Below, in pieces: positions 1-64,000 of a stretch of 64,000 bases of DNA. The notes under the pieces are model-generated. The model did not search any database and was not told the DNA's origin. It saw nothing but the letters and a program-made list of their open reading frames with translations. The stretch is from Leucobacter chromiiresistens (lineage in GTDB: Bacteria; Actinomycetota; Actinomycetes; Actinomycetales; Microbacteriaceae): assembly GCF_900102345.1 (NCBI RefSeq), contig NZ_FNKB01000001.1:1860001-1924000 (forward strand), in the 5' to 3' direction. The position numbers were made by a program, and so were the translations under genes. Position 1 is the stretch's first letter. Every line of letters starts with the position of its first letter.

Positions 1-2
1 TT

Positions 3-53
3 CAGGCGCTCATCATCGGTCGCGACATCACCGGGCTCTCAGCGTTCGCGTGA
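3..53 (+). CDS. C-terminal end of a gene cut by the left window edge
   Basis: An open frame without a start runs from base 3 to a TGA at 51-53 and encodes the last 16 residues, ending GLSAFA. It stops 17 bases before the end of the convergent PucR-type gene, which suits a real gene end in this compact DNA. The piece is too short to assign a family. It could also be chance coding. Confidence 0.4.
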   Translation, partial: QALIIGRDITGLSAFA

Positions 54-70
54 CCCCCGGGGCTCACGGC

Positions 71-1657
71 TCAGGCGCCTGAGGGCTCCGCGTCCGTGCC
101 GAGGGCCCCCGACTCGAGCGCGAGCCAGAGGAGCGCGCGATCGGTCGGGGCGTCGACTCGCACATCGAGATCCCGCTCGGCGGCGTCGAGGCGGCTGCGC
201 AGCGTCTGGCGGTGCACGCCCAGCCGGCCCGCGGCGCGCTCGATCGCCCCGTTGACCGCGAGATAGGCGCGCAGGGCGGCGCGCGCGCGCTCCGCGCGGC
301 CCGGATCGAGCAGATCGAGGCGCCGCCGCCATTCGGCGAACACCGGTGCGGGTTGCGCGGCGTCGATCGCCGCGCCCCAGGCCTCGCGCCGGGTCAGGTC
401 ATCGTACGAGAGCGTGACGGCTCCGCGATCGCGCGTGCCGCGGTGGGCGCGCGCCGCCTCCGTTCGCAGCCGGGGGAGGGCTCCCGCCGGCCCGGTGCGG
501 CTGATGCCGGCGCGCCAGCTCGCGAGGTTGCCGGTCTCGTTCCCGAGGAACCGCTCCACGACGGGCTGCACATCCCGCTGATCGGCCCCCGCGAGCACGA
601 CGACGAACTCCGAGCCGAACGTGCAGAGCAGCGGCACCACGGTGAGCTCGGCGCCGCTCCAGGCGTTCGCGAGGTGGGCCTTGAGCAGCAGACCCGCAGC
701 GGGATCCTTCGCGCTGCGCACCTCCGGGTCGGGAGAGGGGGCGAGATGCACGACGGTGCACCGGGGGCTCGACCCGAGCAGGAGCTCGAACAGTCGGGCC
801 TCGTCGTCGAGTCGCCCGGAGAGGGCGTCGGCGAGCACCCGCTCGCGAAACGAGACCGCCATGAGCTCACCGGCTTCAGTATCGCGCTCGCCGCCGATGA
901 ACAGCGCGATCGACCCGATCATGCCCTGCTCCAGCGGCGTGTAGCGTCGCATCCGGGTCACCGCGATCGGCCCGCCGGCGGTGCTGGCGATGTGCACGAA
1001 CCGGGAGCCCAGGGAGACGCTCGACGACCGCCGGCCCGAGGCGGCGTGCCGGGAGAGCTCGCCCGCGATGGCGTCGAGTTCGCCCTCGCCGAGGCCCGTT
1101 CCGACGGCGACCGGTTCGCCGCTGCGGTCGTGTCGCACGACGGCCGCGTCGAGTTCGGCGGCGAGCGTCTCGAGCGCTTCGGCGTCGAGCGCCTCGCCCG
1201 TCGTCGCGGCGAGGCGCTGCTGCACGTCGAGGAGGCGCTGCACCTGGCTCAGCTGCGACTCGGCGATGCGGGCGGAGACGTGCTCGGCGATGGCGATGTA
1301 CGGGATGTCGAGCGGGACCCGGAGCAGCGGCACCCCGTGCGCTGCGGCCGCGACGAGCCAGGCATCGGGGATCTCCTGCACGGTGAGCCCCACCCCGAAC
1401 CCGACGCCGGCGACGCCGTGGTCGCGCAGCCGGCGGAACAGCTCGTCGAGCGATTCCGGGGTGCGTTCGACGAGGCCGGTCGTCAGCAGCAGCACGCCGC
1501 GGGTGAGCCAGGGGCTCGGATCGGTGACCTCGGCGACGTGCACCCAGGTGACGGCTCGGCTCAGCCATTCGTGGCCGACGACGCAGGTGAGATCGAGCTC
1601 GCGCGCGGAGACGAGATCGGCGAGCGTCGGGTGGGGAGCCGGGCGGCGAGCGGGCAT
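71..1657 (-). CDS. PucR family transcriptional regulator
   Basis: Probable DNA-binding regulator of 528 aa. The N-terminal ~125 residues (from PTLADLVSARELDL) match the PucR purine-catabolism-type sensor domain. The C-terminal ~60 residues (GRLGVHRQTLRSRL) form the PucR-type helix-turn-helix. The frame is open further upstream, but ATG 1655-1657 is preceded by AGGAGG at ideal spacing and directly starts the conserved domain. The gene is divergent from the ureohydrolase and MFS transporter genes, which it probably controls; PucR proteins often regulate purine, ureide or amino-compound catabolism. The effector is not evident. Confidence 0.88.
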   Translation of the reverse strand: MPARRPAPHPTLADLVSARELDLTCVVGHEWLSRAVTWVHVAEVTDPSPWLTRGVLLLTTGLVERTPESLDELFRRLRDHGVAGVGFGVGLTVQEIPDAWLVAAAAHGVPLLRVPLDIPYIAIAEHVSARIAESQLSQVQRLLDVQQRLAATTGEALDAEALETLAAELDAAVVRHDRSGEPVAVGTGLGEGELDAIAGELSRHAASGRRSSSVSLGSRFVHIASTAGGPIAVTRMRRYTPLEQGMIGSIALFIGGERDTEAGELMAVSFRERVLADALSGRLDDEARLFELLLGSSPRCTVVHLAPSPDPEVRSAKDPAAGLLLKAHLANAWSGAELTVVPLLCTFGSEFVVVLAGADQRDVQPVVERFLGNETGNLASWRAGISRTGPAGALPRLRTEAARAHRGTRDRGAVTLSYDDLTRREAWGAAIDAAQPAPVFAEWRRRLDLLDPGRAERARAALRAYLAVNGAIERAAGRLGVHRQTLRSRLDAAERDLDVRVDAPTDRALLWLALESGALGTDAEPSGA

Positions 1658-1686
1658 GGGTCCTCCTGCGCCGGGGCGCCGGCACT

Positions 1687-1738
1687 CGCGAATCACTGTC
1701 AGGGTGAGTTTACCTGCCGATATTCGCGCTGAGCGCGA
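1687..1738. promoter_or_regulatory. Candidate operator/promoter region between pucR-like and ureohydrolase genes
   Basis: The 145-bp divergent gap holds two dyads. TCGCGCT-G-AGCGCGA (1724-1738) is perfect. CGCGAAT (1687-1693) is mirrored by ATTCGCG (1722-1728). Either may bind the divergent PucR-type regulator. No consensus -35/-10 pair is obvious. The assignment is positional inference. Confidence 0.35.
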
Positions 1739-1802
1739 TTGCGTCCGGTTCTCCCGGCCACGATGCTGGAACCTCACCGATTCGCGACAGCCGGGAGGGA
1801 TC

Positions 1803-2690
1803 ATGGCGGACGCAGCACGCTCATTCGAGATCATCGGAGCACCGTTCGACGGTGCGGCGACGCTCGGCTACCCGGGCTCCAGGTACGCGCCCGACCGCAT
1901 CCGGCAGCAGCTCGGCTGGATCACGCAGCGCGTCGAGGCGGGAGCGGTGTTCTCGCTCGAGACCGGCGCGCTCCACGACGCGCCGAGGATCATCGACGGC
2001 GGCGACGCGCACGTCGTGGGGCACGATCTCCAGGCCACCCTCGCGCACACGAGTGCGCGCGTCTCGGAGAGCGTGCGATCGGGCAACGTGCCGATCCTCC
2101 TCGGCGGCGACGACTGCTTCCTCTTCGCCGGCACGAAGGGGCTCCACGACGCCACCGATGGCACGGTCGGGGTGATCCACTTCGACGCGCACCTCGACGT
2201 GATGGATCGCAACGAGCAGCAGGGCACCCACAGCCAGTCGAGCGGTATGCGCCGGTCGCTCGAACTCGAGCGGGCGCGCACCGAGCACAGCATCCAGGTG
2301 GGGCTGCGCCACTTCAACTTCCCGTCATCGCACGACTACCTGCAGCGGTCGGGCCTGGCGCGCATCACCGCGACGGAGTTCGACGCGATCGGCACCGCCG
2401 CGGCCGTGGAGCGCATCCTCGCGCGCACCGACGGCGCCGATCACGTCCACCTCAGCTTCGACATCGACGCGATCGACCCGGCGCACGCCCCCGGAGCGGG
2501 CGCGCTCGAACCGGGAGGACTCACGTCGCGGCAGGCGATCGACACGATCATGGCGCTCGCGCCCCACTGCGACTCCTTCGCCGTGACCGAGGTCAACCCG
2601 ATGACGGACCACCAGGACATGACGGCGACGCTCGCCGCATATCTCTGCTACTACTTCGCGGTCTTCGGGCGACGTCGCGCCGAGGGCTGA
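1803..2690 (+). CDS. Ureohydrolase (agmatinase/arginase family)
   Basis: Predicted binuclear-manganese hydrolase of 295 aa that would split a guanidino compound into urea and an amine. Visible family motifs are DAHLD (in VIHFDAHLDVMD), SFDIDAIDPAHAPG and the late EVNP. The usual first metal motif GGDH reads GGDD here (LLGGDDCFLFAG), so the His ligand is replaced by Asp, which is unusual for the family. The start follows GGGAGGG. A transporter gene lies 60 bp downstream and a PucR-type regulator is divergent, so it probably acts in import and breakdown of a guanidino or ureido compound. Agmatinase activity itself is not proven. Confidence 0.85.
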   Translation: MADAARSFEIIGAPFDGAATLGYPGSRYAPDRIRQQLGWITQRVEAGAVFSLETGALHDAPRIIDGGDAHVVGHDLQATLAHTSARVSESVRSGNVPILLGGDDCFLFAGTKGLHDATDGTVGVIHFDAHLDVMDRNEQQGTHSQSSGMRRSLELERARTEHSIQVGLRHFNFPSSHDYLQRSGLARITATEFDAIGTAAAVERILARTDGADHVHLSFDIDAIDPAHAPGAGALEPGGLTSRQAIDTIMALAPHCDSFAVTEVNPMTDHQDMTATLAAYLCYYFAVFGRRRAEG

Positions 2691-2750
2691 ACACCCCGGG
2701 CGTTCGACGACGCGCGCCCGGTACCGCACGACGAACACAGGAGTGAGACG

Positions 2751-4187
2751 ATGACGGAAGATCAGCAGCCGAGGGCTGCCGCGCTCGACACCGGCGCGGT
2801 GAACATCGTGCGCAAGCGCGAACTGGGCCGAGCGGTGCGCGGCACGTTCGTGGGCAATGTCATGGAGTGGTACGACGTGGGCGTCTTCGGCTACCTCGTC
2901 GTCACGCTCGGCCCGGTGTTCCTGCCCGAGGCGAACCCCGCCACGCAGGTCATCTTCATGCTGGGCACGTTCGCGAGCACCTATCTCTTCAGGCCGCTCG
3001 GCGGGCTCTTCTTCGGCTGGCTCGGCGACAAGATCGGGCGCAAGCGGGTCCTGTTCCTCACCCTCACCATGGTCGCGCTCGCCACCTTCCTCATCGGGCT
3101 CCTGCCGGGGTATGCGACCATCGGCATCGCGGCGGCGGTGCTGCTCATCCTGCTGAAGATCGTGCAGGGCTTCTCCGCCGGCGGGGAGTTCACCAGCGCG
3201 GTGACCTTCATCAGCGAGTCGGCTCCGGATCGCAAGCGCGGCTTCTACGCCGCCTTCCTCGACGCGGGGAGCTATCTCGGGTTCGTGCTCGGCGCGGCGA
3301 TCGTCACGGTGCTGCAGATCGGCTTCGGTCAGCAGGCGATGGTCGACGGCCTCTGGCGCATCCCTTTCCTCATCGCCGGGCCGCTCGGGTTCGTCGCGAT
3401 CTACCTCCGCATGCGCGTCGAGGAGTCGCCGCATTTCGCGGCGCTGCTCGCCGAGGAGGCGTCGCAGGGGCGCGTCGGCGGGGGCCCGCGCCCCACGCTG
3501 CGGGTGAACCCCCTGCGCGTGTTCGCCGCGAACTGGAAGCCCATGCTGCTGGTCGTGCTGCTCGTCGCCGCGGCGAACTCCGCGGGCTACGCCTTCACGT
3601 CGTACATGCCGACGTACCTCTCGACGGTGCTCGAGCACGACGCGGTGCAGGGCAACCTCTTCTCGCTGCCGCTGATGCTGCTCATGGCCGTCTGCATGCC
3701 GCTCGTCGGCATGCTCTCCGACCGTGTGGGGCGCAAGCCGATGCTGTTCGCGGCGTCCATCTGGGTCATCGTGCTCAGCGTGCCCGCGTTCCGCCTCATC
3801 GGCGGCGCGCAGCCGTTCGGCATCGTGTGCGGACTCGCGCTGATCGGGCTGCCGGTGGCCCTGTACATGGGCACGCTGGCGTCGACCTACCCCGCGCTCT
3901 TCACGACGCGCTCGCGCAATACGAGCCTCGGCGTCTCGTACAACGTGTCGATCGCGCTCTTCGGCGGCACCGCGCCGCTCGTCATCGATTCGCTGATCCG
4001 CCTGACGGGCGATCCGCTGGCCGCCGCGTACTACCTGATCGGCATGTCGGTCGTGGGGCTCGTCGCCGTGTGCTTCGTGCCCGAGAGCGCGGGCAGGCCG
4101 CTCGCGGGATCGGAGCCGAACGTGGAGACGGAGCTCGAGGCGCATCGCATCCACACCGCGGGCATCGCGATCGGCGACGCACGGTGA
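2751..4187 (+). CDS. MFS transporter, metabolite:H+ symporter (MHS) family
   Basis: Inner-membrane carrier of 478 aa with about 12 membrane segments. GNVMEWYDVGVFGY at the start of TM1 and the RPLGGLFFGWLGDKIGRK loop between TM2 and TM3 are characteristic of the metabolite:H+ symporter branch (ProP/ShiA/KgtP-like). A second DRVGRK loop starts the second half. ATG 2751 is preceded by GGAG at good spacing. It lies 60 bp after the ureohydrolase gene on the same strand and probably imports its substrate. Substrate is unknown. Confidence 0.88.
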   Translation: MTEDQQPRAAALDTGAVNIVRKRELGRAVRGTFVGNVMEWYDVGVFGYLVVTLGPVFLPEANPATQVIFMLGTFASTYLFRPLGGLFFGWLGDKIGRKRVLFLTLTMVALATFLIGLLPGYATIGIAAAVLLILLKIVQGFSAGGEFTSAVTFISESAPDRKRGFYAAFLDAGSYLGFVLGAAIVTVLQIGFGQQAMVDGLWRIPFLIAGPLGFVAIYLRMRVEESPHFAALLAEEASQGRVGGGPRPTLRVNPLRVFAANWKPMLLVVLLVAAANSAGYAFTSYMPTYLSTVLEHDAVQGNLFSLPLMLLMAVCMPLVGMLSDRVGRKPMLFAASIWVIVLSVPAFRLIGGAQPFGIVCGLALIGLPVALYMGTLASTYPALFTTRSRNTSLGVSYNVSIALFGGTAPLVIDSLIRLTGDPLAAAYYLIGMSVVGLVAVCFVPESAGRPLAGSEPNVETELEAHRIHTAGIAIGDAR

Positions 4188-4234
4188 CCGGAGCGCGGTG
4201 ACGCGCGGTGACCGCAGCGCGGTGACCGCAGCAC
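4183..4234. repeat. Short degenerate tandem repeat over the MFS gene stop
   Basis: Units beginning GGTGAC at 4183, 4197, 4207 and 4221 (three of 14 bp resembling GGTGACCGCAGCGC, one of 10 bp) run through the MFS stop codon into the convergent gap. Function unknown; possibly replication slippage. Confidence 0.6.
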
Positions 4235-4261
4235 GCTGGCCGGTGCGCCGCGGGGCCGGGA

Positions 4262-4744
4262 TCAGACGGCGGCTTCGATGCCCGGCAGCAGCTTGCCGAG
4301 GATCGCGCCGAGCTGCTCGCGCTCCGCGGCGTCGAGCGGATCCAGCACGAGCTCGCGGATCTGGGCGACGTGGGCCGGTGCGGCCGACCGCAGCGCCGCG
4401 AGGCCCTCGGGGGTGAGGTGCGCGGAGCGGGCTCGGCGGTCTTCGCCGCAGGCCGAGCGCTCGACCCAGCCGCGTTCGCCGAGCGCATCGAGCGCGTGGC
4501 TGAGGCGCGATCGGCTCAACCCCGCGACGCGGGCGATCTCCGACATCGGCGGTCGCGCGTCTCCGGGGCGCGCGAGCATCACGAGGATCGCGTAGTGCGC
4601 GTGGTTGATGCCGGTGCGAACGCGGAGGGTGCGGTCGAGCGCCTGGGGGAGGAGCTGCGCGAGCCTGATGAGGGGCAGCCAGGCCCGCATCTCGTCGTCG
4701 CCCAACCGGCGCTCCGTGCCGGTCCGAGTCGGCTGATCGTTCAC
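4262..4744 (-). CDS. MarR family transcriptional regulator
   Basis: Winged-helix regulator of 160 aa. The core PMSEIARVAGLSRSRLSHAL is the recognition region, followed by the wing GEDRRARSAHLTPEG. The start is GTG at 4744, overlapping the TGA of upstream ribA as GTGA, so translation is coupled and the two are one operon. The ligand is unknown. Linkage to a flavin/pterin-forming enzyme suggests a role tied to that pathway or to oxidative stress, but this is inference. Confidence 0.85.
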   Translation of the reverse strand: MNDQPTRTGTERRLGDDEMRAWLPLIRLAQLLPQALDRTLRVRTGINHAHYAILVMLARPGDARPPMSEIARVAGLSRSRLSHALDALGERGWVERSACGEDRRARSAHLTPEGLAALRSAAPAHVAQIRELVLDPLDAAEREQLGAILGKLLPGIEAAV

Positions 4745-5445
4745 GCGGCCGAGAGGTCGAGGGTGTGCGCGGTGCGGTCGCGCTTCGCCTCGAGGTAGGT
4801 GCGGTTCGATCCGGTGAGGTGCACCCCCGTGGCCACTCGCTCGGCGACCGCGACGCCGAGGGCGCCGAGCTGGAGGGCCTTGTCGGGGTTGTTGCTCAGC
4901 AGGCGCACCCGGGTGACGTCGAGCGCTTCGAGCATCTGCGCGGCGGCGGTGTAGTCGCGCTCGTCCTCCCCGCGGCCCAGGGCGACGTTGGCGGCGTACG
5001 TGTCGAGCCCGGTGTCTTGCAGCGCGTACGCGTCGAGCTTCGCGTAGAGTCCGATCCCGCGCCCCTCCTGCCGCAGGTAGAGCAGGAAGCCGCCCTCGGC
5101 GGAGATGCGCTCGACGGCCTCGCGCAGCTGCGGCCCGCAGTCGCAGCGCTCGGAGCCGAAGACGTCACCGGTGAGGCACTCGCTGTGGAGTCGCACGAGG
5201 GGAGCGGGCGGTGCGCTCGCGGGCGCGCTCGCCGCAGCGGCCGGGGTGGCGGCGGCGAGGGTGCGCGTCCAGTCGCCGAGCCCGAGCAGCAGATGCTCCT
5301 CGCCGTCGGCCAGGCCGTCGAAGGTGAACACGTCGGCCTCGGCCGTGTACCCGTCGGGGAAGCGGAGGGGCACGCGCACCCGGGTGCGCACCGTCGCGGC
5401 GGTGGGAGCGCTCGTCGTGCCGCCGGTATGTGAATTTTCAACCAT
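4741..5445 (-). CDS. ribA: GTP cyclohydrolase II
   Basis: Zinc enzyme of 234 aa that opens GTP to 2,5-diamino-6-ribosylamino-4-pyrimidinone phosphate, the first step of riboflavin synthesis. Zinc cysteines are C90, C101 and C103 (SEC..., RCDCG). The catalytic loop is LRQEGRGIGL (125-132) and the late LLSNNPDKALQL motif is present. The fused RibB (DHBP synthase) domain common in actinobacterial RibBA is absent, so this is a stand-alone GCHII and may be a second copy serving another flavin- or deazapurine-like product. The gene is translationally coupled to the following MarR gene by a 4-bp overlap. Confidence 0.9.
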   Translation of the reverse strand: MVENSHTGGTTSAPTAATVRTRVRVPLRFPDGYTAEADVFTFDGLADGEEHLLLGLGDWTRTLAAATPAAAASAPASAPPAPLVRLHSECLTGDVFGSERCDCGPQLREAVERISAEGGFLLYLRQEGRGIGLYAKLDAYALQDTGLDTYAANVALGRGEDERDYTAAAQMLEALDVTRVRLLSNNPDKALQLGALGVAVAERVATGVHLTGSNRTYLEAKRDRTAHTLDLSAA

Positions 5446-5480
5446 GCGGGGTGCAACGCGGCCCGGCCCCCGCTATTCCC

Positions 5481-5517
5481 GGGTGCTGCCGCGCGCGGTG
5501 CACGGGCGGCAGCACCC
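5481..5517 (-). terminator. Hairpin terminator after the CycA-like permease gene
   Basis: GGGTGCTGCCGC (5481-5492) pairs perfectly with GCGGCAGCACCC (5506-5517), a 12-bp GC stem with a 13-nt loop. It lies just past the permease stop and before ribA. There is no clear U-tract, as is common in high-GC actinobacteria. Confidence 0.65.
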
Positions 5518-5523
5518 CGACCC

Positions 5524-7002
5524 TCACTCGCGGTCGAGCGGGTGCGGCACGGTGGGTACGACCCCGGTGAGGGGGCGCCCCTCGCGGATCAGCCGGCGCT
5601 TGCGGACCTGCCACAGCACGGTGAGGATCGCGAACCAGACGGGTGCGGCGAGGATCGACGCCCGAGTGTCGTCGCCGTAGAGGAGCGTCGCCGCGATGAA
5701 CACGAAGAAGGCGAGCACCAGCCAGGGGGCGACCCGCGACAGCGGCATCTTGAACCCCGAGGCCGCGTGGCGATCCGGGTGCCGTCTGCGGTAGACGATG
5801 TAGCTCACGACGATCGACCCCCAGGTGAACAGGATGAGGGTCGCGCACATCGAGGAGACGAACGTGAACGCGGCGATGACGCCGTCGCCGGCGAACAGCA
5901 GCGGGATCGCCGCGAAGAGGAAGACGCAGGTGAAGAAGACGGAGCGCTTCGGAACGCCGCGGGCGTCGGTGAGCGCGAACTTCGCGGGCGCGTGGCCGTC
6001 TTTCGCGAGGCCGAAGAGCATGCGCGTGCCCGAGTAGAGGCCGGAGTTCGCGCTCGACGCGGCGGAGGTCAGCACGACGAGCTGGATCACGACCGCGGCG
6101 AGCCCGAACCCGGCGGTCGCGAGGGTCGCCACGAACGGGCTCTCGTCGGGGGAGATCTCGTTCCACGGCGTCACCGCCATGATCACCGCGAGCGCGCCGA
6201 TGTAGAAGATCAGGATGCGCACGACGATCGAGTTGATGGCCTTCGGCAGGTTCTTCCGCGGATTCTCCGTCTCGGCCGCAGCGGTGCCGACGAGCTCGAC
6301 GCCGATGAACGAGAAGATGCCCATCTGGAAGCCGAGTACGAAGCCGCTCAGGCCCATCGGGAACACGCCGCCGTGCTCCCAGAGGTTCGCGATCGAGGCG
6401 GTCGTGCCGTCCGGGGACTGGAACTGCGTCGCCATGAGGATCACGCCGACGACGATGAGGCCGAGGATCGCGACGATCTTGATGATCGCGAACCAGAACT
6501 CGGTCTCGCCGAAGAACTTCACGGGCTGCAGGTTCAGCAGCGTGAGCACGGCGGCCGTGATGAGCGCGGGCACCCAGGCCGGGATGCTCGGATTGAACCA
6601 CTGCACGTACGCGGTGATGGCGACGATGTCGGCGACGCACGCGATGACCCACGAGAACCAGTAGTTCCACGAGACGAAGAACCCGGCCCAGGGCCCCAGC
6701 ATGTCCTTCGCGATGTCGCCGAACGTCTTGTAGTGCAGGTTCGAGAGCAGCAGCTCGCCCAGCGCTCGCATGACGAAGAAGACGAAGAACCCGATCACGA
6801 GGTACACCAGGACGATCGAGGGCCCCGAGACGCTGATGAGTTTGCCCGAACCGAGGAACAGGCCCGTGCCGATCGACCCGCCGATGGCGATGAGCTGCAG
6901 ATGGCGGTTCTTCAGACCGCGCTGCATGCCGCCGTCGGGCTCGGCCGCGGTGGCGCTGTGCTCTGCCGGGTGCTGCGCGGCCCCGGTTCCGGTTCTGGTC
7001 AT
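5524..7002 (-). CDS. Amino acid permease, CycA-like (APC superfamily)
   Basis: Inner-membrane amino acid/proton symporter of 492 aa with about 12 membrane segments. The stretch from LKNRHLQLIAIGGSIGTG through MRALGELLLSNLHYKTF and WAGFFVSWNYWF closely resembles the D-serine/D-alanine/glycine transporter CycA. The frame is open much further upstream, but ATG 7000-7002 follows GGAG and begins the conserved N-terminus. It lies 67 bp downstream of the PLP decarboxylase gene on the same strand, so the two probably form an uptake-and-decarboxylation (or antiport) unit under the divergent LysR. Confidence 0.87.
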   Translation of the reverse strand: MTRTGTGAAQHPAEHSATAAEPDGGMQRGLKNRHLQLIAIGGSIGTGLFLGSGKLISVSGPSIVLVYLVIGFFVFFVMRALGELLLSNLHYKTFGDIAKDMLGPWAGFFVSWNYWFSWVIACVADIVAITAYVQWFNPSIPAWVPALITAAVLTLLNLQPVKFFGETEFWFAIIKIVAILGLIVVGVILMATQFQSPDGTTASIANLWEHGGVFPMGLSGFVLGFQMGIFSFIGVELVGTAAAETENPRKNLPKAINSIVVRILIFYIGALAVIMAVTPWNEISPDESPFVATLATAGFGLAAVVIQLVVLTSAASSANSGLYSGTRMLFGLAKDGHAPAKFALTDARGVPKRSVFFTCVFLFAAIPLLFAGDGVIAAFTFVSSMCATLILFTWGSIVVSYIVYRRRHPDRHAASGFKMPLSRVAPWLVLAFFVFIAATLLYGDDTRASILAAPVWFAILTVLWQVRKRRLIREGRPLTGVVPTVPHPLDRE

Positions 7003-7069
7003 GACACTCCTGTGTGTGCTGCGCATCGCACGAGTCGACGCGGGTGTGGGTGGGGGTGGGCGGTCGCCG

Positions 7070-8599
7070 TCACGCCACGACGCGGAAGGCGTCGAGGGCC
7101 GGATCGGCGGCGCCGCGCACGTACCCGGCCGGGCTGGCCGCGGTGGCGCGCAGGAAGGAGACGACCTCAGCCGAGAGTACCTCTCCCGGGAGCACGTTCG
7201 GCACGCCCGGCGGGTAGGCCGCGAGGGCGTCGGCGGAGACGCGGCCGACGGCGTCCGACGCGGAGACGACTTCGACGCCGCTGAAGAAGGCTTCGCCGAG
7301 GCCCATGGCGCGTTCGCACTGGGCGGGGAGGGCGATGGGGCGCTCGGGCTCGGTGTCGGCCTCGGGCAGCGCCTGCAGCGCCTCGAGGAAACGGTCGACG
7401 TCGATCGCCGAGGTCGCCCCCACGAGGGCGAGCAGCGCGGCGGGCGTGGAGAGCTCGCAGTAGACCCGGTGGTCGCGCAGCAGCAGGTGCTGGGCGTCGC
7501 CGCCCGTGATGCCGGCGCCCCGCGTGTCGATCGCGATCTTGAGCGGGTCGTTCGCGATCGCGTCGGCGCGGGCGAGCACGTCGGGCGTGGCGTCCCGGTA
7601 CCGGCGGTCGGCCCGGATCGCGCCGCGGATCGCCTGCGCCGCGTCGATCGCACGCCCGACGAGGTCGGGGCGGGTCGCGATGTGCATGCGGGCCTCGTCG
7701 AGGGAGGCCAGGAGGAGGGCGCTGCTCGACGTCGACTGGAACGAGCGCACGACGCGGTCGACGAGCGATTCGAGCGCCGCGGCGTGCGGTCCGTGGCCGA
7801 GGTGCAGCATCGCCGACTGGGTCAGCGAGCCGGCCGCCTTGTGCGTGCTCGAGATCACGAGGTCGGCGCCGAGGCGCGCGGCGTTGACGGGGAGCTCGGG
7901 GTGCATGCCGAAGTGCGACCCCCACGCCTCGTCGACGATGAGCGGAACGCCGTGGTCGTGGGCCACGCGGGCGATCGCCGCGATGTCGGCCACGGCCCCG
8001 AAGTAGCTCGGCGACACGAGGTACACCGACGCGCTCTCGGGGTGCTCCGCGAGCGCGTCGGCGACCTGCTGGGCGGTGACGCCGTGCGAGGCGCCGAGCC
8101 CCACGTCGACGGAGCCGTGCACGAAGTGCGGCTCGAGCCCGACGTGCGTGGCGCCGTCGATCACGCTCGAGTGCACGCTGCGCTGCATGACGACCTCGGT
8201 GCCGAGCGCCCGGGCCACGGTCGTGGCGACGTGGTTGCCGCCGGAGGCGCCGTTCGTGATGAACCAGGTGCGGCTCGCGCCCCACGCCTCCGCGGCGAGC
8301 TGCTGCGCGCGCATCAGCGGGGTCACGCGGCCCGGTGTGGTGAGGTGCCAGGTCTCCTGGTCGACGCCGCTGAAGAGCACGGGGAAGTCGATGCGCATGG
8401 CATCGGCGCCGACGAGCGCGGCGACGCCGGGCGCGTTCTCCACGACGCCGTGGTGCGCGGGCACGTGCAGGCGCTGCCAGTCCTGCTGCGCGAGGGAGCG
8501 CAGGGCGTCCACGTACGGGGTCTGCTGCTGGCGGGCAGCGGCGGCGGGCACGGCGGAGGCGGTGGGGGCCGCGTCGCCGCGGCTGAGATATTCGAGCAC
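7070..8599 (-). CDS. PLP-dependent Orn/Lys/Arg decarboxylase family protein
   Basis: Fold-type I PLP enzyme of 509 aa. The cofactor lysine is K254 in STHKAAGSLTQ, and D223 in IVDEAWG would hold the pyridine nitrogen. The N-terminal part lacks the wing domain of the large inducible E. coli decarboxylases, matching the ~500-aa actinobacterial/Bacillus SpeA-type form. Substrate could be lysine, ornithine or arginine. GTG 8599 is chosen because it follows GAGG; a nearby ATG (8610) is out of frame. Divergent from a LysR gene and followed by a CycA-like permease. Confidence 0.85.
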   Translation of the reverse strand: MLEYLSRGDAAPTASAVPAAAARQQQTPYVDALRSLAQQDWQRLHVPAHHGVVENAPGVAALVGADAMRIDFPVLFSGVDQETWHLTTPGRVTPLMRAQQLAAEAWGASRTWFITNGASGGNHVATTVARALGTEVVMQRSVHSSVIDGATHVGLEPHFVHGSVDVGLGASHGVTAQQVADALAEHPESASVYLVSPSYFGAVADIAAIARVAHDHGVPLIVDEAWGSHFGMHPELPVNAARLGADLVISSTHKAAGSLTQSAMLHLGHGPHAAALESLVDRVVRSFQSTSSSALLLASLDEARMHIATRPDLVGRAIDAAQAIRGAIRADRRYRDATPDVLARADAIANDPLKIAIDTRGAGITGGDAQHLLLRDHRVYCELSTPAALLALVGATSAIDVDRFLEALQALPEADTEPERPIALPAQCERAMGLGEAFFSGVEVVSASDAVGRVSADALAAYPPGVPNVLPGEVLSAEVVSFLRATAASPAGYVRGAADPALDAFRVVA

Positions 8600-8657
8600 G
8601 TCCTCACCATAGGCACACGCGCACCCCTGCGGAATATCAACTCTTCGTACTGATTGA

Positions 8658-8670
8658 CATAGTCTCTATG
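8658..8670. promoter_or_regulatory. Inverted-repeat operator in the lysR/decarboxylase gap
   Basis: CATAG-TCT-CTATG is a perfect 5-bp inverted repeat in the 73-bp divergent gap, ending 3-6 bp before the LysR start. It is a good candidate LysR autoregulatory/operator site. A TTGACA at 8654-8659 overlaps it but is too close to the start to serve as its -35. Confidence 0.45.
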
Positions 8671-8672
8671 AG

Positions 8673-9572
8673 GTGATGACCCTCCAGCAGTTCCGCGTGC
8701 TCCTCGCCGTGCGCCAGCACGGCAGCCTCACGCGCGCGGCGGACGCGCTCCACTACGGCGTGCCCACCGTCACCCACCACCTGCGCGCACTCGAAGCGCA
8801 CCTCGGCGCGGCGCTCGTCGCACGGGACCGGAGCGGGGCCCACCTCACCGAGCTCGGCACCCTGTTCGCCGACGAGGTGGCGCCCGTGCTCACCCGGATC
8901 GAGCGCGCCGAGCGCGCCGTGCTGGAGCTGCGCGACGCGGGCGCCGTGACGCTCAGAGTGGGCACCTTCTCGTCGATGGGCTCGCGCCTCATTCCGGCGG
9001 CGATCGCCGAGCTGCGGGGGCGCAGCGCCGTGCGCGTGGAGGTCGTGGAGGCCGAACCCACGGAGGTGGTGCGCCTCGTGCGAGCGGGCGAGGTGCACGC
9101 CGGGCTCATCTACCACGTGTCGACGGAGCCCGGCTTCGTCGGTACGGACCTGGTGCAGCGCTCCCTGTTCTCGGAGCCCTACCGGGTGCTCATCGCGAAG
9201 CGCAGCCCGCTCGCGAGCCGCGAGTCGCTCGACTTCGCCGACCTCGCCGAGGCCGCCTGGGTGTGCAGCCGCAGCGACGACGAGGCCTCCGACCGCGTGC
9301 TGCGGCGCGTGTACCAGTCGCTCGGGCTCCCCATGCGCGAGCTCATGCGCACCGACGACCTCTACATGATCCACGGGCTCGTCGCCGAGGGTCTCGGCTG
9401 CGCCCTCACCACGAGCGCCGCGGTCGACGCCGACTTCGACGTCGTGCTGCGCCCGGCGAAGCAGGATCTGGGGGAGCGTCGCGTATCCTTCGTGACGCGA
9501 CGCGGGCCGATGCCGGCGGCGGTCGGCTGGCTCGGCGAGATCCTCGAGGGCATCACCGCGGAACGGCGCTGA
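8673..9572 (+). CDS. LysR family transcriptional regulator
   Basis: LysR-type regulator of 298-299 aa. The N-terminal winged HTH (TLQQFRVLLAVRQHGSLTRA, ~1-60) is followed by a type-2 periplasmic-binding-like effector domain (~90-295). GTG 8673 and ATG 8676 are adjacent alternative starts. It is divergent from the decarboxylase/permease pair, which it probably activates in response to an amino acid or amine. Confidence 0.9.
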   Translation: MMTLQQFRVLLAVRQHGSLTRAADALHYGVPTVTHHLRALEAHLGAALVARDRSGAHLTELGTLFADEVAPVLTRIERAERAVLELRDAGAVTLRVGTFSSMGSRLIPAAIAELRGRSAVRVEVVEAEPTEVVRLVRAGEVHAGLIYHVSTEPGFVGTDLVQRSLFSEPYRVLIAKRSPLASRESLDFADLAEAAWVCSRSDDEASDRVLRRVYQSLGLPMRELMRTDDLYMIHGLVAEGLGCALTTSAAVDADFDVVLRPAKQDLGERRVSFVTRRGPMPAAVGWLGEILEGITAERR

Positions 9573-9581
9573 CCGCGGCGC

Positions 9582-10145
9582 TCAGAGGCCGAGCCCGCGC
9601 AGCCCTGCGCGCACGCACTCCTGCGCCTCCTCGGCGGTGAGCTGCCCGGTGAGCCAGCGGCCCGAGAGGCCCTCGACGAGGGCAGTCAGGATCAGCGCCG
9701 TCGCGGCCGGGTGGAGATCGCTCCCGCGATCCCGTACCGCCTCGGCGACGAGCTGCTGCACCGTCTGCTGCCAGGCCGCAGTCGATCGGGCGACGGCGTC
9801 GGCCTGCGCCGGCTCGAACACGGCGAGCGCGCGCAACTCGTTCCAGGCCGTCGAGCCCGCCCGCACCTCGGGTTCGGGGCCGAACTCGGAGCTGAGGAGC
9901 GCGACCAGGCGCGCCGCCGCCGTCGCGGGCTCGGGGGAGCGGCGCGCGCGATCCTCCGCCCGCTCGGTGACGTGATCGAGGGCCGCCTGCAGCAGCCCGT
10001 TCCGGTCGCCGAAGTGGTACGCGAGGAGGCCGATCGAGACGCCGGCCGCGCTCGCCACGTCGTGCATGCGGAACCCGCGGATGCCCGACCGGGCGATGGT
10101 CTGCTCGCACGCGGTGAGGATGCGTTCGCGTGCATCGTTCGACAC
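9582..10145 (-). CDS. TetR family transcriptional regulator
   Basis: Repressor-type regulator of 187 aa. The HTH lies at ~20-60 (MHDVASAAGVSIGLLAYHFGD); the rest is a helical ligand domain resembling BetI-like members. The start is GTG 10143-10145 after GGAG with 5-nt spacing; the upstream extension has no ribosome-binding site. Divergent from the amidase gene, its likely target. Confidence 0.87.
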   Translation of the reverse strand: MSNDARERILTACEQTIARSGIRGFRMHDVASAAGVSIGLLAYHFGDRNGLLQAALDHVTERAEDRARRSPEPATAAARLVALLSSEFGPEPEVRAGSTAWNELRALAVFEPAQADAVARSTAAWQQTVQQLVAEAVRDRGSDLHPAATALILTALVEGLSGRWLTGQLTAEEAQECVRAGLRGLGL

Positions 10146-10172
10146 GTCGACTCCTTCGGATCGCGCGTCCGC

Positions 10173-10209
10173 TTGACAGAGACGCGGCGGCAACTGAAAC
10201 TGTTTTCAG
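10173..10209. promoter_or_regulatory. Amidase promoter with TetR-type operator
   Basis: TTGACA (10173-10178) is a consensus -35 for the amidase gene. CTGAAA-CTGT-TTTCAG (10194-10209) is an inverted repeat lying exactly where the -10 would be, so a bound TetR dimer would block initiation. The site also sits just upstream of the TetR gene, allowing autoregulation. Confidence 0.5.
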
Positions 10210-10276
10210 GATAGGCGCTCGACCGGGCGCCGACAAGCGCGAGCCCCGCACTGCGGCGCAGGAAACGAGGATGTGC

Positions 10277-11974
10277 ATGAACGCGACGACCACGCCCTTC
10301 GAACTCATGGAGGCTTCGATCGCCGACGTGCTCGATGCCCTCTCCCGCGGCGAGATCACCAGCACCTGGCTGACCGAGCGCTACCTCGCCCGCATCGACG
10401 CCTACGACCGCGGCGACGACGGCCTCAACGCGGTCGTCGTGCGCAACCCGCACGCGCTGCGCGACGCCGCCGAATCCGACCGGCGCTGGCGCGACGGCCT
10501 CGCCCGCCCCCTCGAGGGCGTGCCGTTCACCGTCAAGGACTCCTACATGGTCGAGGGCCTCACCGTCGCCTCCGGATCCCCCGCCTTCGAGCACCTCGTC
10601 GCGCAGTGGGACGCCTTCACCGTCGCGCGGCTGCGCGAAGCCGGCGCGGTGCTCATCGGCAAGACGAACATGCCCCCGATGGCCGACGGCGGCATGCAGC
10701 GCGGCGTCTACGGGCGCGCGGAGAGCCCCTACAACCCGAAGTACCTCGCCGCAGCCTACGCATCGGGATCCTCGAACGGATCCGGCGTCTCGACGGCCGC
10801 GAACTTCGCCGTGTTCGGGATGGGCGAGGAGACCGTCTCATCGGGCCGCAGCCCCGCCTCGAACAACGGTCTCTGCGCCTACACCCCCTCCTGGGGAGTG
10901 CTCAGCATCCGCGGCAACTGGCCGCTCTTCCCCGCCCGCGACGTCGTCGTGCCGCACACCCGCTCGATGCCCGATATGCTCCGCGTGCTCGACGTGCTCG
11001 TGCAAGACGACGCCGACACCCGAGGCGACTTCTGGCGCAACCAGAACGTCGTCGATCTGCCGAGCGCGAGCGAGCACCGGCCCGCCAGCTATCTCGACCT
11101 GCACGATCCCGACGCGCTGCGCGGCAAGCGCTTCGCCGTGCCGGCGATGTACCTCGGCGAAGACCCCGCGTTCCCGATCGACGTGCGGCCCTCGGTGCTC
11201 GCCCGCTTCGCCGAGGCCCGCGCCCGCCTCGAAGCGCTCGGCGCCGAACTCGTCGTCACCGGCTTCCCGCTCATCGAGCAGTACGAGGGCGACCGGCCGG
11301 GGCAGGAGAACGTGGCGGCGCTCGGCGTGCTGCCCGAGGGGTGGATGGACACCGAGTTCAACCACTTCCTCGCGTTCGGGTGGGACGACTTCCTGCGGGC
11401 GAACGGCGACCCGAGCATCCCGAACCTCGGCGCCGTCGACCCCGACACGATCTTCCCGCAGCCGCCCGGCGCGCTGCCCGATCGCTACGAAGAGGTCGAG
11501 GACTACGAGAACCGGTACCGCGCCACCGTCGCGATGGCGCAGCAGGGCATCTCCGACCCCCGCGATCGGGGCGACTTCGCCGACGGGCTCCGCGCCCTCG
11601 TGCAGCTGCGCGAGCAGCTCTTCGAGCACTGGCTGCGCGAGCACCGGTTCGACGGCGTCGTGTTCCCGGCGAACGCCGACGTGGGGGCCTGGAACGCCGA
11701 CGTCGACCAGGAGGCGGCGGATCGCGCGTGGGGCAACGGCGTCTTCTTCTCGAACGGCAACTACGCCCTGCGGCACCTCGGCATCCCCACGGTGACGGCC
11801 GCCATGGGCATGATGGACGACATCGGCATGCCGATCGGCATCACGTTCGCCGGGCGCGCCTACTCCGACCCCGAGCTGCTGAGCTACGCCGCCGCCTTCG
11901 AAGCGGGCGGCAGCGGCACGCTCCGCGTCGCACCGGCGTCGACGCCCGCGCTGCCCGAGGATCGCGTCGGCTGA
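10277..11974 (+). CDS. Amidase signature (AS) family hydrolase
   Basis: Ser-cisSer-Lys hydrolase of 565 aa cleaving an amide (or ester) to acid and ammonia/amine. K87 lies in PFTVKDSYMV, the cis-serine is S165 in ASGSSNGSG, and the nucleophile is S189 in VSSGRSPAS. The 24-residue spacing of the two serines is that of the family. GAGG sits 6 nt before ATG 10277; ATG 10271 is too close to it. A divergent TetR gene and an operator over the promoter suggest substrate induction. Substrate unknown. Confidence 0.88.
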   Translation: MNATTTPFELMEASIADVLDALSRGEITSTWLTERYLARIDAYDRGDDGLNAVVVRNPHALRDAAESDRRWRDGLARPLEGVPFTVKDSYMVEGLTVASGSPAFEHLVAQWDAFTVARLREAGAVLIGKTNMPPMADGGMQRGVYGRAESPYNPKYLAAAYASGSSNGSGVSTAANFAVFGMGEETVSSGRSPASNNGLCAYTPSWGVLSIRGNWPLFPARDVVVPHTRSMPDMLRVLDVLVQDDADTRGDFWRNQNVVDLPSASEHRPASYLDLHDPDALRGKRFAVPAMYLGEDPAFPIDVRPSVLARFAEARARLEALGAELVVTGFPLIEQYEGDRPGQENVAALGVLPEGWMDTEFNHFLAFGWDDFLRANGDPSIPNLGAVDPDTIFPQPPGALPDRYEEVEDYENRYRATVAMAQQGISDPRDRGDFADGLRALVQLREQLFEHWLREHRFDGVVFPANADVGAWNADVDQEAADRAWGNGVFFSNGNYALRHLGIPTVTAAMGMMDDIGMPIGITFAGRAYSDPELLSYAAAFEAGGSGTLRVAPASTPALPEDRVG

Positions 11975-11984
11975 GTGCGGATCG

Positions 11985-12017
11985 GGCCGGGCGGGCCGTC
12001 CTCGGCTCCGCCCGGCC
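11985..12017. terminator. Bidirectional hairpin between amidase and MarR genes
   Basis: GGCCGGGCGG (11985-11994) pairs with CCGCCCGGCC (12008-12017). It lies between convergent genes, immediately after the amidase stop, and is followed by three ~16-bp degenerate copies of CGGCCGCAGCCCGCT. Confidence 0.55.
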
Positions 12018-12087
12018 GCAGCCCGCTTCGGCCGCAGCCCGCTCCGGCTGCAGCCCGTGCTGTCTGAAGCCTGATCCGGCCGGGACG

Positions 12088-12636
12088 CTACCCGGCGTCG
12101 GCGTCGGACTCGGCCGCGTCGAGCGGCTCGGAGAGCGGCACGTACCGGTCGACGCTGAGTGCGAGACGCCGCAGCAGCACTCCCAGGCGGTCGCGCTCCG
12201 ACTTCGGGATGCCGCTCAGCAGTCGCTCCTCCGAGTCGGTGAGCCGTGTGATCGCGGCGTCGACGAGCGTGAGGCCGCGCGGCATCATCTCCACCAGTAC
12301 CCCGCGCCCGTCGTTGGGGTCGGTGAGTCGCCGCACGAGCTCCCGCTCCGCCATGCGGTCGATGCGGTTCGTCATCGTGCCGCTCGACACCATCGTCTGC
12401 TGGCCGAGCAGCTTCGGGCTCTGGCGGAACGGTTCGCCGCTGCGACGCAGGGCCGCGAGCACGTCGAACTCCCACGACATGAGACCGGATCGCTCGAACG
12501 CGTGGGCGCGCGCACGGTCGATGTGCTTCGTCACCCGCCACATGCGCGAGAAGATCGCGAGCGGTGCGAAATCGAGATCGGGGCGCGCTGCCTCCCAGTC
12601 CGCGATGATCCGGTCGACCTCGTCTTCGTGTTTCAT
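12088..12636 (-). CDS. MarR family transcriptional regulator
   Basis: Winged-helix regulator of 182 aa with HTH QSPKLLGQQTMVSSGTMTNR and wing DPNDGRGVLVEM, like PecS/HpcR-type members. ATG 12634-12636 begins the conserved region. A GATAAT box ends 7 nt before the ATG, with GGAGGG between, so the mRNA may be leaderless or have a very short leader. The gene is divergent from tRNA-Gln; its targets are not apparent. Confidence 0.85.
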   Translation of the reverse strand: MKHEDEVDRIIADWEAARPDLDFAPLAIFSRMWRVTKHIDRARAHAFERSGLMSWEFDVLAALRRSGEPFRQSPKLLGQQTMVSSGTMTNRIDRMAERELVRRLTDPNDGRGVLVEMMPRGLTLVDAAITRLTDSEERLLSGIPKSERDRLGVLLRRLALSVDRYVPLSEPLDAAESDADAG

Positions 12637-12719
12637 CCCTCCATTATCGAGCCAGAGCGGCGGAGCGCGCGATTCGGCCTGGTGCAGCCCGCGTCGGAGC
12701 CGTGGCACACTAGTAGTCG

Positions 12720-12733
12720 TGCCGAATTCGGCA
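12720..12733. promoter_or_regulatory. 14-bp perfect palindrome upstream of tRNA-Gln
   Basis: TGCCGAATTCGGCA ends 3 bp before the mature tRNA. It lies where the transcript would begin and could be a promoter-proximal protein site or a 5' leader hairpin. Function unknown. Confidence 0.35.
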
Positions 12734-12736
12734 TGA

Positions 12737-12808
12737 TCCGCCTTGGTGTAATGGCAGCACGACAGCCTTTGGAGCTGTGAGGTCCAGGTTCGAGTCCTGG
12801 GGGCGGAG
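12737..12808 (+). tRNA. tRNA-Gln (anticodon TTG)
   Basis: A full cloverleaf can be drawn. The acceptor TCCGCCT pairs with GGGCGGA (one wobble). The anticodon stem ACAGC/GCTGT encloses loop CTTTGGA, giving anticodon TTG. The T-arm is CCAGG-TTCGAGT-CCTGG and the discriminator is G, as expected for Gln. CCA is not encoded. tRNA-Gln directly upstream of glmU-prs is a common actinobacterial arrangement. Confidence 0.96.
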
Positions 12809-13061
12809 CGATGGAACGAAGCATCGCTTCGGGACGTCGCTCCGCGCGGGGCTCACCAGCCCCGCGGATGCCGGGTAGCGCAGCTACGCTGTGTGTCGGG
12901 AGCGATGGAACGAAGCATCGCTTCGGGACGTCGCTCCGCGCGGGGCTCACCAGCCCCGCGGATGCCGGGTAGCGCAGCTACGCTGTGTGTCGGGAGCGAT
13001 GGAACGAAGCATCGCTTCGGGACGTCGCTCCGCGCGGGGCTCACCAGCCCCGCGGATGCCG
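12807..13061. repeat. Three tandem copies of a 94-bp structured repeat
   Basis: Two full units (12807-12900, 12901-12994) and a 67-bp partial third (12995-13061) are virtually identical and fill the gap between the tRNA 3' end and glmU. Each unit contains dyads CGAAGC-ATC-GCTTCG, CGCGGGGCT-CACC-AGCCCCGCG and GTAGC-GCA-GCTAC. There are no spacers, so it is not a CRISPR array. The hairpins could terminate the tRNA transcript or form a structured glmU leader. Confidence 0.92.
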
Positions 13062-13074
13062 ATGAAAGGACACC

Positions 13075-14508
13075 ATGGCAGAGCAGCACCTCGCAGTCGT
13101 GATTCTCGCAGCGGGACAGGGCACCCGCATGAAGTCGGCGTTGCCGAAGGTGCTGCACCGCATCGGCGGTCGGTCGCTCATCGCCCACGTGCTCGACGCC
13201 GCGGCGGGGCTCGATCCGGCGCAGGTGGTCGCGGTGGTGCGGCACGAGCGCGACCGCGTCTCGGCGGCGATTCTGGAGCACGCTCCCGACACGGTGATCG
13301 TGGATCAGGATGAGGTGCCGGGCACCGGCCGCGCGGTGGAGCTCGCGCTCGCGGCGCTTCCCGACGACTTCGACGGCTCGGTCGTCGTGCTCTCGGGCGA
13401 TGCTCCGCTCATCGACACGGCGACGCTCGAGGGCCTCGTCAAGGGCCATCTGGGCGGGGGGCGTGCGATGACGCTGCTCTCCGCGGTCTTCGACAACCCC
13501 ACCGGCCTGGGGCGGATCCTGCGCGACGACTCGGGCTCGGTGCTCGGCATCGTCGAGGAGAAGGACGCCGACGACGAGCAGCGCCGCATCACCGAGATCA
13601 ACGGGGGCATCTACGTGTTCTCGCGTCGCGCGCTGCAGACGGCGCTCGCGAGCATCGACACGAACAACGCTCAGGGGGAGAAGTACCTCACCGACGCGGC
13701 GGCCCGCATCCTCGTGACGGGCGGCGATGTCGAGGCCGTCGCCACTGACGACCCGTGGACGATCGCCGGCGTGAACGACCGCGCCCAGCTCGCGGAGGCG
13801 GGGCGCGAGCTCAACGCGCGCATCGTGCGCGGGCACCAGCGCGCGGGCGTGACGATCCAGGATCCGACGACGACGTGGATCGACGCCGACGTCTCCATCG
13901 AGCCCGACGTCGAGATCCTCCCGGGCACGTTCCTGCACGGCGCCACCTCGATCGCGACGGGCGCCGTCGTCGGGCCCGACACGACGCTGGTCGACTGCGA
14001 GGTGGGCCCGGATGCGCGCATCCGGCGGAGCGAGGCGACGCTCGCCGTGTTCTCCGCCCGCGTGTCGGTGGGCCCGTTCGCGTACATCCGCCCCGGCACG
14101 GAGCTCGGGGCGGGCGGCAAGATCGGGGCGTTCGTCGAGACGAAGAACGCGAGGATCGGCGATGGCAGCAAGGTGCCGCATCTCAGCTACGTCGGCGACG
14201 CGGTCATCGGTTCGGACAGCAACATCGGCGCGGGCAGCATCTTCGCGAACTACGACGGCGTGCAGAAGCACGAGGCCCGCGTCGGCGACGGCGTGCGCGT
14301 CGGCTCGAAGAACGTGCTCATCGCACCCGTTACGATTGAGGACGGGACGTACACGGCGGCCGGCACTGTCGTGCGCAAGGATGTTCCCTCGGGTTCGCTG
14401 GCGATGAACGTGGCCCCGCAGCGCAACATCGCTGGGTGGGTCGCCGAGAACCGCCCGGGCACGAGTACCGCGGAGGCTGCGCAGCGCGCCGCGGAGCGCG
14501 GAGAATAG
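13075..14508 (+). CDS. glmU: Bifunctional UDP-N-acetylglucosamine pyrophosphorylase/glucosamine-1-phosphate N-acetyltransferase
   Basis: Cytoplasmic enzyme of 477 aa making UDP-GlcNAc for peptidoglycan: acetylation of glucosamine-1-phosphate, then uridylylation. The N-terminal ~230 residues are the nucleotidyltransferase (VVILAAGQGTRMKSALPKVLH; GEKYLTDAAARI). The C-terminal ~220 residues are a left-handed beta-helix of hexapeptide repeats with KIGAFVETKNARIG and SYVGDAVIGSDSNIGAG. AAAGGA precedes ATG 13075. Length is normal. Followed by prs at 42 bp, the conserved actinobacterial order. Confidence 0.97.
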   Translation: MAEQHLAVVILAAGQGTRMKSALPKVLHRIGGRSLIAHVLDAAAGLDPAQVVAVVRHERDRVSAAILEHAPDTVIVDQDEVPGTGRAVELALAALPDDFDGSVVVLSGDAPLIDTATLEGLVKGHLGGGRAMTLLSAVFDNPTGLGRILRDDSGSVLGIVEEKDADDEQRRITEINGGIYVFSRRALQTALASIDTNNAQGEKYLTDAAARILVTGGDVEAVATDDPWTIAGVNDRAQLAEAGRELNARIVRGHQRAGVTIQDPTTTWIDADVSIEPDVEILPGTFLHGATSIATGAVVGPDTTLVDCEVGPDARIRRSEATLAVFSARVSVGPFAYIRPGTELGAGGKIGAFVETKNARIGDGSKVPHLSYVGDAVIGSDSNIGAGSIFANYDGVQKHEARVGDGVRVGSKNVLIAPVTIEDGTYTAAGTVVRKDVPSGSLAMNVAPQRNIAGWVAENRPGTSTAEAAQRAAERGE

Positions 14509-14550
14509 CCGAGGATATGGGGAGTCAGCACCGATGAGGAGCATGCAGGG

Positions 14551-15528
14551 ATGAGCACAATCGAGATGGCCGGGCAGAAGAAGCTCGTCCTGATCACGGG
14601 TCGGGCGTACCCCGAGTTGGCGGAGCAGGTCGCGGCGGAACTCGGCGCGGAGCTCGTGCCGACCGACGCCCGAACGTTCGCGAACGGCGAGCTGTACGCG
14701 CGGTTCGACGAGAGCGTGCGCGGTTCCGACGCGTTCGTGATCCAGTCGCACACGTTCCCGATCAACGAGTGGCTGATGGAGCAGCTCATCATGGTGGACG
14801 CGCTGAAGCGCGCTTCGGCGAAGCGCATCACCGTCGTCGCCCCCTTCTACCCGTATTCGCGTCAGGATAAGAAGGGGCGGGGCCGCGAGCCGATCTCGGC
14901 TCGGCTCATCGCCGACCTGTTCAAGGCCGCGGGTGCCGACCGCATCATGTCGGTGGATCTGCACGCCCCGCAGATTCAGGGCTTCTTCGACGGCCCCGTC
15001 GACCACCTCTTCGCGATGCCGGTGCTGCTCGAGCACTTCCGCAAGACGATCGCCCGAGACGACCTGACGGTCGTGTCGCCCGATATGGGCCGCGTGCGCG
15101 TCGCGGATGTGTGGAGCGACCGTCTCGACGCGCCGCTCGCGATCATTCACAAGCGGCGCGATCCGCTGGTGCCGAACCAGGTGTCGGTGCACGAGATCGT
15201 GGGCACGGTGAAGGATCGCTGGTGCGTCGTCGTCGACGACATGATCGACACGGGCGGAACGATCGCGAAGGCGGCGGAGGCGCTGAAGGCGAACGGGGCG
15301 CGCGGCGTCACGATCGCGTGCACCCACGCCATCTTCTCGGGCCGCGCGATCGAGCACCTGTCGCAGGAGTTCATCGACCAGGTCGTGGTCACCGATACGC
15401 TGCCGGTGCCGCCGGAGAAGCGGTTCGACAAGCTCACGGTGCTGTCGATCGCCCCGCTCCTTGCGAAGGCGATTCACGAGGTCTTCGAGGACGGTTCGGT
15501 CACCTCCATGTTCGAGGGCGCGGCCTAG
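14551..15528 (+). CDS. prs: Ribose-phosphate pyrophosphokinase
   Basis: Makes PRPP from ribose-5-phosphate and ATP (325 aa). Visible motifs are the flexible catalytic loop YSRQDKKGRGREPIS, SVDLHAPQIQGFFD and the PRPP loop VVDDMIDTGGTI. It is probably cotranscribed with glmU. The last two codons and the stop (TAG 15526-15528) already belong to the first unit of an 80-bp tandem repeat. Confidence 0.97.
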   Translation: MSTIEMAGQKKLVLITGRAYPELAEQVAAELGAELVPTDARTFANGELYARFDESVRGSDAFVIQSHTFPINEWLMEQLIMVDALKRASAKRITVVAPFYPYSRQDKKGRGREPISARLIADLFKAAGADRIMSVDLHAPQIQGFFDGPVDHLFAMPVLLEHFRKTIARDDLTVVSPDMGRVRVADVWSDRLDAPLAIIHKRRDPLVPNQVSVHEIVGTVKDRWCVVVDDMIDTGGTIAKAAEALKANGARGVTIACTHAIFSGRAIEHLSQEFIDQVVVTDTLPVPPEKRFDKLTVLSIAPLLAKAIHEVFEDGSVTSMFEGAA

Positions 15529-15760
15529 CGAAAACGCATCGCGTTTTCGGTCGGCCGCGGCGGCGCTACGGCGCGGGCCCACGGAGCGCAGCGAGGGGCG
15601 CGGCCTAGCGAGAACGCATCGCGTTTTCGGTCGGCCGCGGCGGCGCTACGGCGCGGGCCCACGGAGCGCAGCGAGGGGCGCGGCCTAGCGAGAACGCATC
15701 GCGTTTTCGGTCGGCCGCGGCGGCGCTACAGCGCGGGCCCACGGAGCGCAGCGAGGGGTG
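15521..15760. repeat. Three tandem copies of an 80-bp structured repeat
   Basis: Units start at 15521, 15601 and 15681 (period exactly 80). Each begins CGGCCTAGCGA and holds a strong dyad, CGAAAACGC-ATC-GCGTTTTCG in unit 1 and CGAGAACGC in the left arm of units 2 and 3. Unit 1 includes the prs stop codon; unit 3 diverges only at its end. The hairpin followed by T-rich sequence resembles a terminator repeated three times. Together with 94 further bases before the next start it fills the prs-YCII gap (15529-15854); nothing else is evident there. Confidence 0.92.
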
Positions 15761-15854
15761 GTGGCGGTCGCCGCGGCAACGCTGCGGCGCCGGCGTCGTG
15801 CGATTGCTCGTTCGTTGTGGTGGAATGGGCGCCTATCGCGTCGAGGAGGCCGCC

Positions 15855-16196
15855 ATGTCGAAGTACCTGATCTCGTTTCCCAGTGAGGCGATGGCGGTGA
15901 CCGCTGCGGAGCTTCCGCAGGTTGTCGCCGATTCGCACGCCGTGGTGCGCGAGGCGAAACGGGCCGGTGTCTGGGTGTTCGGCGGCGGGATCGACGAGTC
16001 CGTCGAACCGGTGCGCGTCGACGCGTCGGGGGCGGCGCGGCCGGGGTCGTACGACCGGTCGCATCCGCTCACGGGCGGGTTCACCGTGATCGAGGCGCCG
16101 TCGCGCGAGATCGCCCTGGAGTGGGCGGCGCGATTCGCCGCGGCGTGCCGCTGCCCGCAGGAGGTGCGCCGGTTCGGCGATGATGCGGAGAGCTGA
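15855..16196 (+). CDS. YCII/DGPF-family protein
   Basis: Small protein of 113 aa (MSKYLISFPSEAM...). The alpha+beta pattern and the GGGIDES...GGFTVIEAPSREIALEWAARF region match YCII-related (YciI/DGPF) proteins, a dimeric ferredoxin-like fold often linked to sigma factors or degradation pathways; biochemical role unknown. GAGGAGG lies 5 nt before ATG 15855. No sigma factor gene is adjacent. Confidence 0.75.
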   Translation: MSKYLISFPSEAMAVTAAELPQVVADSHAVVREAKRAGVWVFGGGIDESVEPVRVDASGAARPGSYDRSHPLTGGFTVIEAPSREIALEWAARFAAACRCPQEVRRFGDDAES

Positions 16197-16251
16197 GGCG
16201 ACGCGCACCGGCTTGTCGCGCCCCGCCTGAGCGCCGAGCCCCCATCAGTTC

Positions 16252-16295
16252 ACCGAACCCCCGCCGAAGGCCGTCGCTCTGGGCAGGGGTTCGGT
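16252..16295. terminator. Inverted repeat between convergent YCII and permease genes
   Basis: ACCGAACCCC (16252-16261) pairs perfectly with GGGGTTCGGT (16286-16295). The location between convergent genes suggests a bidirectional terminator. Confidence 0.45.
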
Positions 16296-16360
16296 AAGTC
16301 GGCAGGCGTTGGCAGAGGATGCGCGGGGGATCGGTGAGTCGGCAGGCGTTGGCCGAGGAG
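16291..16360. repeat. Two-copy 40-bp direct repeat
   Basis: TCGGTAAGTCGGCAGGCGTT at 16291 recurs as TCGGTGAGTCGGCAGGCGTT at 16331, each followed by GGC[AC]GAGGA. It lies 3' of the APC permease gene. Confidence 0.7.
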
Positions 16361-16429
16361 GGGCGGCGGACCCTGCTCCGCAGCCGCCGCTCTCGGGGCT
16401 GGAGCCGCCACCCCCGCGGCGCCGATCGC

Positions 16430-17974
16430 CTATTCGGCGACGACGTCGACGAGCTCGGTACCGTACGCTCCGGGCTCGGTGCCGTGCCCGATCTGCGCGT
16501 ACTGCCGGGGCGATCGGGAGCGCATGACGAGCGCCCAGACGATGCCGATGGCGGCGGCGGCGAACACCATGCCGGGAAGCAGGAAGGTGGTGGCGTCGGG
16601 TTCCGCCTGGCCGAGCATGAGCGGGAAGTTCTGCAGGATCATCACGAAGACCCAGAGCAGCGCCGCACCCGAGAGCGCGGGCGCGACGACCGTGACCCAG
16701 ATGCTCAGGCCGCGTCGATCGCGCGCGAAGTAGCCGATCACCGCGACGGCGGTGATCGCCATGAGCAGTACGAGGCCCATGGCGCCGGTGTTCGTCAGCC
16801 AGGTGAACATGGTGAGCACGGGGAAGAGGAAGGCGGATTCGCCGAGGCCGGCGGCGCCGCCGAACACCTCTCCGCCCAGGATGAACGCGACGACGACGAC
16901 GAGGGCGATGGCGGTCTGCGCGACGGAGCCGGCCCAGGGTGCGCCGGCCCGCGAGGTGCGGGCGAACCATGCGGGCAGCACGCCTTCGCGGCCGAGCGAG
17001 AAGAAGTAGCGCGCGACGGCGTTGTGGAACGCCTGGAGCGACGCGAAGAGGCTGGTGAGGAACAGGAGCGTCATGATGTCGGAGAAGATGACGCCGGTCT
17101 GCTCGGTCATGAACACGAACATGAGATCGGGGCCGAACTCCTGCGAGGCGCCGACGATGGCCGACGGGCCGACGCCGACGGAGAAGGCCCAGGCGCTGAA
17201 GGCGTAGAAGATGCCGATGATCGCGATCGCCGTGTACGTGGCGCGTGGGACGGTGCGCTTCGGATCCTTCGCCTCCTCGCCGTAGATCGCGGCGCCCTCG
17301 AAGCCCATGAAGGCGGCGACGCCGAAGACCAGGATGATGCCGAGCGCGGGCCCGAAGAGCGCCGACGGGTCGAGGGCGGCGGTCGACACGCCTTCGGGGG
17401 CTGCTGAGAACGAGACCACGTCGAAGACGATGACGACGAGGAACTCGAGGCCGACGAGCACGCCGAGCACCTTCGCGGAGAGGTCGACGCGGTTCACTCC
17501 GAGCACGCCGACGACGACGATGCAGAGCAGGATCCAGACCCACCACGGCGAGCTCACGCCGAGCTTCGCCTCCAGGAACATGGAGAGCTGGAAGCCGAAG
17601 AGGCCGTAGATGCCCACCTGCATCGCGTTGTAGGAGACGAGTGCGATGAGCGATGCGCCGACGCCGAGCGGGCGCGAGAGGCCCTGCGAGATGTAGGCGT
17701 AGAACGCGCCGGCGTTGGTGACGTGACGTCCCATGGCGGTGTAGCCGACCGCGAAGACGGTGAGGATCACGGCGATCAGCAGGAAGCCGAGCGGAACGCC
17801 GAGGGATTCGGTGACCGCGAACGACGTCGTGACGCCGCCGGCGACCACGGTGAGCGGCGCCGAGGCCGCGATGATCATGAGGGTGATCGCCGGCACGCCC
17901 AGGGTGCGGCGGCTCAGGCCGGGATCGTGCGGGGTGGTCGTGTGCGTCCGCTGCGCTGTGCTCGGTGCGCTCAT
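16430..17974 (-). CDS. APC family amino acid/amine permease
   Basis: Integral membrane transporter of 514 aa with about 12-13 hydrophobic segments. LGVPAITLMIIAASAPLTVVAGG in TM1 and FMGFEGAAIYGEEAKDPKRTVPRATY are typical of actinobacterial APC permeases that carry amino acids or amines. ATG 17974 follows GAGGAA and starts the conserved N-terminus; the long upstream open frame lacks such a signal. It lies downstream of the hpa cluster on the same strand but beyond a strong terminator, so it is probably a separate unit. Confidence 0.86.
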   Translation of the reverse strand: MSAPSTAQRTHTTTPHDPGLSRRTLGVPAITLMIIAASAPLTVVAGGVTTSFAVTESLGVPLGFLLIAVILTVFAVGYTAMGRHVTNAGAFYAYISQGLSRPLGVGASLIALVSYNAMQVGIYGLFGFQLSMFLEAKLGVSSPWWVWILLCIVVVGVLGVNRVDLSAKVLGVLVGLEFLVVIVFDVVSFSAAPEGVSTAALDPSALFGPALGIILVFGVAAFMGFEGAAIYGEEAKDPKRTVPRATYTAIAIIGIFYAFSAWAFSVGVGPSAIVGASQEFGPDLMFVFMTEQTGVIFSDIMTLLFLTSLFASLQAFHNAVARYFFSLGREGVLPAWFARTSRAGAPWAGSVAQTAIALVVVVAFILGGEVFGGAAGLGESAFLFPVLTMFTWLTNTGAMGLVLLMAITAVAVIGYFARDRRGLSIWVTVVAPALSGAALLWVFVMILQNFPLMLGQAEPDATTFLLPGMVFAAAAIGIVWALVMRSRSPRQYAQIGHGTEPGAYGTELVDVVAE

Positions 17975-18175
17975 CGGGGTACTTCCTCTCGCGTGTGGCG
18001 GCGTTGCCGGTGCGGACGCGCTCTGCGGCGGTCCACTGCGCTCCGAGTCTAAGAACGGCGGGCGGCGGGGGAGTATGCGTGCAGCGCAGGGGGCATGGAC
18101 ATGCGCGCACGGCTGTCCATCTGGATAGTCGCGGGGCGGCCGGCGAAGCGGGCCGCCGCGCCTCGGAACGACGAC

Positions 18176-18202
18176 GGGCCGGGGCGCGACGCGCCCCGGC
18201 CC
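18176..18202 (-). terminator. Terminator of the hpaG-gntR-hpaE-hpaD operon
   Basis: GGGCCGGGGCG (18176-18186) pairs perfectly with CGCCCCGGCCC (18192-18202), 17 nt after the hpaD stop. The stem is extremely stable; there is no strong U-tract. Confidence 0.7.
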
Positions 18203-18219
18203 GGATCCTGCATGCGGGA

Positions 18220-19362
18220 TCAGAGGGTGTTGCCGAGCTTGAAGCCCTTCTCGCCCTCGTCGTCGCGCGTGTACGAGAAGCCGTCGGCCCCGATGGTCAC
18301 GGCCATCTCCGAGCTGTCGGTGCGCGCCACCACCGGCTGCGGGTTGCCGTCGAGGTCGAGCACGATCGAGCCGTCGGTGTACCACGACGGCACGACCGGG
18401 TTGCCCCACCAGTCGCGGCGCTGGTTGTCGTGGACGTCCCAGGTGACCACGGGGTTGTCGGGGTCGCCCGTGTAGTAGTCCTGCGTGTACACCTCGACGC
18501 GGTGGCCGTCGGGGTCGCGCAGGTACAGGTAGAACGCGTTCGAGACGCCGTGGCGGCCCGGGCCCCGCTCGATGCTGTCGGATCGGCGCAGTGCGCCGAG
18601 CTTGTCGCAGATCGCGAGGATGTTGTGCTTCTCATGGGTGGCGAAGCAGACGTGGTGCATGCGCGGCCCGTCCCCGCCCGTCATCGCGGTGTCGTGCACC
18701 GTCGGCTTGCGGCGCATCCATGCGGCGTACACCGTTCCCTCGTTGTCCTGGATGTCCTCCGTCACGCGGAAGCCGAGGCTCTGCATGAAGCCGACCGCGC
18801 GCGGCACGTCGGGGGTGATCTGGTTGAAGTGGTCGAGCCGCACCAACTCGCCCGGCACGTGGAGGTCGTACCGCCACGACATGCGCTCCGTGTGCTCGGT
18901 CTGGTAGAAGAACTCGTACGGGAAGCCGAGCGGATCGACAACGCGCACGGAGTCGCCGATGCCCCGGACGAAGCCGTCGGGATTGCGGCGCACCTCGCAT
19001 CCGAGCTCTTCGTAGAACGCGACGGCGAGGTCGAGATCCTCGGGGGTGCGCACTCGGTACGAGAACGCGGCGACCGCGGCGACGGGGCCCTTCCGCAGCA
19101 CGAGGTTGTGGTGGATGAACTCCTCCGTCGAGCGGAGGTAGATCGCCTCGTCGTCCTCCGTGGTGACGTACAGGCCGAGCACGTCGACGTAGAACTCGCG
19201 CGACGCGGCGAGGTCGGTGACGATGAGCTCCATGTACGCGCAGCGCAGGATGTCGGGAGCGGGCGACGTCGGAGTCGGGATCGGGTCGTCAGACACGATC
19301 GGGGCCTCCTTCGTGACCCAGAAGCCCGCGGACTGCTTGTCTTCTTCGTTCAGTTTTGCCAT
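18220..19362 (-). CDS. hpaD: 3,4-dihydroxyphenylacetate (homoprotocatechuate) 2,3-dioxygenase
   Basis: Extradiol ring-cleaving dioxygenase of 380 aa: homoprotocatechuate + O2 to 5-carboxymethyl-2-hydroxymuconate semialdehyde. It is very close to the type I enzymes of Brevibacterium fuscum (Fe) and Arthrobacter globiformis (Mn). Metal ligands are H178, H237 and E290, and the acid-base histidine is H223 (TVHDT); all sit at a constant +23 offset from the B. fuscum residues 155, 214, 267 and 200. The offset reflects a 23-residue N-terminal extension (MAKLNEEDKQSAGFWVTKEA...). AAGGAGG precedes ATG 19362. It lies 37 bp after hpaE. The metal used cannot be told from sequence. Confidence 0.95.
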   Translation of the reverse strand: MAKLNEEDKQSAGFWVTKEAPIVSDDPIPTPTSPAPDILRCAYMELIVTDLAASREFYVDVLGLYVTTEDDEAIYLRSTEEFIHHNLVLRKGPVAAVAAFSYRVRTPEDLDLAVAFYEELGCEVRRNPDGFVRGIGDSVRVVDPLGFPYEFFYQTEHTERMSWRYDLHVPGELVRLDHFNQITPDVPRAVGFMQSLGFRVTEDIQDNEGTVYAAWMRRKPTVHDTAMTGGDGPRMHHVCFATHEKHNILAICDKLGALRRSDSIERGPGRHGVSNAFYLYLRDPDGHRVEVYTQDYYTGDPDNPVVTWDVHDNQRRDWWGNPVVPSWYTDGSIVLDLDGNPQPVVARTDSSEMAVTIGADGFSYTRDDEGEKGFKLGNTL

Positions 19363-19399
19363 GGTGTGCCTCCTTGAGTTCCCCCAGCGACCGGTGCGG

Positions 19400-20899
<1,500 letters not shown>

Positions 20900-20933
20900 G
20901 CGTGTTCCTCCAGGTGTCGGGTCGGGTCGTCGG

Positions 20934-21608
20934 TCAGGCGGCGGGGTGCTGGTGGTGGTGTTCCTCGGTGTAGGCGAGCACGGCGTCGAGGGTCGCGGTG
21001 CGGTGCGCGCGCGCTGCGAGCTCGATCTCGAGCGGCTCTGCGCGTCGCTCGATGAGCTGCAGCAGCTGCTCGTGCTCGTCGACGGACTCGGATGCGCGCC
21101 CGGGGACGAAGCTGAACGACGAGTTGCGCAGCACGTTCATGCGGTTCCAGCCGCGGTGCACGAGGTCGAGGATGTGGGGGTTGGGGCACGCCTCGAACAG
21201 CACGCTGTGGAACTCGAGGTTGAGTGCGGTGAACCGCTGCGGATCGAATGCGCCCGAGAGGGTGTCGCGCATGCGCGCGTTGATGGCGCGGGCGCGGCTG
21301 ATCTGGTCGGCTGTGATGTCGGGCGCCGCGAGGCCGGTCGCCGATCCCTCGACGAGGGCGAGCGTCTGCATCGTGTGCAGGTACTCGGTCTCCTTGATGA
21401 GCGCGACCTGGGCGCCGACGTTGCGCTCGAACGTGACGAGCTGCTCGGCCTCCAGTCGCCGGATCGCCTCGCGCACGGGCACCACCGACATGTCGAGCTC
21501 GGCGGCGATGGGCGCGAGCACGAGCCGGTACCCGGGAACGTACTGCCCGCTGTCGATGCGGGCGCGGATCAGGCGGTACGCCTGCTCCGACTTCGACTCC
21601 GCGGCCAT
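20934..21608 (-). CDS. GntR family regulator (FCD subfamily) of the hpa cluster
   Basis: Regulator of 224 aa with an N-terminal winged HTH (YRLIRARIDSGQYVPG...LDMSVVPVREAIRRLEAEQLV) and a C-terminal all-helical FCD ligand domain with conserved acidic/His positions (NLEFHSVLFEAC; DEHEQLLQLIE). The start overlaps the hpaG/rraA stop as TGATG. Being inside the operon, it would be autoregulated. The two ATCGTATAYGAT dyads upstream of hpaG and hpaH are its likely operators. Confidence 0.9.
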   Translation of the reverse strand: MAAESKSEQAYRLIRARIDSGQYVPGYRLVLAPIAAELDMSVVPVREAIRRLEAEQLVTFERNVGAQVALIKETEYLHTMQTLALVEGSATGLAAPDITADQISRARAINARMRDTLSGAFDPQRFTALNLEFHSVLFEACPNPHILDLVHRGWNRMNVLRNSSFSFVPGRASESVDEHEQLLQLIERRAEPLEIELAARAHRTATLDAVLAYTEEHHHQHPAA

Positions 21609-23164
21609 CAGCGCTCCGCGCTCTCGGCGCGCGCGGCGTCGTACTTCGCGCGCCACTCGGCGTTCATGGGGAAGAGGCCGTCGACGGGCGCGCCGTTCGC
21701 GACCTGGTCGGCCACCCAGGCGTCGGCCTGCTCCTGGGCCGCGGCCTCCGCCGCCACCTCGGCGAGCAGCGCCGGGGGGATGACGATGACGCCGTCGCGG
21801 TCGCCCATGATGATGTCGCCCGGCTGCACCGCAGCGCCGCCGCAGGCGATGGTCACGTCGACCTCCCAGGGCACGTGGCGGCGGCCGAGCACGCTCGGGT
21901 GCGCGCCCTGCGAGAAGACGGGGATCTCGAACTGCTGCACGGCCGCGAAGTCGCGCACGCCGCCGTCGGTGACGATGCCGGCGGCTCCGCGCACCTGGGC
22001 GCGGAGCGCCAGCACGTCGCCGACCGTGCCGGTCTCGGGCACGCCTCGGGCTTCGACCACGAGCACCTCGCCGGGGTGCACGGTGTCGAACGCGCGCTTC
22101 TGCGCGTTGAAGCCCCCGCCGTGCGCTGCGAAGAGGTCGGGGCGGAACGGGATGAAGCGCAGGGTCTTGGCGGTGCCGAGCATCGTGTCGCCCTCGTGGT
22201 TCGGGTGGACGCCGTCGATGAAGATGTCGACGTAGCCGCGCTTGCGCAGGGCGGCCGACACGGTGGCGACGGCGACGCCGTCGAGCTGGGCGCGGATCTC
22301 GTCGGTGAGCGGCGAGTCGGGCTGCGTCGCGGCGCCCGCCGCCCCGCCGACCTGGTCGGCGCTCTGCGCGGGGGAGGAGAGCGGGGTGGCGCGGCCGGCC
22401 GCGACCGCGGCGGCGTGCTCGGCCTCGCCGCCCCATGCCTCGATGCGCTGCAGGTCGTCGACCTGCGGCTGCGAGCCGTAGTCGCCGAGCGGAACGGTGC
22501 CCTGCGTCACGGTGGTGACGAGCCGCCCGGTGCTCGGGGCGCCGGGAGCCTGCGGGGCGTCGACCTCGATCTCGACGACGTCGCCGGGAACCACGACGGA
22601 TGATCCGGCGGGGGTGCCGGTGAGGATCACGTCGCCGGTCTCGAGCGTGAGGTGCTGCGAGAGGTCTGCGACGAGCTGGCCGAACGGGAAGGCGAGCGTG
22701 TCGCTCGTGTCGTCTTGCACGAGCTCGCCGTTGACCCAGGTGCGCACGCGCCAGGCGTCGGGCCCGATGCCGTCGGCGGGAATGGCGCGCGGCCCGATCG
22801 GGGTGTAGCCGTCGCCGCCCTTGTTGCGGAGGTTCGAGCCCTTGTCGGCTGCGCGCAGGTCGTAGAGGCCGAGGTCGTTGGCGGCGGTGACGGCGGCGAC
22901 GTGGCGCCATCCCTCCTCGGGCGAGACGCGGCGGGCGGGTGCGCCGATGATCAGCGCGATTTCGCCCTCGAATGCGAGGAGCTCGGTGCCCGCGGGGCGC
23001 TCGACGGTGCCGCCGCTCGGCGCGAGCGATGAGGCGGGCTTGAGGAAGTACGAGGGGTGCTGGGGCGTGCGCCCGCGCTGCGCGATGCGCGACGGGTAGT
23101 TGAGGTGCACGGCGATGATCTTTCCGGGCGTCTCAATGCCCAGTTCCGCGACTCCGTACGTCAT
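21608..23164 (-). CDS. hpaG: Fusion of FAH-family decarboxylase/isomerase (HpaG-like) with RraA-like aldolase domain
   Basis: Protein of 518 aa with two catalytic domains. Residues ~20-215 are a fumarylacetoacetate-hydrolase fold (LAFEGEIALIIG, GDVILTGTPAG), as in HpaG, which decarboxylates and isomerises 5-oxopent-3-ene-1,2,5-tricarboxylate. After an Ala/Pro-rich linker, ~275-500 is an RraA/class II HMG-aldolase-like domain (GIVTDGGVRD, GDIIMGDRDGVIVIP). In E. coli HpaG the second half is another FAH domain, so this architecture differs. No separate hpaF isomerase is present nearby. GGAG precedes the ATG. First gene of its operon. Confidence 0.87.
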   Translation of the reverse strand: MTYGVAELGIETPGKIIAVHLNYPSRIAQRGRTPQHPSYFLKPASSLAPSGGTVERPAGTELLAFEGEIALIIGAPARRVSPEEGWRHVAAVTAANDLGLYDLRAADKGSNLRNKGGDGYTPIGPRAIPADGIGPDAWRVRTWVNGELVQDDTSDTLAFPFGQLVADLSQHLTLETGDVILTGTPAGSSVVVPGDVVEIEVDAPQAPGAPSTGRLVTTVTQGTVPLGDYGSQPQVDDLQRIEAWGGEAEHAAAVAAGRATPLSSPAQSADQVGGAAGAATQPDSPLTDEIRAQLDGVAVATVSAALRKRGYVDIFIDGVHPNHEGDTMLGTAKTLRFIPFRPDLFAAHGGGFNAQKRAFDTVHPGEVLVVEARGVPETGTVGDVLALRAQVRGAAGIVTDGGVRDFAAVQQFEIPVFSQGAHPSVLGRRHVPWEVDVTIACGGAAVQPGDIIMGDRDGVIVIPPALLAEVAAEAAAQEQADAWVADQVANGAPVDGLFPMNAEWRAKYDAARAESAER

Positions 23165-23191
23165 CGAGACCTTCTCTCCAGGTTGTATTTG

Positions 23192-23207
23192 AAATCGTAT
23201 ATGATTT
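23192..23207. promoter_or_regulatory. GntR-type operator upstream of hpaG
   Basis: AAATCGTATATGATTT is a dyad with one mismatch, 28 bp before the hpaG start. Its core ATCGTATATGAT matches 11 of 12 bases of the perfect site upstream of hpaH. It is the likely binding site of the FCD-type regulator encoded in the same operon. Confidence 0.65.
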
Positions 23208-23266
23208 GATCCGGCTTGCCAAGGGGTGCACGCGTGTCACCGCGGCCCCGCGATCGCGGCTCCCGC

Positions 23267-24082
23267 TCAGTACGACGATCGCGGCGCCGTGGCGTCGCCG
23301 CCCGCCGCCGAGAAGCGCGCCACGAGTGCCTCCGTCTGCCGTGCGAGGATCGCGACATCCGCGCCCACCGCGACGAACGACGCGCCCGCCGCGATGTACC
23401 GGTCCGCATCCTCCGGCACGAAGGCGTTCACGCCGGCGGGCACGCCCGCAGCGACCGCGCGCTCGATGGTGCGCAGCACGGCGCCCACCACGTCGGGGTG
23501 GTTCTGCTGCCCGAGCAGCCCCATCGACGCGGCGAGGTCGGACGGCCCGATGAACACCGCGTCGACGCCGTCGACGGCGAGGATCCGCTCAGCGTCCGCG
23601 ACCGCCGCGGCCGACTCGATCTGCACCGTCAGGCTCACGGTCTCGTCGGCGCGACCGAGGTAGCCGTCGACGCGATTCCATCGAGCCGAGCGCGCGAGCG
23701 CCGACCCGACCCCGCGCACCCCGCGCGGCGGATACCGCACGGCCCGCACGACCTCCTCCGCCTGCTCCGCCGAGTCCACCATCGGAACGAGGAGGTTCTG
23801 CGCGCCGAGATCGAGGAACTGCTTGATCGCGACCGTGTCGCCGTACGGCACGCGCACGAGCGGCGCGACCGGGTACGCCGACATCGCGTGGAGCTGGGCG
23901 AGCACCGATTCGAGCCCGTTGGGGGAGTGCTCGGCGTCGAGGAGCACCCAGTCGCAGCCGCTGCCGGCGACGATCTCGGCGGTCACCGGGCTGCTCGCCG
24001 ACGCCCACAGCCCGATGAGGGCGCGGTCGGCGGCGTCGAGGCGATCCCGCAGTGTGTCGGGGAGACTCACACGAAGCGGCAT
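23267..24082 (-). CDS. hpaI: 4-hydroxy-2-oxoheptanedioate (HHED) aldolase
   Basis: HpcH/HpaI-family class II aldolase of 271 aa that splits HHED into pyruvate and succinate semialdehyde, the final hpa step. Family motifs include GCDWVLLDAEHSPNG, the metal-binding VQIESAAAVADAERI and GPSDLAASMG. ATG 24082 overlaps hpaH by 16 bp; GTG 24070, which would give a 4-bp GTGA overlap, is an alternative. Cotranscribed with hpaH. Confidence 0.92.
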   Translation of the reverse strand: MPLRVSLPDTLRDRLDAADRALIGLWASASSPVTAEIVAGSGCDWVLLDAEHSPNGLESVLAQLHAMSAYPVAPLVRVPYGDTVAIKQFLDLGAQNLLVPMVDSAEQAEEVVRAVRYPPRGVRGVGSALARSARWNRVDGYLGRADETVSLTVQIESAAAVADAERILAVDGVDAVFIGPSDLAASMGLLGQQNHPDVVGAVLRTIERAVAAGVPAGVNAFVPEDADRYIAAGASFVAVGADVAILARQTEALVARFSAAGGDATAPRSSY

Positions 24083-24852
24083 GTCACCGACCCCAGCTCG
24101 TGGTAGTCGGCGTGCACGGTGTCGCCGCGCTCCACCCACATCGGCTTGGTGAACGACCCCGCGAGCACGATCTCGCCCGCGTCGAGCGACTGCCCGTGCT
24201 GCGCGAGCTTGTTCGCGAGCCAGGCCACGCCGAGCGCGGGGTGCCCGAGCACGGCGCCCGCGACGCCCGAATCCTCGATCGTCTCGTTGCGGTAGAGCAG
24301 CGCCTTCGCCCAGGTGAGATCGATCTCGTCGACCTTCACCGGGCGCCCGCCGAGCACCACGGCGCCCATCGCGGCGTTATCGCTGATCGTGTCGACGATG
24401 GTGCGCCCCTCGAGCTCGAGATGGGAGTTGAGGATCTCGAGGGCGGGCACGACGTACGCGGTCGCATCGAGCACGTCGAAGAGGTTCACCCCCGGGCCCG
24501 AGAGCGGCTTCGCGAGCACGAACGCGAGCTCCACCTCGATGCGCACGTTCGAGAACCGGTCGAACTCGATCACGGCGCCCGACTCGTGCACCATGTCGTC
24601 GTGGATCACGCCGTAGTCGGGCTCCGAGATGCCCGTCGCCACCTGCATCACCTTCGACGTGAGGCCGATCTTGTGCCCGACGAGGCGGGCGCCGGCGGCG
24701 ATGCGGCGATCCGACCACTCCTTCTGGATGGCGTACGAATCCTCGATCACCATCCCGGGGTAGCGCGCGGTGAGTCGGGGGAGGATCGCGCGATCCCTGT
24801 CCGCCTGCACCAGTTCGTCTGCGATGGCTGCAATCTGCGTCTGCTCGAGCAC
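24067..24852 (-). CDS. hpaH: 2-oxo-hept-3-ene-1,7-dioate hydratase
   Basis: Hydratase of 261 aa in the FAH-related 4-oxalocrotonate decarboxylase/hydratase family; it adds water to 2-oxohept-3-enedioate to make HHED. Characteristic stretches are GHKIGLTSKVMQ, the acidic metal-site segment VELAFVLAKPL and VLGHPALGVAWLANKLA. GTG 24852 is chosen because GGAGGT lies just upstream. First gene of the hpaH-hpaI unit, with a perfect operator 32 bp upstream. Confidence 0.92.
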   Translation of the reverse strand: MLEQTQIAAIADELVQADRDRAILPRLTARYPGMVIEDSYAIQKEWSDRRIAAGARLVGHKIGLTSKVMQVATGISEPDYGVIHDDMVHESGAVIEFDRFSNVRIEVELAFVLAKPLSGPGVNLFDVLDATAYVVPALEILNSHLELEGRTIVDTISDNAAMGAVVLGGRPVKVDEIDLTWAKALLYRNETIEDSGVAGAVLGHPALGVAWLANKLAQHGQSLDAGEIVLAGSFTKPMWVERGDTVHADYHELGSVTCRFV

Positions 24853-24883
24853 GTGACCTCCGTTGTCTGGCGTGTACCCCTGA

Positions 24884-24895
24884 ATCGTATACGAT
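24884..24895. promoter_or_regulatory. GntR-type operator/promoter upstream of hpaH
   Basis: ATCGTATACGAT is a perfect 12-bp palindrome. It overlaps a TATACG -10-like element for the minus strand and matches the site upstream of hpaG, so both hpa transcription units are probably repressed by the same GntR protein. Confidence 0.68.
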
Positions 24896-25024
24896 CCCTC
24901 GCCCGGCGCACCAGAGCCGCGCGCGCGATCGCGGGACGGGGCGATCCGTGCCGCGCTCCGGTGAACCGCCGATGCCGGGTCGATGGCCGAGCGGCGACGT
25001 CCCTCCATCGGCGCGCAAACGCGG

Positions 25025-25037
25025 TAGACTTGTATGA
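25025..25037 (+). promoter_or_regulatory. Promoter -10 box of a probable leaderless helicase mRNA
   Basis: TAGACT (25025-25030) ends 7 nt before the A of the second of two consecutive ATG codons (25034 and 25037). There is no ribosome-binding site. This spacing is typical of actinobacterial leaderless transcripts. Confidence 0.5.
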
Positions 25038-27160
25038 TGACCTCTTCCGAGAACGCCGCCCCCACCGAAACCGAGGGCGAGCGCATTACCTTCGCCGACC
25101 TGGGCCTCGCGCCCGAGGTTCTCCGCGCAGTGACGGATGTGGGATACGAAACGCCCTCCGCAATCCAGGCGGCCACGATCCCCACCCTCCTCGAGGGCGC
25201 AGACGTGGTCGGCCTCGCGCAGACCGGCACCGGCAAGACCGCTGCCTTCGCACTTCCGATCCTCTCCCGCATCACCCCCGGCCAGGGCGTGCCCCAGGCG
25301 CTCGTACTCGCACCGACCCGTGAGCTCGCGCTCCAGGTCTGCGAAGCCTTCGAAAGCTACGCCGCCCACCTGCCCGAGGTGCACCTCCTCCCCGTCTACG
25401 GCGGCCAGGCCTACGGCCAGCAGCTCTCGGCCCTGCGCCGCGGCGTGGACATCGTCGTCGGCACCCCCGGCCGCATCATGGACCACCTGAAGCGCGGCTC
25501 CCTCGACCTGACGCAGATCAAGTACCTCGTACTCGACGAGGCCGACGAGATGCTCAAGATGGGCTTCGCCGAGGACGTCGAGACGATCCTCGCCGATACG
25601 CCGCAGGAGAAGCAGGTCGCCCTCTTCTCGGCGACGATGCCCGCGCAGATCCGTCGCATCTCCCAGCAGTACCTCAACGATCCGCGCGAGATCAAGATCG
25701 CCGGCAAGACGCAGACGAGCTCGACGATCACGCAGCGCTACAACGTCGTGTCGTACACGCAGAAGCTCGACGCGCTGACCCGCATCCTCGAGGTCGAGGA
25801 CTTCGACGCGATGATCGTGTTCACGCGCACCCGCGGCGATTCCGAGCAGGTCGCCGAGAAGCTGCGCGCGCGGGGCTACTCCGCCGCCGCCATCAACGGC
25901 GACATTCCGCAGGCGCAGCGCGAGCGCACCGTGCAGTCGCTGAAGGACGGCAAGCTCGACATCCTCGTCGCCACCGACGTCGCCGCCCGCGGCCTCGACG
26001 TGGAGCGCATCAGCCACGTGCTCAACTACGACCTCCCCATCGACACCGAGTCGTACGTGCACCGCATCGGCCGCACCGGCCGCGCAGGGCGCACCGGCGA
26101 CGCGATCAGCTTCGTCACGCCGCGCGAGCAGCGCCTGCTCAAGGCGATCGAGAAGGCGACCAAGCAGCCGCTCACCCAGATGCCGCTGCCGCAGATCGAC
26201 GAGGTCAACGCGACGCGCCTCTCGCGCTTCGACGACGCCATCACCGCCGCGCTCGGCGAGACGCGGCGCATCGACGGCTTCCGCGACATCATCGCCCACT
26301 ACGTGCGCCACCACGACGTGCCCGAGACCGATGTGGCCGCGGCGCTCGCCGTGGTCGCGCAGGGCGACACCCCGCTGCTGCTGACGGAGGACGACGACCG
26401 CAAGTTCGAGCGCGATCGCAAGCAGGCGGCCCGCTTCCTCGAGGACTCGGCGAGCGGACGCGGCGATCGGCCGGCGCGCGAGGATCGCGGACCCCGCCAG
26501 CGGCGCGACGATTTGCGCATGTACCGCATCGAGGTCGGCCGCCGCCAGAACGTGCAGCCCGGCCAGATCATCGGCGCGATCGCGAACGAGGGCGGGCTGA
26601 CGCGCGACGACTTCGGCCGCATCCAGGTGCGCGACGACTTCTCGCTCGTCGAGCTGCCCGCGAAGCTCTCGGCCGAGACCGTTGCACGACTGGAGGACAC
26701 GCACATCGGCGGCAAGGCGATCCGTCTGCGCGAGGACAACGGCCCGAGCCCCCGCGGCAAGGGCTTCGACGACCGGGGCGACCGCGGCGGACGCGGCGGC
26801 CGCGGCGGCTACGATCGCGACGACCGGGGCGGCCGCGGCGGATACAACGGCGGCGACCGGGGCGGGCGCGGCGGCTACGACCGCGACGATCGTGGAAGCC
26901 GCGGCGGGTACGGCGGTGGACGCGACGACCGGGGCGGCCGCGGCGGCTACGGCGCCGGTCGTGACGACCGCGGTTCGCGCGGCGGGTACGGCGGCGGTCG
27001 GGATGACCGCGGCGGCCGCGGCGGGTACGACCGCGACGACCGCGGCGGGCGCGGCGGCTACGGCGGCGGTCGCGATGACCGCGGCGGCCGCGGCGGCTAC
27101 GACGGCGGGCGCGATTCCGGTTCCGACCGGGCCGACGGCAAGCGCAAGCCGCGCTGGTAG
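25037..27160 (+). CDS. DEAD-box ATP-dependent RNA helicase with RGG-rich tail
   Basis: RNA helicase of 707 aa, DeaD/CsdA type, unwinding structured RNA in ribosome assembly and mRNA turnover. RecA1 has the Q-motif region, Walker A AQTGTGKT, DEAD in VLDEADEML and SAT in LFSATMP. RecA2 ends with HRIGRTGRAGRTG. A DbpA/CsdA-like RNA-binding domain (YRIEVGRRQNVQPGQIIGAI) follows at ~500-570. The last ~120 residues are Gly/Arg/Asp/Tyr repeats of the type DRGGRGGY, a disordered RNA-binding tail. ATG 25037 is favoured over 25034 from the -10 spacing. The repetitive tail DNA makes length variation likely. Confidence 0.93.
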   Translation: MTSSENAAPTETEGERITFADLGLAPEVLRAVTDVGYETPSAIQAATIPTLLEGADVVGLAQTGTGKTAAFALPILSRITPGQGVPQALVLAPTRELALQVCEAFESYAAHLPEVHLLPVYGGQAYGQQLSALRRGVDIVVGTPGRIMDHLKRGSLDLTQIKYLVLDEADEMLKMGFAEDVETILADTPQEKQVALFSATMPAQIRRISQQYLNDPREIKIAGKTQTSSTITQRYNVVSYTQKLDALTRILEVEDFDAMIVFTRTRGDSEQVAEKLRARGYSAAAINGDIPQAQRERTVQSLKDGKLDILVATDVAARGLDVERISHVLNYDLPIDTESYVHRIGRTGRAGRTGDAISFVTPREQRLLKAIEKATKQPLTQMPLPQIDEVNATRLSRFDDAITAALGETRRIDGFRDIIAHYVRHHDVPETDVAAALAVVAQGDTPLLLTEDDDRKFERDRKQAARFLEDSASGRGDRPAREDRGPRQRRDDLRMYRIEVGRRQNVQPGQIIGAIANEGGLTRDDFGRIQVRDDFSLVELPAKLSAETVARLEDTHIGGKAIRLREDNGPSPRGKGFDDRGDRGGRGGRGGYDRDDRGGRGGYNGGDRGGRGGYDRDDRGSRGGYGGGRDDRGGRGGYGAGRDDRGSRGGYGGGRDDRGGRGGYDRDDRGGRGGYGGGRDDRGGRGGYDGGRDSGSDRADGKRKPRW

Positions 27161-27253
27161 CACGCGCGCCGCGTCGGTAGCGCGGGCGCCGCGCCGGTAG
27201 CGCCGGCGCCGGCGGCCTTGCGCGGCCCTGCACGGCCCTGCGCCGACGCACCC

Positions 27254-27315
27254 ATCGCACCCCTGCCTCACCGGTGCACACGTAATTCACGTGTGCGCCC
27301 GCGAGACAGGGGTGC
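27254..27315. repeat. 62-bp dispersed imperfect palindrome, copy A
   Basis: The outer arms GCACCCCTGCCTC and GAGACAGGGGTGC pair at 12 of 13 positions; an inner dyad is GCACACGT-AATTC-ACGTGTGC. Related 62-bp elements occur at 43804, 54807 and 54988, all intergenic. This one lies between the convergent helicase and aldehyde dehydrogenase genes. Confidence 0.75.
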
Positions 27316-27367
27316 AGTGGTGCGAGGAAGCAGCGTGCGCGCGTGCCGAGCGGCGCCCGCGCACGCG

Positions 27368-27393
27368 CGAGCGGCGCCCGCGGGCGCCGCTCG
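27368..27393 (-). terminator. Perfect 26-bp GC palindrome after the aldehyde dehydrogenase gene
   Basis: CGAGCGGCGCCCG is followed directly by its reverse complement CGGGCGCCGCTCG, 2 bp past the dehydrogenase stop. Probable terminator hairpin; no U-tract. Confidence 0.6.
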
Positions 27394-27395
27394 GC

Positions 27396-28808
27396 TCAGC
27401 CGCTGATGACGTGCGGCTCCGCGACGGCCTTCAGGCCGGCGACGCCGAACTCCCGGCCGTACCCCGACTGCTTGGCGCCGCCGAACGGAATCATCGGGTG
27501 CAGGCCGCCGTGCGAGTTGATCCAGGTGGTGCCCGCCTGCATGCGCGCCGCCACCTCGAGGGCGCCGGCGCGATCCGACGACCAGACCGAGGAGCCGAGG
27601 CCGAACTCGAGCTCGTTCGCGAGCCGCACGACCTCGTCGAGGTCGGAGTAGCGGATGATGGGCAGCGCCGGCCCGAACTGCTCCTCGACCACGAGATCGT
27701 TGTGCGGATCGATATCGGCGATGAGCGTCGTCGGATAGAAGTTGCCGACCGCCTCGCGATCGGGATCGCCTCCGAGCACCACGCGGGCGCCCGACGCCTT
27801 CGCGGCCTCGACCAGGCGGTCGACCTCGTCGAACTGCGCGCGGTTCTGCAGCGGCCCGAGCACGTTCTTCTCGTCGAGCCCGACGCCCATCGGCACCTGC
27901 GACGCGAACTTCGCCAGCTCGTCGACCACGGCGTCGTAGACGGCGTCGTGCACGTACAAGCGCTTCAGCGCCGCACAGGTCTGGCCGGTGTTGATGAATG
28001 CGCCCCAGAAGAGATCCTCGGCGATCGCCGCCGGGTCGACATCGGGCAGCACGATGCCGGCGTCGTTGCCGCCGAGCTCCAGCGTGAGGCGTGCGACGTT
28101 CGCCGCCGAGGCCTCGATGATGCGCTTGCCCACGGGCGTCGAGCCCGTGAACATGATCTTGCTGATCTTCGGGCTCCGCGTGAGCGCGTCGCCGACGGTG
28201 CGGCCCGGGCCGGCGACGATGTTCAGCACGCCCTCGGGCAGCACCTGGTTCATCACGGCCACCAGTGCGAGCACCGACAGCGAGGTCGTCTCGGCGGGCT
28301 TGATGACGACCGTGTTGCCCATGCGCAGCGACGGGGCGATCTGCCAGATCGAGATCATCATCGGCCAGTTCCACGGGGAGATGGCGCCCACGACGCCGAG
28401 CGGCCGGTAGTGCATCTCGGCGTAGCCCGACTCGTCGTCGACGATCACCTCGACGGGAAGCGGCGTATCGGCCGCGGCCCGCGTCCAGGCGACGCACCCG
28501 CCGACCTCGAATCGGGCGTTCGGCCCGTTCAGCGGCTTGCCCTGCTCGCGCGAGAGCAGTTCGGCGAGCGCCTCCGACGACGCCTCGATCGCATCGGCGG
28601 CGCGGTGGAGGATCGCCTGGCGCTCCGCATCCGGCAGTGCCGCCCAGGCCGGCTGCGCTGCCTCCGCCCGATCGATGGCGGCGTCGAGCGCGTCGAGACC
28701 CTCGACGGGCGCGGTGCCGATCAGCGCGCCGGTCGCCGGGTCGAACACCTCTCGGGTCGTTCCGTGCGAGGGGGTGATGGCAGCGAGCAAGCTGTCGTAC
28801 GTGTTCAT
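27396..28808 (-). CDS. NAD(P)-dependent aldehyde dehydrogenase
   Basis: Aldehyde dehydrogenase of 470 aa. Catalytic residues visible are N147 (SPWNWPM), E244 (LELGGNDAG) and C278 (NTGQTCAALKR). GGAGG precedes ATG 28808. It is divergent from a GMC oxidoreductase gene with a 189-bp shared gap, so the pair may oxidise an alcohol to an aldehyde and then an acid. Substrate is not determined; it is a candidate for oxidising aldehydes made by the phospho-lyase elsewhere in the window. Confidence 0.9.
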   Translation of the reverse strand: MNTYDSLLAAITPSHGTTREVFDPATGALIGTAPVEGLDALDAAIDRAEAAQPAWAALPDAERQAILHRAADAIEASSEALAELLSREQGKPLNGPNARFEVGGCVAWTRAAADTPLPVEVIVDDESGYAEMHYRPLGVVGAISPWNWPMMISIWQIAPSLRMGNTVVIKPAETTSLSVLALVAVMNQVLPEGVLNIVAGPGRTVGDALTRSPKISKIMFTGSTPVGKRIIEASAANVARLTLELGGNDAGIVLPDVDPAAIAEDLFWGAFINTGQTCAALKRLYVHDAVYDAVVDELAKFASQVPMGVGLDEKNVLGPLQNRAQFDEVDRLVEAAKASGARVVLGGDPDREAVGNFYPTTLIADIDPHNDLVVEEQFGPALPIIRYSDLDEVVRLANELEFGLGSSVWSSDRAGALEVAARMQAGTTWINSHGGLHPMIPFGGAKQSGYGREFGVAGLKAVAEPHVISG

Positions 28809-28997
28809 GGAGCCTCCGCTTCGAGTCCGGTCAGTGCCTCCAGGCTAGGCGCGGGCCGGTGCCCCTGCTTGACTGCTGCCGCAGCGCACTTGACGATTCG
28901 GGCACAGCGCACGGCTGAGACTCGACGGCCGCGCAGCGCGGTGCCACGCTCGAGGGATCGGCGCGGCAACGCCGCCGCGCCCGGAGAGGAGTCGACG

Positions 28998-30566
28998 ATG
29001 CCAGTTCCGTCCGCCGAAGGATCCCCGCCCCGAAGCGTCATCGTGGTGGGTGCGGGCTCCGCCGGGTCCGTCGTGGCCCGTCGACTCGCCGACGCCGGTC
29101 TCGCCGTCACGGTGCTCGAAGCCGGAGGGGAGGACGGGAACCCCGCGATCCACGACCCCATGCGCATGGGGGAGCTGTGGCACAGCGCCGACGACTGGAA
29201 CTACTACACGACGCCGCAGCCGGGCGCGAACGGCCACCGCCTGCACCTGCCGCGCGGCAAGGTGCTCGGGGGATCGCACTCGCTCAACGCGATGATCTGG
29301 GTGCGCTGCTCGCCGCTCGACTTCGACCACTGGGCGTCGCTCGGCAACGAAGGCTGGGCGTGGGAGGACGTGCTGCCCGTGTACCGGTCGATCGAGCGCT
29401 TCGCGGGCCGGGGCGACGACCCGGAGCACCTCCGCGGCTCCGACGGGCCGCTCGACGTCACGGGCCGGTATCCGCTCGCCCCGATCCAGCAGTCCATCAT
29501 CGACGCCTCCGTGCAGGAGGGCCTCGTGCACAACCCCGACTACAACGGGGCCTCGCTCGAGGGCGTCTCCCAGCAGCAGATCACAGTGCGCGACGGCAAG
29601 CGGCTCAACACGTACATGGCGTACCTCAAGCCGGTGCGGGATCGCGTGACCGTCGAGGTGGGGTGCCACGTGCACGAGCTGCTGTTCGCCGAGGACGCGG
29701 CGTCTGAGCGGCCGCGCGTCGTGGGCGTGCGGTTCTCCCAGGACGGCGAGGTGCGGGAGCTGCGCGCCGACGAGGTGGTGCTCGCAGCCGGAGCCCTCGA
29801 CTCGCCCCGCGTGCTGCTGCGATCCGGTATCGGCCCGGCCGAGGAGCTGCGCGAGGTCGGCATCGCCCCGCGCGTCGACCTGCCGGGCGTGGGCAAGAAC
29901 CTGCACGACCACTACCTGTCGCCCGTGATCTTCGAGACCGAGCGGCCGGTCGGCCCGCCCGAGCCCGGCCGATCGGTGACGCAGACGCACCTCTTCTGGA
30001 AGAGCCGCGACGAGCTCGACCGGCCCGACACGCAGCCGATCAAATTCTCCGTTCCCATGTACGGCGACTTCCTCGAACCGCGCTCCGCAGACGGCTTCAC
30101 CTTCATGGCGGGGCTCGTAACGCCGAAGTCGCGCGGATCGCTCACCCTCTCGGGGCCCGACCCCGACGACCCCACGATCATCGATCTCGACGCCCTCGGG
30201 CACGACGACGACGTCGCATCGCTCGTGGCCTCGGTGCGGCAGTGCCGCCGCATCGGCCGGCAGCCGGCGCTCGCCGAGGCGTGGGGCGCCCGGGAGGTGT
30301 ACCCGGGGCCCGGGATCGGCGACGGCGACGACCTCGTCGACTACGTGCGCGAGACCGTGGCGACGTACCACCACCAGGTCGGCACCTGCAAGATGGGCGT
30401 CGACGAGCTCGCGGTCGTCTCTCCGCGGCTCGCAGTGCACGGCGTCGACGGCCTGCGCGTGATCGACGCCTCGATCATGCCGCGGGTGACGACCGGCAAC
30501 ACGAATGCGCCCGCCGTGCTGATCGGCGAACTCGGCGCCCGCTTCCTGCTGAACGGGGAGCGCTGA
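28998..30566 (+). CDS. GMC family FAD-dependent oxidoreductase (choline dehydrogenase-like)
   Basis: Flavoprotein of 522 aa oxidising an alcohol to an aldehyde. The N-terminal FAD motif is VIVVGAGSAGSVVARRL; GMC signature 1 lies around LPRGKVLGGSHSLNAMIWVR and signature 2 at GALDSPRVLLRSGIGPAE. The C-terminal catalytic region has YHHQVGTCKMG and the second FAD segment DASIMPRVTTGNTNAP. GGAGAGGAG precedes ATG 28998; the frame is open far upstream without start signals. The divergent ALDH gene probably encodes the next step. Confidence 0.9.
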   Translation: MPVPSAEGSPPRSVIVVGAGSAGSVVARRLADAGLAVTVLEAGGEDGNPAIHDPMRMGELWHSADDWNYYTTPQPGANGHRLHLPRGKVLGGSHSLNAMIWVRCSPLDFDHWASLGNEGWAWEDVLPVYRSIERFAGRGDDPEHLRGSDGPLDVTGRYPLAPIQQSIIDASVQEGLVHNPDYNGASLEGVSQQQITVRDGKRLNTYMAYLKPVRDRVTVEVGCHVHELLFAEDAASERPRVVGVRFSQDGEVRELRADEVVLAAGALDSPRVLLRSGIGPAEELREVGIAPRVDLPGVGKNLHDHYLSPVIFETERPVGPPEPGRSVTQTHLFWKSRDELDRPDTQPIKFSVPMYGDFLEPRSADGFTFMAGLVTPKSRGSLTLSGPDPDDPTIIDLDALGHDDDVASLVASVRQCRRIGRQPALAEAWGAREVYPGPGIGDGDDLVDYVRETVATYHHQVGTCKMGVDELAVVSPRLAVHGVDGLRVIDASIMPRVTTGNTNAPAVLIGELGARFLLNGER

Positions 30567-30644
30567 GCCCACGCCATCCGCTGCCGCTCCGTCGCCATCG
30601 CGGCGGGGCGGCCTCCCGACCACCGCGCCGAAGGCCGCACCGCG

Positions 30645-30950
30645 TCACCCCACGTCGAACGACTCCACCGGGAAGTCGATGACGGTCGCCCCTCCGGTCG
30701 CGTACCGGGGCACATCTTCGGCCACGGCCTGCCCCTCGGGTGAATCGAGCGCCGCCCGCAGCGCCTCGGCGTCGTCGAAGGTCGCCGCGAACACCGCGAA
30801 GTAGGGGGAGCGGTCGATGCCGATCGCGAACGAGATCTGCCGCACTCCCGGAAGCCGCGCGCACAGCGGCAGGTGGACGTCGCGGTAGTGCTGCTCGAAC
30901 GCGGCGCGGTCGGCGGGCTCGGGGTAGAGCACGAGCAGTCGCTGGGTCAT
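30645..30950 (-). CDS. EthD family protein
   Basis: Protein of 101 aa with the EthD pattern (LVLYPEPADRAAFEQHYRDVHLPLCARLPGV; ATFDDAEALRAALDSPEGQAVAEDV), a dimeric alpha/beta-barrel fold found beside degradation enzymes. It follows the amidohydrolase gene by 19 bp on the same strand and starts after AGAGGA. Its catalytic role is unknown. Confidence 0.82.
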   Translation of the reverse strand: MTQRLLVLYPEPADRAAFEQHYRDVHLPLCARLPGVRQISFAIGIDRSPYFAVFAATFDDAEALRAALDSPEGQAVAEDVPRYATGGATVIDFPVESFDVG

Positions 30951-30969
30951 GCGTCGATCCTCTCGTCGG

Positions 30970-32625
30970 TCACGCGGCGGAGGGGCGCGCGTAGACGCGG
31001 CGCCCGGCGAACCAGGTCTCGACGACGGCGGTGCGCACGAGCTCGTGCGCGGGGTGCGCGAACGGGTCGCGGTCGAGCAGCACGAAGTCGGCCGACCTGC
31101 CCGGCGTCAGCGCGCCGGTCTCATCGCCGAGTCCCATCGCCTCGGCGCCGTTGATCGTGAACGCCGCGATGGCCTCTGCGAGGGTGATCGCCTGCTCCGG
31201 CCACAGCGTCCCGGGGTAGTCGCCGCTCGGATCCTCGCGCGTCACCAGACCGTGGATGCCCTCCCAGGCGTTCGGCGAGGGGGAGACGGGCCAGTCGGAG
31301 CCGCCGGCGACCAGGGCTCCGGCGTCGATGAGCGCGCGGTTCGGCTGGATGCGGTCGGCGCGCTCGCGGGGCAGCACCTGGCGGATCGCCTCGACGATCG
31401 GGCCCGGCACCCAGATGAACGGCGAGATGTCGGCCGAGACTCCGAGCTGCGCGAAGCGCGGGATGTCGTCGGGGCGCACGAACTGCCCGTGCGCGATCTG
31501 GTACCGCGGCTCCGTGATGCCCGCCGAGCGCAGCTGCTCGACCGCGTTCAGCACGACGTGCACCGACGCATCGCCCGTGCAGTGGATCTTCGCCGAGAGC
31601 CCCGCATCGGCCACGCGTCGCAGCCAGTCGGCGAGCTCCTCGGGGTCGAGCAGCGTCTCGCCGTGGAAGTGGTCGCCGTGCGCGTCGTCGGGAAGGTAGG
31701 GCTCGAGGAAGGCGCCCGTCCGCGTGGGCGGCACGCCGTCGAGGAAGATCTTCACGAAGTCGGGGCGGTGGTGCTCGGTGCGGAAGCGCTCGCCGTCGAA
31801 GACGAGGTCGTCGCCGACCTCCGCGAACCCGAAGATCTCGTCGTTGATGAGCATCGAGCTCACGACCCACGCGTCGAGGTCGCCGTCGGCGTCGAGCGCG
31901 CGCAGCGCCTCCAGGATGTGGGTCGAGACCCCCGCGTCCTGAAACGCCGTGACCCCGAACGAGTTGAGGATCGCGACGCCTCGCCGAGCCGCCGCGCGCT
32001 CCTGGGCGGGGGTGAGCCCGCCCGCGGAGCTGTGCGCGCGTGCGACGGGGACCCCCGCGGCCTCGAGCAGCACACCGGTGAGCCGAGCGGGATCGGCCGC
32101 GTCGGTGAGCGCACCGGGGTGGCCCGCCGAGATGCCGGCGAGCTCGAGGGCGCGGCTGCTGACCCAGCGGTTGTGGTGCGAATCGTCGGAGAGCATCACG
32201 GGGCGCCCGCCGGCGGCGGCGTCGAGCCGTGCGAGCGCCGCCGCCGTGCTCACGTCGCCCAGGCGGTCGCTCGCCCAGGGGCCGCCCACAACCCACGCGC
32301 CCTCGGGGAGCCCCGCGGCGTGCTCGGCGACGGCGTCGATGATGCCGTCGAGGGAGGCGCCGATCGGAATGCGCAGCTCGAACAGATCCTCCTTGCCCGC
32401 GAGGAAGTGATGGTTGTGCACGTCGACGAGCCCGGGCATCACGAAGCCTCCGGCGAGGTCGCGCACCTCGGTCGACGGTCCCGCGAGCGCGAGCACCTCG
32501 GCGTCGCTGCCGACCGCGGCGATGCGGCCCCCCGACACCGCGATCGCCTCGGCCCACGGCCGCTCGGCGTCGACGGTGTAGATCCGGCCTCCGGTGAGCA
32601 CGAGTTCGGGCGTGGGCAGGGTCAT
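30970..32625 (-). CDS. YtcJ-type amidohydrolase
   Basis: Metal-dependent hydrolase of 551 aa in the amidohydrolase superfamily (amidohydro_3/YtcJ group). It has the metal motif GLVDVHNHHFLAG, the bridging-lysine region PDFVKIFLDGVPP, the histidines in KIHCTGDASVH and IAHGQFV, and the terminal Asp in AGGSDWPVSP. ATG 32625 follows GGAG. Cytoplasmic; hydrolyses an unknown amide or cyclic amide. Operonic with the EthD protein and divergent from an SDR gene. Confidence 0.88.
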   Translation of the reverse strand: MTLPTPELVLTGGRIYTVDAERPWAEAIAVSGGRIAAVGSDAEVLALAGPSTEVRDLAGGFVMPGLVDVHNHHFLAGKEDLFELRIPIGASLDGIIDAVAEHAAGLPEGAWVVGGPWASDRLGDVSTAAALARLDAAAGGRPVMLSDDSHHNRWVSSRALELAGISAGHPGALTDAADPARLTGVLLEAAGVPVARAHSSAGGLTPAQERAAARRGVAILNSFGVTAFQDAGVSTHILEALRALDADGDLDAWVVSSMLINDEIFGFAEVGDDLVFDGERFRTEHHRPDFVKIFLDGVPPTRTGAFLEPYLPDDAHGDHFHGETLLDPEELADWLRRVADAGLSAKIHCTGDASVHVVLNAVEQLRSAGITEPRYQIAHGQFVRPDDIPRFAQLGVSADISPFIWVPGPIVEAIRQVLPRERADRIQPNRALIDAGALVAGGSDWPVSPSPNAWEGIHGLVTREDPSGDYPGTLWPEQAITLAEAIAAFTINGAEAMGLGDETGALTPGRSADFVLLDRDPFAHPAHELVRTAVVETWFAGRRVYARPSAA

Positions 32626-32842
32626 CAGCGACTCCGTTTCGTCAGCGAAGGGCCCGCGGTGCGCGGCGCGGCGGGCCGTCGATGCCAGTCTCGCAGGCGG
32701 GCGCTCGCGGGCGTTGACCGTGCGCGCGGCGGTCTTGTGCGTGCGAGACTGATCGCGGCCGACGGGGCCGCCCCGGGTCAAGCTGGAGCGATCCGGCCGA
32801 CGCCTCGTGCCGGATCCACTCGATGCAGGAGGGATGGCGCGC

Positions 32843-33694
<852 letters not shown>

Positions 33695-33699
33695 TCGGC

Positions 33700-33750
33700 G
33701 CGGGGGTGCTGCGCCGATCGCCCGAGTCGGCACCGGCGCAGCACCCCCGC
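33700..33750. terminator. Strong bidirectional terminator between SDR and livF
   Basis: GCGGGGGTGCTGCGCCG (33700-33716) pairs perfectly over 17 bp with CGGCGCAGCACCCCCGC (33734-33750), exactly filling the gap between two convergent genes. Confidence 0.8.
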
Positions 33751-33755
33751 CTGTT

Positions 33756-34451
33756 TCACCCGCCCAGGTACGCCGATCGCAGCAGGTCCGCATCCTCAGC
33801 GAGCACGCCCGCCGGAGCCTGCGCGTGGCTGACCCGTCCGCTCGCGATCACCATCGCCTCATCGGCGATGCCGAGCGCGAGATGGGTGAACTGCTCGACG
33901 AGCAGCACACCCACGCCCGAGGCCGCGATCTGCTGGATCAGCGGCAGCAGCCGCATGAAGACGACGGGCGCCAGCCCGAGCGACATCTCGTCGATGAGCA
34001 GGAAGCTCGGCTTGGCCGCGAACGCCCGGGCGAGCACGACCATCTGCTGCTCCCCGCCCGAGAGCAGCACCGACTGCGCGTCGATGCGCTTCTCCAGCTC
34101 GGGGAACGCCGCGAGCACCTCGGCGAGGGCCGCCTCCGTCTTCGCGGTGAGCATGATGTTCTCGCGCACGGTGAGCGAGGGGAAGATCGCGCGCCCCTGC
34201 TCGATGTGGGCGATGCCGTCGCGCGAGCGCTGCACCCGGCTGCGCTTCGCGATCGACGCGTCGCCGAGCCGGATGTCGCCGGAGGCGTGGGGGATCACGC
34301 CCGACACCGATTCCAGCAGACTCGATTTGCCCGCACCGTTCGGCCCCACGAGCGCGAGGATCTCGCCCGGGCGCACGACGAGGTCGACGTTCGATACGAC
34401 CGGCCCGGCGCCCCGGTGCACCGTCACGTCTCGCAACTGCAGTTCAGTCAT
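33756..34451 (-). CDS. livF: Branched-chain amino acid-type ABC transporter ATP-binding protein (LivF)
   Basis: ABC ATPase of 231 aa. Walker A is GPNGAGKSS, the signature LSGGEQQMV and Walker B FLLIDEMSLGLAP, as in LivF. Its ATG overlaps the upstream livM-livG stop as ATGA, so it is translationally coupled. Last gene of the moaF-livK-livH-livMG-livF operon. The real substrate may not be a branched-chain amino acid. Confidence 0.9.
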   Translation of the reverse strand: MTELQLRDVTVHRGAGPVVSNVDLVVRPGEILALVGPNGAGKSSLLESVSGVIPHASGDIRLGDASIAKRSRVQRSRDGIAHIEQGRAIFPSLTVRENIMLTAKTEAALAEVLAAFPELEKRIDAQSVLLSGGEQQMVVLARAFAAKPSFLLIDEMSLGLAPVVFMRLLPLIQQIAASGVGVLLVEQFTHLALGIADEAMVIASGRVSHAQAPAGVLAEDADLLRSAYLGG

Positions 34452-36208
34452 GAGCTGATCTCCGCATCTCCCATATAGGCCGCGATCACGGCCGGGGTGT
34501 CGAGTACTTCGGCCGTCGGCCCCTGGGCGAGCACCCGCCCGAAGTCGAGCACGGTGAGCTCCGTGCACACCGAGCGCACGAGGTCGAGGTCGTGCTCGAT
34601 GAGCACGATCGCGGTGTCGAAGCGCGAGGGGATCCGGGTCAGGCGATGCCCGAACTGCAGGTGCTCCTCATGCGACAGACCCGCCGCCGGCTCGTCGAGG
34701 ATGAGCAGCCGGGGGCCGGAGAGCACCGCGGCGGCGACCTCGACGAGTCTCCGGGTGCCGACGTCGACCGTCGACAGCGGCGTCTCGGGAGCGGGGCAGC
34801 CGAGGAACGCGAGCGCATCCGCGAGCTCGTCGTGGTCGATCGCGCGGCGCGCCACGAACCGCACGTACGCCTCGACGGTGAGCTGCGGCGGCACCCGATC
34901 CTGCTGGAAGGTGCGCCGCACCCCGCGTCGGGCGCGCCGAGTCGGCGACAGCGCGCTGATGTCGGCGCCGTCGAGCAGCGTGCGCCCGGTGTGCTGGGGG
35001 AGGAACCCCGAGACGGCGTCGACGAAGGTCGACTTGCCCGCTCCGTTCGGGCCGATGAGCCCCATGATCGACCGGGGCCGCACGGCGAGCGATACGTCGT
35101 CGAGCGCCTTGAGCGCACCGAACTGCACGCCGAGGCCCTGCACCTCGAGCACGGGCGGCGCGTCTGCGGGCACGGGCTCGGCCGCCTCGGGCACCGCGAA
35201 GACGTCGAGCACGCTGGTGCCGACCTCGGGCTGCGCCGCGTCGCGCGCCGCGGACCGGGCATCGGACCGCCTGCGGATCGCGCCGCGGATGACCTCACCG
35301 AGGTTCGAACCGCTGGTGAGCGCCTGGATGCCGAGCAGGCCGAACACGACGAAGCCCCAATCCTGCGGCACGCCCCACTTCTTCAAGAGCTCGGGCACCA
35401 CGACCCACAGGATGCCGCCGAAGATCGCCATGTCGATGAGGTAGGCGCCGCTCATCACCGCGAGGATGTACAGGGCGAGCGACTGGATCGGCGAGAAGCT
35501 CGTGGCGAACGGCAGCTGCACCTGGCCCGCGAGCAGCCCGCCCGAGACGCCGCCGAGCGCCGCACTCACCGCGAAGGCGGAGAGCTTCGCCGCCGACACG
35601 CTCCGGCCGACGGCGGCCGTGCCGCGCTCGGAGAAGGCGACCGCCTTCCAACCGCTGCCCATGCGGCTGCGCTGCAGGCCGTGCACGGCGAGCGCGCACA
35701 GCACGGTGACGATGGCCGAGAAGAAGAAGAACTCGCGGTCGCTCGAGAACGCCTCCGGGCGCTGCACGGCGATGCCGTCGGCCGCGCCGGGGAACTGGAT
35801 CTGCACGAGCATCACGTCGAAGGCGGCGGCGAAGCCGAGTGTGACGACGGCGAGGTTGACGCCGCGCAGTCGCAGCGCCGGAAGGCCGATGATGATGCCC
35901 GCGACGCCGGCGGCCGCGCCGCCCGCGACCAGCCACACGACGAAGCCGCCGGGTGCGTCGAGCGTGTTCAGCCAGGCGACCACCCACGCGCCGATCGCGG
36001 CGAACGAGAGCTGCGAGAGCGCGATGATGCCCGCCGAGCCCGTGACGACCCCCAGGCCGAGCACCGCGATGATCGCGGTGAGTGCGCTGATGCCGAGGAA
36101 GACGTAGTAGCCCGACAGGCCCGCGCTGAGCGCCCAGCCCGCGCCGATGCCGACGACCGCGACGAGCAGTGGCAGTGCGGTTCGCAGTCTGCGGTTAACG
36201 AGCGGCAT
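34448..36208 (-). CDS. Fused LivM permease-LivG ATPase of an ABC importer
   Basis: Single 586-aa polypeptide. Residues ~1-315 form a LivM-type permease of about 8-10 membrane segments, with GIIIGLPALRLRGVNLAVVTLGFA matching the LivM signature. After a Pro/Ala linker, residues ~350-586 form a LivG-type ATPase (Walker A GPNGAGKST; Walker B LLILDEPAAGLSHEE; signature degenerate, DVGTRRLVEVA). Such fusions occur in Actinobacteria but most systems keep the two separate. Overlaps livH by 14 bp and livF by 4 bp. Confidence 0.92.
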   Translation of the reverse strand: MPLVNRRLRTALPLLVAVVGIGAGWALSAGLSGYYVFLGISALTAIIAVLGLGVVTGSAGIIALSQLSFAAIGAWVVAWLNTLDAPGGFVVWLVAGGAAAGVAGIIIGLPALRLRGVNLAVVTLGFAAAFDVMLVQIQFPGAADGIAVQRPEAFSSDREFFFFSAIVTVLCALAVHGLQRSRMGSGWKAVAFSERGTAAVGRSVSAAKLSAFAVSAALGGVSGGLLAGQVQLPFATSFSPIQSLALYILAVMSGAYLIDMAIFGGILWVVVPELLKKWGVPQDWGFVVFGLLGIQALTSGSNLGEVIRGAIRRRSDARSAARDAAQPEVGTSVLDVFAVPEAAEPVPADAPPVLEVQGLGVQFGALKALDDVSLAVRPRSIMGLIGPNGAGKSTFVDAVSGFLPQHTGRTLLDGADISALSPTRRARRGVRRTFQQDRVPPQLTVEAYVRFVARRAIDHDELADALAFLGCPAPETPLSTVDVGTRRLVEVAAAVLSGPRLLILDEPAAGLSHEEHLQFGHRLTRIPSRFDTAIVLIEHDLDLVRSVCTELTVLDFGRVLAQGPTAEVLDTPAVIAAYMGDAEISS

Positions 36209-37070
36209 CCCACACCTCCTTTCGCTGCGACCAGAGCAGCAGCACGACGATGAACAGGAACGGGATGAAGTTGCGCACGAACGAGAACGCGGGGATCTGC
36301 GCGACGACGCCGGAGACCACCCCGAGCAGCAGGCCGCCGCCGACGGCGAGGTCGAGCCGGCGGAACCCGCCGAGCAGTGCCGCTGCGGATGCGGGGATGA
36401 TGAGCATGGAGAGGCTGATCGCGTCGTTGGACTGCGACGGCGCGATGACGAGGATCGTGACTGCCGAGATCGCGCCTGTGGCCGCCCAGACGCCGATGGA
36501 GAGGGGCTTCGCCGCGATGCCGATCAGCTCCGCGGTCGTGGGCCGCTCGGAGAGCGCCCGCAGCTGCGTGCCGACCGTGGTTTGCGTCAGCAGCAGGGCG
36601 CAGCCGCCGGCGACTGCGATGGCGAGGGCCACCATGATGATCGTCACCCAGCTCACGACGACGCCGGCGACCGCGAAGGCGGGGCCCGAGAGGATCGGCG
36701 CGAACGGCTGCGGCTTGTTGCCGAAGATGATGAACGAGAGCGAGATGAGCATGAGGAGCGGCGCCACGGTCATGGCCGATCGGAGCGTGACGGAGGCCTC
36801 GGCGAGCCAGGTCGCGGCGATCCATCCGATCGCGCCGTTGAGCGCCGCCCCGATGAGGACGCCGACGATCGTCGCCGCCCAGACGGGCAGCCCCAGCTCG
36901 GCGGCGAACCAGACCGCCGCGAACGCGGCGAACATGCCGGTCGCCGCCTGCGCCAAGTTGACGACGCGCACGAGGCGGCTCATGAGGGTGAGCGTCACCG
37001 CGAGCACGGCGTAGAGCCCGCCCGAGGCGAGGCCCGCGAGCGCGCCCTGGAGCAGGCCGTCGCCGCTCAT
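36195..37070 (-). CDS. livH: ABC transporter permease (LivH type)
   Basis: Inner-membrane permease of 291 aa with about 8 hydrophobic segments (GLASGGLYAVLAVTLTLMSRLVRVVNLAQAATGMFAA is the LivH N-terminus). GGAGG lies 6 nt before ATG 37070. Pairs with the LivM part of the downstream fusion to form the translocation pore. Confidence 0.9.
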   Translation of the reverse strand: MSGDGLLQGALAGLASGGLYAVLAVTLTLMSRLVRVVNLAQAATGMFAAFAAVWFAAELGLPVWAATIVGVLIGAALNGAIGWIAATWLAEASVTLRSAMTVAPLLMLISLSFIIFGNKPQPFAPILSGPAFAVAGVVVSWVTIIMVALAIAVAGGCALLLTQTTVGTQLRALSERPTTAELIGIAAKPLSIGVWAATGAISAVTILVIAPSQSNDAISLSMLIIPASAAALLGGFRRLDLAVGGGLLLGVVSGVVAQIPAFSFVRNFIPFLFIVVLLLWSQRKEVWDAAR

Positions 37071-37223
37071 GCGACGCCTCCGCGCTCGGAGTGGACGAGG
37101 TTGGTCGGACGCATGGGGCTCCTTCGCCGGTGGTGGGGGAACGGATCGGTGCGGGCGCCCGGTGCGACGGCGGAGTCGCATCGGGCACCCGGCCGCCGGC
37201 GACGGGCGCCGGCGGGGCAGCGG

Positions 37224-38402
37224 TCAGCTGCTCGGGATCAGCCAGTCGTCGGCCGACTGCTTCCAGGCGCGGGTGCCCGACTCCAGCACGACCGGCCAGC
37301 CGCCCGGGGTGTACTCCTGCGCCGCGACCTCGTCGAACTGGTAGGGGGCGGCGACCATCGGGTTCTCGATCGGATCCATTCCGTGCAGCGCTTCCGCGAC
37401 GGTCTCGCGGGTGATGTCGCCCTCCATCCCCGAGAGCACCTCCACGAGGTGCGTCGCCGCGAGGTAGCCGCCCTGGCTGAACGAGGTGAGGGCGATGTCG
37501 TTCTCCTCCATCAGCGACTTCTAGTCGGCGTTGATCTCGTTGTCCTCGGTGAAGGGGTAGAACTCGGCGGGCACGTGCACGCCCGCCCCCGTCCAGTCGA
37601 GGGCGGAGGCGAAGTTCTCGCTGTACACGCTGGTGAGGAACAGGAAGGTGACGTCGTCCCACCCCTGCGCCTGCGCCGCCTTCACCTGGCCGATCGCATC
37701 CGGTTCGATGCCGTTCACGGCGATCGCCGAGCAGCCCGCGTTCTTCGCCTTCACGATGTACGGCGTGTAGTCCGAGCCGCCGTAGGGCAGGCTGTCGTCG
37801 ACGAGCAGCGGCTCCTCGCCGGTGATCTCCGTCCACTTCTCGACGCCCGCGAGGTACGAGGGCTTCGTCGATCCCGCGATCTCGAGCAGCACGCAGATGT
37901 CATCGAGACCGAGGTTCTCGGAGCCGTTGAGGAGCGTGAGGGTCATGTCGTTGAACGGGCCCAGATTGGCGGGCGCGATGTTGGGGGAGTCGAAGCAGCC
38001 GGTGTCGACGCCGATTCCGGGCATCGACAGCACGTTCTCCTGGGCGTAGTACTCCTGGTTGATCTCGCACTCGATGAGCGAGGCTCCGCCGACCAGCGCC
38101 ACCACCTCGTCGCTGCCCACGAGCTGTCGGGCGGCCGCTGTCGCGGAGGCGGGGTCGCCCTTGTCGTCGACGGTCGTGTACTCGATCTGGCGGCCGTCGA
38201 TGCCGCCGTCCGCGTTCACGCGGTCGAATACGGCCTGGGCCGCGGCGCTCGCCTCGGGGAACGTCGCCGCCCCGCTCAGGGTGTTGACGGAGCCGAGCTT
38301 GATGGGGGCGCCGTCGCCGCCATCGCCGCCGCCGGCGCAGCCGGTGAGCGCGAGTGCGGCGGTCGCGGCGAGCGCTGCGACCGCGGTGATGCGTCTCTGC
38401 AT
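37224..38402 (-). pseudogene. livK: ABC transporter substrate-binding lipoprotein (LivK type) interrupted by an amber codon
   Basis: A 392-codon frame for a type I periplasmic-binding lipoprotein: signal with lipobox LALTGC (Cys22), then IKLGSVNTLSG and YTTVDDKGDPASA. At codon 294 the frame has TAG (37521-37523, minus strand) between NEINAD and KSLMEEND, where a Tyr codon would fit. The remaining 98 codons stay in frame and keep family features (FSQGGYLAATHLVE; WKQSADDWL). A single base change explains it. Translation would give a 293-aa protein lacking part of the C-terminal lobe. It is either a recent nonsense mutation, a sequencing error or a suppressed stop. GAGAGGA precedes the ATG. Confidence 0.88.
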
Positions 38403-38500
38403 GGTGTGTCCTCTCGAACGGATGGGGTGGAGGTGGAGCAGCGCCGCGCTGCGGGAGCTGCGGGTCTGGGGAGCCGGGGCGCGGATCGGGCCGCGAGCGG

Positions 38501-39337
38501 TCACACCGGCTGGGCGTCGGGGTAGACCACCCTCCCGAGCGGGATGATGTGCCCGCCGGCGCGCGAGTGCTCCGCCCCGCCGGCGCCCGTGATGCCGAGG
38601 AACACGCCGGTCGTGCGGCGCGCGCTGCCGAGATCGTGCAGCCACACGCTCGCGACCGCGATCCGGAACTCGCGGAAGCAGAAGAGGTAGAGGTCGTCGT
38701 CGAAGCGCCACACGGTCGACAGGTCGGTGTCGCCGTGCCCGCGCTGCACGCCCTCGATGCACTGCCAGGCGTAGCGCTGGCTCGACAGGTACACGTGCTC
38801 GTAGAGGTGGTGCGGGCTGTACCGGTACAGGTTGCGGGTGCCGATCAGATCGCGCGACGGGCCCGGGGCGTCGCCGGTGGGGGCTCCGGCGCCCGTGACC
38901 GCCGACCAGAACGTCTGCCCCACTCGCGGGGCGCCCGCGCTCTCGCGCTCCGCGATGCGGGAGTGCACCACCAGCGCGCGGTGCGTCGTCTCCGAGTAGA
39001 TCACCGTCACCGATTCGCGCGCTCGGGAGACGAGCGGCAGATTGACGAACACGACGTCGTCGCGCACGCGCACCGCATCGACGGGGTCGCGGAGCTCGCC
39101 GCCGAGCCCGCCCGACTCGGCGAGCGGCCCCTCCGCGCTCCACACGGCCTCCTCGCCGTCGAACGCGACGCGCAGCGTCGAGCCGTCGTCGAGCGTCAGC
39201 TCGAGCCGCGCGCCCGAGAGGTCGGCGTTCTCGAGTCGGTAGGTGTCGATGCCCGCTGCGAACTCGTCGTAGCTGCGCCAGTCATCGGCATCCGCCGTCG
39301 TCGGTGCGGTCCGTGCCGGTTCGTGCTGCGAGGTCAT
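38501..39337 (-). CDS. moaF: MoaF-family protein
   Basis: Protein of 278 aa matching MoaF, with an N-terminal lipocalin-like domain (WRSYDEFAAGIDTYRLENADLSGARLEL) and a C-terminal domain (DLIGTRNLYRYSPHHLYEHVYLSSQRYAWQCIEG). In Klebsiella moaF belongs to the monoamine (tyramine) regulon; its molecular function is unknown. Here it heads the liv-type transporter operon and lies downstream of a FeaR-like AraC regulator, supporting a link to aromatic amines. Confidence 0.82.
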   Translation of the reverse strand: MTSQHEPARTAPTTADADDWRSYDEFAAGIDTYRLENADLSGARLELTLDDGSTLRVAFDGEEAVWSAEGPLAESGGLGGELRDPVDAVRVRDDVVFVNLPLVSRARESVTVIYSETTHRALVVHSRIAERESAGAPRVGQTFWSAVTGAGAPTGDAPGPSRDLIGTRNLYRYSPHHLYEHVYLSSQRYAWQCIEGVQRGHGDTDLSTVWRFDDDLYLFCFREFRIAVASVWLHDLGSARRTTGVFLGITGAGGAEHSRAGGHIIPLGRVVYPDAQPV

Positions 39338-39532
39338 CTGCCGCTCCTTCGATCGCGCGGGGCGTCGGGATGCGGCCGGCCGCGGGCGGCCGTTCGCGGG
39401 CTCCCTCGCCCGTCATCGCTCTCACTGTAAGCAGGGCGGAAGCGTCGCCGGCGGGCGGCCGGCATGGTCGGCGGTGTGAGTCAACAGCCGTTCGCTCGGG
39501 GTCAACGCGCAGCGGACCTCGGGCGGAGGCGG

Positions 39533-40495
39533 CTACCTGCGGCGCAGCTCGCTCGGCGAGATCCCGAAGGCGCTCTTGAAGACCCGGCTGAAGTGCGCCG
39601 CATCGGTGAACCCCCACCGCGCCGCGATCATCGACACCGTGCGATCCTGCAGCACCGGATCGCGGAGGTCGGCGCGGCACCGGTCGAGGCGTCGCTCGCG
39701 GATCCACGTCGACACCGTGGTCTCCGCGCCCCGGAACAGCGAGTGGAGGTGGCGCGTGGAGATGTAGTGGGCCGCCGCGATGCTGTTCGGCGACAGATCC
39801 TGATCGCCGAGGTGCAGCTCGATGTAGGCGGTGATCTTCTGGAGCAGGAGCTGGTGGGGGTCGCGCTGGGCCGGGTCGGCGTCGAGGATGCTCGAGAAGA
39901 GCGTGCTCATCAGGTCGAGGCTGGTGTGCGCGAGCTTGGCGCGCACCCGGGAGTCGAGCGAGGCGAGCTGCGCGGGGAACTGCGACAGGAACGCGGTGAC
40001 CACCGGGGCGAGCCCGTTGTGCTCGCGGCCCAGCGACACGGCGGTGAGCTGCTCCGTGAAGGGGATCGGCAGATCGACGCGGTCCTTCGGGAACATCATG
40101 ATGAGGTTGCGGAAGTCCTCGCCGAACAGCAGCGAGTAGGGGCGCGAGGTGTCGTAGACGGAGAGATCGCCCGGGCGCATGACGACCTCGCGGCCGTCCT
40201 GCACGAGGATGCTGCTGCCCGAGAGCAGCAGGCTCACCTTGTAGTACCCGCTGCCGCCGTCCGCGATGGTCTCGGGGGTGCGCTCGACGAGGTGCGGGCG
40301 CGCGGCGACCTCGGTGAAGACCACGTCGTCGGCGTCTGCGGAGATCATGCGCGCGGAGAACGGGCCCGCGTACTCGGTCGAGACACGCAGGGGCACGAAC
40401 GACGACGCGACCATGTCGCGGAACGTGCCCAGGTCGGGCGCCAGCGCGCGAGGTGCGCTGCGGCGCGCATCACCCGATGCGGTTGCGTTCGTCAT
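39533..40495 (-). CDS. AraC family regulator, FeaR-like
   Basis: Regulator of 320 aa. The N-terminal ~200 residues resemble the AraC-binding-like domain of FeaR/NphR-type regulators (YKVSLLLSGSSILVQDGREVVMRPGDLSVYDTSRPY). Two HTH motifs follow at ~220-320 (SIAAAHYISTRHLHSLFRG; IAARWGFTDAAHFSRVFKSAFGISPSELRR). ATG 40495 is preferred: GGAGG lies 8 nt upstream. FeaR controls tyramine/phenylethylamine oxidation in enterobacteria. Adjacent moaF suggests a similar signal. Confidence 0.87.
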   Translation of the reverse strand: MTNATASGDARRSAPRALAPDLGTFRDMVASSFVPLRVSTEYAGPFSARMISADADDVVFTEVAARPHLVERTPETIADGGSGYYKVSLLLSGSSILVQDGREVVMRPGDLSVYDTSRPYSLLFGEDFRNLIMMFPKDRVDLPIPFTEQLTAVSLGREHNGLAPVVTAFLSQFPAQLASLDSRVRAKLAHTSLDLMSTLFSSILDADPAQRDPHQLLLQKITAYIELHLGDQDLSPNSIAAAHYISTRHLHSLFRGAETTVSTWIRERRLDRCRADLRDPVLQDRTVSMIAARWGFTDAAHFSRVFKSAFGISPSELRRR

Positions 40496-40610
40496 GTGTG
40501 ATCCCTCCGACTTCACTGGCGGTTGTCACCGGCGCCCGGGGAGGCGGCACCGGAATCGCGTCGTCGCTCTCGGCGATTCGCGCGGCGATTCACTTCGAGA
40601 GGATACACCT

Positions 40611-41885
40611 TCAGCCGCGCACGACCCCGAGCGATTCCTCGAGGGCGTCGAGCAGGATCGGCAGCTCCGCCGCGCCGAACGCGAGCGGCGGCCGCACCTT
40701 CAGCACGTTCCGGTCGCGCCCGATGCGCGAGATGAGCACCCTTCGCGACTTCATCTCCTCCACGACCCGCACTGCGAGCTCCGGCGCGGGAGCGCCGTCG
40801 ACGGCGAAGTCGAGGCCGAGGAACATGCCGGTGCCCTTCGCGGCGCGCACGAACTCGTGCCGCTCGGCCAGCGCCTCGAGCCGGGCGCGCGCCTGCAGGC
40901 CGAGAACGCGCGCCTGCTCGCGGAGCCCGCGATCCTCCATCTCGAGCAGCACGGCCTCGCCCACCGCTGCCGAGACGGGATTGCCGGCGAAGGTGTTGAA
41001 GAACTCGTTGCGCGATCCGAACGCGTCGAGCACGCCCTCGCTCGTGACGACGGCCGACATCGGGTGCCCATTGCCCATCGGCTTGCCCATCGTCACGAGG
41101 TCGGGTGCGAGCCCCGCGTACTCGTGCCCCCACATGTGACTGCCGGTGCGGCCGAAGCCGCTCTGCACCTCGTCGGCGATGACGAACCCGCCCGCGGCGC
41201 GCACCCGATCGGCGATGCCCGTGAGCAGGCCCCGGGGAACGCGGGGCATGCCCTCCGTGGAGAAGAGCGGATCGAAGAGGCAGGCCGCGACGCCGAACCC
41301 GGCCTCCTGCAGCGAGGCGATCGCCGCATCCACCTGCGCGAGGGCGTCGGCGAGCACGGCGGGCTCGGGCCGCGCGTCGCGGTCGAGGTCGGGGATGCGG
41401 ATCGCGCGCACATGCGCGCCGAGGGGCTCGCGGGTCTCGAGGCCCGTCGTCATCTCGGCGAGCGCGATGGTGGTGCCGTGATAGCTGTAATCGGAGACCA
41501 GCACGCCCGTCGCGCCCGAGAGCTGCCGCGAGATGCGCAGCGCCAGCTCGTTCGCCTCGGAGCCCGAGTTGCCGAAGAACACCCGGTCGAGGTCGCCCGC
41601 GAACGTCGCGAGCAGCCGCTCGGAGTAGTCGATCACGCGCTCGTTGAGGTACCGGGTGTGCACGTTGAGCGTGGCCGCCTGATCGGCGAGCGCGCGCACC
41701 ACGCGCTCGTTCGCGTGCCCCACGTGCGGCACGTTGTTGTACCCGTCGAGGTAGCGATCGCCGGAGGCCTCGGTGAACCAGACGCCCCGCGCCGAGACGA
41801 AGTGCAGCGGCTCGCGGTAGAAGAGCGGGGAGTAGGGGCCGATCGTGCGGTTGCGGCGGGCGATGAGGTCGGCGGTGGAAGACAT
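40611..41885 (-). CDS. Class III aminotransferase-family phospho-lyase (AGXT2L-like)
   Basis: PLP enzyme of 424 aa. The cofactor lysine is K268 in VTMGKPMGNGHP and the pyridine Asp is D238 in IADEVQSGFG. LDGYNNVPHVGH, FGNSGSEANELALR and FFNTFAGNPVSAAVGEAVL closely resemble ethanolamine-phosphate / phosphohydroxylysine phospho-lyases, class III members that eliminate ammonia and phosphate from a phosphorylated amino alcohol to give an aldehyde. An APH-type kinase gene immediately upstream fits this better than a plain transaminase. Ordinary aminotransferase activity remains possible. Confidence 0.82.
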   Translation of the reverse strand: MSSTADLIARRNRTIGPYSPLFYREPLHFVSARGVWFTEASGDRYLDGYNNVPHVGHANERVVRALADQAATLNVHTRYLNERVIDYSERLLATFAGDLDRVFFGNSGSEANELALRISRQLSGATGVLVSDYSYHGTTIALAEMTTGLETREPLGAHVRAIRIPDLDRDARPEPAVLADALAQVDAAIASLQEAGFGVAACLFDPLFSTEGMPRVPRGLLTGIADRVRAAGGFVIADEVQSGFGRTGSHMWGHEYAGLAPDLVTMGKPMGNGHPMSAVVTSEGVLDAFGSRNEFFNTFAGNPVSAAVGEAVLLEMEDRGLREQARVLGLQARARLEALAERHEFVRAAKGTGMFLGLDFAVDGAPAPELAVRVVEEMKSRRVLISRIGRDRNVLKVRPPLAFGAAELPILLDALEESLGVVRG

Positions 41886-41915
41886 GGGGTCCTATCGGGA
41901 TCGAGGGTGCGGCGC

Positions 41916-41940
41916 GGGTGCGGGTGCGGGACTGCGGGGG
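41916..41940 (+). other. G-quadruplex-forming motif between kinase and phospho-lyase genes
   Basis: Four G-runs with loops TGC, TGC and ACTGC lie on the plus strand, the template strand for this operon, 31 bp upstream of the phospho-lyase start. The surrounding 85-bp gap is otherwise G-rich filler. Confidence 0.4.
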
Positions 41941-41970
41941 CGCGGGGCGGTGGGCGGCGGGCGGGTTCGG

Positions 41971-42972
41971 TCAGTCTTCGAGGAGGCGCCGGGCGAGACG
42001 GACCACGTGCGGCAGCACCGTGCCGGCGTGCCACTCGGCGGTGGGCTCGCCGCGACGATCCGCGGACCAGCCGAGGTAGGTGAGCCCGCGGGCGAGGAGG
42101 ATCGCCGGGAACACGTCGTGATCGGCGGCGTCGAGCGGCCGCACGGACTCGTACCCCGCGAAGAGCGCGGCGCGGTACTCCGTCGCGCGCGGGTGCGGGG
42201 TGAAGAAGTAGAGGGCGGTGGCGAGGTCGAACAGGTGCCACCCCGCCGCGAAGTCGTCGAAGTCGATGATCACGAGCCCCGTATCGGTGCGGAGCACGTT
42301 CTCGGGGGTGAGGTCGGCGTGGATCGGGCCGAAGCGATGGGCGGGGGTGCCGTAGGCGTCGAGCCGCGCGCGCACCCGCTCGATCGCCCGGGCGACGAGC
42401 GCGCGATCCTCGCCCGCGAGCTCGGCGAGTCGGAGCGGATCGCCCCAGGCGGGCTCGCTCCCGATCAAACCCTCGAGATCCCAGTCGTCGCGCGGCACCG
42501 CCATCGCGTACCCGGAGCGCTCGGTCGCGGCGTGCAGCTCGCCGAGGAGCCGCCCGAGCCGACTGAAATCGGCGGGGTCGAGGTCGGCGGTGCCCGCCAC
42601 CGCCGAGCGCTCGTCGCCGAACATCCCCGTGTTCGGGATCAGCCGCTGCAGATCGACCTGGTGGGGGCCGCCCGTGCTCGCGTCGCCCACGACGACGAAT
42701 CCGCTGCCGTTCGGCGCGGGGATGACCTCGGGCACCGACACCCCCTCGGCGTGGAGCGCACGCACGAAGTCGAGTTCGCAGGCGAGCTCCGCGTCGGAGT
42801 GGTAGCCGCGCCGATGTACCCGGACGACGTACGCCAGCCCGTCGACGTCGAGGCGGTAGACGAAGTTCTCCCGGTTCTTCAGCAGCACCAGCGGCGCGGC
42901 GGCGTCGAACCCCCACTCCGCGAGGGCAGCGCGGGCGAGGCCCTCGGCGATCTCGAGCGTCACTGCGGGCAT
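41971..42972 (-). CDS. Phosphotransferase (APH/hydroxylysine-kinase-like)
   Basis: Kinase-fold protein of 333 aa in the aminoglycoside phosphotransferase/choline kinase superfamily. The ATP-site region is VLLKNRENFVYRLDVDGLAYVVRVHR, the catalytic loop GPIHADLTPENVL (HxDxxxxN) and the metal motif IIDFDDFAAGWHLFDLA. It is more like small-molecule kinases such as hydroxylysine kinase than antibiotic-resistance enzymes. It precedes the phospho-lyase gene on the same strand, suggesting it phosphorylates the hydroxyl of an amino alcohol before elimination. The divergent TetR and operator imply inducible expression. Confidence 0.83.
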   Translation of the reverse strand: MPAVTLEIAEGLARAALAEWGFDAAAPLVLLKNRENFVYRLDVDGLAYVVRVHRRGYHSDAELACELDFVRALHAEGVSVPEVIPAPNGSGFVVVGDASTGGPHQVDLQRLIPNTGMFGDERSAVAGTADLDPADFSRLGRLLGELHAATERSGYAMAVPRDDWDLEGLIGSEPAWGDPLRLAELAGEDRALVARAIERVRARLDAYGTPAHRFGPIHADLTPENVLRTDTGLVIIDFDDFAAGWHLFDLATALYFFTPHPRATEYRAALFAGYESVRPLDAADHDVFPAILLARGLTYLGWSADRRGEPTAEWHAGTVLPHVVRLARRLLED

Positions 42973-43025
42973 CGGCGTCCTTCCATCGGGGCTCGCGGGG
43001 GGCTCCGACCGCGATCTGTACTCAG

Positions 43026-43054
43026 AGTATAGAAACTATACGCAGCGTTCACAA
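43026..43054 (-). promoter_or_regulatory. Promoter of the kinase/phospho-lyase operon
   Basis: On the minus strand, TTGTGA (43054-43049) and TATACT (43031-43026) are 17 nt apart. The -10 lies inside the TetR-type dyad, so repressor binding would block it. Confidence 0.6.
43027..43041. promoter_or_regulatory. TetR-type operator in the kinase/tetR gap
   Basis: GTATAG-AAA-CTATAC is a perfect 6-bp inverted repeat with 3-bp spacer, overlapping the kinase -10 and lying 6 bp upstream of the tetR -35. AT-rich sequence stands out from the local GC-rich background. Confidence 0.7.
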
Positions 43055-43077
43055 GTGGGGTCCGGGCTTTGTAGACT
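43048..43077 (+). promoter_or_regulatory. Promoter of the tetR gene (leaderless)
   Basis: TTCACA (43048-43053) and TAGACT (43072-43077) are 18 nt apart. Initiation ~8 nt further on would fall at the GTG start (43085), giving a leaderless mRNA. Its -35 overlaps the -35 of the opposite promoter. Confidence 0.55.
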
Positions 43078-43084
43078 GGTGCCC

Positions 43085-43720
43085 GTGACCCCAGCCTCGC
43101 CCGCATCGAACGCGCGCCGGCCGGCGACCGGCGGTCCCATCCCGCGCGAGCGCCGCCAGGAACGCACCCGCCGCGACCTCGTCGACGCCGTGCTCGCGAT
43201 CATCGCCGAGCGCGGCCTCGCCGACACCACCATCGAGCGCGTGTCCGAGCTATCGGGCATCTCGCGGGGCACCGTGTACGCGCACTACCCGGGCGGGCGC
43301 GATGCGCTGCTCCGCGACGCGTACGCGCGTCTCGGGCGCGAGCTCGTGGAGCGCACTCGCGCCGCCGCCGATGCGGCCGACGCGTGGCGCGAACGGCTGT
43401 CGGCGCACGCACGATCCCTCTTCGACCTCGCCGCCGACTCGCGGCTCGGGCACTTCTACAACGTCTCGGGGCCCACGCTCGTCGTCGACGGCGCCGAGCG
43501 CGGCATCGGGTCGGGGGCCAGCGCGTCGATGATCGCCGATGCGCTCCGCGAGGCGCAGAGCCGCGGCGAGGTGGCGGCCGACGTCGATGCGCATGCGACC
43601 GCCCTGCTGCTCGTCGGCGCGCTCCGCGAATCGGCGATCCGCATCGCCTCGGCGCCCGCGGAGTCGGACGCGTGCTTCGCCGCGTTCGCCCGCCTCGTCG
43701 ACGGTCTCGCCGCTCGCTGA
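43085..43720 (+). CDS. TetR family regulator of the kinase/phospho-lyase operon
   Basis: TetR-type repressor of 211 aa. The HTH lies at ~32-75 (VLAIIAERGLADTTIERVSELSGISRGTVYAHYPGG). The start is taken as GTG 43085, placed at the predicted transcription start after TAGACT; GTG 43055 or 43079 would overlap the promoter. The remaining helical domain binds an unknown ligand, plausibly the amino alcohol or its product. Confidence 0.86.
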   Translation: MTPASPASNARRPATGGPIPRERRQERTRRDLVDAVLAIIAERGLADTTIERVSELSGISRGTVYAHYPGGRDALLRDAYARLGRELVERTRAAADAADAWRERLSAHARSLFDLAADSRLGHFYNVSGPTLVVDGAERGIGSGASASMIADALREAQSRGEVAADVDAHATALLLVGALRESAIRIASAPAESDACFAAFARLVDGLAAR

Positions 43721-43803
43721 CCGCGCGGCGGGTGCGCGGTCGCCGTGCGCAGTGCGCGGCGGGTGCGCGGTGGGTGCACAGCGCTGCCCCGCCGTCGCGC
43801 GCC

Positions 43804-43865
43804 GTTGCGCCCGTTTCTCGCGAGTGCACCTGCGTTTCGTGTGTGCAACGGCGAAATAGCGGTGC
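43804..43865. repeat. 62-bp dispersed imperfect palindrome, copy B
   Basis: Begins TTGCGCCCGTTTCTCGC one base in and ends GCGAAATAGCGGTGC, with central GTGCACCTGCGTTTC. It lies in the 232-bp gap between the two convergent TetR genes; the rest of that gap is GC-rich without other visible signals. Confidence 0.65.
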
Positions 43866-43952
43866 ACCGGCAGGAGGGGGCGGACGATGGTGTGGCGGAT
43901 CGCTTCCGGCGGTGCGCCGAAGCGGACGGGCCGACGCCGGCCGTGCCCGGTG

Positions 43953-44510
43953 CTACAGCGCGCTCAGCAGGGCGTCGACCGCCTGGCGCGACCGCTCGGT
44001 GCGCTGCGGCTCCCGGTCGAAGTCGCCGATGAAGACGTTGCCGAGCGCTGTGGTGAGCACGCCCTGCGCGGCGATCTCGTGCGCCGCTGCGCTCGCGCGG
44101 GGGTGGGCGGCGGCGATGAATGCGAGCAGTCGCTCCCGCGCCGAGCCGTAGGCCTCGGCGAGTACGGCGGCGATGTCCTCCGAAGATCTCGCGAGCTCCA
44201 CGAACGCGAGCACGATCACGTTGTCAGCGCTCGAGCTGGCGAACTCCTCGCCGAAGAGGTAGTCGAGCGCCGGTTCGAGGGCGTCGATCTCGGGAGGGAT
44301 GACGGCGGGCGCCACGTAGAACGCTCGCGCGGCGTCGAGCAGCAGGCGATCCCGGTTGCCGACGAAGTGGCGCACGTGCCCGCGAGACATGCCCGCGGCG
44401 TCGGCGATGCGGTCGAGCGTGGTGCCGCTGATGCCGTGCTGCGCCATCGTCGCGAGGGTCGCTTCGATGATCTGCTCGCGCCGGGCGTCGGCGACTGAGG
44501 GGCGTGCCAT
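43953..44510 (-). CDS. TetR family transcriptional regulator
   Basis: Regulator of 185 aa with HTH ~20-60 (GTTLDRIADAAGMSRGHVRHFVGNRDRLL) and a BetI-like helical C-terminal domain. ATG 44510 has GAGAGGA 6 nt upstream. It is divergent from the CocE-headed operon, and a clean dyad lies over that operon's -35 box. Confidence 0.87.
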   Translation of the reverse strand: MARPSVADARREQIIEATLATMAQHGISGTTLDRIADAAGMSRGHVRHFVGNRDRLLLDAARAFYVAPAVIPPEIDALEPALDYLFGEEFASSSADNVIVLAFVELARSSEDIAAVLAEAYGSARERLLAFIAAAHPRASAAAHEIAAQGVLTTALGNVFIGDFDREPQRTERSRQAVDALLSAL

Positions 44511-44621
44511 GCGGGGTCCTCTCCGGAGTGGGGGCAAGGGGCATCGGGGGGCGGCCGTCGCAACGGGCGGTTGCGCCGTCCCTCGAAGACTAGCGAGATT
44601 TCGGCGCGCGCAAAAATTGTC

Positions 44622-44660
44622 TAGTCAGACTTGACTAATTACGAGCGACGTTCGTACAGT
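44622..44660 (+). promoter_or_regulatory. Promoter and TetR operator of the CocE operon
   Basis: TTGACT (44631-44636) and TACAGT (44655-44660) are 18 nt apart. The perfect dyad TAGTCA-GACT-TGACTA (44622-44637) covers the -35. The 5' leader would be about 68 nt. Confidence 0.62.
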
Positions 44661-44734
44661 GTTCACACCGGCACACGCCGCCCCCGAATCCGCTCCGACA
44701 CGAGCCGCATTCGACCCCGTCTCGAAGGAGTGAC

Positions 44735-46417
44735 ATGGCCGACTACCAGCGCCTGGGCGCAGCCCCCGTGAGCGAACTCGCTCGAGAGGAGCGCGTGCGC
44801 ACCCGCGACGGGGTGCACCTCGCGACCGACGTCTACCTCCCGGCGAACCACGGCGCGGGGAGCGGAGCGCGAGACGAGACGCCGGGCGACACGATCCTGA
44901 TCCGCCTCCCGTACGACAAGAGCGGCGAGTACACGTTCATCCCGCTCGTCGCCGAGTACCTGCTCGCTCACGACTACCGCGTCGTCGCGCAGGACGTGCG
45001 GGGCAAGTTCCGCTCCGAGGGAGTCGCACAGCTCTTCGTCAACGAGGTGCGCGACGGCGAGGACACGCTCGACTGGATCGTCGCGCAGCCCTGGTCGAAC
45101 GGCCGGGTGGCGATGTGGGGCGACAGCTACTACGGGTTCACGCAGTGGGCGGCAGCCGCGAGCGGCCACCCCGCCCTCAAAGCGATCGCGCCCCGCGTCA
45201 CGGGCACCGGTCTCGGCGAACCCGTGCACCGCGATCCGGGGGCCCGCGTGCGCGCCGTCGAGATGGGCATCACGAACCTGTACCCGCTCACCCACTTCCA
45301 CGGCAACGACACCTTCCTCTGGGAGCCCGACTGGTCGCGCCGCGACTTCGAGGCGCAGGCCGAGGCGTTCCAGGAGTGGGCGGGCGCGCGGTCGCGGTCG
45401 TACGACCAGTGGGTGCCGCACCCGGTGACCCTGCCGCGCTTCCCGAACGGGAGCCCCTTCGCCGGCCGCTCGGTGCCGGTGCTCCACACGATCGGGTGGT
45501 GGGACAACTGCGCGCCCCTCTCGTGGGCGGATGTCGCGGAGATCGCGCAGCACCCGGCGTGGGAGGCGCACCACTCCCTCCGCATCGAATCGATCGATCA
45601 CGAGAGCTACCAGTTCGTCGAGGCGGAGGGCGACCGCGTCGCGGAGCGCACCGAGCAGCAGATCCGCGATCTCCTGCCGCGCACGCTCGACCCCGCGCTC
45701 GCCTTCTTCGAGGTGTTCGTGCGCGGCCAGGGAGCGGTGAGCGACATCCCGCGCGTCGCCTGGCAGCTCGCGGGCACGGAGGAGGAGCGCACCGAGGCGG
45801 CCTGGCCCCCTGCGGGATCGCGCGGCGTGACGCGCTACGCCACGTTCGATGGCGGCCTGTCGCCCGACCGTCCCGAGACGGCGCACGAGCGGACCTGGGT
45901 GCACGACCCGCAGGATCTCGTCCCATCGACCGCGCCCGATGCCTTCTCCTACCTGCTCGCGCTGCCCGACGAGGCGCCGCTCGGGGCGCGCGACGACGTC
46001 ATCGTCTTCACGGGCGCCGAGCAGCGGGAGGACGTCGATCTCGCCGGACCGGTGAGCGCCCGCGTGCGGGTGCGCTCGACCGGCCCCGTCATGGACTGCT
46101 TCATCCGCCTCCTCGACGTCGCGCCCGACGGCACCGCCGTGCGGTTCGCGCGGGGGCAGCAGCAGCTGCTCGACGCCCGCGATGCGACGACGCTCCGCAT
46201 CGATCTCGGTCACGTCGGCTACCGCTTGCGCGCCGGCCACCAGCTCCGGGTGCACGTGTCGAGCAGTGACTACCCCGAGTTCCTGCCGCAGCCCGGCACC
46301 GGGCGCGACCCCTGGACCGACGGCGTGGAGACCGTGCCGAACACCCAGACGCTGATCATCGGCGGAGACGATGCGCTCGCGCTCGAACTCCCCGTACTCG
46401 AGGGAGCACTCGCATGA
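44735..46417 (+). CDS. CocE/NonD family hydrolase
   Basis: Alpha/beta-hydrolase of 560 aa in the X-Pro dipeptidyl-peptidase/cocaine-esterase family, cleaving esters or amides. The nucleophile is S131 in MWGDSYYG; VVAQDVRGKFRSEG is the family oxyanion/cap region. A C-terminal jelly-roll domain (~330-550) includes GHQLRVHVSSSDYPEF. No signal peptide, so probably cytoplasmic. AAGGAG precedes the ATG. First gene of an eight-gene operon and coupled by ATGA to a DUF3237 gene. Confidence 0.9.
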   Translation: MADYQRLGAAPVSELAREERVRTRDGVHLATDVYLPANHGAGSGARDETPGDTILIRLPYDKSGEYTFIPLVAEYLLAHDYRVVAQDVRGKFRSEGVAQLFVNEVRDGEDTLDWIVAQPWSNGRVAMWGDSYYGFTQWAAAASGHPALKAIAPRVTGTGLGEPVHRDPGARVRAVEMGITNLYPLTHFHGNDTFLWEPDWSRRDFEAQAEAFQEWAGARSRSYDQWVPHPVTLPRFPNGSPFAGRSVPVLHTIGWWDNCAPLSWADVAEIAQHPAWEAHHSLRIESIDHESYQFVEAEGDRVAERTEQQIRDLLPRTLDPALAFFEVFVRGQGAVSDIPRVAWQLAGTEEERTEAAWPPAGSRGVTRYATFDGGLSPDRPETAHERTWVHDPQDLVPSTAPDAFSYLLALPDEAPLGARDDVIVFTGAEQREDVDLAGPVSARVRVRSTGPVMDCFIRLLDVAPDGTAVRFARGQQQLLDARDATTLRIDLGHVGYRLRAGHQLRVHVSSSDYPEFLPQPGTGRDPWTDGVETVPNTQTLIIGGDDALALELPVLEGALA

Positions 46418-46929
46418 CCGCGACCCACCCGCACACGCCCCGCACCTCGACGGAGCAGCTGGCCGCCCTCCCGGCGCCGCGTCTCGAGTTCGTCTTCGAG
46501 ATCCGCGCCACGATCGGGCCCGACCGGCACATCGGCCGCGGCCCGGACGAGGCCCTGAGCTTCACCCCCGTCACCGGGGGGAGCGTGCACGGCCCGGCCT
46601 TCACCGGCGAGGTGCTGCCCGGCGGCGGCGACTGGGCCGTCACCCGTTCGGGTACCGCGCAGCTCGAGGCGCGCTACCTGATCCGGGCCGACGACGGCGC
46701 CGTCGTCGACGTGCTGAACCGCGGGTACTTCCGGGCGACGCCCGAGATGCTCACCCGCATGGAGGCGGGGGAGGACCTGCCGGAGACGACCGATGGCCTG
46801 TACTTCCGCACGGCGCCCGTGTTCCAGACCGACGCCCCCACGCATCGCTGGCTCGCGGAGCACCAGTTCATCGGGCTCGCGCGCGACGATGCGGGCCAGG
46901 TGTGCATCCGCGTGTTCGTGCTCCGCTGA
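46414..46929 (+). CDS. DUF3237 domain protein (first copy)
   Basis: Protein of 171 aa with the DUF3237 pattern: LEFVFEIRATIGP, FTPVTGGSVHGPAFTGEVLPGGGDW, LEARYLIRADDGAVVDVLNRGYF and the closing FIGLARDDAGQVCIRVFVL. Predicted beta-barrel; biochemical function unknown. The ATG overlaps the CocE stop (ATGA). A second, different copy lies at 52295 in the same operon. Confidence 0.88.
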   Translation: MTATHPHTPRTSTEQLAALPAPRLEFVFEIRATIGPDRHIGRGPDEALSFTPVTGGSVHGPAFTGEVLPGGGDWAVTRSGTAQLEARYLIRADDGAVVDVLNRGYFRATPEMLTRMEAGEDLPETTDGLYFRTAPVFQTDAPTHRWLAEHQFIGLARDDAGQVCIRVFVLR

Positions 46930-47058
46930 CCCCGCTTTACCGACCCCGCTCCGCCGACCCGCCCGCCGACCCCGGCCTACGCCTCCACTCCCGCCACCGC
47001 TCGTGCAGTACCGCCGCCGATCATCGACGATCCGCCGGCGTCACCGAAAGGACCCGAC

Positions 47059-48702
47059 ATGTTCCGCACCCGCTTGATCTCCGGCGCCGCGCTCGGCGCC
47101 GCGGCGCTCCTCGCGCTGACCGCGTGCGCCCCGCGCGACGGCTCGTCCGCCGGCTCCCCTCCCGGCGTCGAGACCGCCGACCTCGTCGCGTCGACACCGG
47201 CCGCGACCGAGCCGGTCGACGAGGTGACCTGGTCCGTCGTCGAGGGCGAGCCCGCGACGCTCGATCCGGTGTCGTCGGCGAACCTCATCATCCCGAATCT
47301 CTGCGACAACCTGCTCGCGCTGCAGCCCGACTTCTCGGTCGAGCCGGGCCTGGCGACGCGAGCCGAATGGGTCGATCCGACCACGTTCGTCATCGAGCTG
47401 CGCGACGACGTGACCTTCTGGGACGGCACCCCGCTCACCGCGGCCGACGTCGTGTACAGCCTCGAGCGCAACCGCTCGCCCGAGTCGCAGTGGTTCGCGG
47501 CCTTCGCGCTGGTCTCCGGCATCGAGGCGACGGGGGATCGTGAGGTCACCGTGACCTTCAGCGCGCCCGACTCGACGTTCCGCGACGCGCTGGCCGGCCA
47601 GGGCGGCGCGGTGATGAGCGCGGCGTTCGGCGCGGAGGCGGGCGACGCCCTCGGCACCTCCGACGGCGGCCTCATGTGCACCGGCCCCTACGAGCTCGCG
47701 GCGGGCGGGTGGTCGCCCGGCAGCGAGATCGTGACGACCGCGAACCCCGACTACTGGAACGGTGCACCGCTCGTCTCCGAGCTGACGTACGTCTTCGTCT
47801 CCGATGCGTCCACCCTCGCCACGGCGCTCACCGAGGGCGAGATCGACGGCGCGCTGAACGTGTCGCCGAGCTCGCGGGCCGCCTTCGAGGGCGATGGGGC
47901 GGGCAGCCTCATCGTCGGCCCGTCGACGGCCTCCTACAGCTTCGGTCCGGCGACCTCGGAGGGGCTGGCCGCGAACCCCGACATCCGTCGCGCACTGAGT
48001 CTCGCGATCGACCGGCAGCAGTACATCGACACCGTGCTGAACGGGCTCGGCGAGCCGCAGCGCACCATCGTGCCTCCGTTCACGTTCCACGAGCTCGCGG
48101 CGGCCGACGTCTATCAGGCGGGCTACGACGCGCTGCCGGCGCCCGAGGTCGACCTCGAGGAGGCGCAGCGCCTCGTCGACGAGAGCGGGGAGGACGTGAG
48201 CGCTCCGCTCGTGCTCGCCGTGCCGGCGGGGGCGACGGAGTTCAAGAACACCGCCCAGATCGTGCAGAGCGCGGCGCAGCAGATCGGCCTCGACATCGAG
48301 ATCGACGAGATGCAGGCGTCCGATTTCGGGGCCATGTTCTACGACCCGGCCGCGCGCGAGGGCATCGACTTCGTCGCGACGCAGGGCTATCTGGAGACGC
48401 CCGGCGTGCTCGGCTATCCGTCCCTGTTCATGCTGCCCGAGGAGCTCGGCGGGGTCTTCAACTGGAGCGGGTACGCGAACGAGGAGGTGACCGCCCGCAT
48501 GCAGGCCGCTCGCACGGCGACGGACGAGCAGACGGCGGCCGAGGAGTTCGTCGCGGCGCAGAAGATCTTCGCGCCCGGCATGCTGCAGGTCACGCTCGCG
48601 GGCGCCTACCAGCTCAGCTACGTGAGCGACGACCTCACCGGCATCACGAGCTCGGTGGCCATGTACAGCAGCCCGTGGGCGCTGCACCTCGGCGCCCGGT
48701 GA
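47059..48702 (+). CDS. Oligopeptide-type ABC transporter substrate-binding lipoprotein
   Basis: SBP family 5 (DppA/OppA-like) protein of 547 aa. The lipoprotein signal ends LLALTAC (Cys23). Typical stretches are LDPVSSANLIIPNLCDNLL, FWDGTPLTAADVVYSLER and ALSLAIDRQQYIDTVLNG. GAAAGGA precedes ATG 47059. The 129-bp gap before it is C-rich with short direct repeats and no clear promoter. It captures the external substrate for the following importer. Confidence 0.92.
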   Translation: MFRTRLISGAALGAAALLALTACAPRDGSSAGSPPGVETADLVASTPAATEPVDEVTWSVVEGEPATLDPVSSANLIIPNLCDNLLALQPDFSVEPGLATRAEWVDPTTFVIELRDDVTFWDGTPLTAADVVYSLERNRSPESQWFAAFALVSGIEATGDREVTVTFSAPDSTFRDALAGQGGAVMSAAFGAEAGDALGTSDGGLMCTGPYELAAGGWSPGSEIVTTANPDYWNGAPLVSELTYVFVSDASTLATALTEGEIDGALNVSPSSRAAFEGDGAGSLIVGPSTASYSFGPATSEGLAANPDIRRALSLAIDRQQYIDTVLNGLGEPQRTIVPPFTFHELAAADVYQAGYDALPAPEVDLEEAQRLVDESGEDVSAPLVLAVPAGATEFKNTAQIVQSAAQQIGLDIEIDEMQASDFGAMFYDPAAREGIDFVATQGYLETPGVLGYPSLFMLPEELGGVFNWSGYANEEVTARMQAARTATDEQTAAEEFVAAQKIFAPGMLQVTLAGAYQLSYVSDDLTGITSSVAMYSSPWALHLGAR

Positions 48703-48730
48703 TCCGGCGGCGCGGCGCGGAAGGAACGAC

Positions 48731-49690
48731 GTGAACTCTCTGCTCGTACGCACCCTGGCGGGGCGGCTCGGCGGCCTGCTGCTGACGCTCTTCCTCGCGA
48801 GCGTCGTGATCTACGCGGCGCTGCTCCTGACGCCGGGCGATCCGATCGCCGCGCTCGCCGGCGGCGCGAAGCCGACACCCGACCTCATCGCGCAGATCCG
48901 CGCCGAGTACCACCTCGACGACCCGATCTGGTCGCGCTACCTGCAGTGGCTGGGCGGCGTGTTCTCGGGCGACTTCGGCCGATCCTTCGTCTACAAGACC
49001 GACGTCGTGAACCTGGTCGCTCCGCGATTCGGGGTGACGCTGCAGTTGGTGCTGCTCACCGTCGTCATGATTCTCGTCGCGGGGGTCGGATCGGGCATTC
49101 TGGCGGCGACGCGGGGGCCGCGCGTCGATCGGGCGGTGGGCCTCCTCACCGCGCTCGGCATGGCGCTCCCCACCTTCGTCGTCGCGATCCTGCTCATCTG
49201 GATCTTCGCCAAGACGCTGGGCTGGTTCCCCGTGTACGGCGAGGGATCGGGGGGCTGGGACCGGCTCTGGCATCTGACCCTGCCCGCGCTCTCGCTCGCG
49301 GTGCTCTTCATCGCGTACATCAGCCGCGTGACCCGCAGCTCGATCGTGGCGCAGCTGCACTCCGAGCACGTGGAGACCGCTCGCGTACGGGGCATCCCGC
49401 GCGGGCGCATCTTCCGGGTGCACGTGTTCCGCAACGCCGCCCCGCAGATCCTCGCGATCTCGGGCACGACGGTGGCGGGCCTGTTCGCCGCGGCTGCGAT
49501 CGCCGAGCAGGCGTTCGGTCTCGGGGGCATCGGGTCGCTGCTCACCGAGGCGGCGGCGCGCAAGGATCTGCCCGTGGTGCAGCTCGTGTCGCTGCTGCTC
49601 GTCACGATCTTCGTGGTGCTGAACGCGGCTGCCGACATCGTGAGCGCCGTCATCGACCCCGACAGCATCGATGCAGGGAGGGCCGCATGA
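48731..49690 (+). CDS. ABC transporter permease (DppB/OppB type)
   Basis: Permease of 319 aa with six membrane segments and the EAA-type loop (HVETARVRGIPRGRIFRVHVFRNA). GTG start after AAGGAA. It overlaps the next permease by ATGA. Confidence 0.92.
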   Translation: MNSLLVRTLAGRLGGLLLTLFLASVVIYAALLLTPGDPIAALAGGAKPTPDLIAQIRAEYHLDDPIWSRYLQWLGGVFSGDFGRSFVYKTDVVNLVAPRFGVTLQLVLLTVVMILVAGVGSGILAATRGPRVDRAVGLLTALGMALPTFVVAILLIWIFAKTLGWFPVYGEGSGGWDRLWHLTLPALSLAVLFIAYISRVTRSSIVAQLHSEHVETARVRGIPRGRIFRVHVFRNAAPQILAISGTTVAGLFAAAAIAEQAFGLGGIGSLLTEAAARKDLPVVQLVSLLLVTIFVVLNAAADIVSAVIDPDSIDAGRAA

Positions 49691-50550
49691 GCGTCGCACA
49701 ACTCGCCGGCGGCACCACTCCGCGGGCCGTCGCGCGCGCCGCGCGCAAGGACTGGCTGTTCCGCAGCGCGCTGGCGGTCTTCGGGATCGTCGTGATCGCG
49801 GCCCTCTGCGGCGCGTGGATCGCGCCCTACGACCCGTCCGAGCTCTACACGGGCGACGTCAACGGCATCGGATCGCTCGCCCACCCCTTCGGCACCGACG
49901 ACGTCGGCCGCGACATCCTGTCGCGCGTGCTGGCCGGCGCCCGCACGAGCGTGCTCGCCCCGATCGCGGTCGTGCTGCTCTCGACGGTGCTCGGTTCCGC
50001 CCTCGCCATCACCGCGGCCTGGTTCGGCGGCGCGACCCGCGGCGCCATCGCGCGGGTCGTCGACGTGATCTTCGCGATCCCGGGTCTCGTGCTCGCGGTG
50101 CTCGCCGTCGCGATGTTCGGCAAGGGCGTGCTCGCCCCGGTGATCGCGCTGTCGATCGCGTACATCCCCGTCGTCGCGCGACTGACGCAGACGGCCGCGT
50201 CGCGCGAGCTCGGCAAGCCGTACATCTCGGCGCTGCGCGTGCAGGGGGTGTCGAGTGCCGCGATCTGCTTCCGGCATCTCGTGCCCGCGCTGATCCCGGT
50301 GATCGCGGCGCAGGTGGCCGTGGGGTTCGGATACGCCATGCTCGACCTCGCGGCGATCTCGTTCCTCGGGCTCGGCGAGCAGCCGCCCGCGGCGGACTGG
50401 GGGTCGATGATCGCGGGCGGGCAGGCCGGCATCCTCGCCGGTGCGCCCGAGCAGGCGCTGTACCCCGCGCTCTGCGTCGTGGTCACCGTGCTCTCCGTGA
50501 GCGTCATCGGCGCCCGCATCACCACCTGGGCTGAGGAGAAGGAACGATGA
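49687..50550 (+). CDS. ABC transporter permease (DppC/OppC type)
   Basis: Permease of 287 aa with an N-terminal segment followed by HPFGTDDVGRDILSRVLAGARTSV, a hallmark of DppC, and the EAA loop SRELGKPYISALRVQGVSSAAICFRHLVPAL. Start (ATG 49687) and end both overlap neighbours by 4 bp. Confidence 0.92.
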   Translation: MSVAQLAGGTTPRAVARAARKDWLFRSALAVFGIVVIAALCGAWIAPYDPSELYTGDVNGIGSLAHPFGTDDVGRDILSRVLAGARTSVLAPIAVVLLSTVLGSALAITAAWFGGATRGAIARVVDVIFAIPGLVLAVLAVAMFGKGVLAPVIALSIAYIPVVARLTQTAASRELGKPYISALRVQGVSSAAICFRHLVPALIPVIAAQVAVGFGYAMLDLAAISFLGLGEQPPAADWGSMIAGGQAGILAGAPEQALYPALCVVVTVLSVSVIGARITTWAEEKER

Positions 50551-52298
50551 AGGCTCCCGTACTCGAACTCGACGCGCTCTCCATCTCGACCCCCGACCGC
50601 ACGCTCGTGCACGACTGCACGCTGACGGTCGGCGCGGGCGAAGCCGTGGGGCTCGTCGGCGAATCCGGATCGGGAAAGACCCTCTCGGTTCGCGCGGTCG
50701 CCGGCCTGCTCCCCGCCCACTTCCGCACGGGAGGAGCGGTGCGGCTGCTCGGATGGGACATCGACGCGATGCCCGCCGCCCAGCTGCGCGATCTCCGAGC
50801 CCGACGCGTCGGCATGGTGTTCCAGACGCCGCGTGCGCATCTGAACCCGCTGCGCACCATCGGCGACTTCCTCACCGAGGCGCAGATCACGGTCGACGGG
50901 GTGCGCCCCGAGGCGGCCAGCTGTCGGGCGAGGGAGCTGCTCGACGAGGTCGGCATCACCGACGCCGCGCGTCGTCTCAAGCAGTTCCCCGCTGAGCTGT
51001 CGGGCGGGCTGCTGCAGCGCGTCATGATCGCCGCGACCCTGGCGATGGACCCCGAGATCCTGCTCGCCGACGAGATCACGACGGCGCTCGACGTCACCAC
51101 GCAGGAGGAGGTCATGGCGCTGATCGGTGATCTGCGCCGGGAGCGGCAGCTGTCGCTGCTCTTCATCACGCACGATCTCGCGCTCGCCGGCGCCGTCTGC
51201 GATCGGGTGGCGGTGATGCAGCAGGGGCGCATCGTGGAGACGCTGCAGGCCGCCACGATGCGGCTCGATGCGCGCGCCGACTATACGCGCGTGCTCATGT
51301 CGGCCGCGCTGGGGGAGGCCGCGGCGGCGGACGAGCGCCCCGGCCCCGGTCGTGCCGGCGGCGGAGCGGAGCATGCTGCCGGCGTCGAGCCCGCAGACGC
51401 CCCGCCGATCTTGTCCGTGTCGGGCCTGCGCAAGACCTTCCGCGTGCGACGGGCGGCGGGCGGCGGCCGCGAGGCATTCGTGGCCGTCGACGATGTCGCG
51501 TTCGACCTCGCAGCGGGCGGCTGTCTCGGCATCGTCGGCGAATCGGGATCGGGCAAGTCCACGACCGCGCGCATCATCTGCGGGCTGGAGCGCGCAGACG
51601 CCGGGTCGGTGACGGTGAACGGCGACGACTGGAGCCGACCGGCGCGGGGCCGCGACCGGCGGGCGCGAGCGAAGACCGTGCAGATGGTCTTCCAGGATCC
51701 CTACCAATCGCTCGACCGGCGTCAGACCGTGCGGCAGTGCCTCGCCGAGGCGATCCGCGTGCACCGGCGACGGGCGCCGCAGGCGGAGATCGACGCCCGG
51801 ATCGGCGAGCTCATCGAGCACGCGCGGATCGACGCGGCACTGCTCGACGTGCGCCCCCGCGCGCTCTCCGGCGGGCAGCGGCAGCGCGTCGCCATCGCGC
51901 GGGCACTGGCGGCCGATCCCGAGATCCTCGTGCTCGACGAGGCGGTCTCGGCGCTCGACATCACCACCCAGGTCGAGATCCTCACGCTCCTCGACGGCGT
52001 GCGCCGCGAGACCGGCGTCGCGCTCCTCATGATCACCCACGACCTGACCGTGATCCGGAGGCTCTGCGACAGCGTCGTGGTGATGCGCTCCGGCCGAGTG
52101 GAGGAGGCGGGCCCCGCCGCCGCACTGCTCGACGCCCCCCGCGCCGAGTACACGCGCATGCTGCTCGACTCCATCCCCCGCGAAGGGTGGACGCCGCGCC
52201 GCCGTAGGCTCGGTCGTACGTCGGCGATCCCGACCATCACCGGTCCGCTCACCGCGGCGCCGACCCGATCCATTTCCCTGCAGAAGGACCTTCCATGA
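50547..52298 (+). CDS. Fused dual ATP-binding protein (DppD-DppF) of the oligopeptide-type importer
   Basis: One 583-aa protein with two ABC ATPase domains joined by an Ala/Gly/Pro linker (~255-290). Domain 1: Walker A GESGSGKT, signature LSGGLLQRV, Walker B EILLADEITTALD. Domain 2: GESGSGKS, LSGGQRQRV, EILVLDEAVSALD. Domain 1's LSGGL signature and LLADE are slightly atypical but plausible. One gene supplies both nucleotide-binding subunits. ATGA-coupled at both ends. Confidence 0.92.
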   Translation: MKAPVLELDALSISTPDRTLVHDCTLTVGAGEAVGLVGESGSGKTLSVRAVAGLLPAHFRTGGAVRLLGWDIDAMPAAQLRDLRARRVGMVFQTPRAHLNPLRTIGDFLTEAQITVDGVRPEAASCRARELLDEVGITDAARRLKQFPAELSGGLLQRVMIAATLAMDPEILLADEITTALDVTTQEEVMALIGDLRRERQLSLLFITHDLALAGAVCDRVAVMQQGRIVETLQAATMRLDARADYTRVLMSAALGEAAAADERPGPGRAGGGAEHAAGVEPADAPPILSVSGLRKTFRVRRAAGGGREAFVAVDDVAFDLAAGGCLGIVGESGSGKSTTARIICGLERADAGSVTVNGDDWSRPARGRDRRARAKTVQMVFQDPYQSLDRRQTVRQCLAEAIRVHRRRAPQAEIDARIGELIEHARIDAALLDVRPRALSGGQRQRVAIARALAADPEILVLDEAVSALDITTQVEILTLLDGVRRETGVALLMITHDLTVIRRLCDSVVVMRSGRVEEAGPAAALLDAPRAEYTRMLLDSIPREGWTPRRRRLGRTSAIPTITGPLTAAPTRSISLQKDLP

Positions 52299-52777
52299 CC
52301 GCACCTCTCATGACCCCCGACTTCGAGTACTGCTTCGAACTGCGCGTCGCCGTCGACGACGCCTTTCCGATCGGCGGCTCGACGCCCGAGGAGGGCCTGC
52401 ACTTCGCGCCGATCACGGGCGGTACCTTCGCGGGGCCGCGGCTGCAGGGTCGGATCCTGCCGGGCGGAGGGGACTGGTGGAACGGCCGGGGCCTCACCGT
52501 GCGCCTCGACGCGCGCTACGTCATCGAGGCGGAGCTCGGCGACGGCGCCACCGCCGCGATCGACGTGGTCAATCGCGGTTACTGGCGCACCGACGAGGCC
52601 GGGATCGCCCGGCTCGAGGCGGGCGACGAGCTCGACGAGCGCGAGCTCTACTACCGCACCGCCTTCGTCTTCCAGACCGAGCACCCCGCACTCGAGTGGC
52701 TGACCGCCTCGCAGTTCATCGGCTACGCGAGGCCCGAACCGGGGCACGTGGTCATCCGCGTGTTCCGGCTCGTCTAG
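52295..52777 (+). CDS. DUF3237 domain protein (second copy)
   Basis: Protein of 160 aa, paralogous to the protein at 46414: FEYCFELRVAVDDAFPIGG, FAPITGGTFAGPRLQGRILPGGGDWW, LDARYVIEAELGDGA, NRGYW, and closing FIGYARPEPGHVVIRVFRL. The ATG overlaps the ATPase stop. Function unknown. The repeated presence argues for a specific step in the pathway. Confidence 0.88.
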   Translation: MTAPLMTPDFEYCFELRVAVDDAFPIGGSTPEEGLHFAPITGGTFAGPRLQGRILPGGGDWWNGRGLTVRLDARYVIEAELGDGATAAIDVVNRGYWRTDEAGIARLEAGDELDERELYYRTAFVFQTEHPALEWLTASQFIGYARPEPGHVVIRVFRLV

Positions 52778-52925
52778 CCGGCGCACCCCCCTTCCGCCCC
52801 ACGGCCCCGACCACGACCGCCCGCCGCCACCGCCGGCCCGCTCGCCACCACCCGCCACTATCACCGCCCGCCCGCTCGCCACGACCGCCCGCCCGCTCTC
52901 GCGCGCAGGCGAGAGAAGAGATGAC

Positions 52926-54680
52926 ATGACCGACTTCGCCGACCTCTGCATCGTCGCGGGGCGCGTCTTCGACGGCCGCGTACGCACCGCGCACACCGCC
53001 GTCGCCGTCCGCGGATCGCGCATCATCGCCGTCGCCGACGATGCGCGCGTGCTCGCCCTGCGCGGGCCCGAGACCCGCTTGATCGACGCTCGCGGCGGCC
53101 TCATCACCCCCGGCTTCGTCGACGCCCACGTGCACGCCGCCTTCGCAGGCGTCGAACGGCTGAGCTGCGACCTCTCGGGCGCGCGCACGGCGGAGGAGAC
53201 GTTGGCACTGATCCGCGCAGCCGCAGACGAGGCCGACACGGGCGCAGCCGATCCCGATTCCTGGATCACCGGAGGCGGGTGGAGCCACGAGCTGTTCCCG
53301 AACCCGACGCGAGATATCCTCGACGCGATCGTCGCAGACCGCCCCGTCGCGTTCTCCGATGCGGGGCATCACACGCTCTGGGTGAACTCCCGCGCGCTCG
53401 AACTCGCGGGGATCACGCGCGAGACGCCGCAGCCGGCGAACGGGCGCATCGTGCTCGACGCGGCCGGCGATCCGACCGGGTACCTCAACGAGACCGCGGC
53501 CGAACTCGTCGGACGCATCATTCCTCCCGCCACGGACGCCGAGATCGCGGCGGGCCTGCTCGACGCGCAGCAGCATCTCTGGTCGCTCGGCATCACCGGC
53601 TGGCACGAAGCCATTCTCGGAGAGTACAACGGCAAGGCCGACTGCACCGCCGCGTACCGCCGCACCATCGCCGAGGGGAGCCTGCGGAGCCGCACGTCGG
53701 GAGCCCTCTGGATCGCCCCCGGGCTCGCGGAGGCCGACGTACCCGCGCTGGTCGAGCGCTTCGAAGGGCTGCGCGCCGAGAACGCCGCCGCAGGGTTCGC
53801 GACGACGACCGCGAAGGCCATGATCGACGGCGTGCCCCACGGGGGCACCGCTGCGCTGCTCGAGCCGTACTGCGCGCACGGGGGTGTCAAGGGCGGTGAG
53901 GGCGATGCCGGGCCCGCGAGCTCCGGAGAGCTGCACTTCACCGAGTCGGCCGTGCGCGCCCTCGTGCAGCAGCTCGACGCCGCGGGGTTCGCCCTGCACC
54001 TGCACATCATGGGGGATCGGGGCATCCGGGTCGCCCTCGACGCCGTCGAAGCGGCGCGCATCGCGAACGGACCCGGGCCGCGGCACCACGTCGCGCACCT
54101 GTCGATGATCCACCCCGACGATGCCGCCCGATTCGGCCCGCTCGGCCTGACCGCCAATATGCAGGCGCTGTGGGCGGCGCCCGATCCGCACGTCGTGCCG
54201 ATGATCGGGGAGGAGCGCATGCGCCGCGGCTACCCGTTCCGCACGCTCGCCGACGGAGGCGCCGATCTCGCCATGGGGTCCGACTGGCCGGTCTCCCCGC
54301 CCGATCCGTGGCTCGCGATGCACGTCGCCGTCAACCGGTCGCTGCCCGAGCGGCCGCCGCCCACCGATGCGGCCGACGCTCTCGAGGGGGCCGACCCTCT
54401 CGAGGGGGCCGCGGCCGGGGCGCCGGCCGGGGCGCCGGCCGGGCCTCCGGATGTGCTCGACTCGGGGCAGGCGTTGACGCTCGCGGAGAGCGTCGCGGCG
54501 TACACGAGCGGTTCGGCGGCGCTGGTGCTCGATGCAGCGGGGCGCATCCGCGTGGGGGAGCGCGCCGACATCGCGGTCGCGACGTGCGATCCCTTCGCGG
54601 GCCCGAGGGAGGCGATTCTCGCGACCCGAACCGCCGTCACCGTGGTCGGTGGATCGGTGGTCTTCGAGCTCGCGCCCTAG
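52926..54680 (+). CDS. YtcJ-type amidohydrolase
   Basis: Metal-dependent hydrolase of 584 aa. The metal site is GFVDAHVHAAFAG, with TAKAMIDGVPHGGTA as the bridging-lysine segment, HLHIMGDRGIRVALDAV and AHLSMIH as histidine motifs, and DLAMGSDWPVSPPDPW with the terminal Asp. A low-complexity Ala/Gly/Pro insertion lies near residue 490. Last gene of the CocE operon; the 148-bp C-rich spacer before it has no clear promoter. Paralogue of the protein at 30970-32625. Confidence 0.88.
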   Translation: MTDFADLCIVAGRVFDGRVRTAHTAVAVRGSRIIAVADDARVLALRGPETRLIDARGGLITPGFVDAHVHAAFAGVERLSCDLSGARTAEETLALIRAAADEADTGAADPDSWITGGGWSHELFPNPTRDILDAIVADRPVAFSDAGHHTLWVNSRALELAGITRETPQPANGRIVLDAAGDPTGYLNETAAELVGRIIPPATDAEIAAGLLDAQQHLWSLGITGWHEAILGEYNGKADCTAAYRRTIAEGSLRSRTSGALWIAPGLAEADVPALVERFEGLRAENAAAGFATTTAKAMIDGVPHGGTAALLEPYCAHGGVKGGEGDAGPASSGELHFTESAVRALVQQLDAAGFALHLHIMGDRGIRVALDAVEAARIANGPGPRHHVAHLSMIHPDDAARFGPLGLTANMQALWAAPDPHVVPMIGEERMRRGYPFRTLADGGADLAMGSDWPVSPPDPWLAMHVAVNRSLPERPPPTDAADALEGADPLEGAAAGAPAGAPAGPPDVLDSGQALTLAESVAAYTSGSAALVLDAAGRIRVGERADIAVATCDPFAGPREAILATRTAVTVVGGSVVFELAP

Positions 54681-54687
54681 CACCGGG

Positions 54688-54778
54688 GGCGGGTGGGCGG
54701 GCGCGCGGTGGCGCCCGCCCGTGCCGTGCCGCGCCGTGCCGCGCCTTGCCGCCCGCCCGCCGCGCCCGCCCACCCGCC
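54688..54778 (+). terminator. Long-stem inverted repeat after the CocE operon
   Basis: GGCGGGTGGGCGGGCGCG (54688-54705) pairs perfectly over 18 bp with CGCGCCCGCCCACCCGCC (54761-54778), 8 bp past the last stop codon. Probable operon terminator. It opens a 486-bp non-coding stretch (54681-55166). Confidence 0.55.
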
Positions 54779-54806
54779 CGCCGCGCCGCCCCCGCCCACT
54801 CCCGCC

Positions 54807-54868
54807 GTTGCACCCCTTTCTCGCCGTCGCACCTGCACATCTCGGGTGCACTGGAGACACCGGTGTGC
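54807..54868. repeat. 62-bp dispersed imperfect palindrome, copy C
   Basis: The left arm TTGCACCCCTTTCTCGCC is well conserved; the right half is diverged and ends CGGTGTGC. It lies in the same gap as copy D. Confidence 0.55.
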
Positions 54869-54909
54869 GCCGGCGCCCCACGAGCGCCGCCCGCGCCTCC
54901 GTTCACGCC

Positions 54910-54971
54910 GGGCCGCCGCTCGTCCGCACACCGCCCGCCCCGGGGCCGCCGCTCGTCCGCACACCGCCCGC
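54910..54971. repeat. Two-copy direct repeat, 33-bp period
   Basis: A 29-bp block beginning GGGCCGCCGCTCGTCC at 54910 recurs at 54943, separated by 4 bases. Non-coding. Confidence 0.75.
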
Positions 54972-54987
54972 ATGCCGCCACCCCGCC

Positions 54988-55049
54988 ATCGCACCGCTTC
55001 CTCACCGGTGCACCTTTGTATTACACGTGCGACCGCGAGATTCAGGTGC
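54988..55049. repeat. 62-bp dispersed imperfect palindrome, copy D
   Basis: Matches copy A at 46 of 62 positions without gaps; the differences cluster in the central loop and right arm. Left part ATCGCACC, right part ACCGCGAGA...AGGTGC. Confidence 0.7.
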
Positions 55050-55166
55050 TTCGGCGACCGGGGCATCGCCGCTCACAGCGTCGGTCTCCCGTTGCTGACC
55101 AGCAGCTCTCCACAGATATCCCACGCGCTCATGTGCAGCGTCCGGCACGATGCCACGATCGGGGGC

Positions 55167-56234
55167 ATGGATGTAGAGCGACAACTCCTCAGCGCAGGCC
55201 GCGAGCTGCGCTCGAGCAATCAGCTGGCCCGCGATGGCATGACGTCGCGCGGCCTGATGCTCGCGGTGCGTAACGGTGAGCGTGTACGTGTGCGGTCCGG
55301 CTGGTACGTTTCCGGCGCGTTCTGGGAGGGCGCCCGTCCTGAGGAGCGGCACCTCGCCGCGATCGTGGCGGCCCAGCGCGCTACCCGCACGGAGCTGATC
55401 TTCTCGCACCGCTCTGCCGCCGTATTACACGGGCTGCCGGCGTGGAGCGATTGGCTCACCGGCGCCGGCATCCGAAGGGCGCCGGATCCCCGACAGGTGC
55501 ACCTCATCGTGTCGCCTGATCGGCGAGGCGGCTCGACGCCGGTAGCGTTCCGCCATCGGCAGACCGTTGCCGCCTCTGACCTGGTGCATCGTGGAGGCTT
55601 CTCCACCACCGGGCCGCATCGGACCATCGCAGACCTCGCGCGGAGCGAGCCGTTCGTACTCGCGCTCGCGTGCGCCGACGCCGAGCTGCGCCGCACCGCG
55701 GCGGCGCGCGGCGCAGTCGACGCCGATGCTTGGTCGGACTGGCGTGCCGATATCGCCGACCGTTCCGCGGGGGCCGCCACTCGTAATGGCGTGCGGAGCC
55801 TGCGTGCGCTCGAGGCTCTCGCCGATCCGCGCACCGACTCGCCGCTCGAGAGCGGAGCACGGCTGCGCCTGGTGCAGCTCGGCTTCGCCCCGGTGCCGCA
55901 GGTGGAGGTGGCAGCACCCGGCGGAGGTCGCTATCTCGTCGACTTCGAGCTCGCCGGGTGCGGGGTGTACGTCAAATGCGACGGCACCTCGAAGTACTTC
56001 GATCGGGGCTCAGACGTCGGCCGATCACCTGAAGCGGTGCTTCTGCGCGAGAAACAGCGGCAGAACTGGATCACCTCGACCACGGGCAGGCGCATGGTGC
56101 GTCTCATCGCCCGCGATGTCGTCTCGGTCGAGCGCCTCGCGTCTGTGCTGCGCGCATGCTCGATCGAGGTTCCGGGCGCACCCGCCTCAGAACTCGGTCC
56201 CGCTATCGCTCGGTTCCTCGCGAGGACGCCGTGA
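55167..56234 (+). CDS. AbiEi/DUF559-like protein
   Basis: Protein of 355 aa with the layout of actinobacterial AbiEi-antitoxin-like/DUF559 proteins. The N-terminal winged-helix-like part (SSNQLARDGMTSRGLMLAVRNGERVRVRSGWYV) is followed by a middle region with SHRSAAVLHGLP and TIADLAR. The C-terminal nuclease-like segment (YLVDFELAGCGVYVKCDGTSKYF) has KCDG where related proteins have an (E/D)xDG-type site. GGGGG lies just before ATG 55167. No AbiEii-type toxin gene follows, so it is an orphan. Role in defence is unproven. Confidence 0.72.
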   Translation: MDVERQLLSAGRELRSSNQLARDGMTSRGLMLAVRNGERVRVRSGWYVSGAFWEGARPEERHLAAIVAAQRATRTELIFSHRSAAVLHGLPAWSDWLTGAGIRRAPDPRQVHLIVSPDRRGGSTPVAFRHRQTVAASDLVHRGGFSTTGPHRTIADLARSEPFVLALACADAELRRTAAARGAVDADAWSDWRADIADRSAGAATRNGVRSLRALEALADPRTDSPLESGARLRLVQLGFAPVPQVEVAAPGGGRYLVDFELAGCGVYVKCDGTSKYFDRGSDVGRSPEAVLLREKQRQNWITSTTGRRMVRLIARDVVSVERLASVLRACSIEVPGAPASELGPAIARFLARTP

Positions 56235-56360
56235 AGCCCCCGCTGTCGCCGCCTTCGGCCGCCGCCGAACCGGTTGTTCGCAGGTTCATCTGCGGGGCGC
56301 CGGTGCGGTCGGGGGCGGGGGACCGGCTGCGCGACGCGGGAGTCGAGGCCGGGCGGTCGA

Positions 56361-58229
56361 CTACTCCGCGTCGGCGGGCACGTCGAGACCGTTCACCCGC
56401 TGAATCTCGCGCTGGTACTCGGCGACCACGCTGCGCGACACTCGGCAGTCCAGCAGAATCGTGCCGTAGGCGCCGGCCTCCGTCCAGGTGCGCAGGGCGT
56501 CGAGGTCGCGCAGGCTGCGCACGCGCACTCCTGTCGCACCGAGTGCTGCGGCCACGCCCGCGAAGTCCACCTCGGGAATCAGCATCGGCTCCTGGTCGAG
56601 CCCCATCTCGCCGTAGAGGTGCACCTCCGCACCATAGGCGCCATCGTTCCAGACGACGATGATGCAGCTGGAGGCGGATCGGATCGCGGTCTCGAGGTCG
56701 GCGAGCGCCATGAGCCCGCCGCCATCGCCCGTGCTGAGCACGGTCGTCGTGCCCGGAACGGCTGCGGCGACGCCGGCCACCGTCGAGAAACCGAGGCCGA
56801 TCGTCTGATAGGCAGTGCCGACCATGATCATGCGCTCGGGCGATGCGACGGGCCAGTACATGTTCGCCCAGCCGAGGAAGTGGCCTCCGTCGGTCGTCAC
56901 GTGACGTTCGGCGGGGAGGAGCTCGCCGATGCGCGCGGCCACGGTGCGAGGATCGAGCCTGCCGTCCGGGCACACGCCGCCCGGAACGCCGGTGGTCCGC
57001 TCCCGCAGCGCTCCACCGGGTTCGAGCCCCGCGATCGTCGTGCGCCACCCCGTCGCGCCCCCCTCGGCCCCTGCGGAACCCTCGGCCCCCTCGGCATTCT
57101 CGCGCACGGCGATGATTCCGGCGGTCAGCCGCTGCAGCACGTCGCGGGCGTCGCCCTGCAGCAGCTGGTGCGTGATGGGGCGATTCGTCTTGGGAGCGGC
57201 GACCTGCTCCGCGTCCACGCGGATCACCGTCGTGCCCGCGCCGAAGAGGTCGCCGAAGCGCATGGTGAACTGGTTGAGGCTCGCTCCGACGACGAGCACG
57301 ACGTCGGCCGACTCGATCACCTCCATGGCTCGGCGCTGGCCGAAGCCGCCGGTGACTCCCAGGTCGAAGTCATGGTCCGGGAAGATGCCTCGGCCGAGCG
57401 CCGTCGTGGCGGTCGGTGCACCGAGCACGGCGGCGATCCGGCCGAGCTCGACGACGGACCCCGAGAGGTGAGCGCCGTGCCCGGCGATGACGAGCGGGCG
57501 CTCGGCCTCGAGCAGGGCGTCGACGGCGAGCTCGATCTGATGGTCGGCAGGGCGGGCGTGCGGCGCTGCGGTGGACGACGGATCCATAGCCGAGACCGTG
57601 CCGCTGCGCTCCGGTTGCGGCGCGGGTTCGGCGCCCGACACCGAGGCGGAGAGTGCTGCGAGCACCGACGGGTCGGAGAGATCGACGCCGCGCGAACTCG
57701 GTGCGCCGGCATCGCCGGATACGTCGCCCTCGGCATCTGCGATCGGCGTGTTCACGAGGTCGTAGGGGATCGCGAGCACGACGGGCCGCCGCACGCGGAG
57801 CGCGTACGCCGTCGCGCGCTCGACCGTGCGCGCGATGTTCGTGACCGACAGCGTGTGCGTGCGGATGCCGAGCGCGGCGGCGAGCATCTCCTGGTCGACG
57901 TCCCAGGGCCGCGGCCCCGTGCTCGGAGCGTCGCCGACGACGACGAGCATGGGCGTGCGGGCCTGCGCGGCCTCGGCGAGAGCGGTGAGCGCGTTCGTGA
58001 AGCCGGCGCCGTACGTGGTGGTGGCGATCGCGAGCCCTCCGCTCACGCGCGTGTAGGCGTCGGCTGCGGCCACGGTGCCGGCTTCGTGGCGCACAGCGAC
58101 GTAGCGCACGCCGAGGTCTCCGAGTTGCTCGATGAGATGGGCGTTGCCGTTGCCCATCAGGCCGAACGCCACGCGGGAGTGGGGAGCGAGAGCGGTGGCG
58201 AGCGCGCGCACCAGAGTCGTGTCAGACAT
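56361..58229 (-). CDS. Thiamine diphosphate-dependent enzyme (acetolactate synthase/benzoylformate decarboxylase-like)
   Basis: ThDP enzyme of 622 aa with the three-domain POX fold. The PYR domain carries the catalytic Glu in VRHEAGTVAAADAYTR. A central domain follows a low-complexity insertion (~175-235). The PP domain has the Mg-ThDP motif GDGGGLMALADLE...VVWNDGAYG. ATG 58229 (AGGA at 6 nt) is preferred over GTG 58232. It lies downstream of an IclR gene on the same strand. It may decarboxylate or carboligate an aromatic 2-oxo acid. True acetolactate synthase is less likely because no regulatory subunit gene is adjacent. Confidence 0.82.
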   Translation of the reverse strand: MSDTTLVRALATALAPHSRVAFGLMGNGNAHLIEQLGDLGVRYVAVRHEAGTVAAADAYTRVSGGLAIATTTYGAGFTNALTALAEAAQARTPMLVVVGDAPSTGPRPWDVDQEMLAAALGIRTHTLSVTNIARTVERATAYALRVRRPVVLAIPYDLVNTPIADAEGDVSGDAGAPSSRGVDLSDPSVLAALSASVSGAEPAPQPERSGTVSAMDPSSTAAPHARPADHQIELAVDALLEAERPLVIAGHGAHLSGSVVELGRIAAVLGAPTATTALGRGIFPDHDFDLGVTGGFGQRRAMEVIESADVVLVVGASLNQFTMRFGDLFGAGTTVIRVDAEQVAAPKTNRPITHQLLQGDARDVLQRLTAGIIAVRENAEGAEGSAGAEGGATGWRTTIAGLEPGGALRERTTGVPGGVCPDGRLDPRTVAARIGELLPAERHVTTDGGHFLGWANMYWPVASPERMIMVGTAYQTIGLGFSTVAGVAAAVPGTTTVLSTGDGGGLMALADLETAIRSASSCIIVVWNDGAYGAEVHLYGEMGLDQEPMLIPEVDFAGVAAALGATGVRVRSLRDLDALRTWTEAGAYGTILLDCRVSRSVVAEYQREIQRVNGLDVPADAE

Positions 58230-58394
58230 CACAGGTCCTTCGAGAGGGTATACGAGATACAGGGAACCGTGTATGTCTCGCCGGGCGGCGTCGCCCTGGC
58301 AGCAGCGCCCCTTTTTCGAGCGCCTTCCCCGGCAGGGCCGGATGAGACCCGACCGAGCTGGACTCCTTCATCTTAGTGATCTGCCGAGCCGCCG

Positions 58395-58448
58395 CGAAAC
58401 GGCGCCCGGGATGCGGCGAAACGGCGCCCGGGATGCCGCGAAACGGTG
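58395..58448. repeat. 22-bp tandem repeat, about 2.5 copies
   Basis: CGAAACGGCGCCCGGGATGC starts at 58395 and 58417, and a partial CGAAACGG at 58439. It lies between the IclR stop and the ThDP gene. Confidence 0.7.
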
Positions 58449-58471
58449 CCGTCGCCGTTGCGCGCCGCCGC

Positions 58472-59188
58472 CTACCGGTAGCTCTGCGCGATGCGCTCAG
58501 CCGCCTCCTGCAGCGCATCGACGACTTCCAGAATGGTTTCGGGCACTTTGAAGTGCACGACGGCGATCGCCGCGGGCGGCTCGCCCGCGATCCGCAGCGG
58601 CACCGCGATGCCGGTGACGTCGTCGATGACCTCGGCCCTGCTGAGGGCGTACCCCTTCCGGCGCGCCTCACTGCCGGCGCGGCTCATCTCGGGGTCGCCG
58701 AGGTAGGCCTTCCGCTCGGCGCGGGTGAGCGACGACTCGATGGCGTGTCCCGGCGCGCCGCGGTGCAACGGATGCCGCACTCCGGGGTTGCGGGCGATGG
58801 TCGCGGCGACGTTCGACGGCTCGGCCGTCACCAGCGTGACCACCTCGTCGGCGTCGAGCACGGTGACGAACGTGGTCATGCCGAGTTCGTACGCGAGCTC
58901 GGTGATCACCGGCATGGCGGCGGTGTGGAGCGCCGGGGCGACGCCGCGGGCGAGCACCGTCAGCTTCGGTCCGAGTCGGATGAGACCCGCTTCGTCGCGC
59001 ACCACGAAGCGGTGCTGCTCGAGGGTGCGCAGGATCCGGTAGGCGTTGGAGCGGTGCACGTCGAGCCCGGCCGCGAGTGCTGCGATCGACATCGGGGATT
59101 CGGCTTCGGCGAGCAGCTCGAGCGCGCGCAGACCGCGGGACAGTGTCTGGGAGCCGGCGGTGGGGCCGGTCTCGCTCGCGGGGGTCAT
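58472..59188 (-). CDS. IclR family transcriptional regulator
   Basis: Regulator of 238 aa with an N-terminal winged HTH (LSRGLRALELLAEAESPMSIAALAAGLDVHRSNAYRILRTLE) and a GAF-like IclR effector domain (~90-235; PLHRGAPGHAIESSL; RKGYALSRAEVIDDVTGIAVPLR). ATG 59188 is preferred to the longer frame. Divergent from the flavoprotein monooxygenase, whose promoter carries a perfect dyad. Confidence 0.9.
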   Translation of the reverse strand: MTPASETGPTAGSQTLSRGLRALELLAEAESPMSIAALAAGLDVHRSNAYRILRTLEQHRFVVRDEAGLIRLGPKLTVLARGVAPALHTAAMPVITELAYELGMTTFVTVLDADEVVTLVTAEPSNVAATIARNPGVRHPLHRGAPGHAIESSLTRAERKAYLGDPEMSRAGSEARRKGYALSRAEVIDDVTGIAVPLRIAGEPPAAIAVVHFKVPETILEVVDALQEAAERIAQSYR

Positions 59189-59275
59189 GCCTTCTATTCT
59201 GTCGGATGCGCAGTCGCCGGAGTGTTGCGCGGGGGCGGCGAGCGACATATTCTTTCTGTGCAGTATTCAGACTGA

Positions 59276-59294
59276 GTGTTCATATAGTGAACAC
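59276..59294. promoter_or_regulatory. IclR-type operator over the monooxygenase promoter
   Basis: GTGTTCA-TATAG-TGAACAC is a perfect 7-bp inverted repeat. It contains TATAGT (59283-59288), a good -10 for the monooxygenase gene 44 bp downstream; the -35 is weak. This suits control by the divergent IclR protein. Confidence 0.72.
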
Positions 59295-59331
59295 GGCAGC
59301 GCGGCGCACGTCGCGGTAGTGAGGAGAAACA

Positions 59332-61239
59332 GTGCAGTTCCATCACCACGGGTACGTCTCGACCGATCCACGCATCCTCCCGGCAGCGGGTGTGGGCATC
59401 GACCGGCCGTCAGACCTGCCCGAACAGATCGACGTGCTGATCGTCGGCTCCGGGCCCGCCGGCATCGTCACCGCCGCGCAGCTCGCGCAGTTCCCGAACG
59501 TCGTGACCCGCGTCGTCGAGCGCCGTGAGGGGCGACTGGTGCTCGGGCAGGCCGACGGCATCCAGGCCCGCAGCGTGGAGACCTTCCAGGCGTTCGGCTT
59601 CGCCCGGCAGATCACGGAGGAGGCCTACCAGATCACGGAGACCGACTTCTGGAGCCCCGATCCCGAGAACCCGGCCGAGATCGTGCGCAGCTCCGTCACT
59701 CCCGACGATCCGAAGGGCATCAGCGAGTTCCCGCACCTGATCGTGAACCAGGCCCGCGTCATCGACTACTTCGCCGAGTACGCCCGACGCGCCCCGGCTC
59801 GCGGTGACATCGACTACGGCTACGAGTTCGTCGACCTGGAGGTGACCGGCGAGGGGGAGTACCCGGTGACGGTTACGCTCCGCAAGATCTCGGGGTTCAC
59901 GGGCGCCGGCATCAACGCGGCGAAGGTGAACGACGACGAGGGCGAAGCGGTGACCGTGCGCGCCAAGTACGTGGTCGGCGCGGACGGCGCACGGTCCTCG
60001 GTGCGCCGCTCGATCGGCGGATCGCTCGCGGGGTCGTCGTCGCTGCATGCGTGGGGCGTGATGGACGTGCTCGCCGTCACCGACTTCCCCGACTACCGCA
60101 AGAAGTGCATCATCCACTCGGCGGCCGGCAGCATCCTGCACATCCCGCGCGAGGGCAGCCACCTCGTGCGCATCTACGTCGATCTCGGGGAGACCGACGA
60201 GCACGATGCGGGGCAGGTGCGCGGCACCTCGCTCGACGAGATCATCGCCCGGGCGAACGCGATCCTCCACCCGTACACGCTCGACGTGCGCGATGTGCCC
60301 TGGCACAGCGTGTACGAGGTGGCGCATCGCCTCACCGACCGGTTCGACGACGCGGCGACCTCGCCCGACGGCAAGGGCCGCGTCTTCCTGATGGGCGACG
60401 CCTGCCACACGCACAGCGCGAAGGCGGGGCAGGGCATGAACGTGTCGATGCAGGACGGGTGGAATCTCGGCTGGAAGCTCGGGTACGTGCTCGAGGGGCG
60501 CAGCCCGGAGTCGCTGCTCAAGACCTACTCCGACGAGCGCTGGCTGACGTCGAAGAACCTCATCGACTTCGACCACCAGTGGTCGACGCTGATGGCGAAG
60601 AAGCCCGAGGAGTTCTCCTCGCCCGACGAAGTGGCGGAGTTCTACGTGCAGACCGCCGAGTTCCCGGCCGGCTTCATGACGCAGTACACCAATCCCATGC
60701 TCATCGGCACGGACGCGCATCAGGAGCTCGCGAGCGGGTTCACGCTCGGCAAGCGCTTCAAGTCGGTGCTGACGACGCGGGTGACGGATGCGGTGGACGT
60801 GCACCTCGGCCACCATCACCGCGCCGACGGGCGCTTCCGCATCTACGCGTTCGCCGACGCCGACGGCGCGCGCCTCGACGCGTGGGCGCGGTGGATGCTG
60901 GAGGACGCGGAGTCGCCGCTCGCCCGCTTCACCCCGTCGGGCGCAGACATCGACGCCGTGTTCGACGTGAAGGCCGTGTTCCAGCAGCACCACCACGATG
61001 TCGATATCGCGCGGGTCTCCCGGTTGTTCCTGCCCGCCTCCGGCCCGTTCGGGCTCACGGACTACGAGAAGATCTACGCGGCGCATCCGAGCGACGACAT
61101 CTTCGCGGCGCGCGGCATCAGCCGCGAGGGCGCCGTGGTGGTCGTGCGGCCCGACCAGTACGTCTCCGCGATCTTCCCGTTGACGGCGACGAGCGAGCTC
61201 GGAGCGTACCTGAGCGGTATATTCCTGCCTCAGCCCTGA
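59332..61239 (+). CDS. FAD-dependent aromatic monooxygenase (3-hydroxybenzoate 4-monooxygenase-like)
   Basis: Flavoprotein hydroxylase of 635 aa of the phenol hydroxylase/PHBH group. The FAD/NAD motifs are VLIVGSGPAG, VVGADGARSSVRR and GDACHTHSAKAGQGMN. A C-terminal thioredoxin-like domain (~460-630) ends VVVRPDQYVSAIFPL. The start MQFH..G, LGQADGIQARSVE, AWGVMDVLAVTDFPD and NLGWKLGYVL closely match Comamonas MobA, which turns 3-hydroxybenzoate into protocatechuate. GTG start with GAGGAG 6 nt upstream. Overlaps the convergent permease gene by 10 bp. Another hydroxyaromatic substrate is possible. Confidence 0.85.
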   Translation: MQFHHHGYVSTDPRILPAAGVGIDRPSDLPEQIDVLIVGSGPAGIVTAAQLAQFPNVVTRVVERREGRLVLGQADGIQARSVETFQAFGFARQITEEAYQITETDFWSPDPENPAEIVRSSVTPDDPKGISEFPHLIVNQARVIDYFAEYARRAPARGDIDYGYEFVDLEVTGEGEYPVTVTLRKISGFTGAGINAAKVNDDEGEAVTVRAKYVVGADGARSSVRRSIGGSLAGSSSLHAWGVMDVLAVTDFPDYRKKCIIHSAAGSILHIPREGSHLVRIYVDLGETDEHDAGQVRGTSLDEIIARANAILHPYTLDVRDVPWHSVYEVAHRLTDRFDDAATSPDGKGRVFLMGDACHTHSAKAGQGMNVSMQDGWNLGWKLGYVLEGRSPESLLKTYSDERWLTSKNLIDFDHQWSTLMAKKPEEFSSPDEVAEFYVQTAEFPAGFMTQYTNPMLIGTDAHQELASGFTLGKRFKSVLTTRVTDAVDVHLGHHHRADGRFRIYAFADADGARLDAWARWMLEDAESPLARFTPSGADIDAVFDVKAVFQQHHHDVDIARVSRLFLPASGPFGLTDYEKIYAAHPSDDIFAARGISREGAVVVVRPDQYVSAIFPLTATSELGAYLSGIFLPQP

Positions 61240-62684
61240 CGCGAGGCGGTGCGCCTGCGATTGATGGCGGTCGCCGCCCACGTCACGGCCCAGAGCCCCA
61301 CACCGATCGCGAGGAGGAGCCCGGCGATCTCGTACTGGATCCAGTCCTCGACGCTGCGCGCCCACGGTCCGACCAGGAAGAGGGAGAGCACGGCACCGAG
61401 AATCGGGATCAGGGTCGGGGCCCGGAACGCGCCGGGCTCCGACGGCTCGCGCCGCAGCACCAGGAGCGCGATGTTGACGACGGCGAACACGCACAGCAGC
61501 AGCAGGCCGGTCGTGCCGCCGAGTGCGCCGACGATGCCGTTGTCGGAGTTCAGGTTCACGTACACGACGAGCCCGATCGCGAGGATCGTGCTGAAGACGA
61601 TGGCCACCCACGGCGAGCGGCGCTTCGGCAGCACCTTGCTGAGCACCTTCGGCAGCACATCCTGCTTCGCCATGCCGTACAGCAGACGGCTCGCCATGAG
61701 CATGTTGATCAGCGCGGTGTTCACCACGGCGAAGACGGTGAGGAAGGGGAAGATGGCGTCGACCGGGATGCCGGGGGCGCCGATCCGCACCACATCGAGC
61801 AGAATACCGGCGTCGGGGTTCTTCGGGTTGAGCAGGTCGCCCGGCGGGATCACCATGATGACGGTGACGGCGACGAGCATGTAGACGATCGCGCAGATGC
61901 CGAGCCCGGTGAGCATGATGCGGGGGAAGTCGCGCTGCGGGTTCTTGCACTCCTCGACGAGGTTCACCGAATCCTCGAAGCCGACCATCGCGAAGAACGC
62001 GATCGCAGTCGCCATCGTGACCGCCGCGAACGCCCCGCGATCCGCGGGCGTTTCGAAGACGACGAGCCGTGAGACGTCGCCGTTGCCCTGCGCGATCGCG
62101 ATGATGCCGATCAGGATGATGACCGCCATGATCGCGATGGTGACGAGGGTGAGCACGAGGTTGAACTTCACGCTCTCGCCGACGCCGCGGAGGTTGATGA
62201 TTGCGAGCACCAGGATGATCGCGATCGCCGCGAACATCGTCGCAGTCGCATCCTGCGGCACGCCGTCGATGAACTGGCCCATCCCGATGAGCAGGTTCTT
62301 GCCGACGAGCGTCGCCGACGTCGCAGCGCTGGTGATGCCCGAGGAGGCGACGGCGAAGGCGATGATGAAGGTCACGAAGTGCACGCGGAACGCCTTGTGC
62401 GCGTAGAGGGCCGCACCGGCCGCCTGCGGATACTTCGTCACCAGCTCGAGGTACGAGAACGCCGTGAGCGTCGCGATGACGAACGCGAGCAGGAACGGCA
62501 GCCACGCGACGCCCCCGACCTGCCCGGCGACGCGGCCGGTGATCGCGAAGATCCCGGCGCCGATGATGTCGCCGATGATGAGGAGCAGGAGGAGCTTCGG
62601 CCCGATGACGCGCTTCAGCCCCTCGCCGTGATCCCGGGGATCGTCGCCGATCGACGCGACAGCTTCGGTGTTCAACTGCGCCAT
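61230..62684 (-). CDS. APC family amino acid permease
   Basis: Transporter of 484 aa with about 12-14 segments. LKRVIGPKLLLLLIIGDIIGAGIFAITGRVAGQVGG matches cationic-amino-acid-type APC permeases, and FFAMVGFEDSVNLVEECKNPQRDFPR is the conserved TM6 region. AGGAAG precedes ATG 62684. The stop overlaps the convergent monooxygenase stop. It follows the Sad-type dehydrogenase gene's direction but is separated from it by a divergent-looking 226-bp gap with a terminator. Confidence 0.86.
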   Translation of the reverse strand: MAQLNTEAVASIGDDPRDHGEGLKRVIGPKLLLLLIIGDIIGAGIFAITGRVAGQVGGVAWLPFLLAFVIATLTAFSYLELVTKYPQAAGAALYAHKAFRVHFVTFIIAFAVASSGITSAATSATLVGKNLLIGMGQFIDGVPQDATATMFAAIAIILVLAIINLRGVGESVKFNLVLTLVTIAIMAVIILIGIIAIAQGNGDVSRLVVFETPADRGAFAAVTMATAIAFFAMVGFEDSVNLVEECKNPQRDFPRIMLTGLGICAIVYMLVAVTVIMVIPPGDLLNPKNPDAGILLDVVRIGAPGIPVDAIFPFLTVFAVVNTALINMLMASRLLYGMAKQDVLPKVLSKVLPKRRSPWVAIVFSTILAIGLVVYVNLNSDNGIVGALGGTTGLLLLCVFAVVNIALLVLRREPSEPGAFRAPTLIPILGAVLSLFLVGPWARSVEDWIQYEIAGLLLAIGVGLWAVTWAATAINRRRTASRQG

Positions 62685-62859
62685 GATGCTTCCTGTCGTG
62701 TGCTCGGGAGTCGGGAGTGCGATCGTGCTCGGGCTGCGGCGCCGCGGGAACGATGTGGGCCTACTGTACTGCGCGGGCGGCGCCGTCGAGACGCGGGCGC
62801 CCGACGATCGAGGCCGCGACGTCGGAGCGGTCGCCGACGCGCGGGCGCCGGGCGCGCGA

Positions 62860-62892
62860 AGGCCCCGGCATCCGCAGGGAATGCCGGGGCCT
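62860..62892 (-). terminator. Terminator hairpin after the succinate-semialdehyde dehydrogenase gene
   Basis: AGGCCCCGGCAT (62860-62871) pairs perfectly with ATGCCGGGGCCT (62881-62892), a 12-bp stem with 9-nt loop, 18 bp past the dehydrogenase stop. Confidence 0.75.
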
Positions 62893-62910
62893 CGGAACGA
62901 GCGGCGCGCG

Positions 62911-64000
62911 TTACTTCGCGGCGAAGCGGAAGAGCTTCTTGTTCGCGAACTCGAGCATGCCCACCTTGCCGAGCTCACGGCCGTAGCCCGACTTCTTCAC
63001 GCCGCCGAAGGGCACATCGGCGCCCTCGAGGCCGGCTGCGCCGATGAAGACCATGCCCACGTCGAGCTGGTTGCCGACCTGCTCGGCGCGCTCCAGGTCG
63101 TCGCAGATGATGACGGAGCCGAGGCCGTACGGCGACGAGTTGGCGAGGTCGATCGCCTCCTGGTCGCTCGAGACCTTGTAGAGCTGCGCGACGGGGCCGA
63201 ACAGCTCCTGGCTGTAGACGTCCATCGTCGGCGTGATGTTCGTGAGGATCGAGGGGGTGTAGAGGTTGCCGTCGGGGGTGTTGTCGCCGACGAGCACCTC
63301 GGCGCCCTGGTCGATCGCTCCCTGCACCTGCGAGGTGAGCGTCTTCGTCGCGCCCGCGGAGGAGAGCGGGCCGAAGTCGCCGGCCTCGTACGACTGGCCG
63401 GCGATGGCGGCCTTGTACTTCTCGGCGAACTCGTCGAAGAGCGAGTCGATGACGACGATGCGCTTCGAGCCGTTGCAGGCCTGACCCGTGTTCTCCATGC
63501 GGCCGCCCACGGCGTGCTCGACCGCGTGGTCGAGGTCAGCGGTGTCGAGCACCAGGAAGACGTCGGAGCCGCCGAGCTCGAGCACGCACTTCTTCAGCGC
63601 GCGACCGGCCTGCTCGGCGACGATCGCGCCGGCGCGCTCCGAGCCGGTCAGCGAGACGCCCTGGATGCGATCGTCGGCGATGATGCCCTCGATCTGGTCG
63701 TGGGTCGCGAAGACGTTGACGTAGGCGCCCTTCGGGAACCCGGCGTCGAGGAAGAGCTGCTCGAGCGCGAGCGCGGACTCGGGGCACTGCGCGGCGTGCT
63801 TCAGGATGACCGTGTTGCCGAGGATGAGGTTCGGCACGGCGAAGCGGGCGACCTGGTAGTAGGGGTAGTTCCACGGCATGATGCCGAGGATCACGCCGGT
63901 GCCCTGGAAGCGGAAGAAGCTCTTCAGGCCGTCCTCCACCTCGAGTTGCTCGTCGGCGAGCCACTTCTCGGCGTTGGCTGCGAACGCGGCGCTGATGGCG
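62911..64000 (-). CDS. Succinate-semialdehyde dehydrogenase (Sad/YneI-type), 5' end beyond the window
   Basis: The last 363 residues of an NAD(P)-dependent aldehyde dehydrogenase; the frame stays open to the right edge, so the start is outside. The oxyanion Asn is in MPWNYPYYQ, the general base in KKCVLELGGSD and the nucleophile in NTGQACNGSKR. KKCVLELGGSD and VPFGGVKKSGYGREL closely resemble E. coli Sad. It would oxidise succinate semialdehyde, the HpaI product, to succinate for the TCA cycle. Other small semialdehydes are possible. Confidence 0.88.
   Translation of the reverse strand, partial: AISAAFAANAEKWLADEQLEVEDGLKSFFRFQGTGVILGIMPWNYPYYQVARFAVPNLILGNTVILKHAAQCPESALALEQLFLDAGFPKGAYVNVFATHDQIEGIIADDRIQGVSLTGSERAGAIVAEQAGRALKKCVLELGGSDVFLVLDTADLDHAVEHAVGGRMENTGQACNGSKRIVVIDSLFDEFAEKYKAAIAGQSYEAGDFGPLSSAGATKTLTSQVQGAIDQGAEVLVGDNTPDGNLYTPSILTNITPTMDVYSQELFGPVAQLYKVSSDQEAIDLANSSPYGLGSVIICDDLERAEQVGNQLDVGMVFIGAAGLEGADVPFGGVKKSGYGRELGKVGMLEFANKKLFRFAAK

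Follow-up and report, generated by a model that had tools for sequence, protein, structure and literature searches.

What does an APH-fold kinase gene, placed directly upstream of a class III PLP-enzyme gene, contribute to a region of the Leucobacter chromiiresistens genome that also carries homoprotocatechuate genes? A sequence-only reading of the window (the whole stretch of 64,000 nucleotides analyzed here, features in Table 1) had proposed an inducible amino-alcohol kinase/phospho-lyase module that could feed the homoprotocatechuate pathway, and we examined the proteins, their regulators and their occurrence in other genomes.

Table 1. Features of the window, in order of position
Feature	Position	Strand	Evidence
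HpaD, homoprotocatechuate 2,3-dioxygenase	18220..19362	-	426 bits over 321 NCBIfam cut-off
HpaE dehydrogenase	19400..20899	-	667 bits over 638 NCBIfam cut-off
HpaG-like FAA-hydrolase/RraA fusion	21608..23164	-	PRK12764, 795 bits over 444
HpaI-like aldolase	23267..24139	-	309 of 369 bits, below cut-off
HpaH-like hydratase (start estimated)	24067..24852	-	345.5 of 351.5 bits, below cut-off
Aldehyde dehydrogenase, candidate third step	27396..28808	-	Pfam Aldedh E 1.9e-142
Amidohydrolase (start estimated)	30970..32625	-	Pfam Amidohydro_3 E 3.3e-86
Short-chain dehydrogenase (SDR)	32807..33694	+	Pfam adh_short_C2 E 2.6e-54
LivH, LivM-LivG and LivF transporter genes, presumed uptake	33756..37181	-	
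LivK-type binding protein gene, one in-frame stop	37224..38402	-	Pfam Peripla_BP_6 E 4.4e-39
MoaF protein	38501..39337	-	Pfam MoaF_C E 3.7e-36, MoaF E 6e-16
FeaR-like AraC-family regulator	39533..40516	-	FeaR model, 151 bits, cut-off 199
Class III PLP phospho-lyase, proposed second step	40611..41885	-	424 aa; Pfam Aminotran_3 E 2.5e-61
APH-fold small-molecule kinase, proposed first step	41971..42972	-	333 aa; Pfam APH E 6.1e-24
Palindrome CTATACTCNGAGTATAG, one mismatch, presumed TetR operator	43016..43032		17 bases
Divergent TetR-family regulator	43055..43720	+	Pfam TetR_N E 1.1e-7
FAD aromatic hydroxylase, candidate homoprotocatechuate maker	59332..61239	+	2dkh E 3.6e-179

The kinase/lyase pair and its regulators

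The kinase and lyase genes are arranged head to tail, separated by 85 bp, and the families of their products (Pfam APH and Aminotran_3) bear out the earlier description of an APH-type kinase adjoining an AGXT2L-like class III PLP enzyme. The best PDB match of the kinase is 6ef6 (E 1e-39), which we take to be the 1-amino-2-propanol kinase of Mycobacterium smegmatis; residues H218, D220, N225, D237 and D239 are invariant and the APH-fold motifs HxDxxxxN and IDFD present in 45/45 sequences, and the predicted activity is phosphorylation of an amino alcohol. The two best PDB matches of the lyase are both phospholyases (5G4I, E 9.1e-158; human ETNPPL, 6TOR, E 4.5e-84), followed at a distance by a racemase (E 3.5e-40). 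Its PLP lysine, K268, is likewise kept in 45/45 sequences, and the motif GKPMGNGHP is common to the window lyase, 5G4I and 6TOR. We predict a phospho-lyase of the 5G4I/ETNPPL type that releases phosphate and ammonia, and the two proteins, which co-diverge (r = 0.937), look like a two-step system in which an amino alcohol would be phosphorylated and would then lose phosphate and ammonia. Assignment of the pair to the kinase-lyase fusions PRK06148/PRK06149 was rejected, the lyase scoring 413 bits against a cut-off of 1128 and 324 bits against one of 973, respectively; a true fusion is found elsewhere in the genome (paralogue L085, PRK06149, 1122.7 bits over a cut-off of 973).

The inducible look of the pair is supported, and regulator genes stand on either side of it. 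Divergent from the kinase gene lies the TetR gene, and the palindrome before the pair is matched once in the window against 0.01 matches expected. Among the 44 loci compared (29 of class I and 15 of class II), the TetR gene is present in 25/29 class I loci, and the palindrome stands before the kinase gene in all 25 of these and in none of the four class I loci without it; allowing 3 mismatches, the presumed operator recurs at none of the window's hpa or hydroxylase genes. The AraC-family regulator is named FeaR-like rather than FeaR because its 151 of 199 bits fall below the NCBIfam cut-off; of the AraC models applied at E 1e-20, FeaR alone matched in its aligned relatives (30/30). A FeaR-like gene directly follows the lyase gene in 26/29 class I loci, and in only 2/15 of class II.

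MoaF and several aldehyde dehydrogenases had been named alongside the FeaR-like regulator. The window does encode MoaF, and its aldehyde dehydrogenases number two, HpaE included; the candidate third-step dehydrogenase scores under every NCBIfam cut-off compared. The SDR gene recurs within the flank of 19/29 class I loci, and a TPP-enzyme gene (56361-58232) in the flanks of 8/44 loci. In 6/44 loci the flanks include a gene cluster of which a single member was scanned, and that member is a primary-amine oxidase.

Arylacetate genes in the window and in other genomes

A distance of 16-23 kb, occupied by other genes, separates the window's hpa genes from the pair. The complete-looking hpaDEGHI set first read here stands in part: HpaD and HpaE both score over their cut-offs, whereas HpaH and HpaI fall short and the supposed hpaG encodes a fusion (126 of 276 bits against the HpaG model). 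HpaB was rejected as the source of homoprotocatechuate, no HpaB-type 4-hydroxyphenylacetate 3-hydroxylase (PF03241) being found in the whole genome (one is present in 7/37 relatives' genomes), and a copper amine oxidase was rejected as feeder of these genes, the genome holding none. The candidate maker is the FAD hydroxylase, whose PDB match, 2dkh, is a 3-hydroxybenzoate hydroxylase.

Co-occurrence of the pair with hpa genes had been put forward as a check, and it is found: among 299 genomes of the family, hpaD is present in 9/9 that bear the kinase, against 98/290 of the others, and it occurs in 35/37 genomes behind the related loci. Within the genus, with all 54 genomes counted, the association was not significant (p 0.16). 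Genome G047, one of the nine that bear the kinase, has hpaD at a distance of 1.9 Mb on a contig of 2.9 Mb, and hpa genes fall inside the examined flanks of only 6/44 loci.

The link of the pair to arylacetate/HPA pathways is supported by clustering (Brevibacterium, P. aurescens TC1, several Pseudomonadota) as well as by co-occurrence. In three Brevibacterium loci (L036, L040, L043), an FAD hydroxylase gene adjoins the kinase gene, and the series hydroxylase-kinase-lyase-FeaR stands divergent from hpaG/E/D/H/I. The crystallized enzyme 5G4I is identical over 446/446 residues to a protein of pTC2, and its gene adjoins a kinase gene of its own, feaB, hpaE, hpaH and hpaI; distant relatives adjoin hpaD/E or a paa operon. 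When annotated plasmid regions were counted (two regions without annotation being left out), hpa/hpc, paa or tyramine-oxidase genes were present in 9/15 of those selected by the lyase, and arylacetate genes in 0/6 of those selected by the kinase and absent from 12/21 overall. The arylacetate link is therefore a feature of only part of the kinase family. Three of the kinase-selected regions (L106, L108, L109) encode lyases inside the window lyase's branch.

A probable aryl route and its competitors

We think it probable that the pair opens a phosphorylation-dependent route from a beta-hydroxyarylethylamine to an arylacetaldehyde, feeding the HPA pathway under TetR/FeaR-like control. We infer each reaction, together with the substrate and the ligands of the regulators, as follows. 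The substrate would be an arylethylamine of the octopamine, noradrenaline or phenylethanolamine type, hydroxylated at the beta position and with its amino group free, whose benzylic hydroxyl the kinase would phosphorylate with ATP; the PLP lyase would form an aldimine with the amine and then eliminate phosphate, and the remaining enamine would hydrolyze to ammonia and the arylacetaldehyde. An aldehyde dehydrogenase would convert this to the arylacetate, which would enter homoprotocatechuate ring cleavage directly if it is a catechol, and otherwise after an FAD-hydroxylase step. Control would lie with the TetR protein, bound to the 17-base operator, and with the FeaR-like regulator as an activator for which the aldehyde may be the signal. 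The gene neighborhood suggests that compounds of the octopamine/noradrenaline type may serve as a food source through the pair.

The strongest competing account, which we nevertheless consider unlikely, has the pair act on ethanolamine, 1-amino-2-propanol or another aliphatic amino alcohol of that kind and convert it via its phosphate ester to acetaldehyde or propionaldehyde, with the arylacetate genes a functionally unconnected island. It would suit the presumed specificity of 6ef6, the nearest solved relative of the kinase, and the activity that 5G4I reportedly has on phosphoethanolamine; moreover, members of the kinase family occur at a microcompartment locus and at one that encodes an ethanolamine permease. 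The SDR beside the pair is also reminiscent of RMM (aminoacetone-utilization) microcompartment loci, which passages of PMC4207490 describe as containing a phosphotransferase, an SDR and a permease. The 1-amino-2-propanol kinase of such systems, which has a partner lyase, is homologous to the window's kinase, with 32.7% identity in the Rhodococcus jostii RHA1 locus. Unlike the window, however, the RHA1 locus has shell proteins and GntR regulators, and microcompartment membership of the pair was rejected, BMC shell genes (PF00936) being found neither in its own genome nor in the genomes of 37 relatives of the window's type (controls positive in 2/14). An aliphatic substrate would, furthermore, leave the FeaR, hpa and paa neighbors without explanation. 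Ethanolamine, aminopropanol and hydroxylysine, which had seemed the simpler substrates, appear less likely for the window pair because the microcompartment and ethanolamine-permease lyases group with the GntR group, outside the window's branch, and because the genome has the separate, fused kinase-lyase.

Improbable, in our view, is that the same two steps act on another aromatic amino alcohol, turning an arylserine into an arylpyruvate (which the TPP enzyme might decarboxylate) or an arylpropanolamine into an arylacetone: the TPP-enzyme gene does recur beside related loci, but its product is closest, at low similarity, to acetolactate-synthase-like enzymes, and class III PLP enzymes act mostly on terminal amines. 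A reading in which the PLP enzyme acts as an ordinary aminotransferase, with no relation to the kinase, is highly improbable, given the gap between the phospholyase matches and the next one, the shared GKPMGNGHP motif and the co-divergence of the adjoining kinase, even though most class III PLP enzymes are aminotransferases and relatives of this one are annotated as such.

Known systems and possible biological meaning

The probable aryl route has its closest counterpart in Paenarthrobacter aurescens TC1, whose phospholyase (5G4I/5G4J, ABM10818.1) is 60.8% identical over 98% of the window lyase and is encoded beside a kinase 46.7% identical to the window's. Both loci have TetR, SDR, permease and AraC-regulator genes with hpaE/H/I nearby; that of P. 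aurescens TC1 differs in being plasmid-borne and in having its kinase and lyase genes divergent around the TetR gene. Human ETNPPL, an ethanolamine-phosphate phospho-lyase of lipid metabolism acting on phosphoethanolamine, is of the same class III fold family but belongs to no catabolic operon. The synephrine dehydratase of Arthrobacter synephrinum also leads from a beta-hydroxyarylethylamine to 4-hydroxyphenylacetaldehyde, but it dehydrates an N-methyl amine directly; for a PLP lyase, a primary amine would be expected to be required. The E. coli TynA/FeaB/FeaR system, as set out in passages of PMC4640556, combines FeaR-type control with an arylacetaldehyde intermediate, as we propose for the window, but uses a copper amine oxidase.

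The pair is best read as a variant of known kinase/phospho-lyase chemistry. Among the matches listed from openly licensed PMC papers, no bacterial pathway of the octopamine/synephrine type was found, and our claim to novelty extends to that searched literature and no further. There may well be a widespread pathway, in Actinomycetota and Pseudomonadota, carrying amines of the octopamine, noradrenaline and phenylethanolamine type into the homoprotocatechuate or phenylacetyl-CoA pathway; it would include 5G4I, with an O-phosphorylated beta-hydroxyarylethylamine as natural substrate. If the proposal is true, bacteria would use a kinase/phospho-lyase pair, as an ATP-driven counterpart of amine oxidases, to degrade amine hormones of invertebrates and vertebrates and related plant amines; its genes would mark amine-hormone degradation in soil and animal-associated communities, and a crystallized enzyme would gain a natural role.

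Kinase and phospho-lyase gene pair

The sequence-only reading placed a kinase and phospho-lyase module here, and the gene pair is confirmed: the two genes are adjacent, the lyase is nearest to phospholyases and candidate functional residues are invariant. In this 3.2 Mb genome of two contigs (G+C content of the window 71%), the two top PDB matches of the lyase are both phospholyases (5G4I of Paenarthrobacter aurescens TC1, E = 9.1e-158; human ETNPPL, E = 4.5e-84), a racemase following in third place at E = 3.5e-40. The kinase best matches 6ef6 (E = 1e-39; deposited under the title aminoglycoside phosphotransferase), which we take to be the 1-amino-2-propanol kinase of Mycobacterium smegmatis. 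The paper on that M. smegmatis enzyme is cited in PMC8007038, in passages that give no PDB code.

Kinase residues H218, D220, N225, D237 and D239 and lyase residue K268 are invariant across the window and 44 related loci, over which the pairwise distances of the two proteins are correlated (r = 0.937, equalled by 0 of 2000 permutations), a correlation owed in part to whole genomes' common descent. The lyase is 96% identical to that of Leucobacter chromiiresistens NS354 over the 371 residues that precede a contig end, on which ground the host is assigned to Leucobacter. Its own genome holds ten matches to it at E 0.001; the second best (36% identity) is part of a 1005-residue kinase–lyase fusion (PRK06149, 1122.7 bits against a cut-off of 973).

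Features of the window and of two further loci (window positions unless prefixed by a locus)
Feature	Position	Strand	Remark
Lyase	40611-41885	-	Separate gene, 85 bp from kinase gene
Kinase	41971-42972	-	Separate gene, 85 bp from lyase gene
Palindrome	43016-43032		One mismatch
In-frame stop in LivK-type gene	37521-37523	-	Remaining reading frame whole
Second catabolic-looking run	44735-54680	+	S15-type peptidase, two DUF3237 proteins, family 5 ABC transporter, amidohydrolase
TPP enzyme gene	56361-58232	-	Next to IclR regulator and FAD hydroxylase
FAD hydroxylase	59332-61239		Resembles 3-hydroxybenzoate hydroxylase, E 3.6e-179
Fused kinase-lyase (PRK06149 type)	L085:4359-7376	-	Own genome, ~0.69 Mb from pair
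Sinorhizobium fredii NXT3 pair	L109:1380-6564		Near electron-transfer flavoprotein, FolD and formyl-THF deformylase genes

Gene surroundings and a candidate operator

Beyond the pair, on the same strand, lie genes for a FeaR-like regulator, MoaF, a LivKHMGF-type transporter, an amidohydrolase and an EthD protein. The LivK-type binding-protein gene beside moaF is interrupted by a single stop; the protein is full-length in relatives (16 loci). We compared surroundings across 44 of 67 related loci, those with lyase identity of at least 55% (L018–L061; the 23 below 50%, L062–L084, were excluded from these counts), using flanks of up to 10 kb, shorter where a contig ended. Kinase identity divides them into class I (n = 29, at least 57%; Leucobacter, Brevibacterium and Cryobacterium) and class II (n = 15, at most 46%). 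FeaR stands directly 3' of the lyase in 26/29 class I and 2/15 class II loci, a TetR gene resembling that of the window occurs in 25/29 and 11/15, and the window's SDR (at least 55% identity) in 19/29 and 4/15. Each of the 30 aligned FeaR-like proteins hits the FeaR model alone at E 1e-20, yet the one in the window scores 151 bits against the FeaR cut-off of 199. E. coli FeaR regulates tynA (amine oxidase) and activates feaB (phenylacetaldehyde dehydrogenase), as described in an excerpt of PMC4640556.

The stretch separating the TetR gene from the kinase contains the palindrome CTATACTCNGAGTATAG; this copy is the window's sole match with three mismatches or fewer, against 0.01 expected. At this tolerance the 44 loci hold 31 matches: before the kinase in all 25 class I loci with the TetR gene and in none of the four class I loci lacking it (L036, L037, L040, L043), the others preceding the kinase in L061, moaF in L025 and L035 and a permease gene in L057–L059. 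With this candidate TetR operator, the pair looks inducible.

Two further features accompany the pair in some relatives: the first genes of the second run (S15 peptidase, DUF3237, transporter) adjoin it in L018, L021, L027 and L060, and the TPP enzyme gene is found in the flanks of 8/44 loci.

Association with homoprotocatechuate genes

Within the flanks, hpa genes (55% identity) occur in only six of the 44 loci (L036, L040, L043, L056, L058, L059). Three of these, L036, L040 and L043, come from Brevibacterium; there the genes for FAD hydroxylase, kinase, lyase and FeaR run in one direction and an hpaG-like gene, hpaE, hpaD, hpaH and hpaI in the other; in L040 the hydroxylase stop and the kinase GTG start share four bases.

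The proposed co-occurrence of kinase and hpa genes is supported across genomes. Among 299 of the same family, the kinase (E 1e-50) is present in 9 and hpaD (E 1e-80) in 107, with both in 9/9 (Fisher p = 7.7e-5, ignoring kinship; six of the nine belong to one genus); in one of the nine, G047, they lie 1.9 Mb apart. Among 54 genomes of the same genus, the kinase (E 1e-60) is found in 36 and hpaD in 47, hpaD accompanying 33/36 kinase-bearers versus 14/18 others (p = 0.16); the three kinase-bearers without it are 72–80% complete. Restricting the count to the 48 genomes of 90% completeness or more gives 31/31 versus 13/17 (p = 0.012). Both genes share a contig in 25 of the 33 genus members that have the two, 6–83 kb apart; gene order passed down within the genus may account for much of this pattern. 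Behind the related loci, hpaD occurs in 35/37 genomes (covering 37 of the 44 loci), the two without it being Mycobacterium sp. Root135 and a 2.6 Mb metagenome-assembled genome.

Plasmids extend the association in part. The window lyase matched 381 plasmid records by tblastn (including 42 of Klebsiella, all below 60% identity), the best being P. aurescens TC1 pTC2, whose protein is 5G4I itself (446/446 residues identical), surrounded by genes for a kinase, TetR, permease, SDR, feaB, hpaE, hpaH, hpaI, a PheA/TfdB-type FAD monooxygenase and an AraC regulator. We read 15 annotated regions chosen by lyase (two Rhizobium, otherwise one per genus) and six chosen by kinase from 93 records, with flanks mostly of 10 kb and from incomplete gene tables, two unannotated regions being excluded. 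Arylacetate genes appear in 9/15 lyase-chosen regions (hpa/hpc in seven, a paa operon in one, tyramine oxidase in one), and tblastn places the kinase in all nine; among annotated genes of the kinase-chosen regions they appear in 0/6. In all six lyase-chosen regions without arylacetate genes a GntR gene lies no more than 4 kb from the pair, and tblastn with the window kinase found no kinase there at E 1e-8. Kinase-chosen regions include the microcompartment locus of Rhodococcus jostii RHA1 and one in which an ethanolamine permease adjoins the kinase; GntR, SDR, permease and phosphotransferase genes occur in such microcompartment loci, according to an excerpt of PMC4207490. Five records (L090, L098, L100, L103, L104; from Rhizobium, Shinella, Agrobacterium and Roseateles) have a second class III aminotransferase-like gene, a HAD hydrolase and a Tm-1-like gene directly before the lyase.

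The lyase trees, built by a quick method and with SH-aLRT values as the only support, largely separate these groups. An earlier tree without kinase-selected rows put the aromatic-linked group on one branch (support 97), several of its loci having been labelled aromatic on FeaR alone. Once the six kinase-selected regions were included and four distant rows removed, the window lyase and all nine arylacetate-positive regions share a branch (support 91) apart from the GntR lyases, with which the microcompartment and ethanolamine-permease lyases group (support 96). L106, L108 and L109, which lack arylacetate genes, fall inside the window's branch; L105 forms a very long, uninformative one.

Proposed reaction and substrate

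The kinase would phosphorylate an amino alcohol on oxygen at the expense of ATP, and the lyase would then remove phosphate and ammonia from the product in a PLP-dependent step, as the characterised relatives indicate; ethanolamine-phosphate phospho-lyase is named as a class III enzyme of this type in PMC8154272. Gene context suggests a beta-hydroxyarylethylamine as substrate, since an arylacetaldehyde product would account at once for FeaR, hpa and paa as neighbours. Because a PLP lyase is expected to require a primary amine, synephrine or adrenaline would have to be N-demethylated beforehand. The neighbours of the S. fredii pair could suggest oxidative N-methyl removal. The SDR may interconvert amino alcohol and amino ketone.

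As to the source of homoprotocatechuate, HpaB, the usual hydroxylase, was not found in the own genome or in 30 of 37 relatives' genomes, nor copper amine oxidase in the own genome. The window's FAD hydroxylase could act on hydroxyphenylacetates; with a catecholic amine (noradrenaline, for example) hydroxylation would be unnecessary.

The chemistry itself is already known, and our literature searches, which covered openly licensed PMC papers, found no description of such a pathway. In the proposal that the pair feeds the HPA pathway, the octopamine- or noradrenaline-type substrate is what gene context suggests, and the link to the pathway has strong comparative support, from co-occurrence and clustering.
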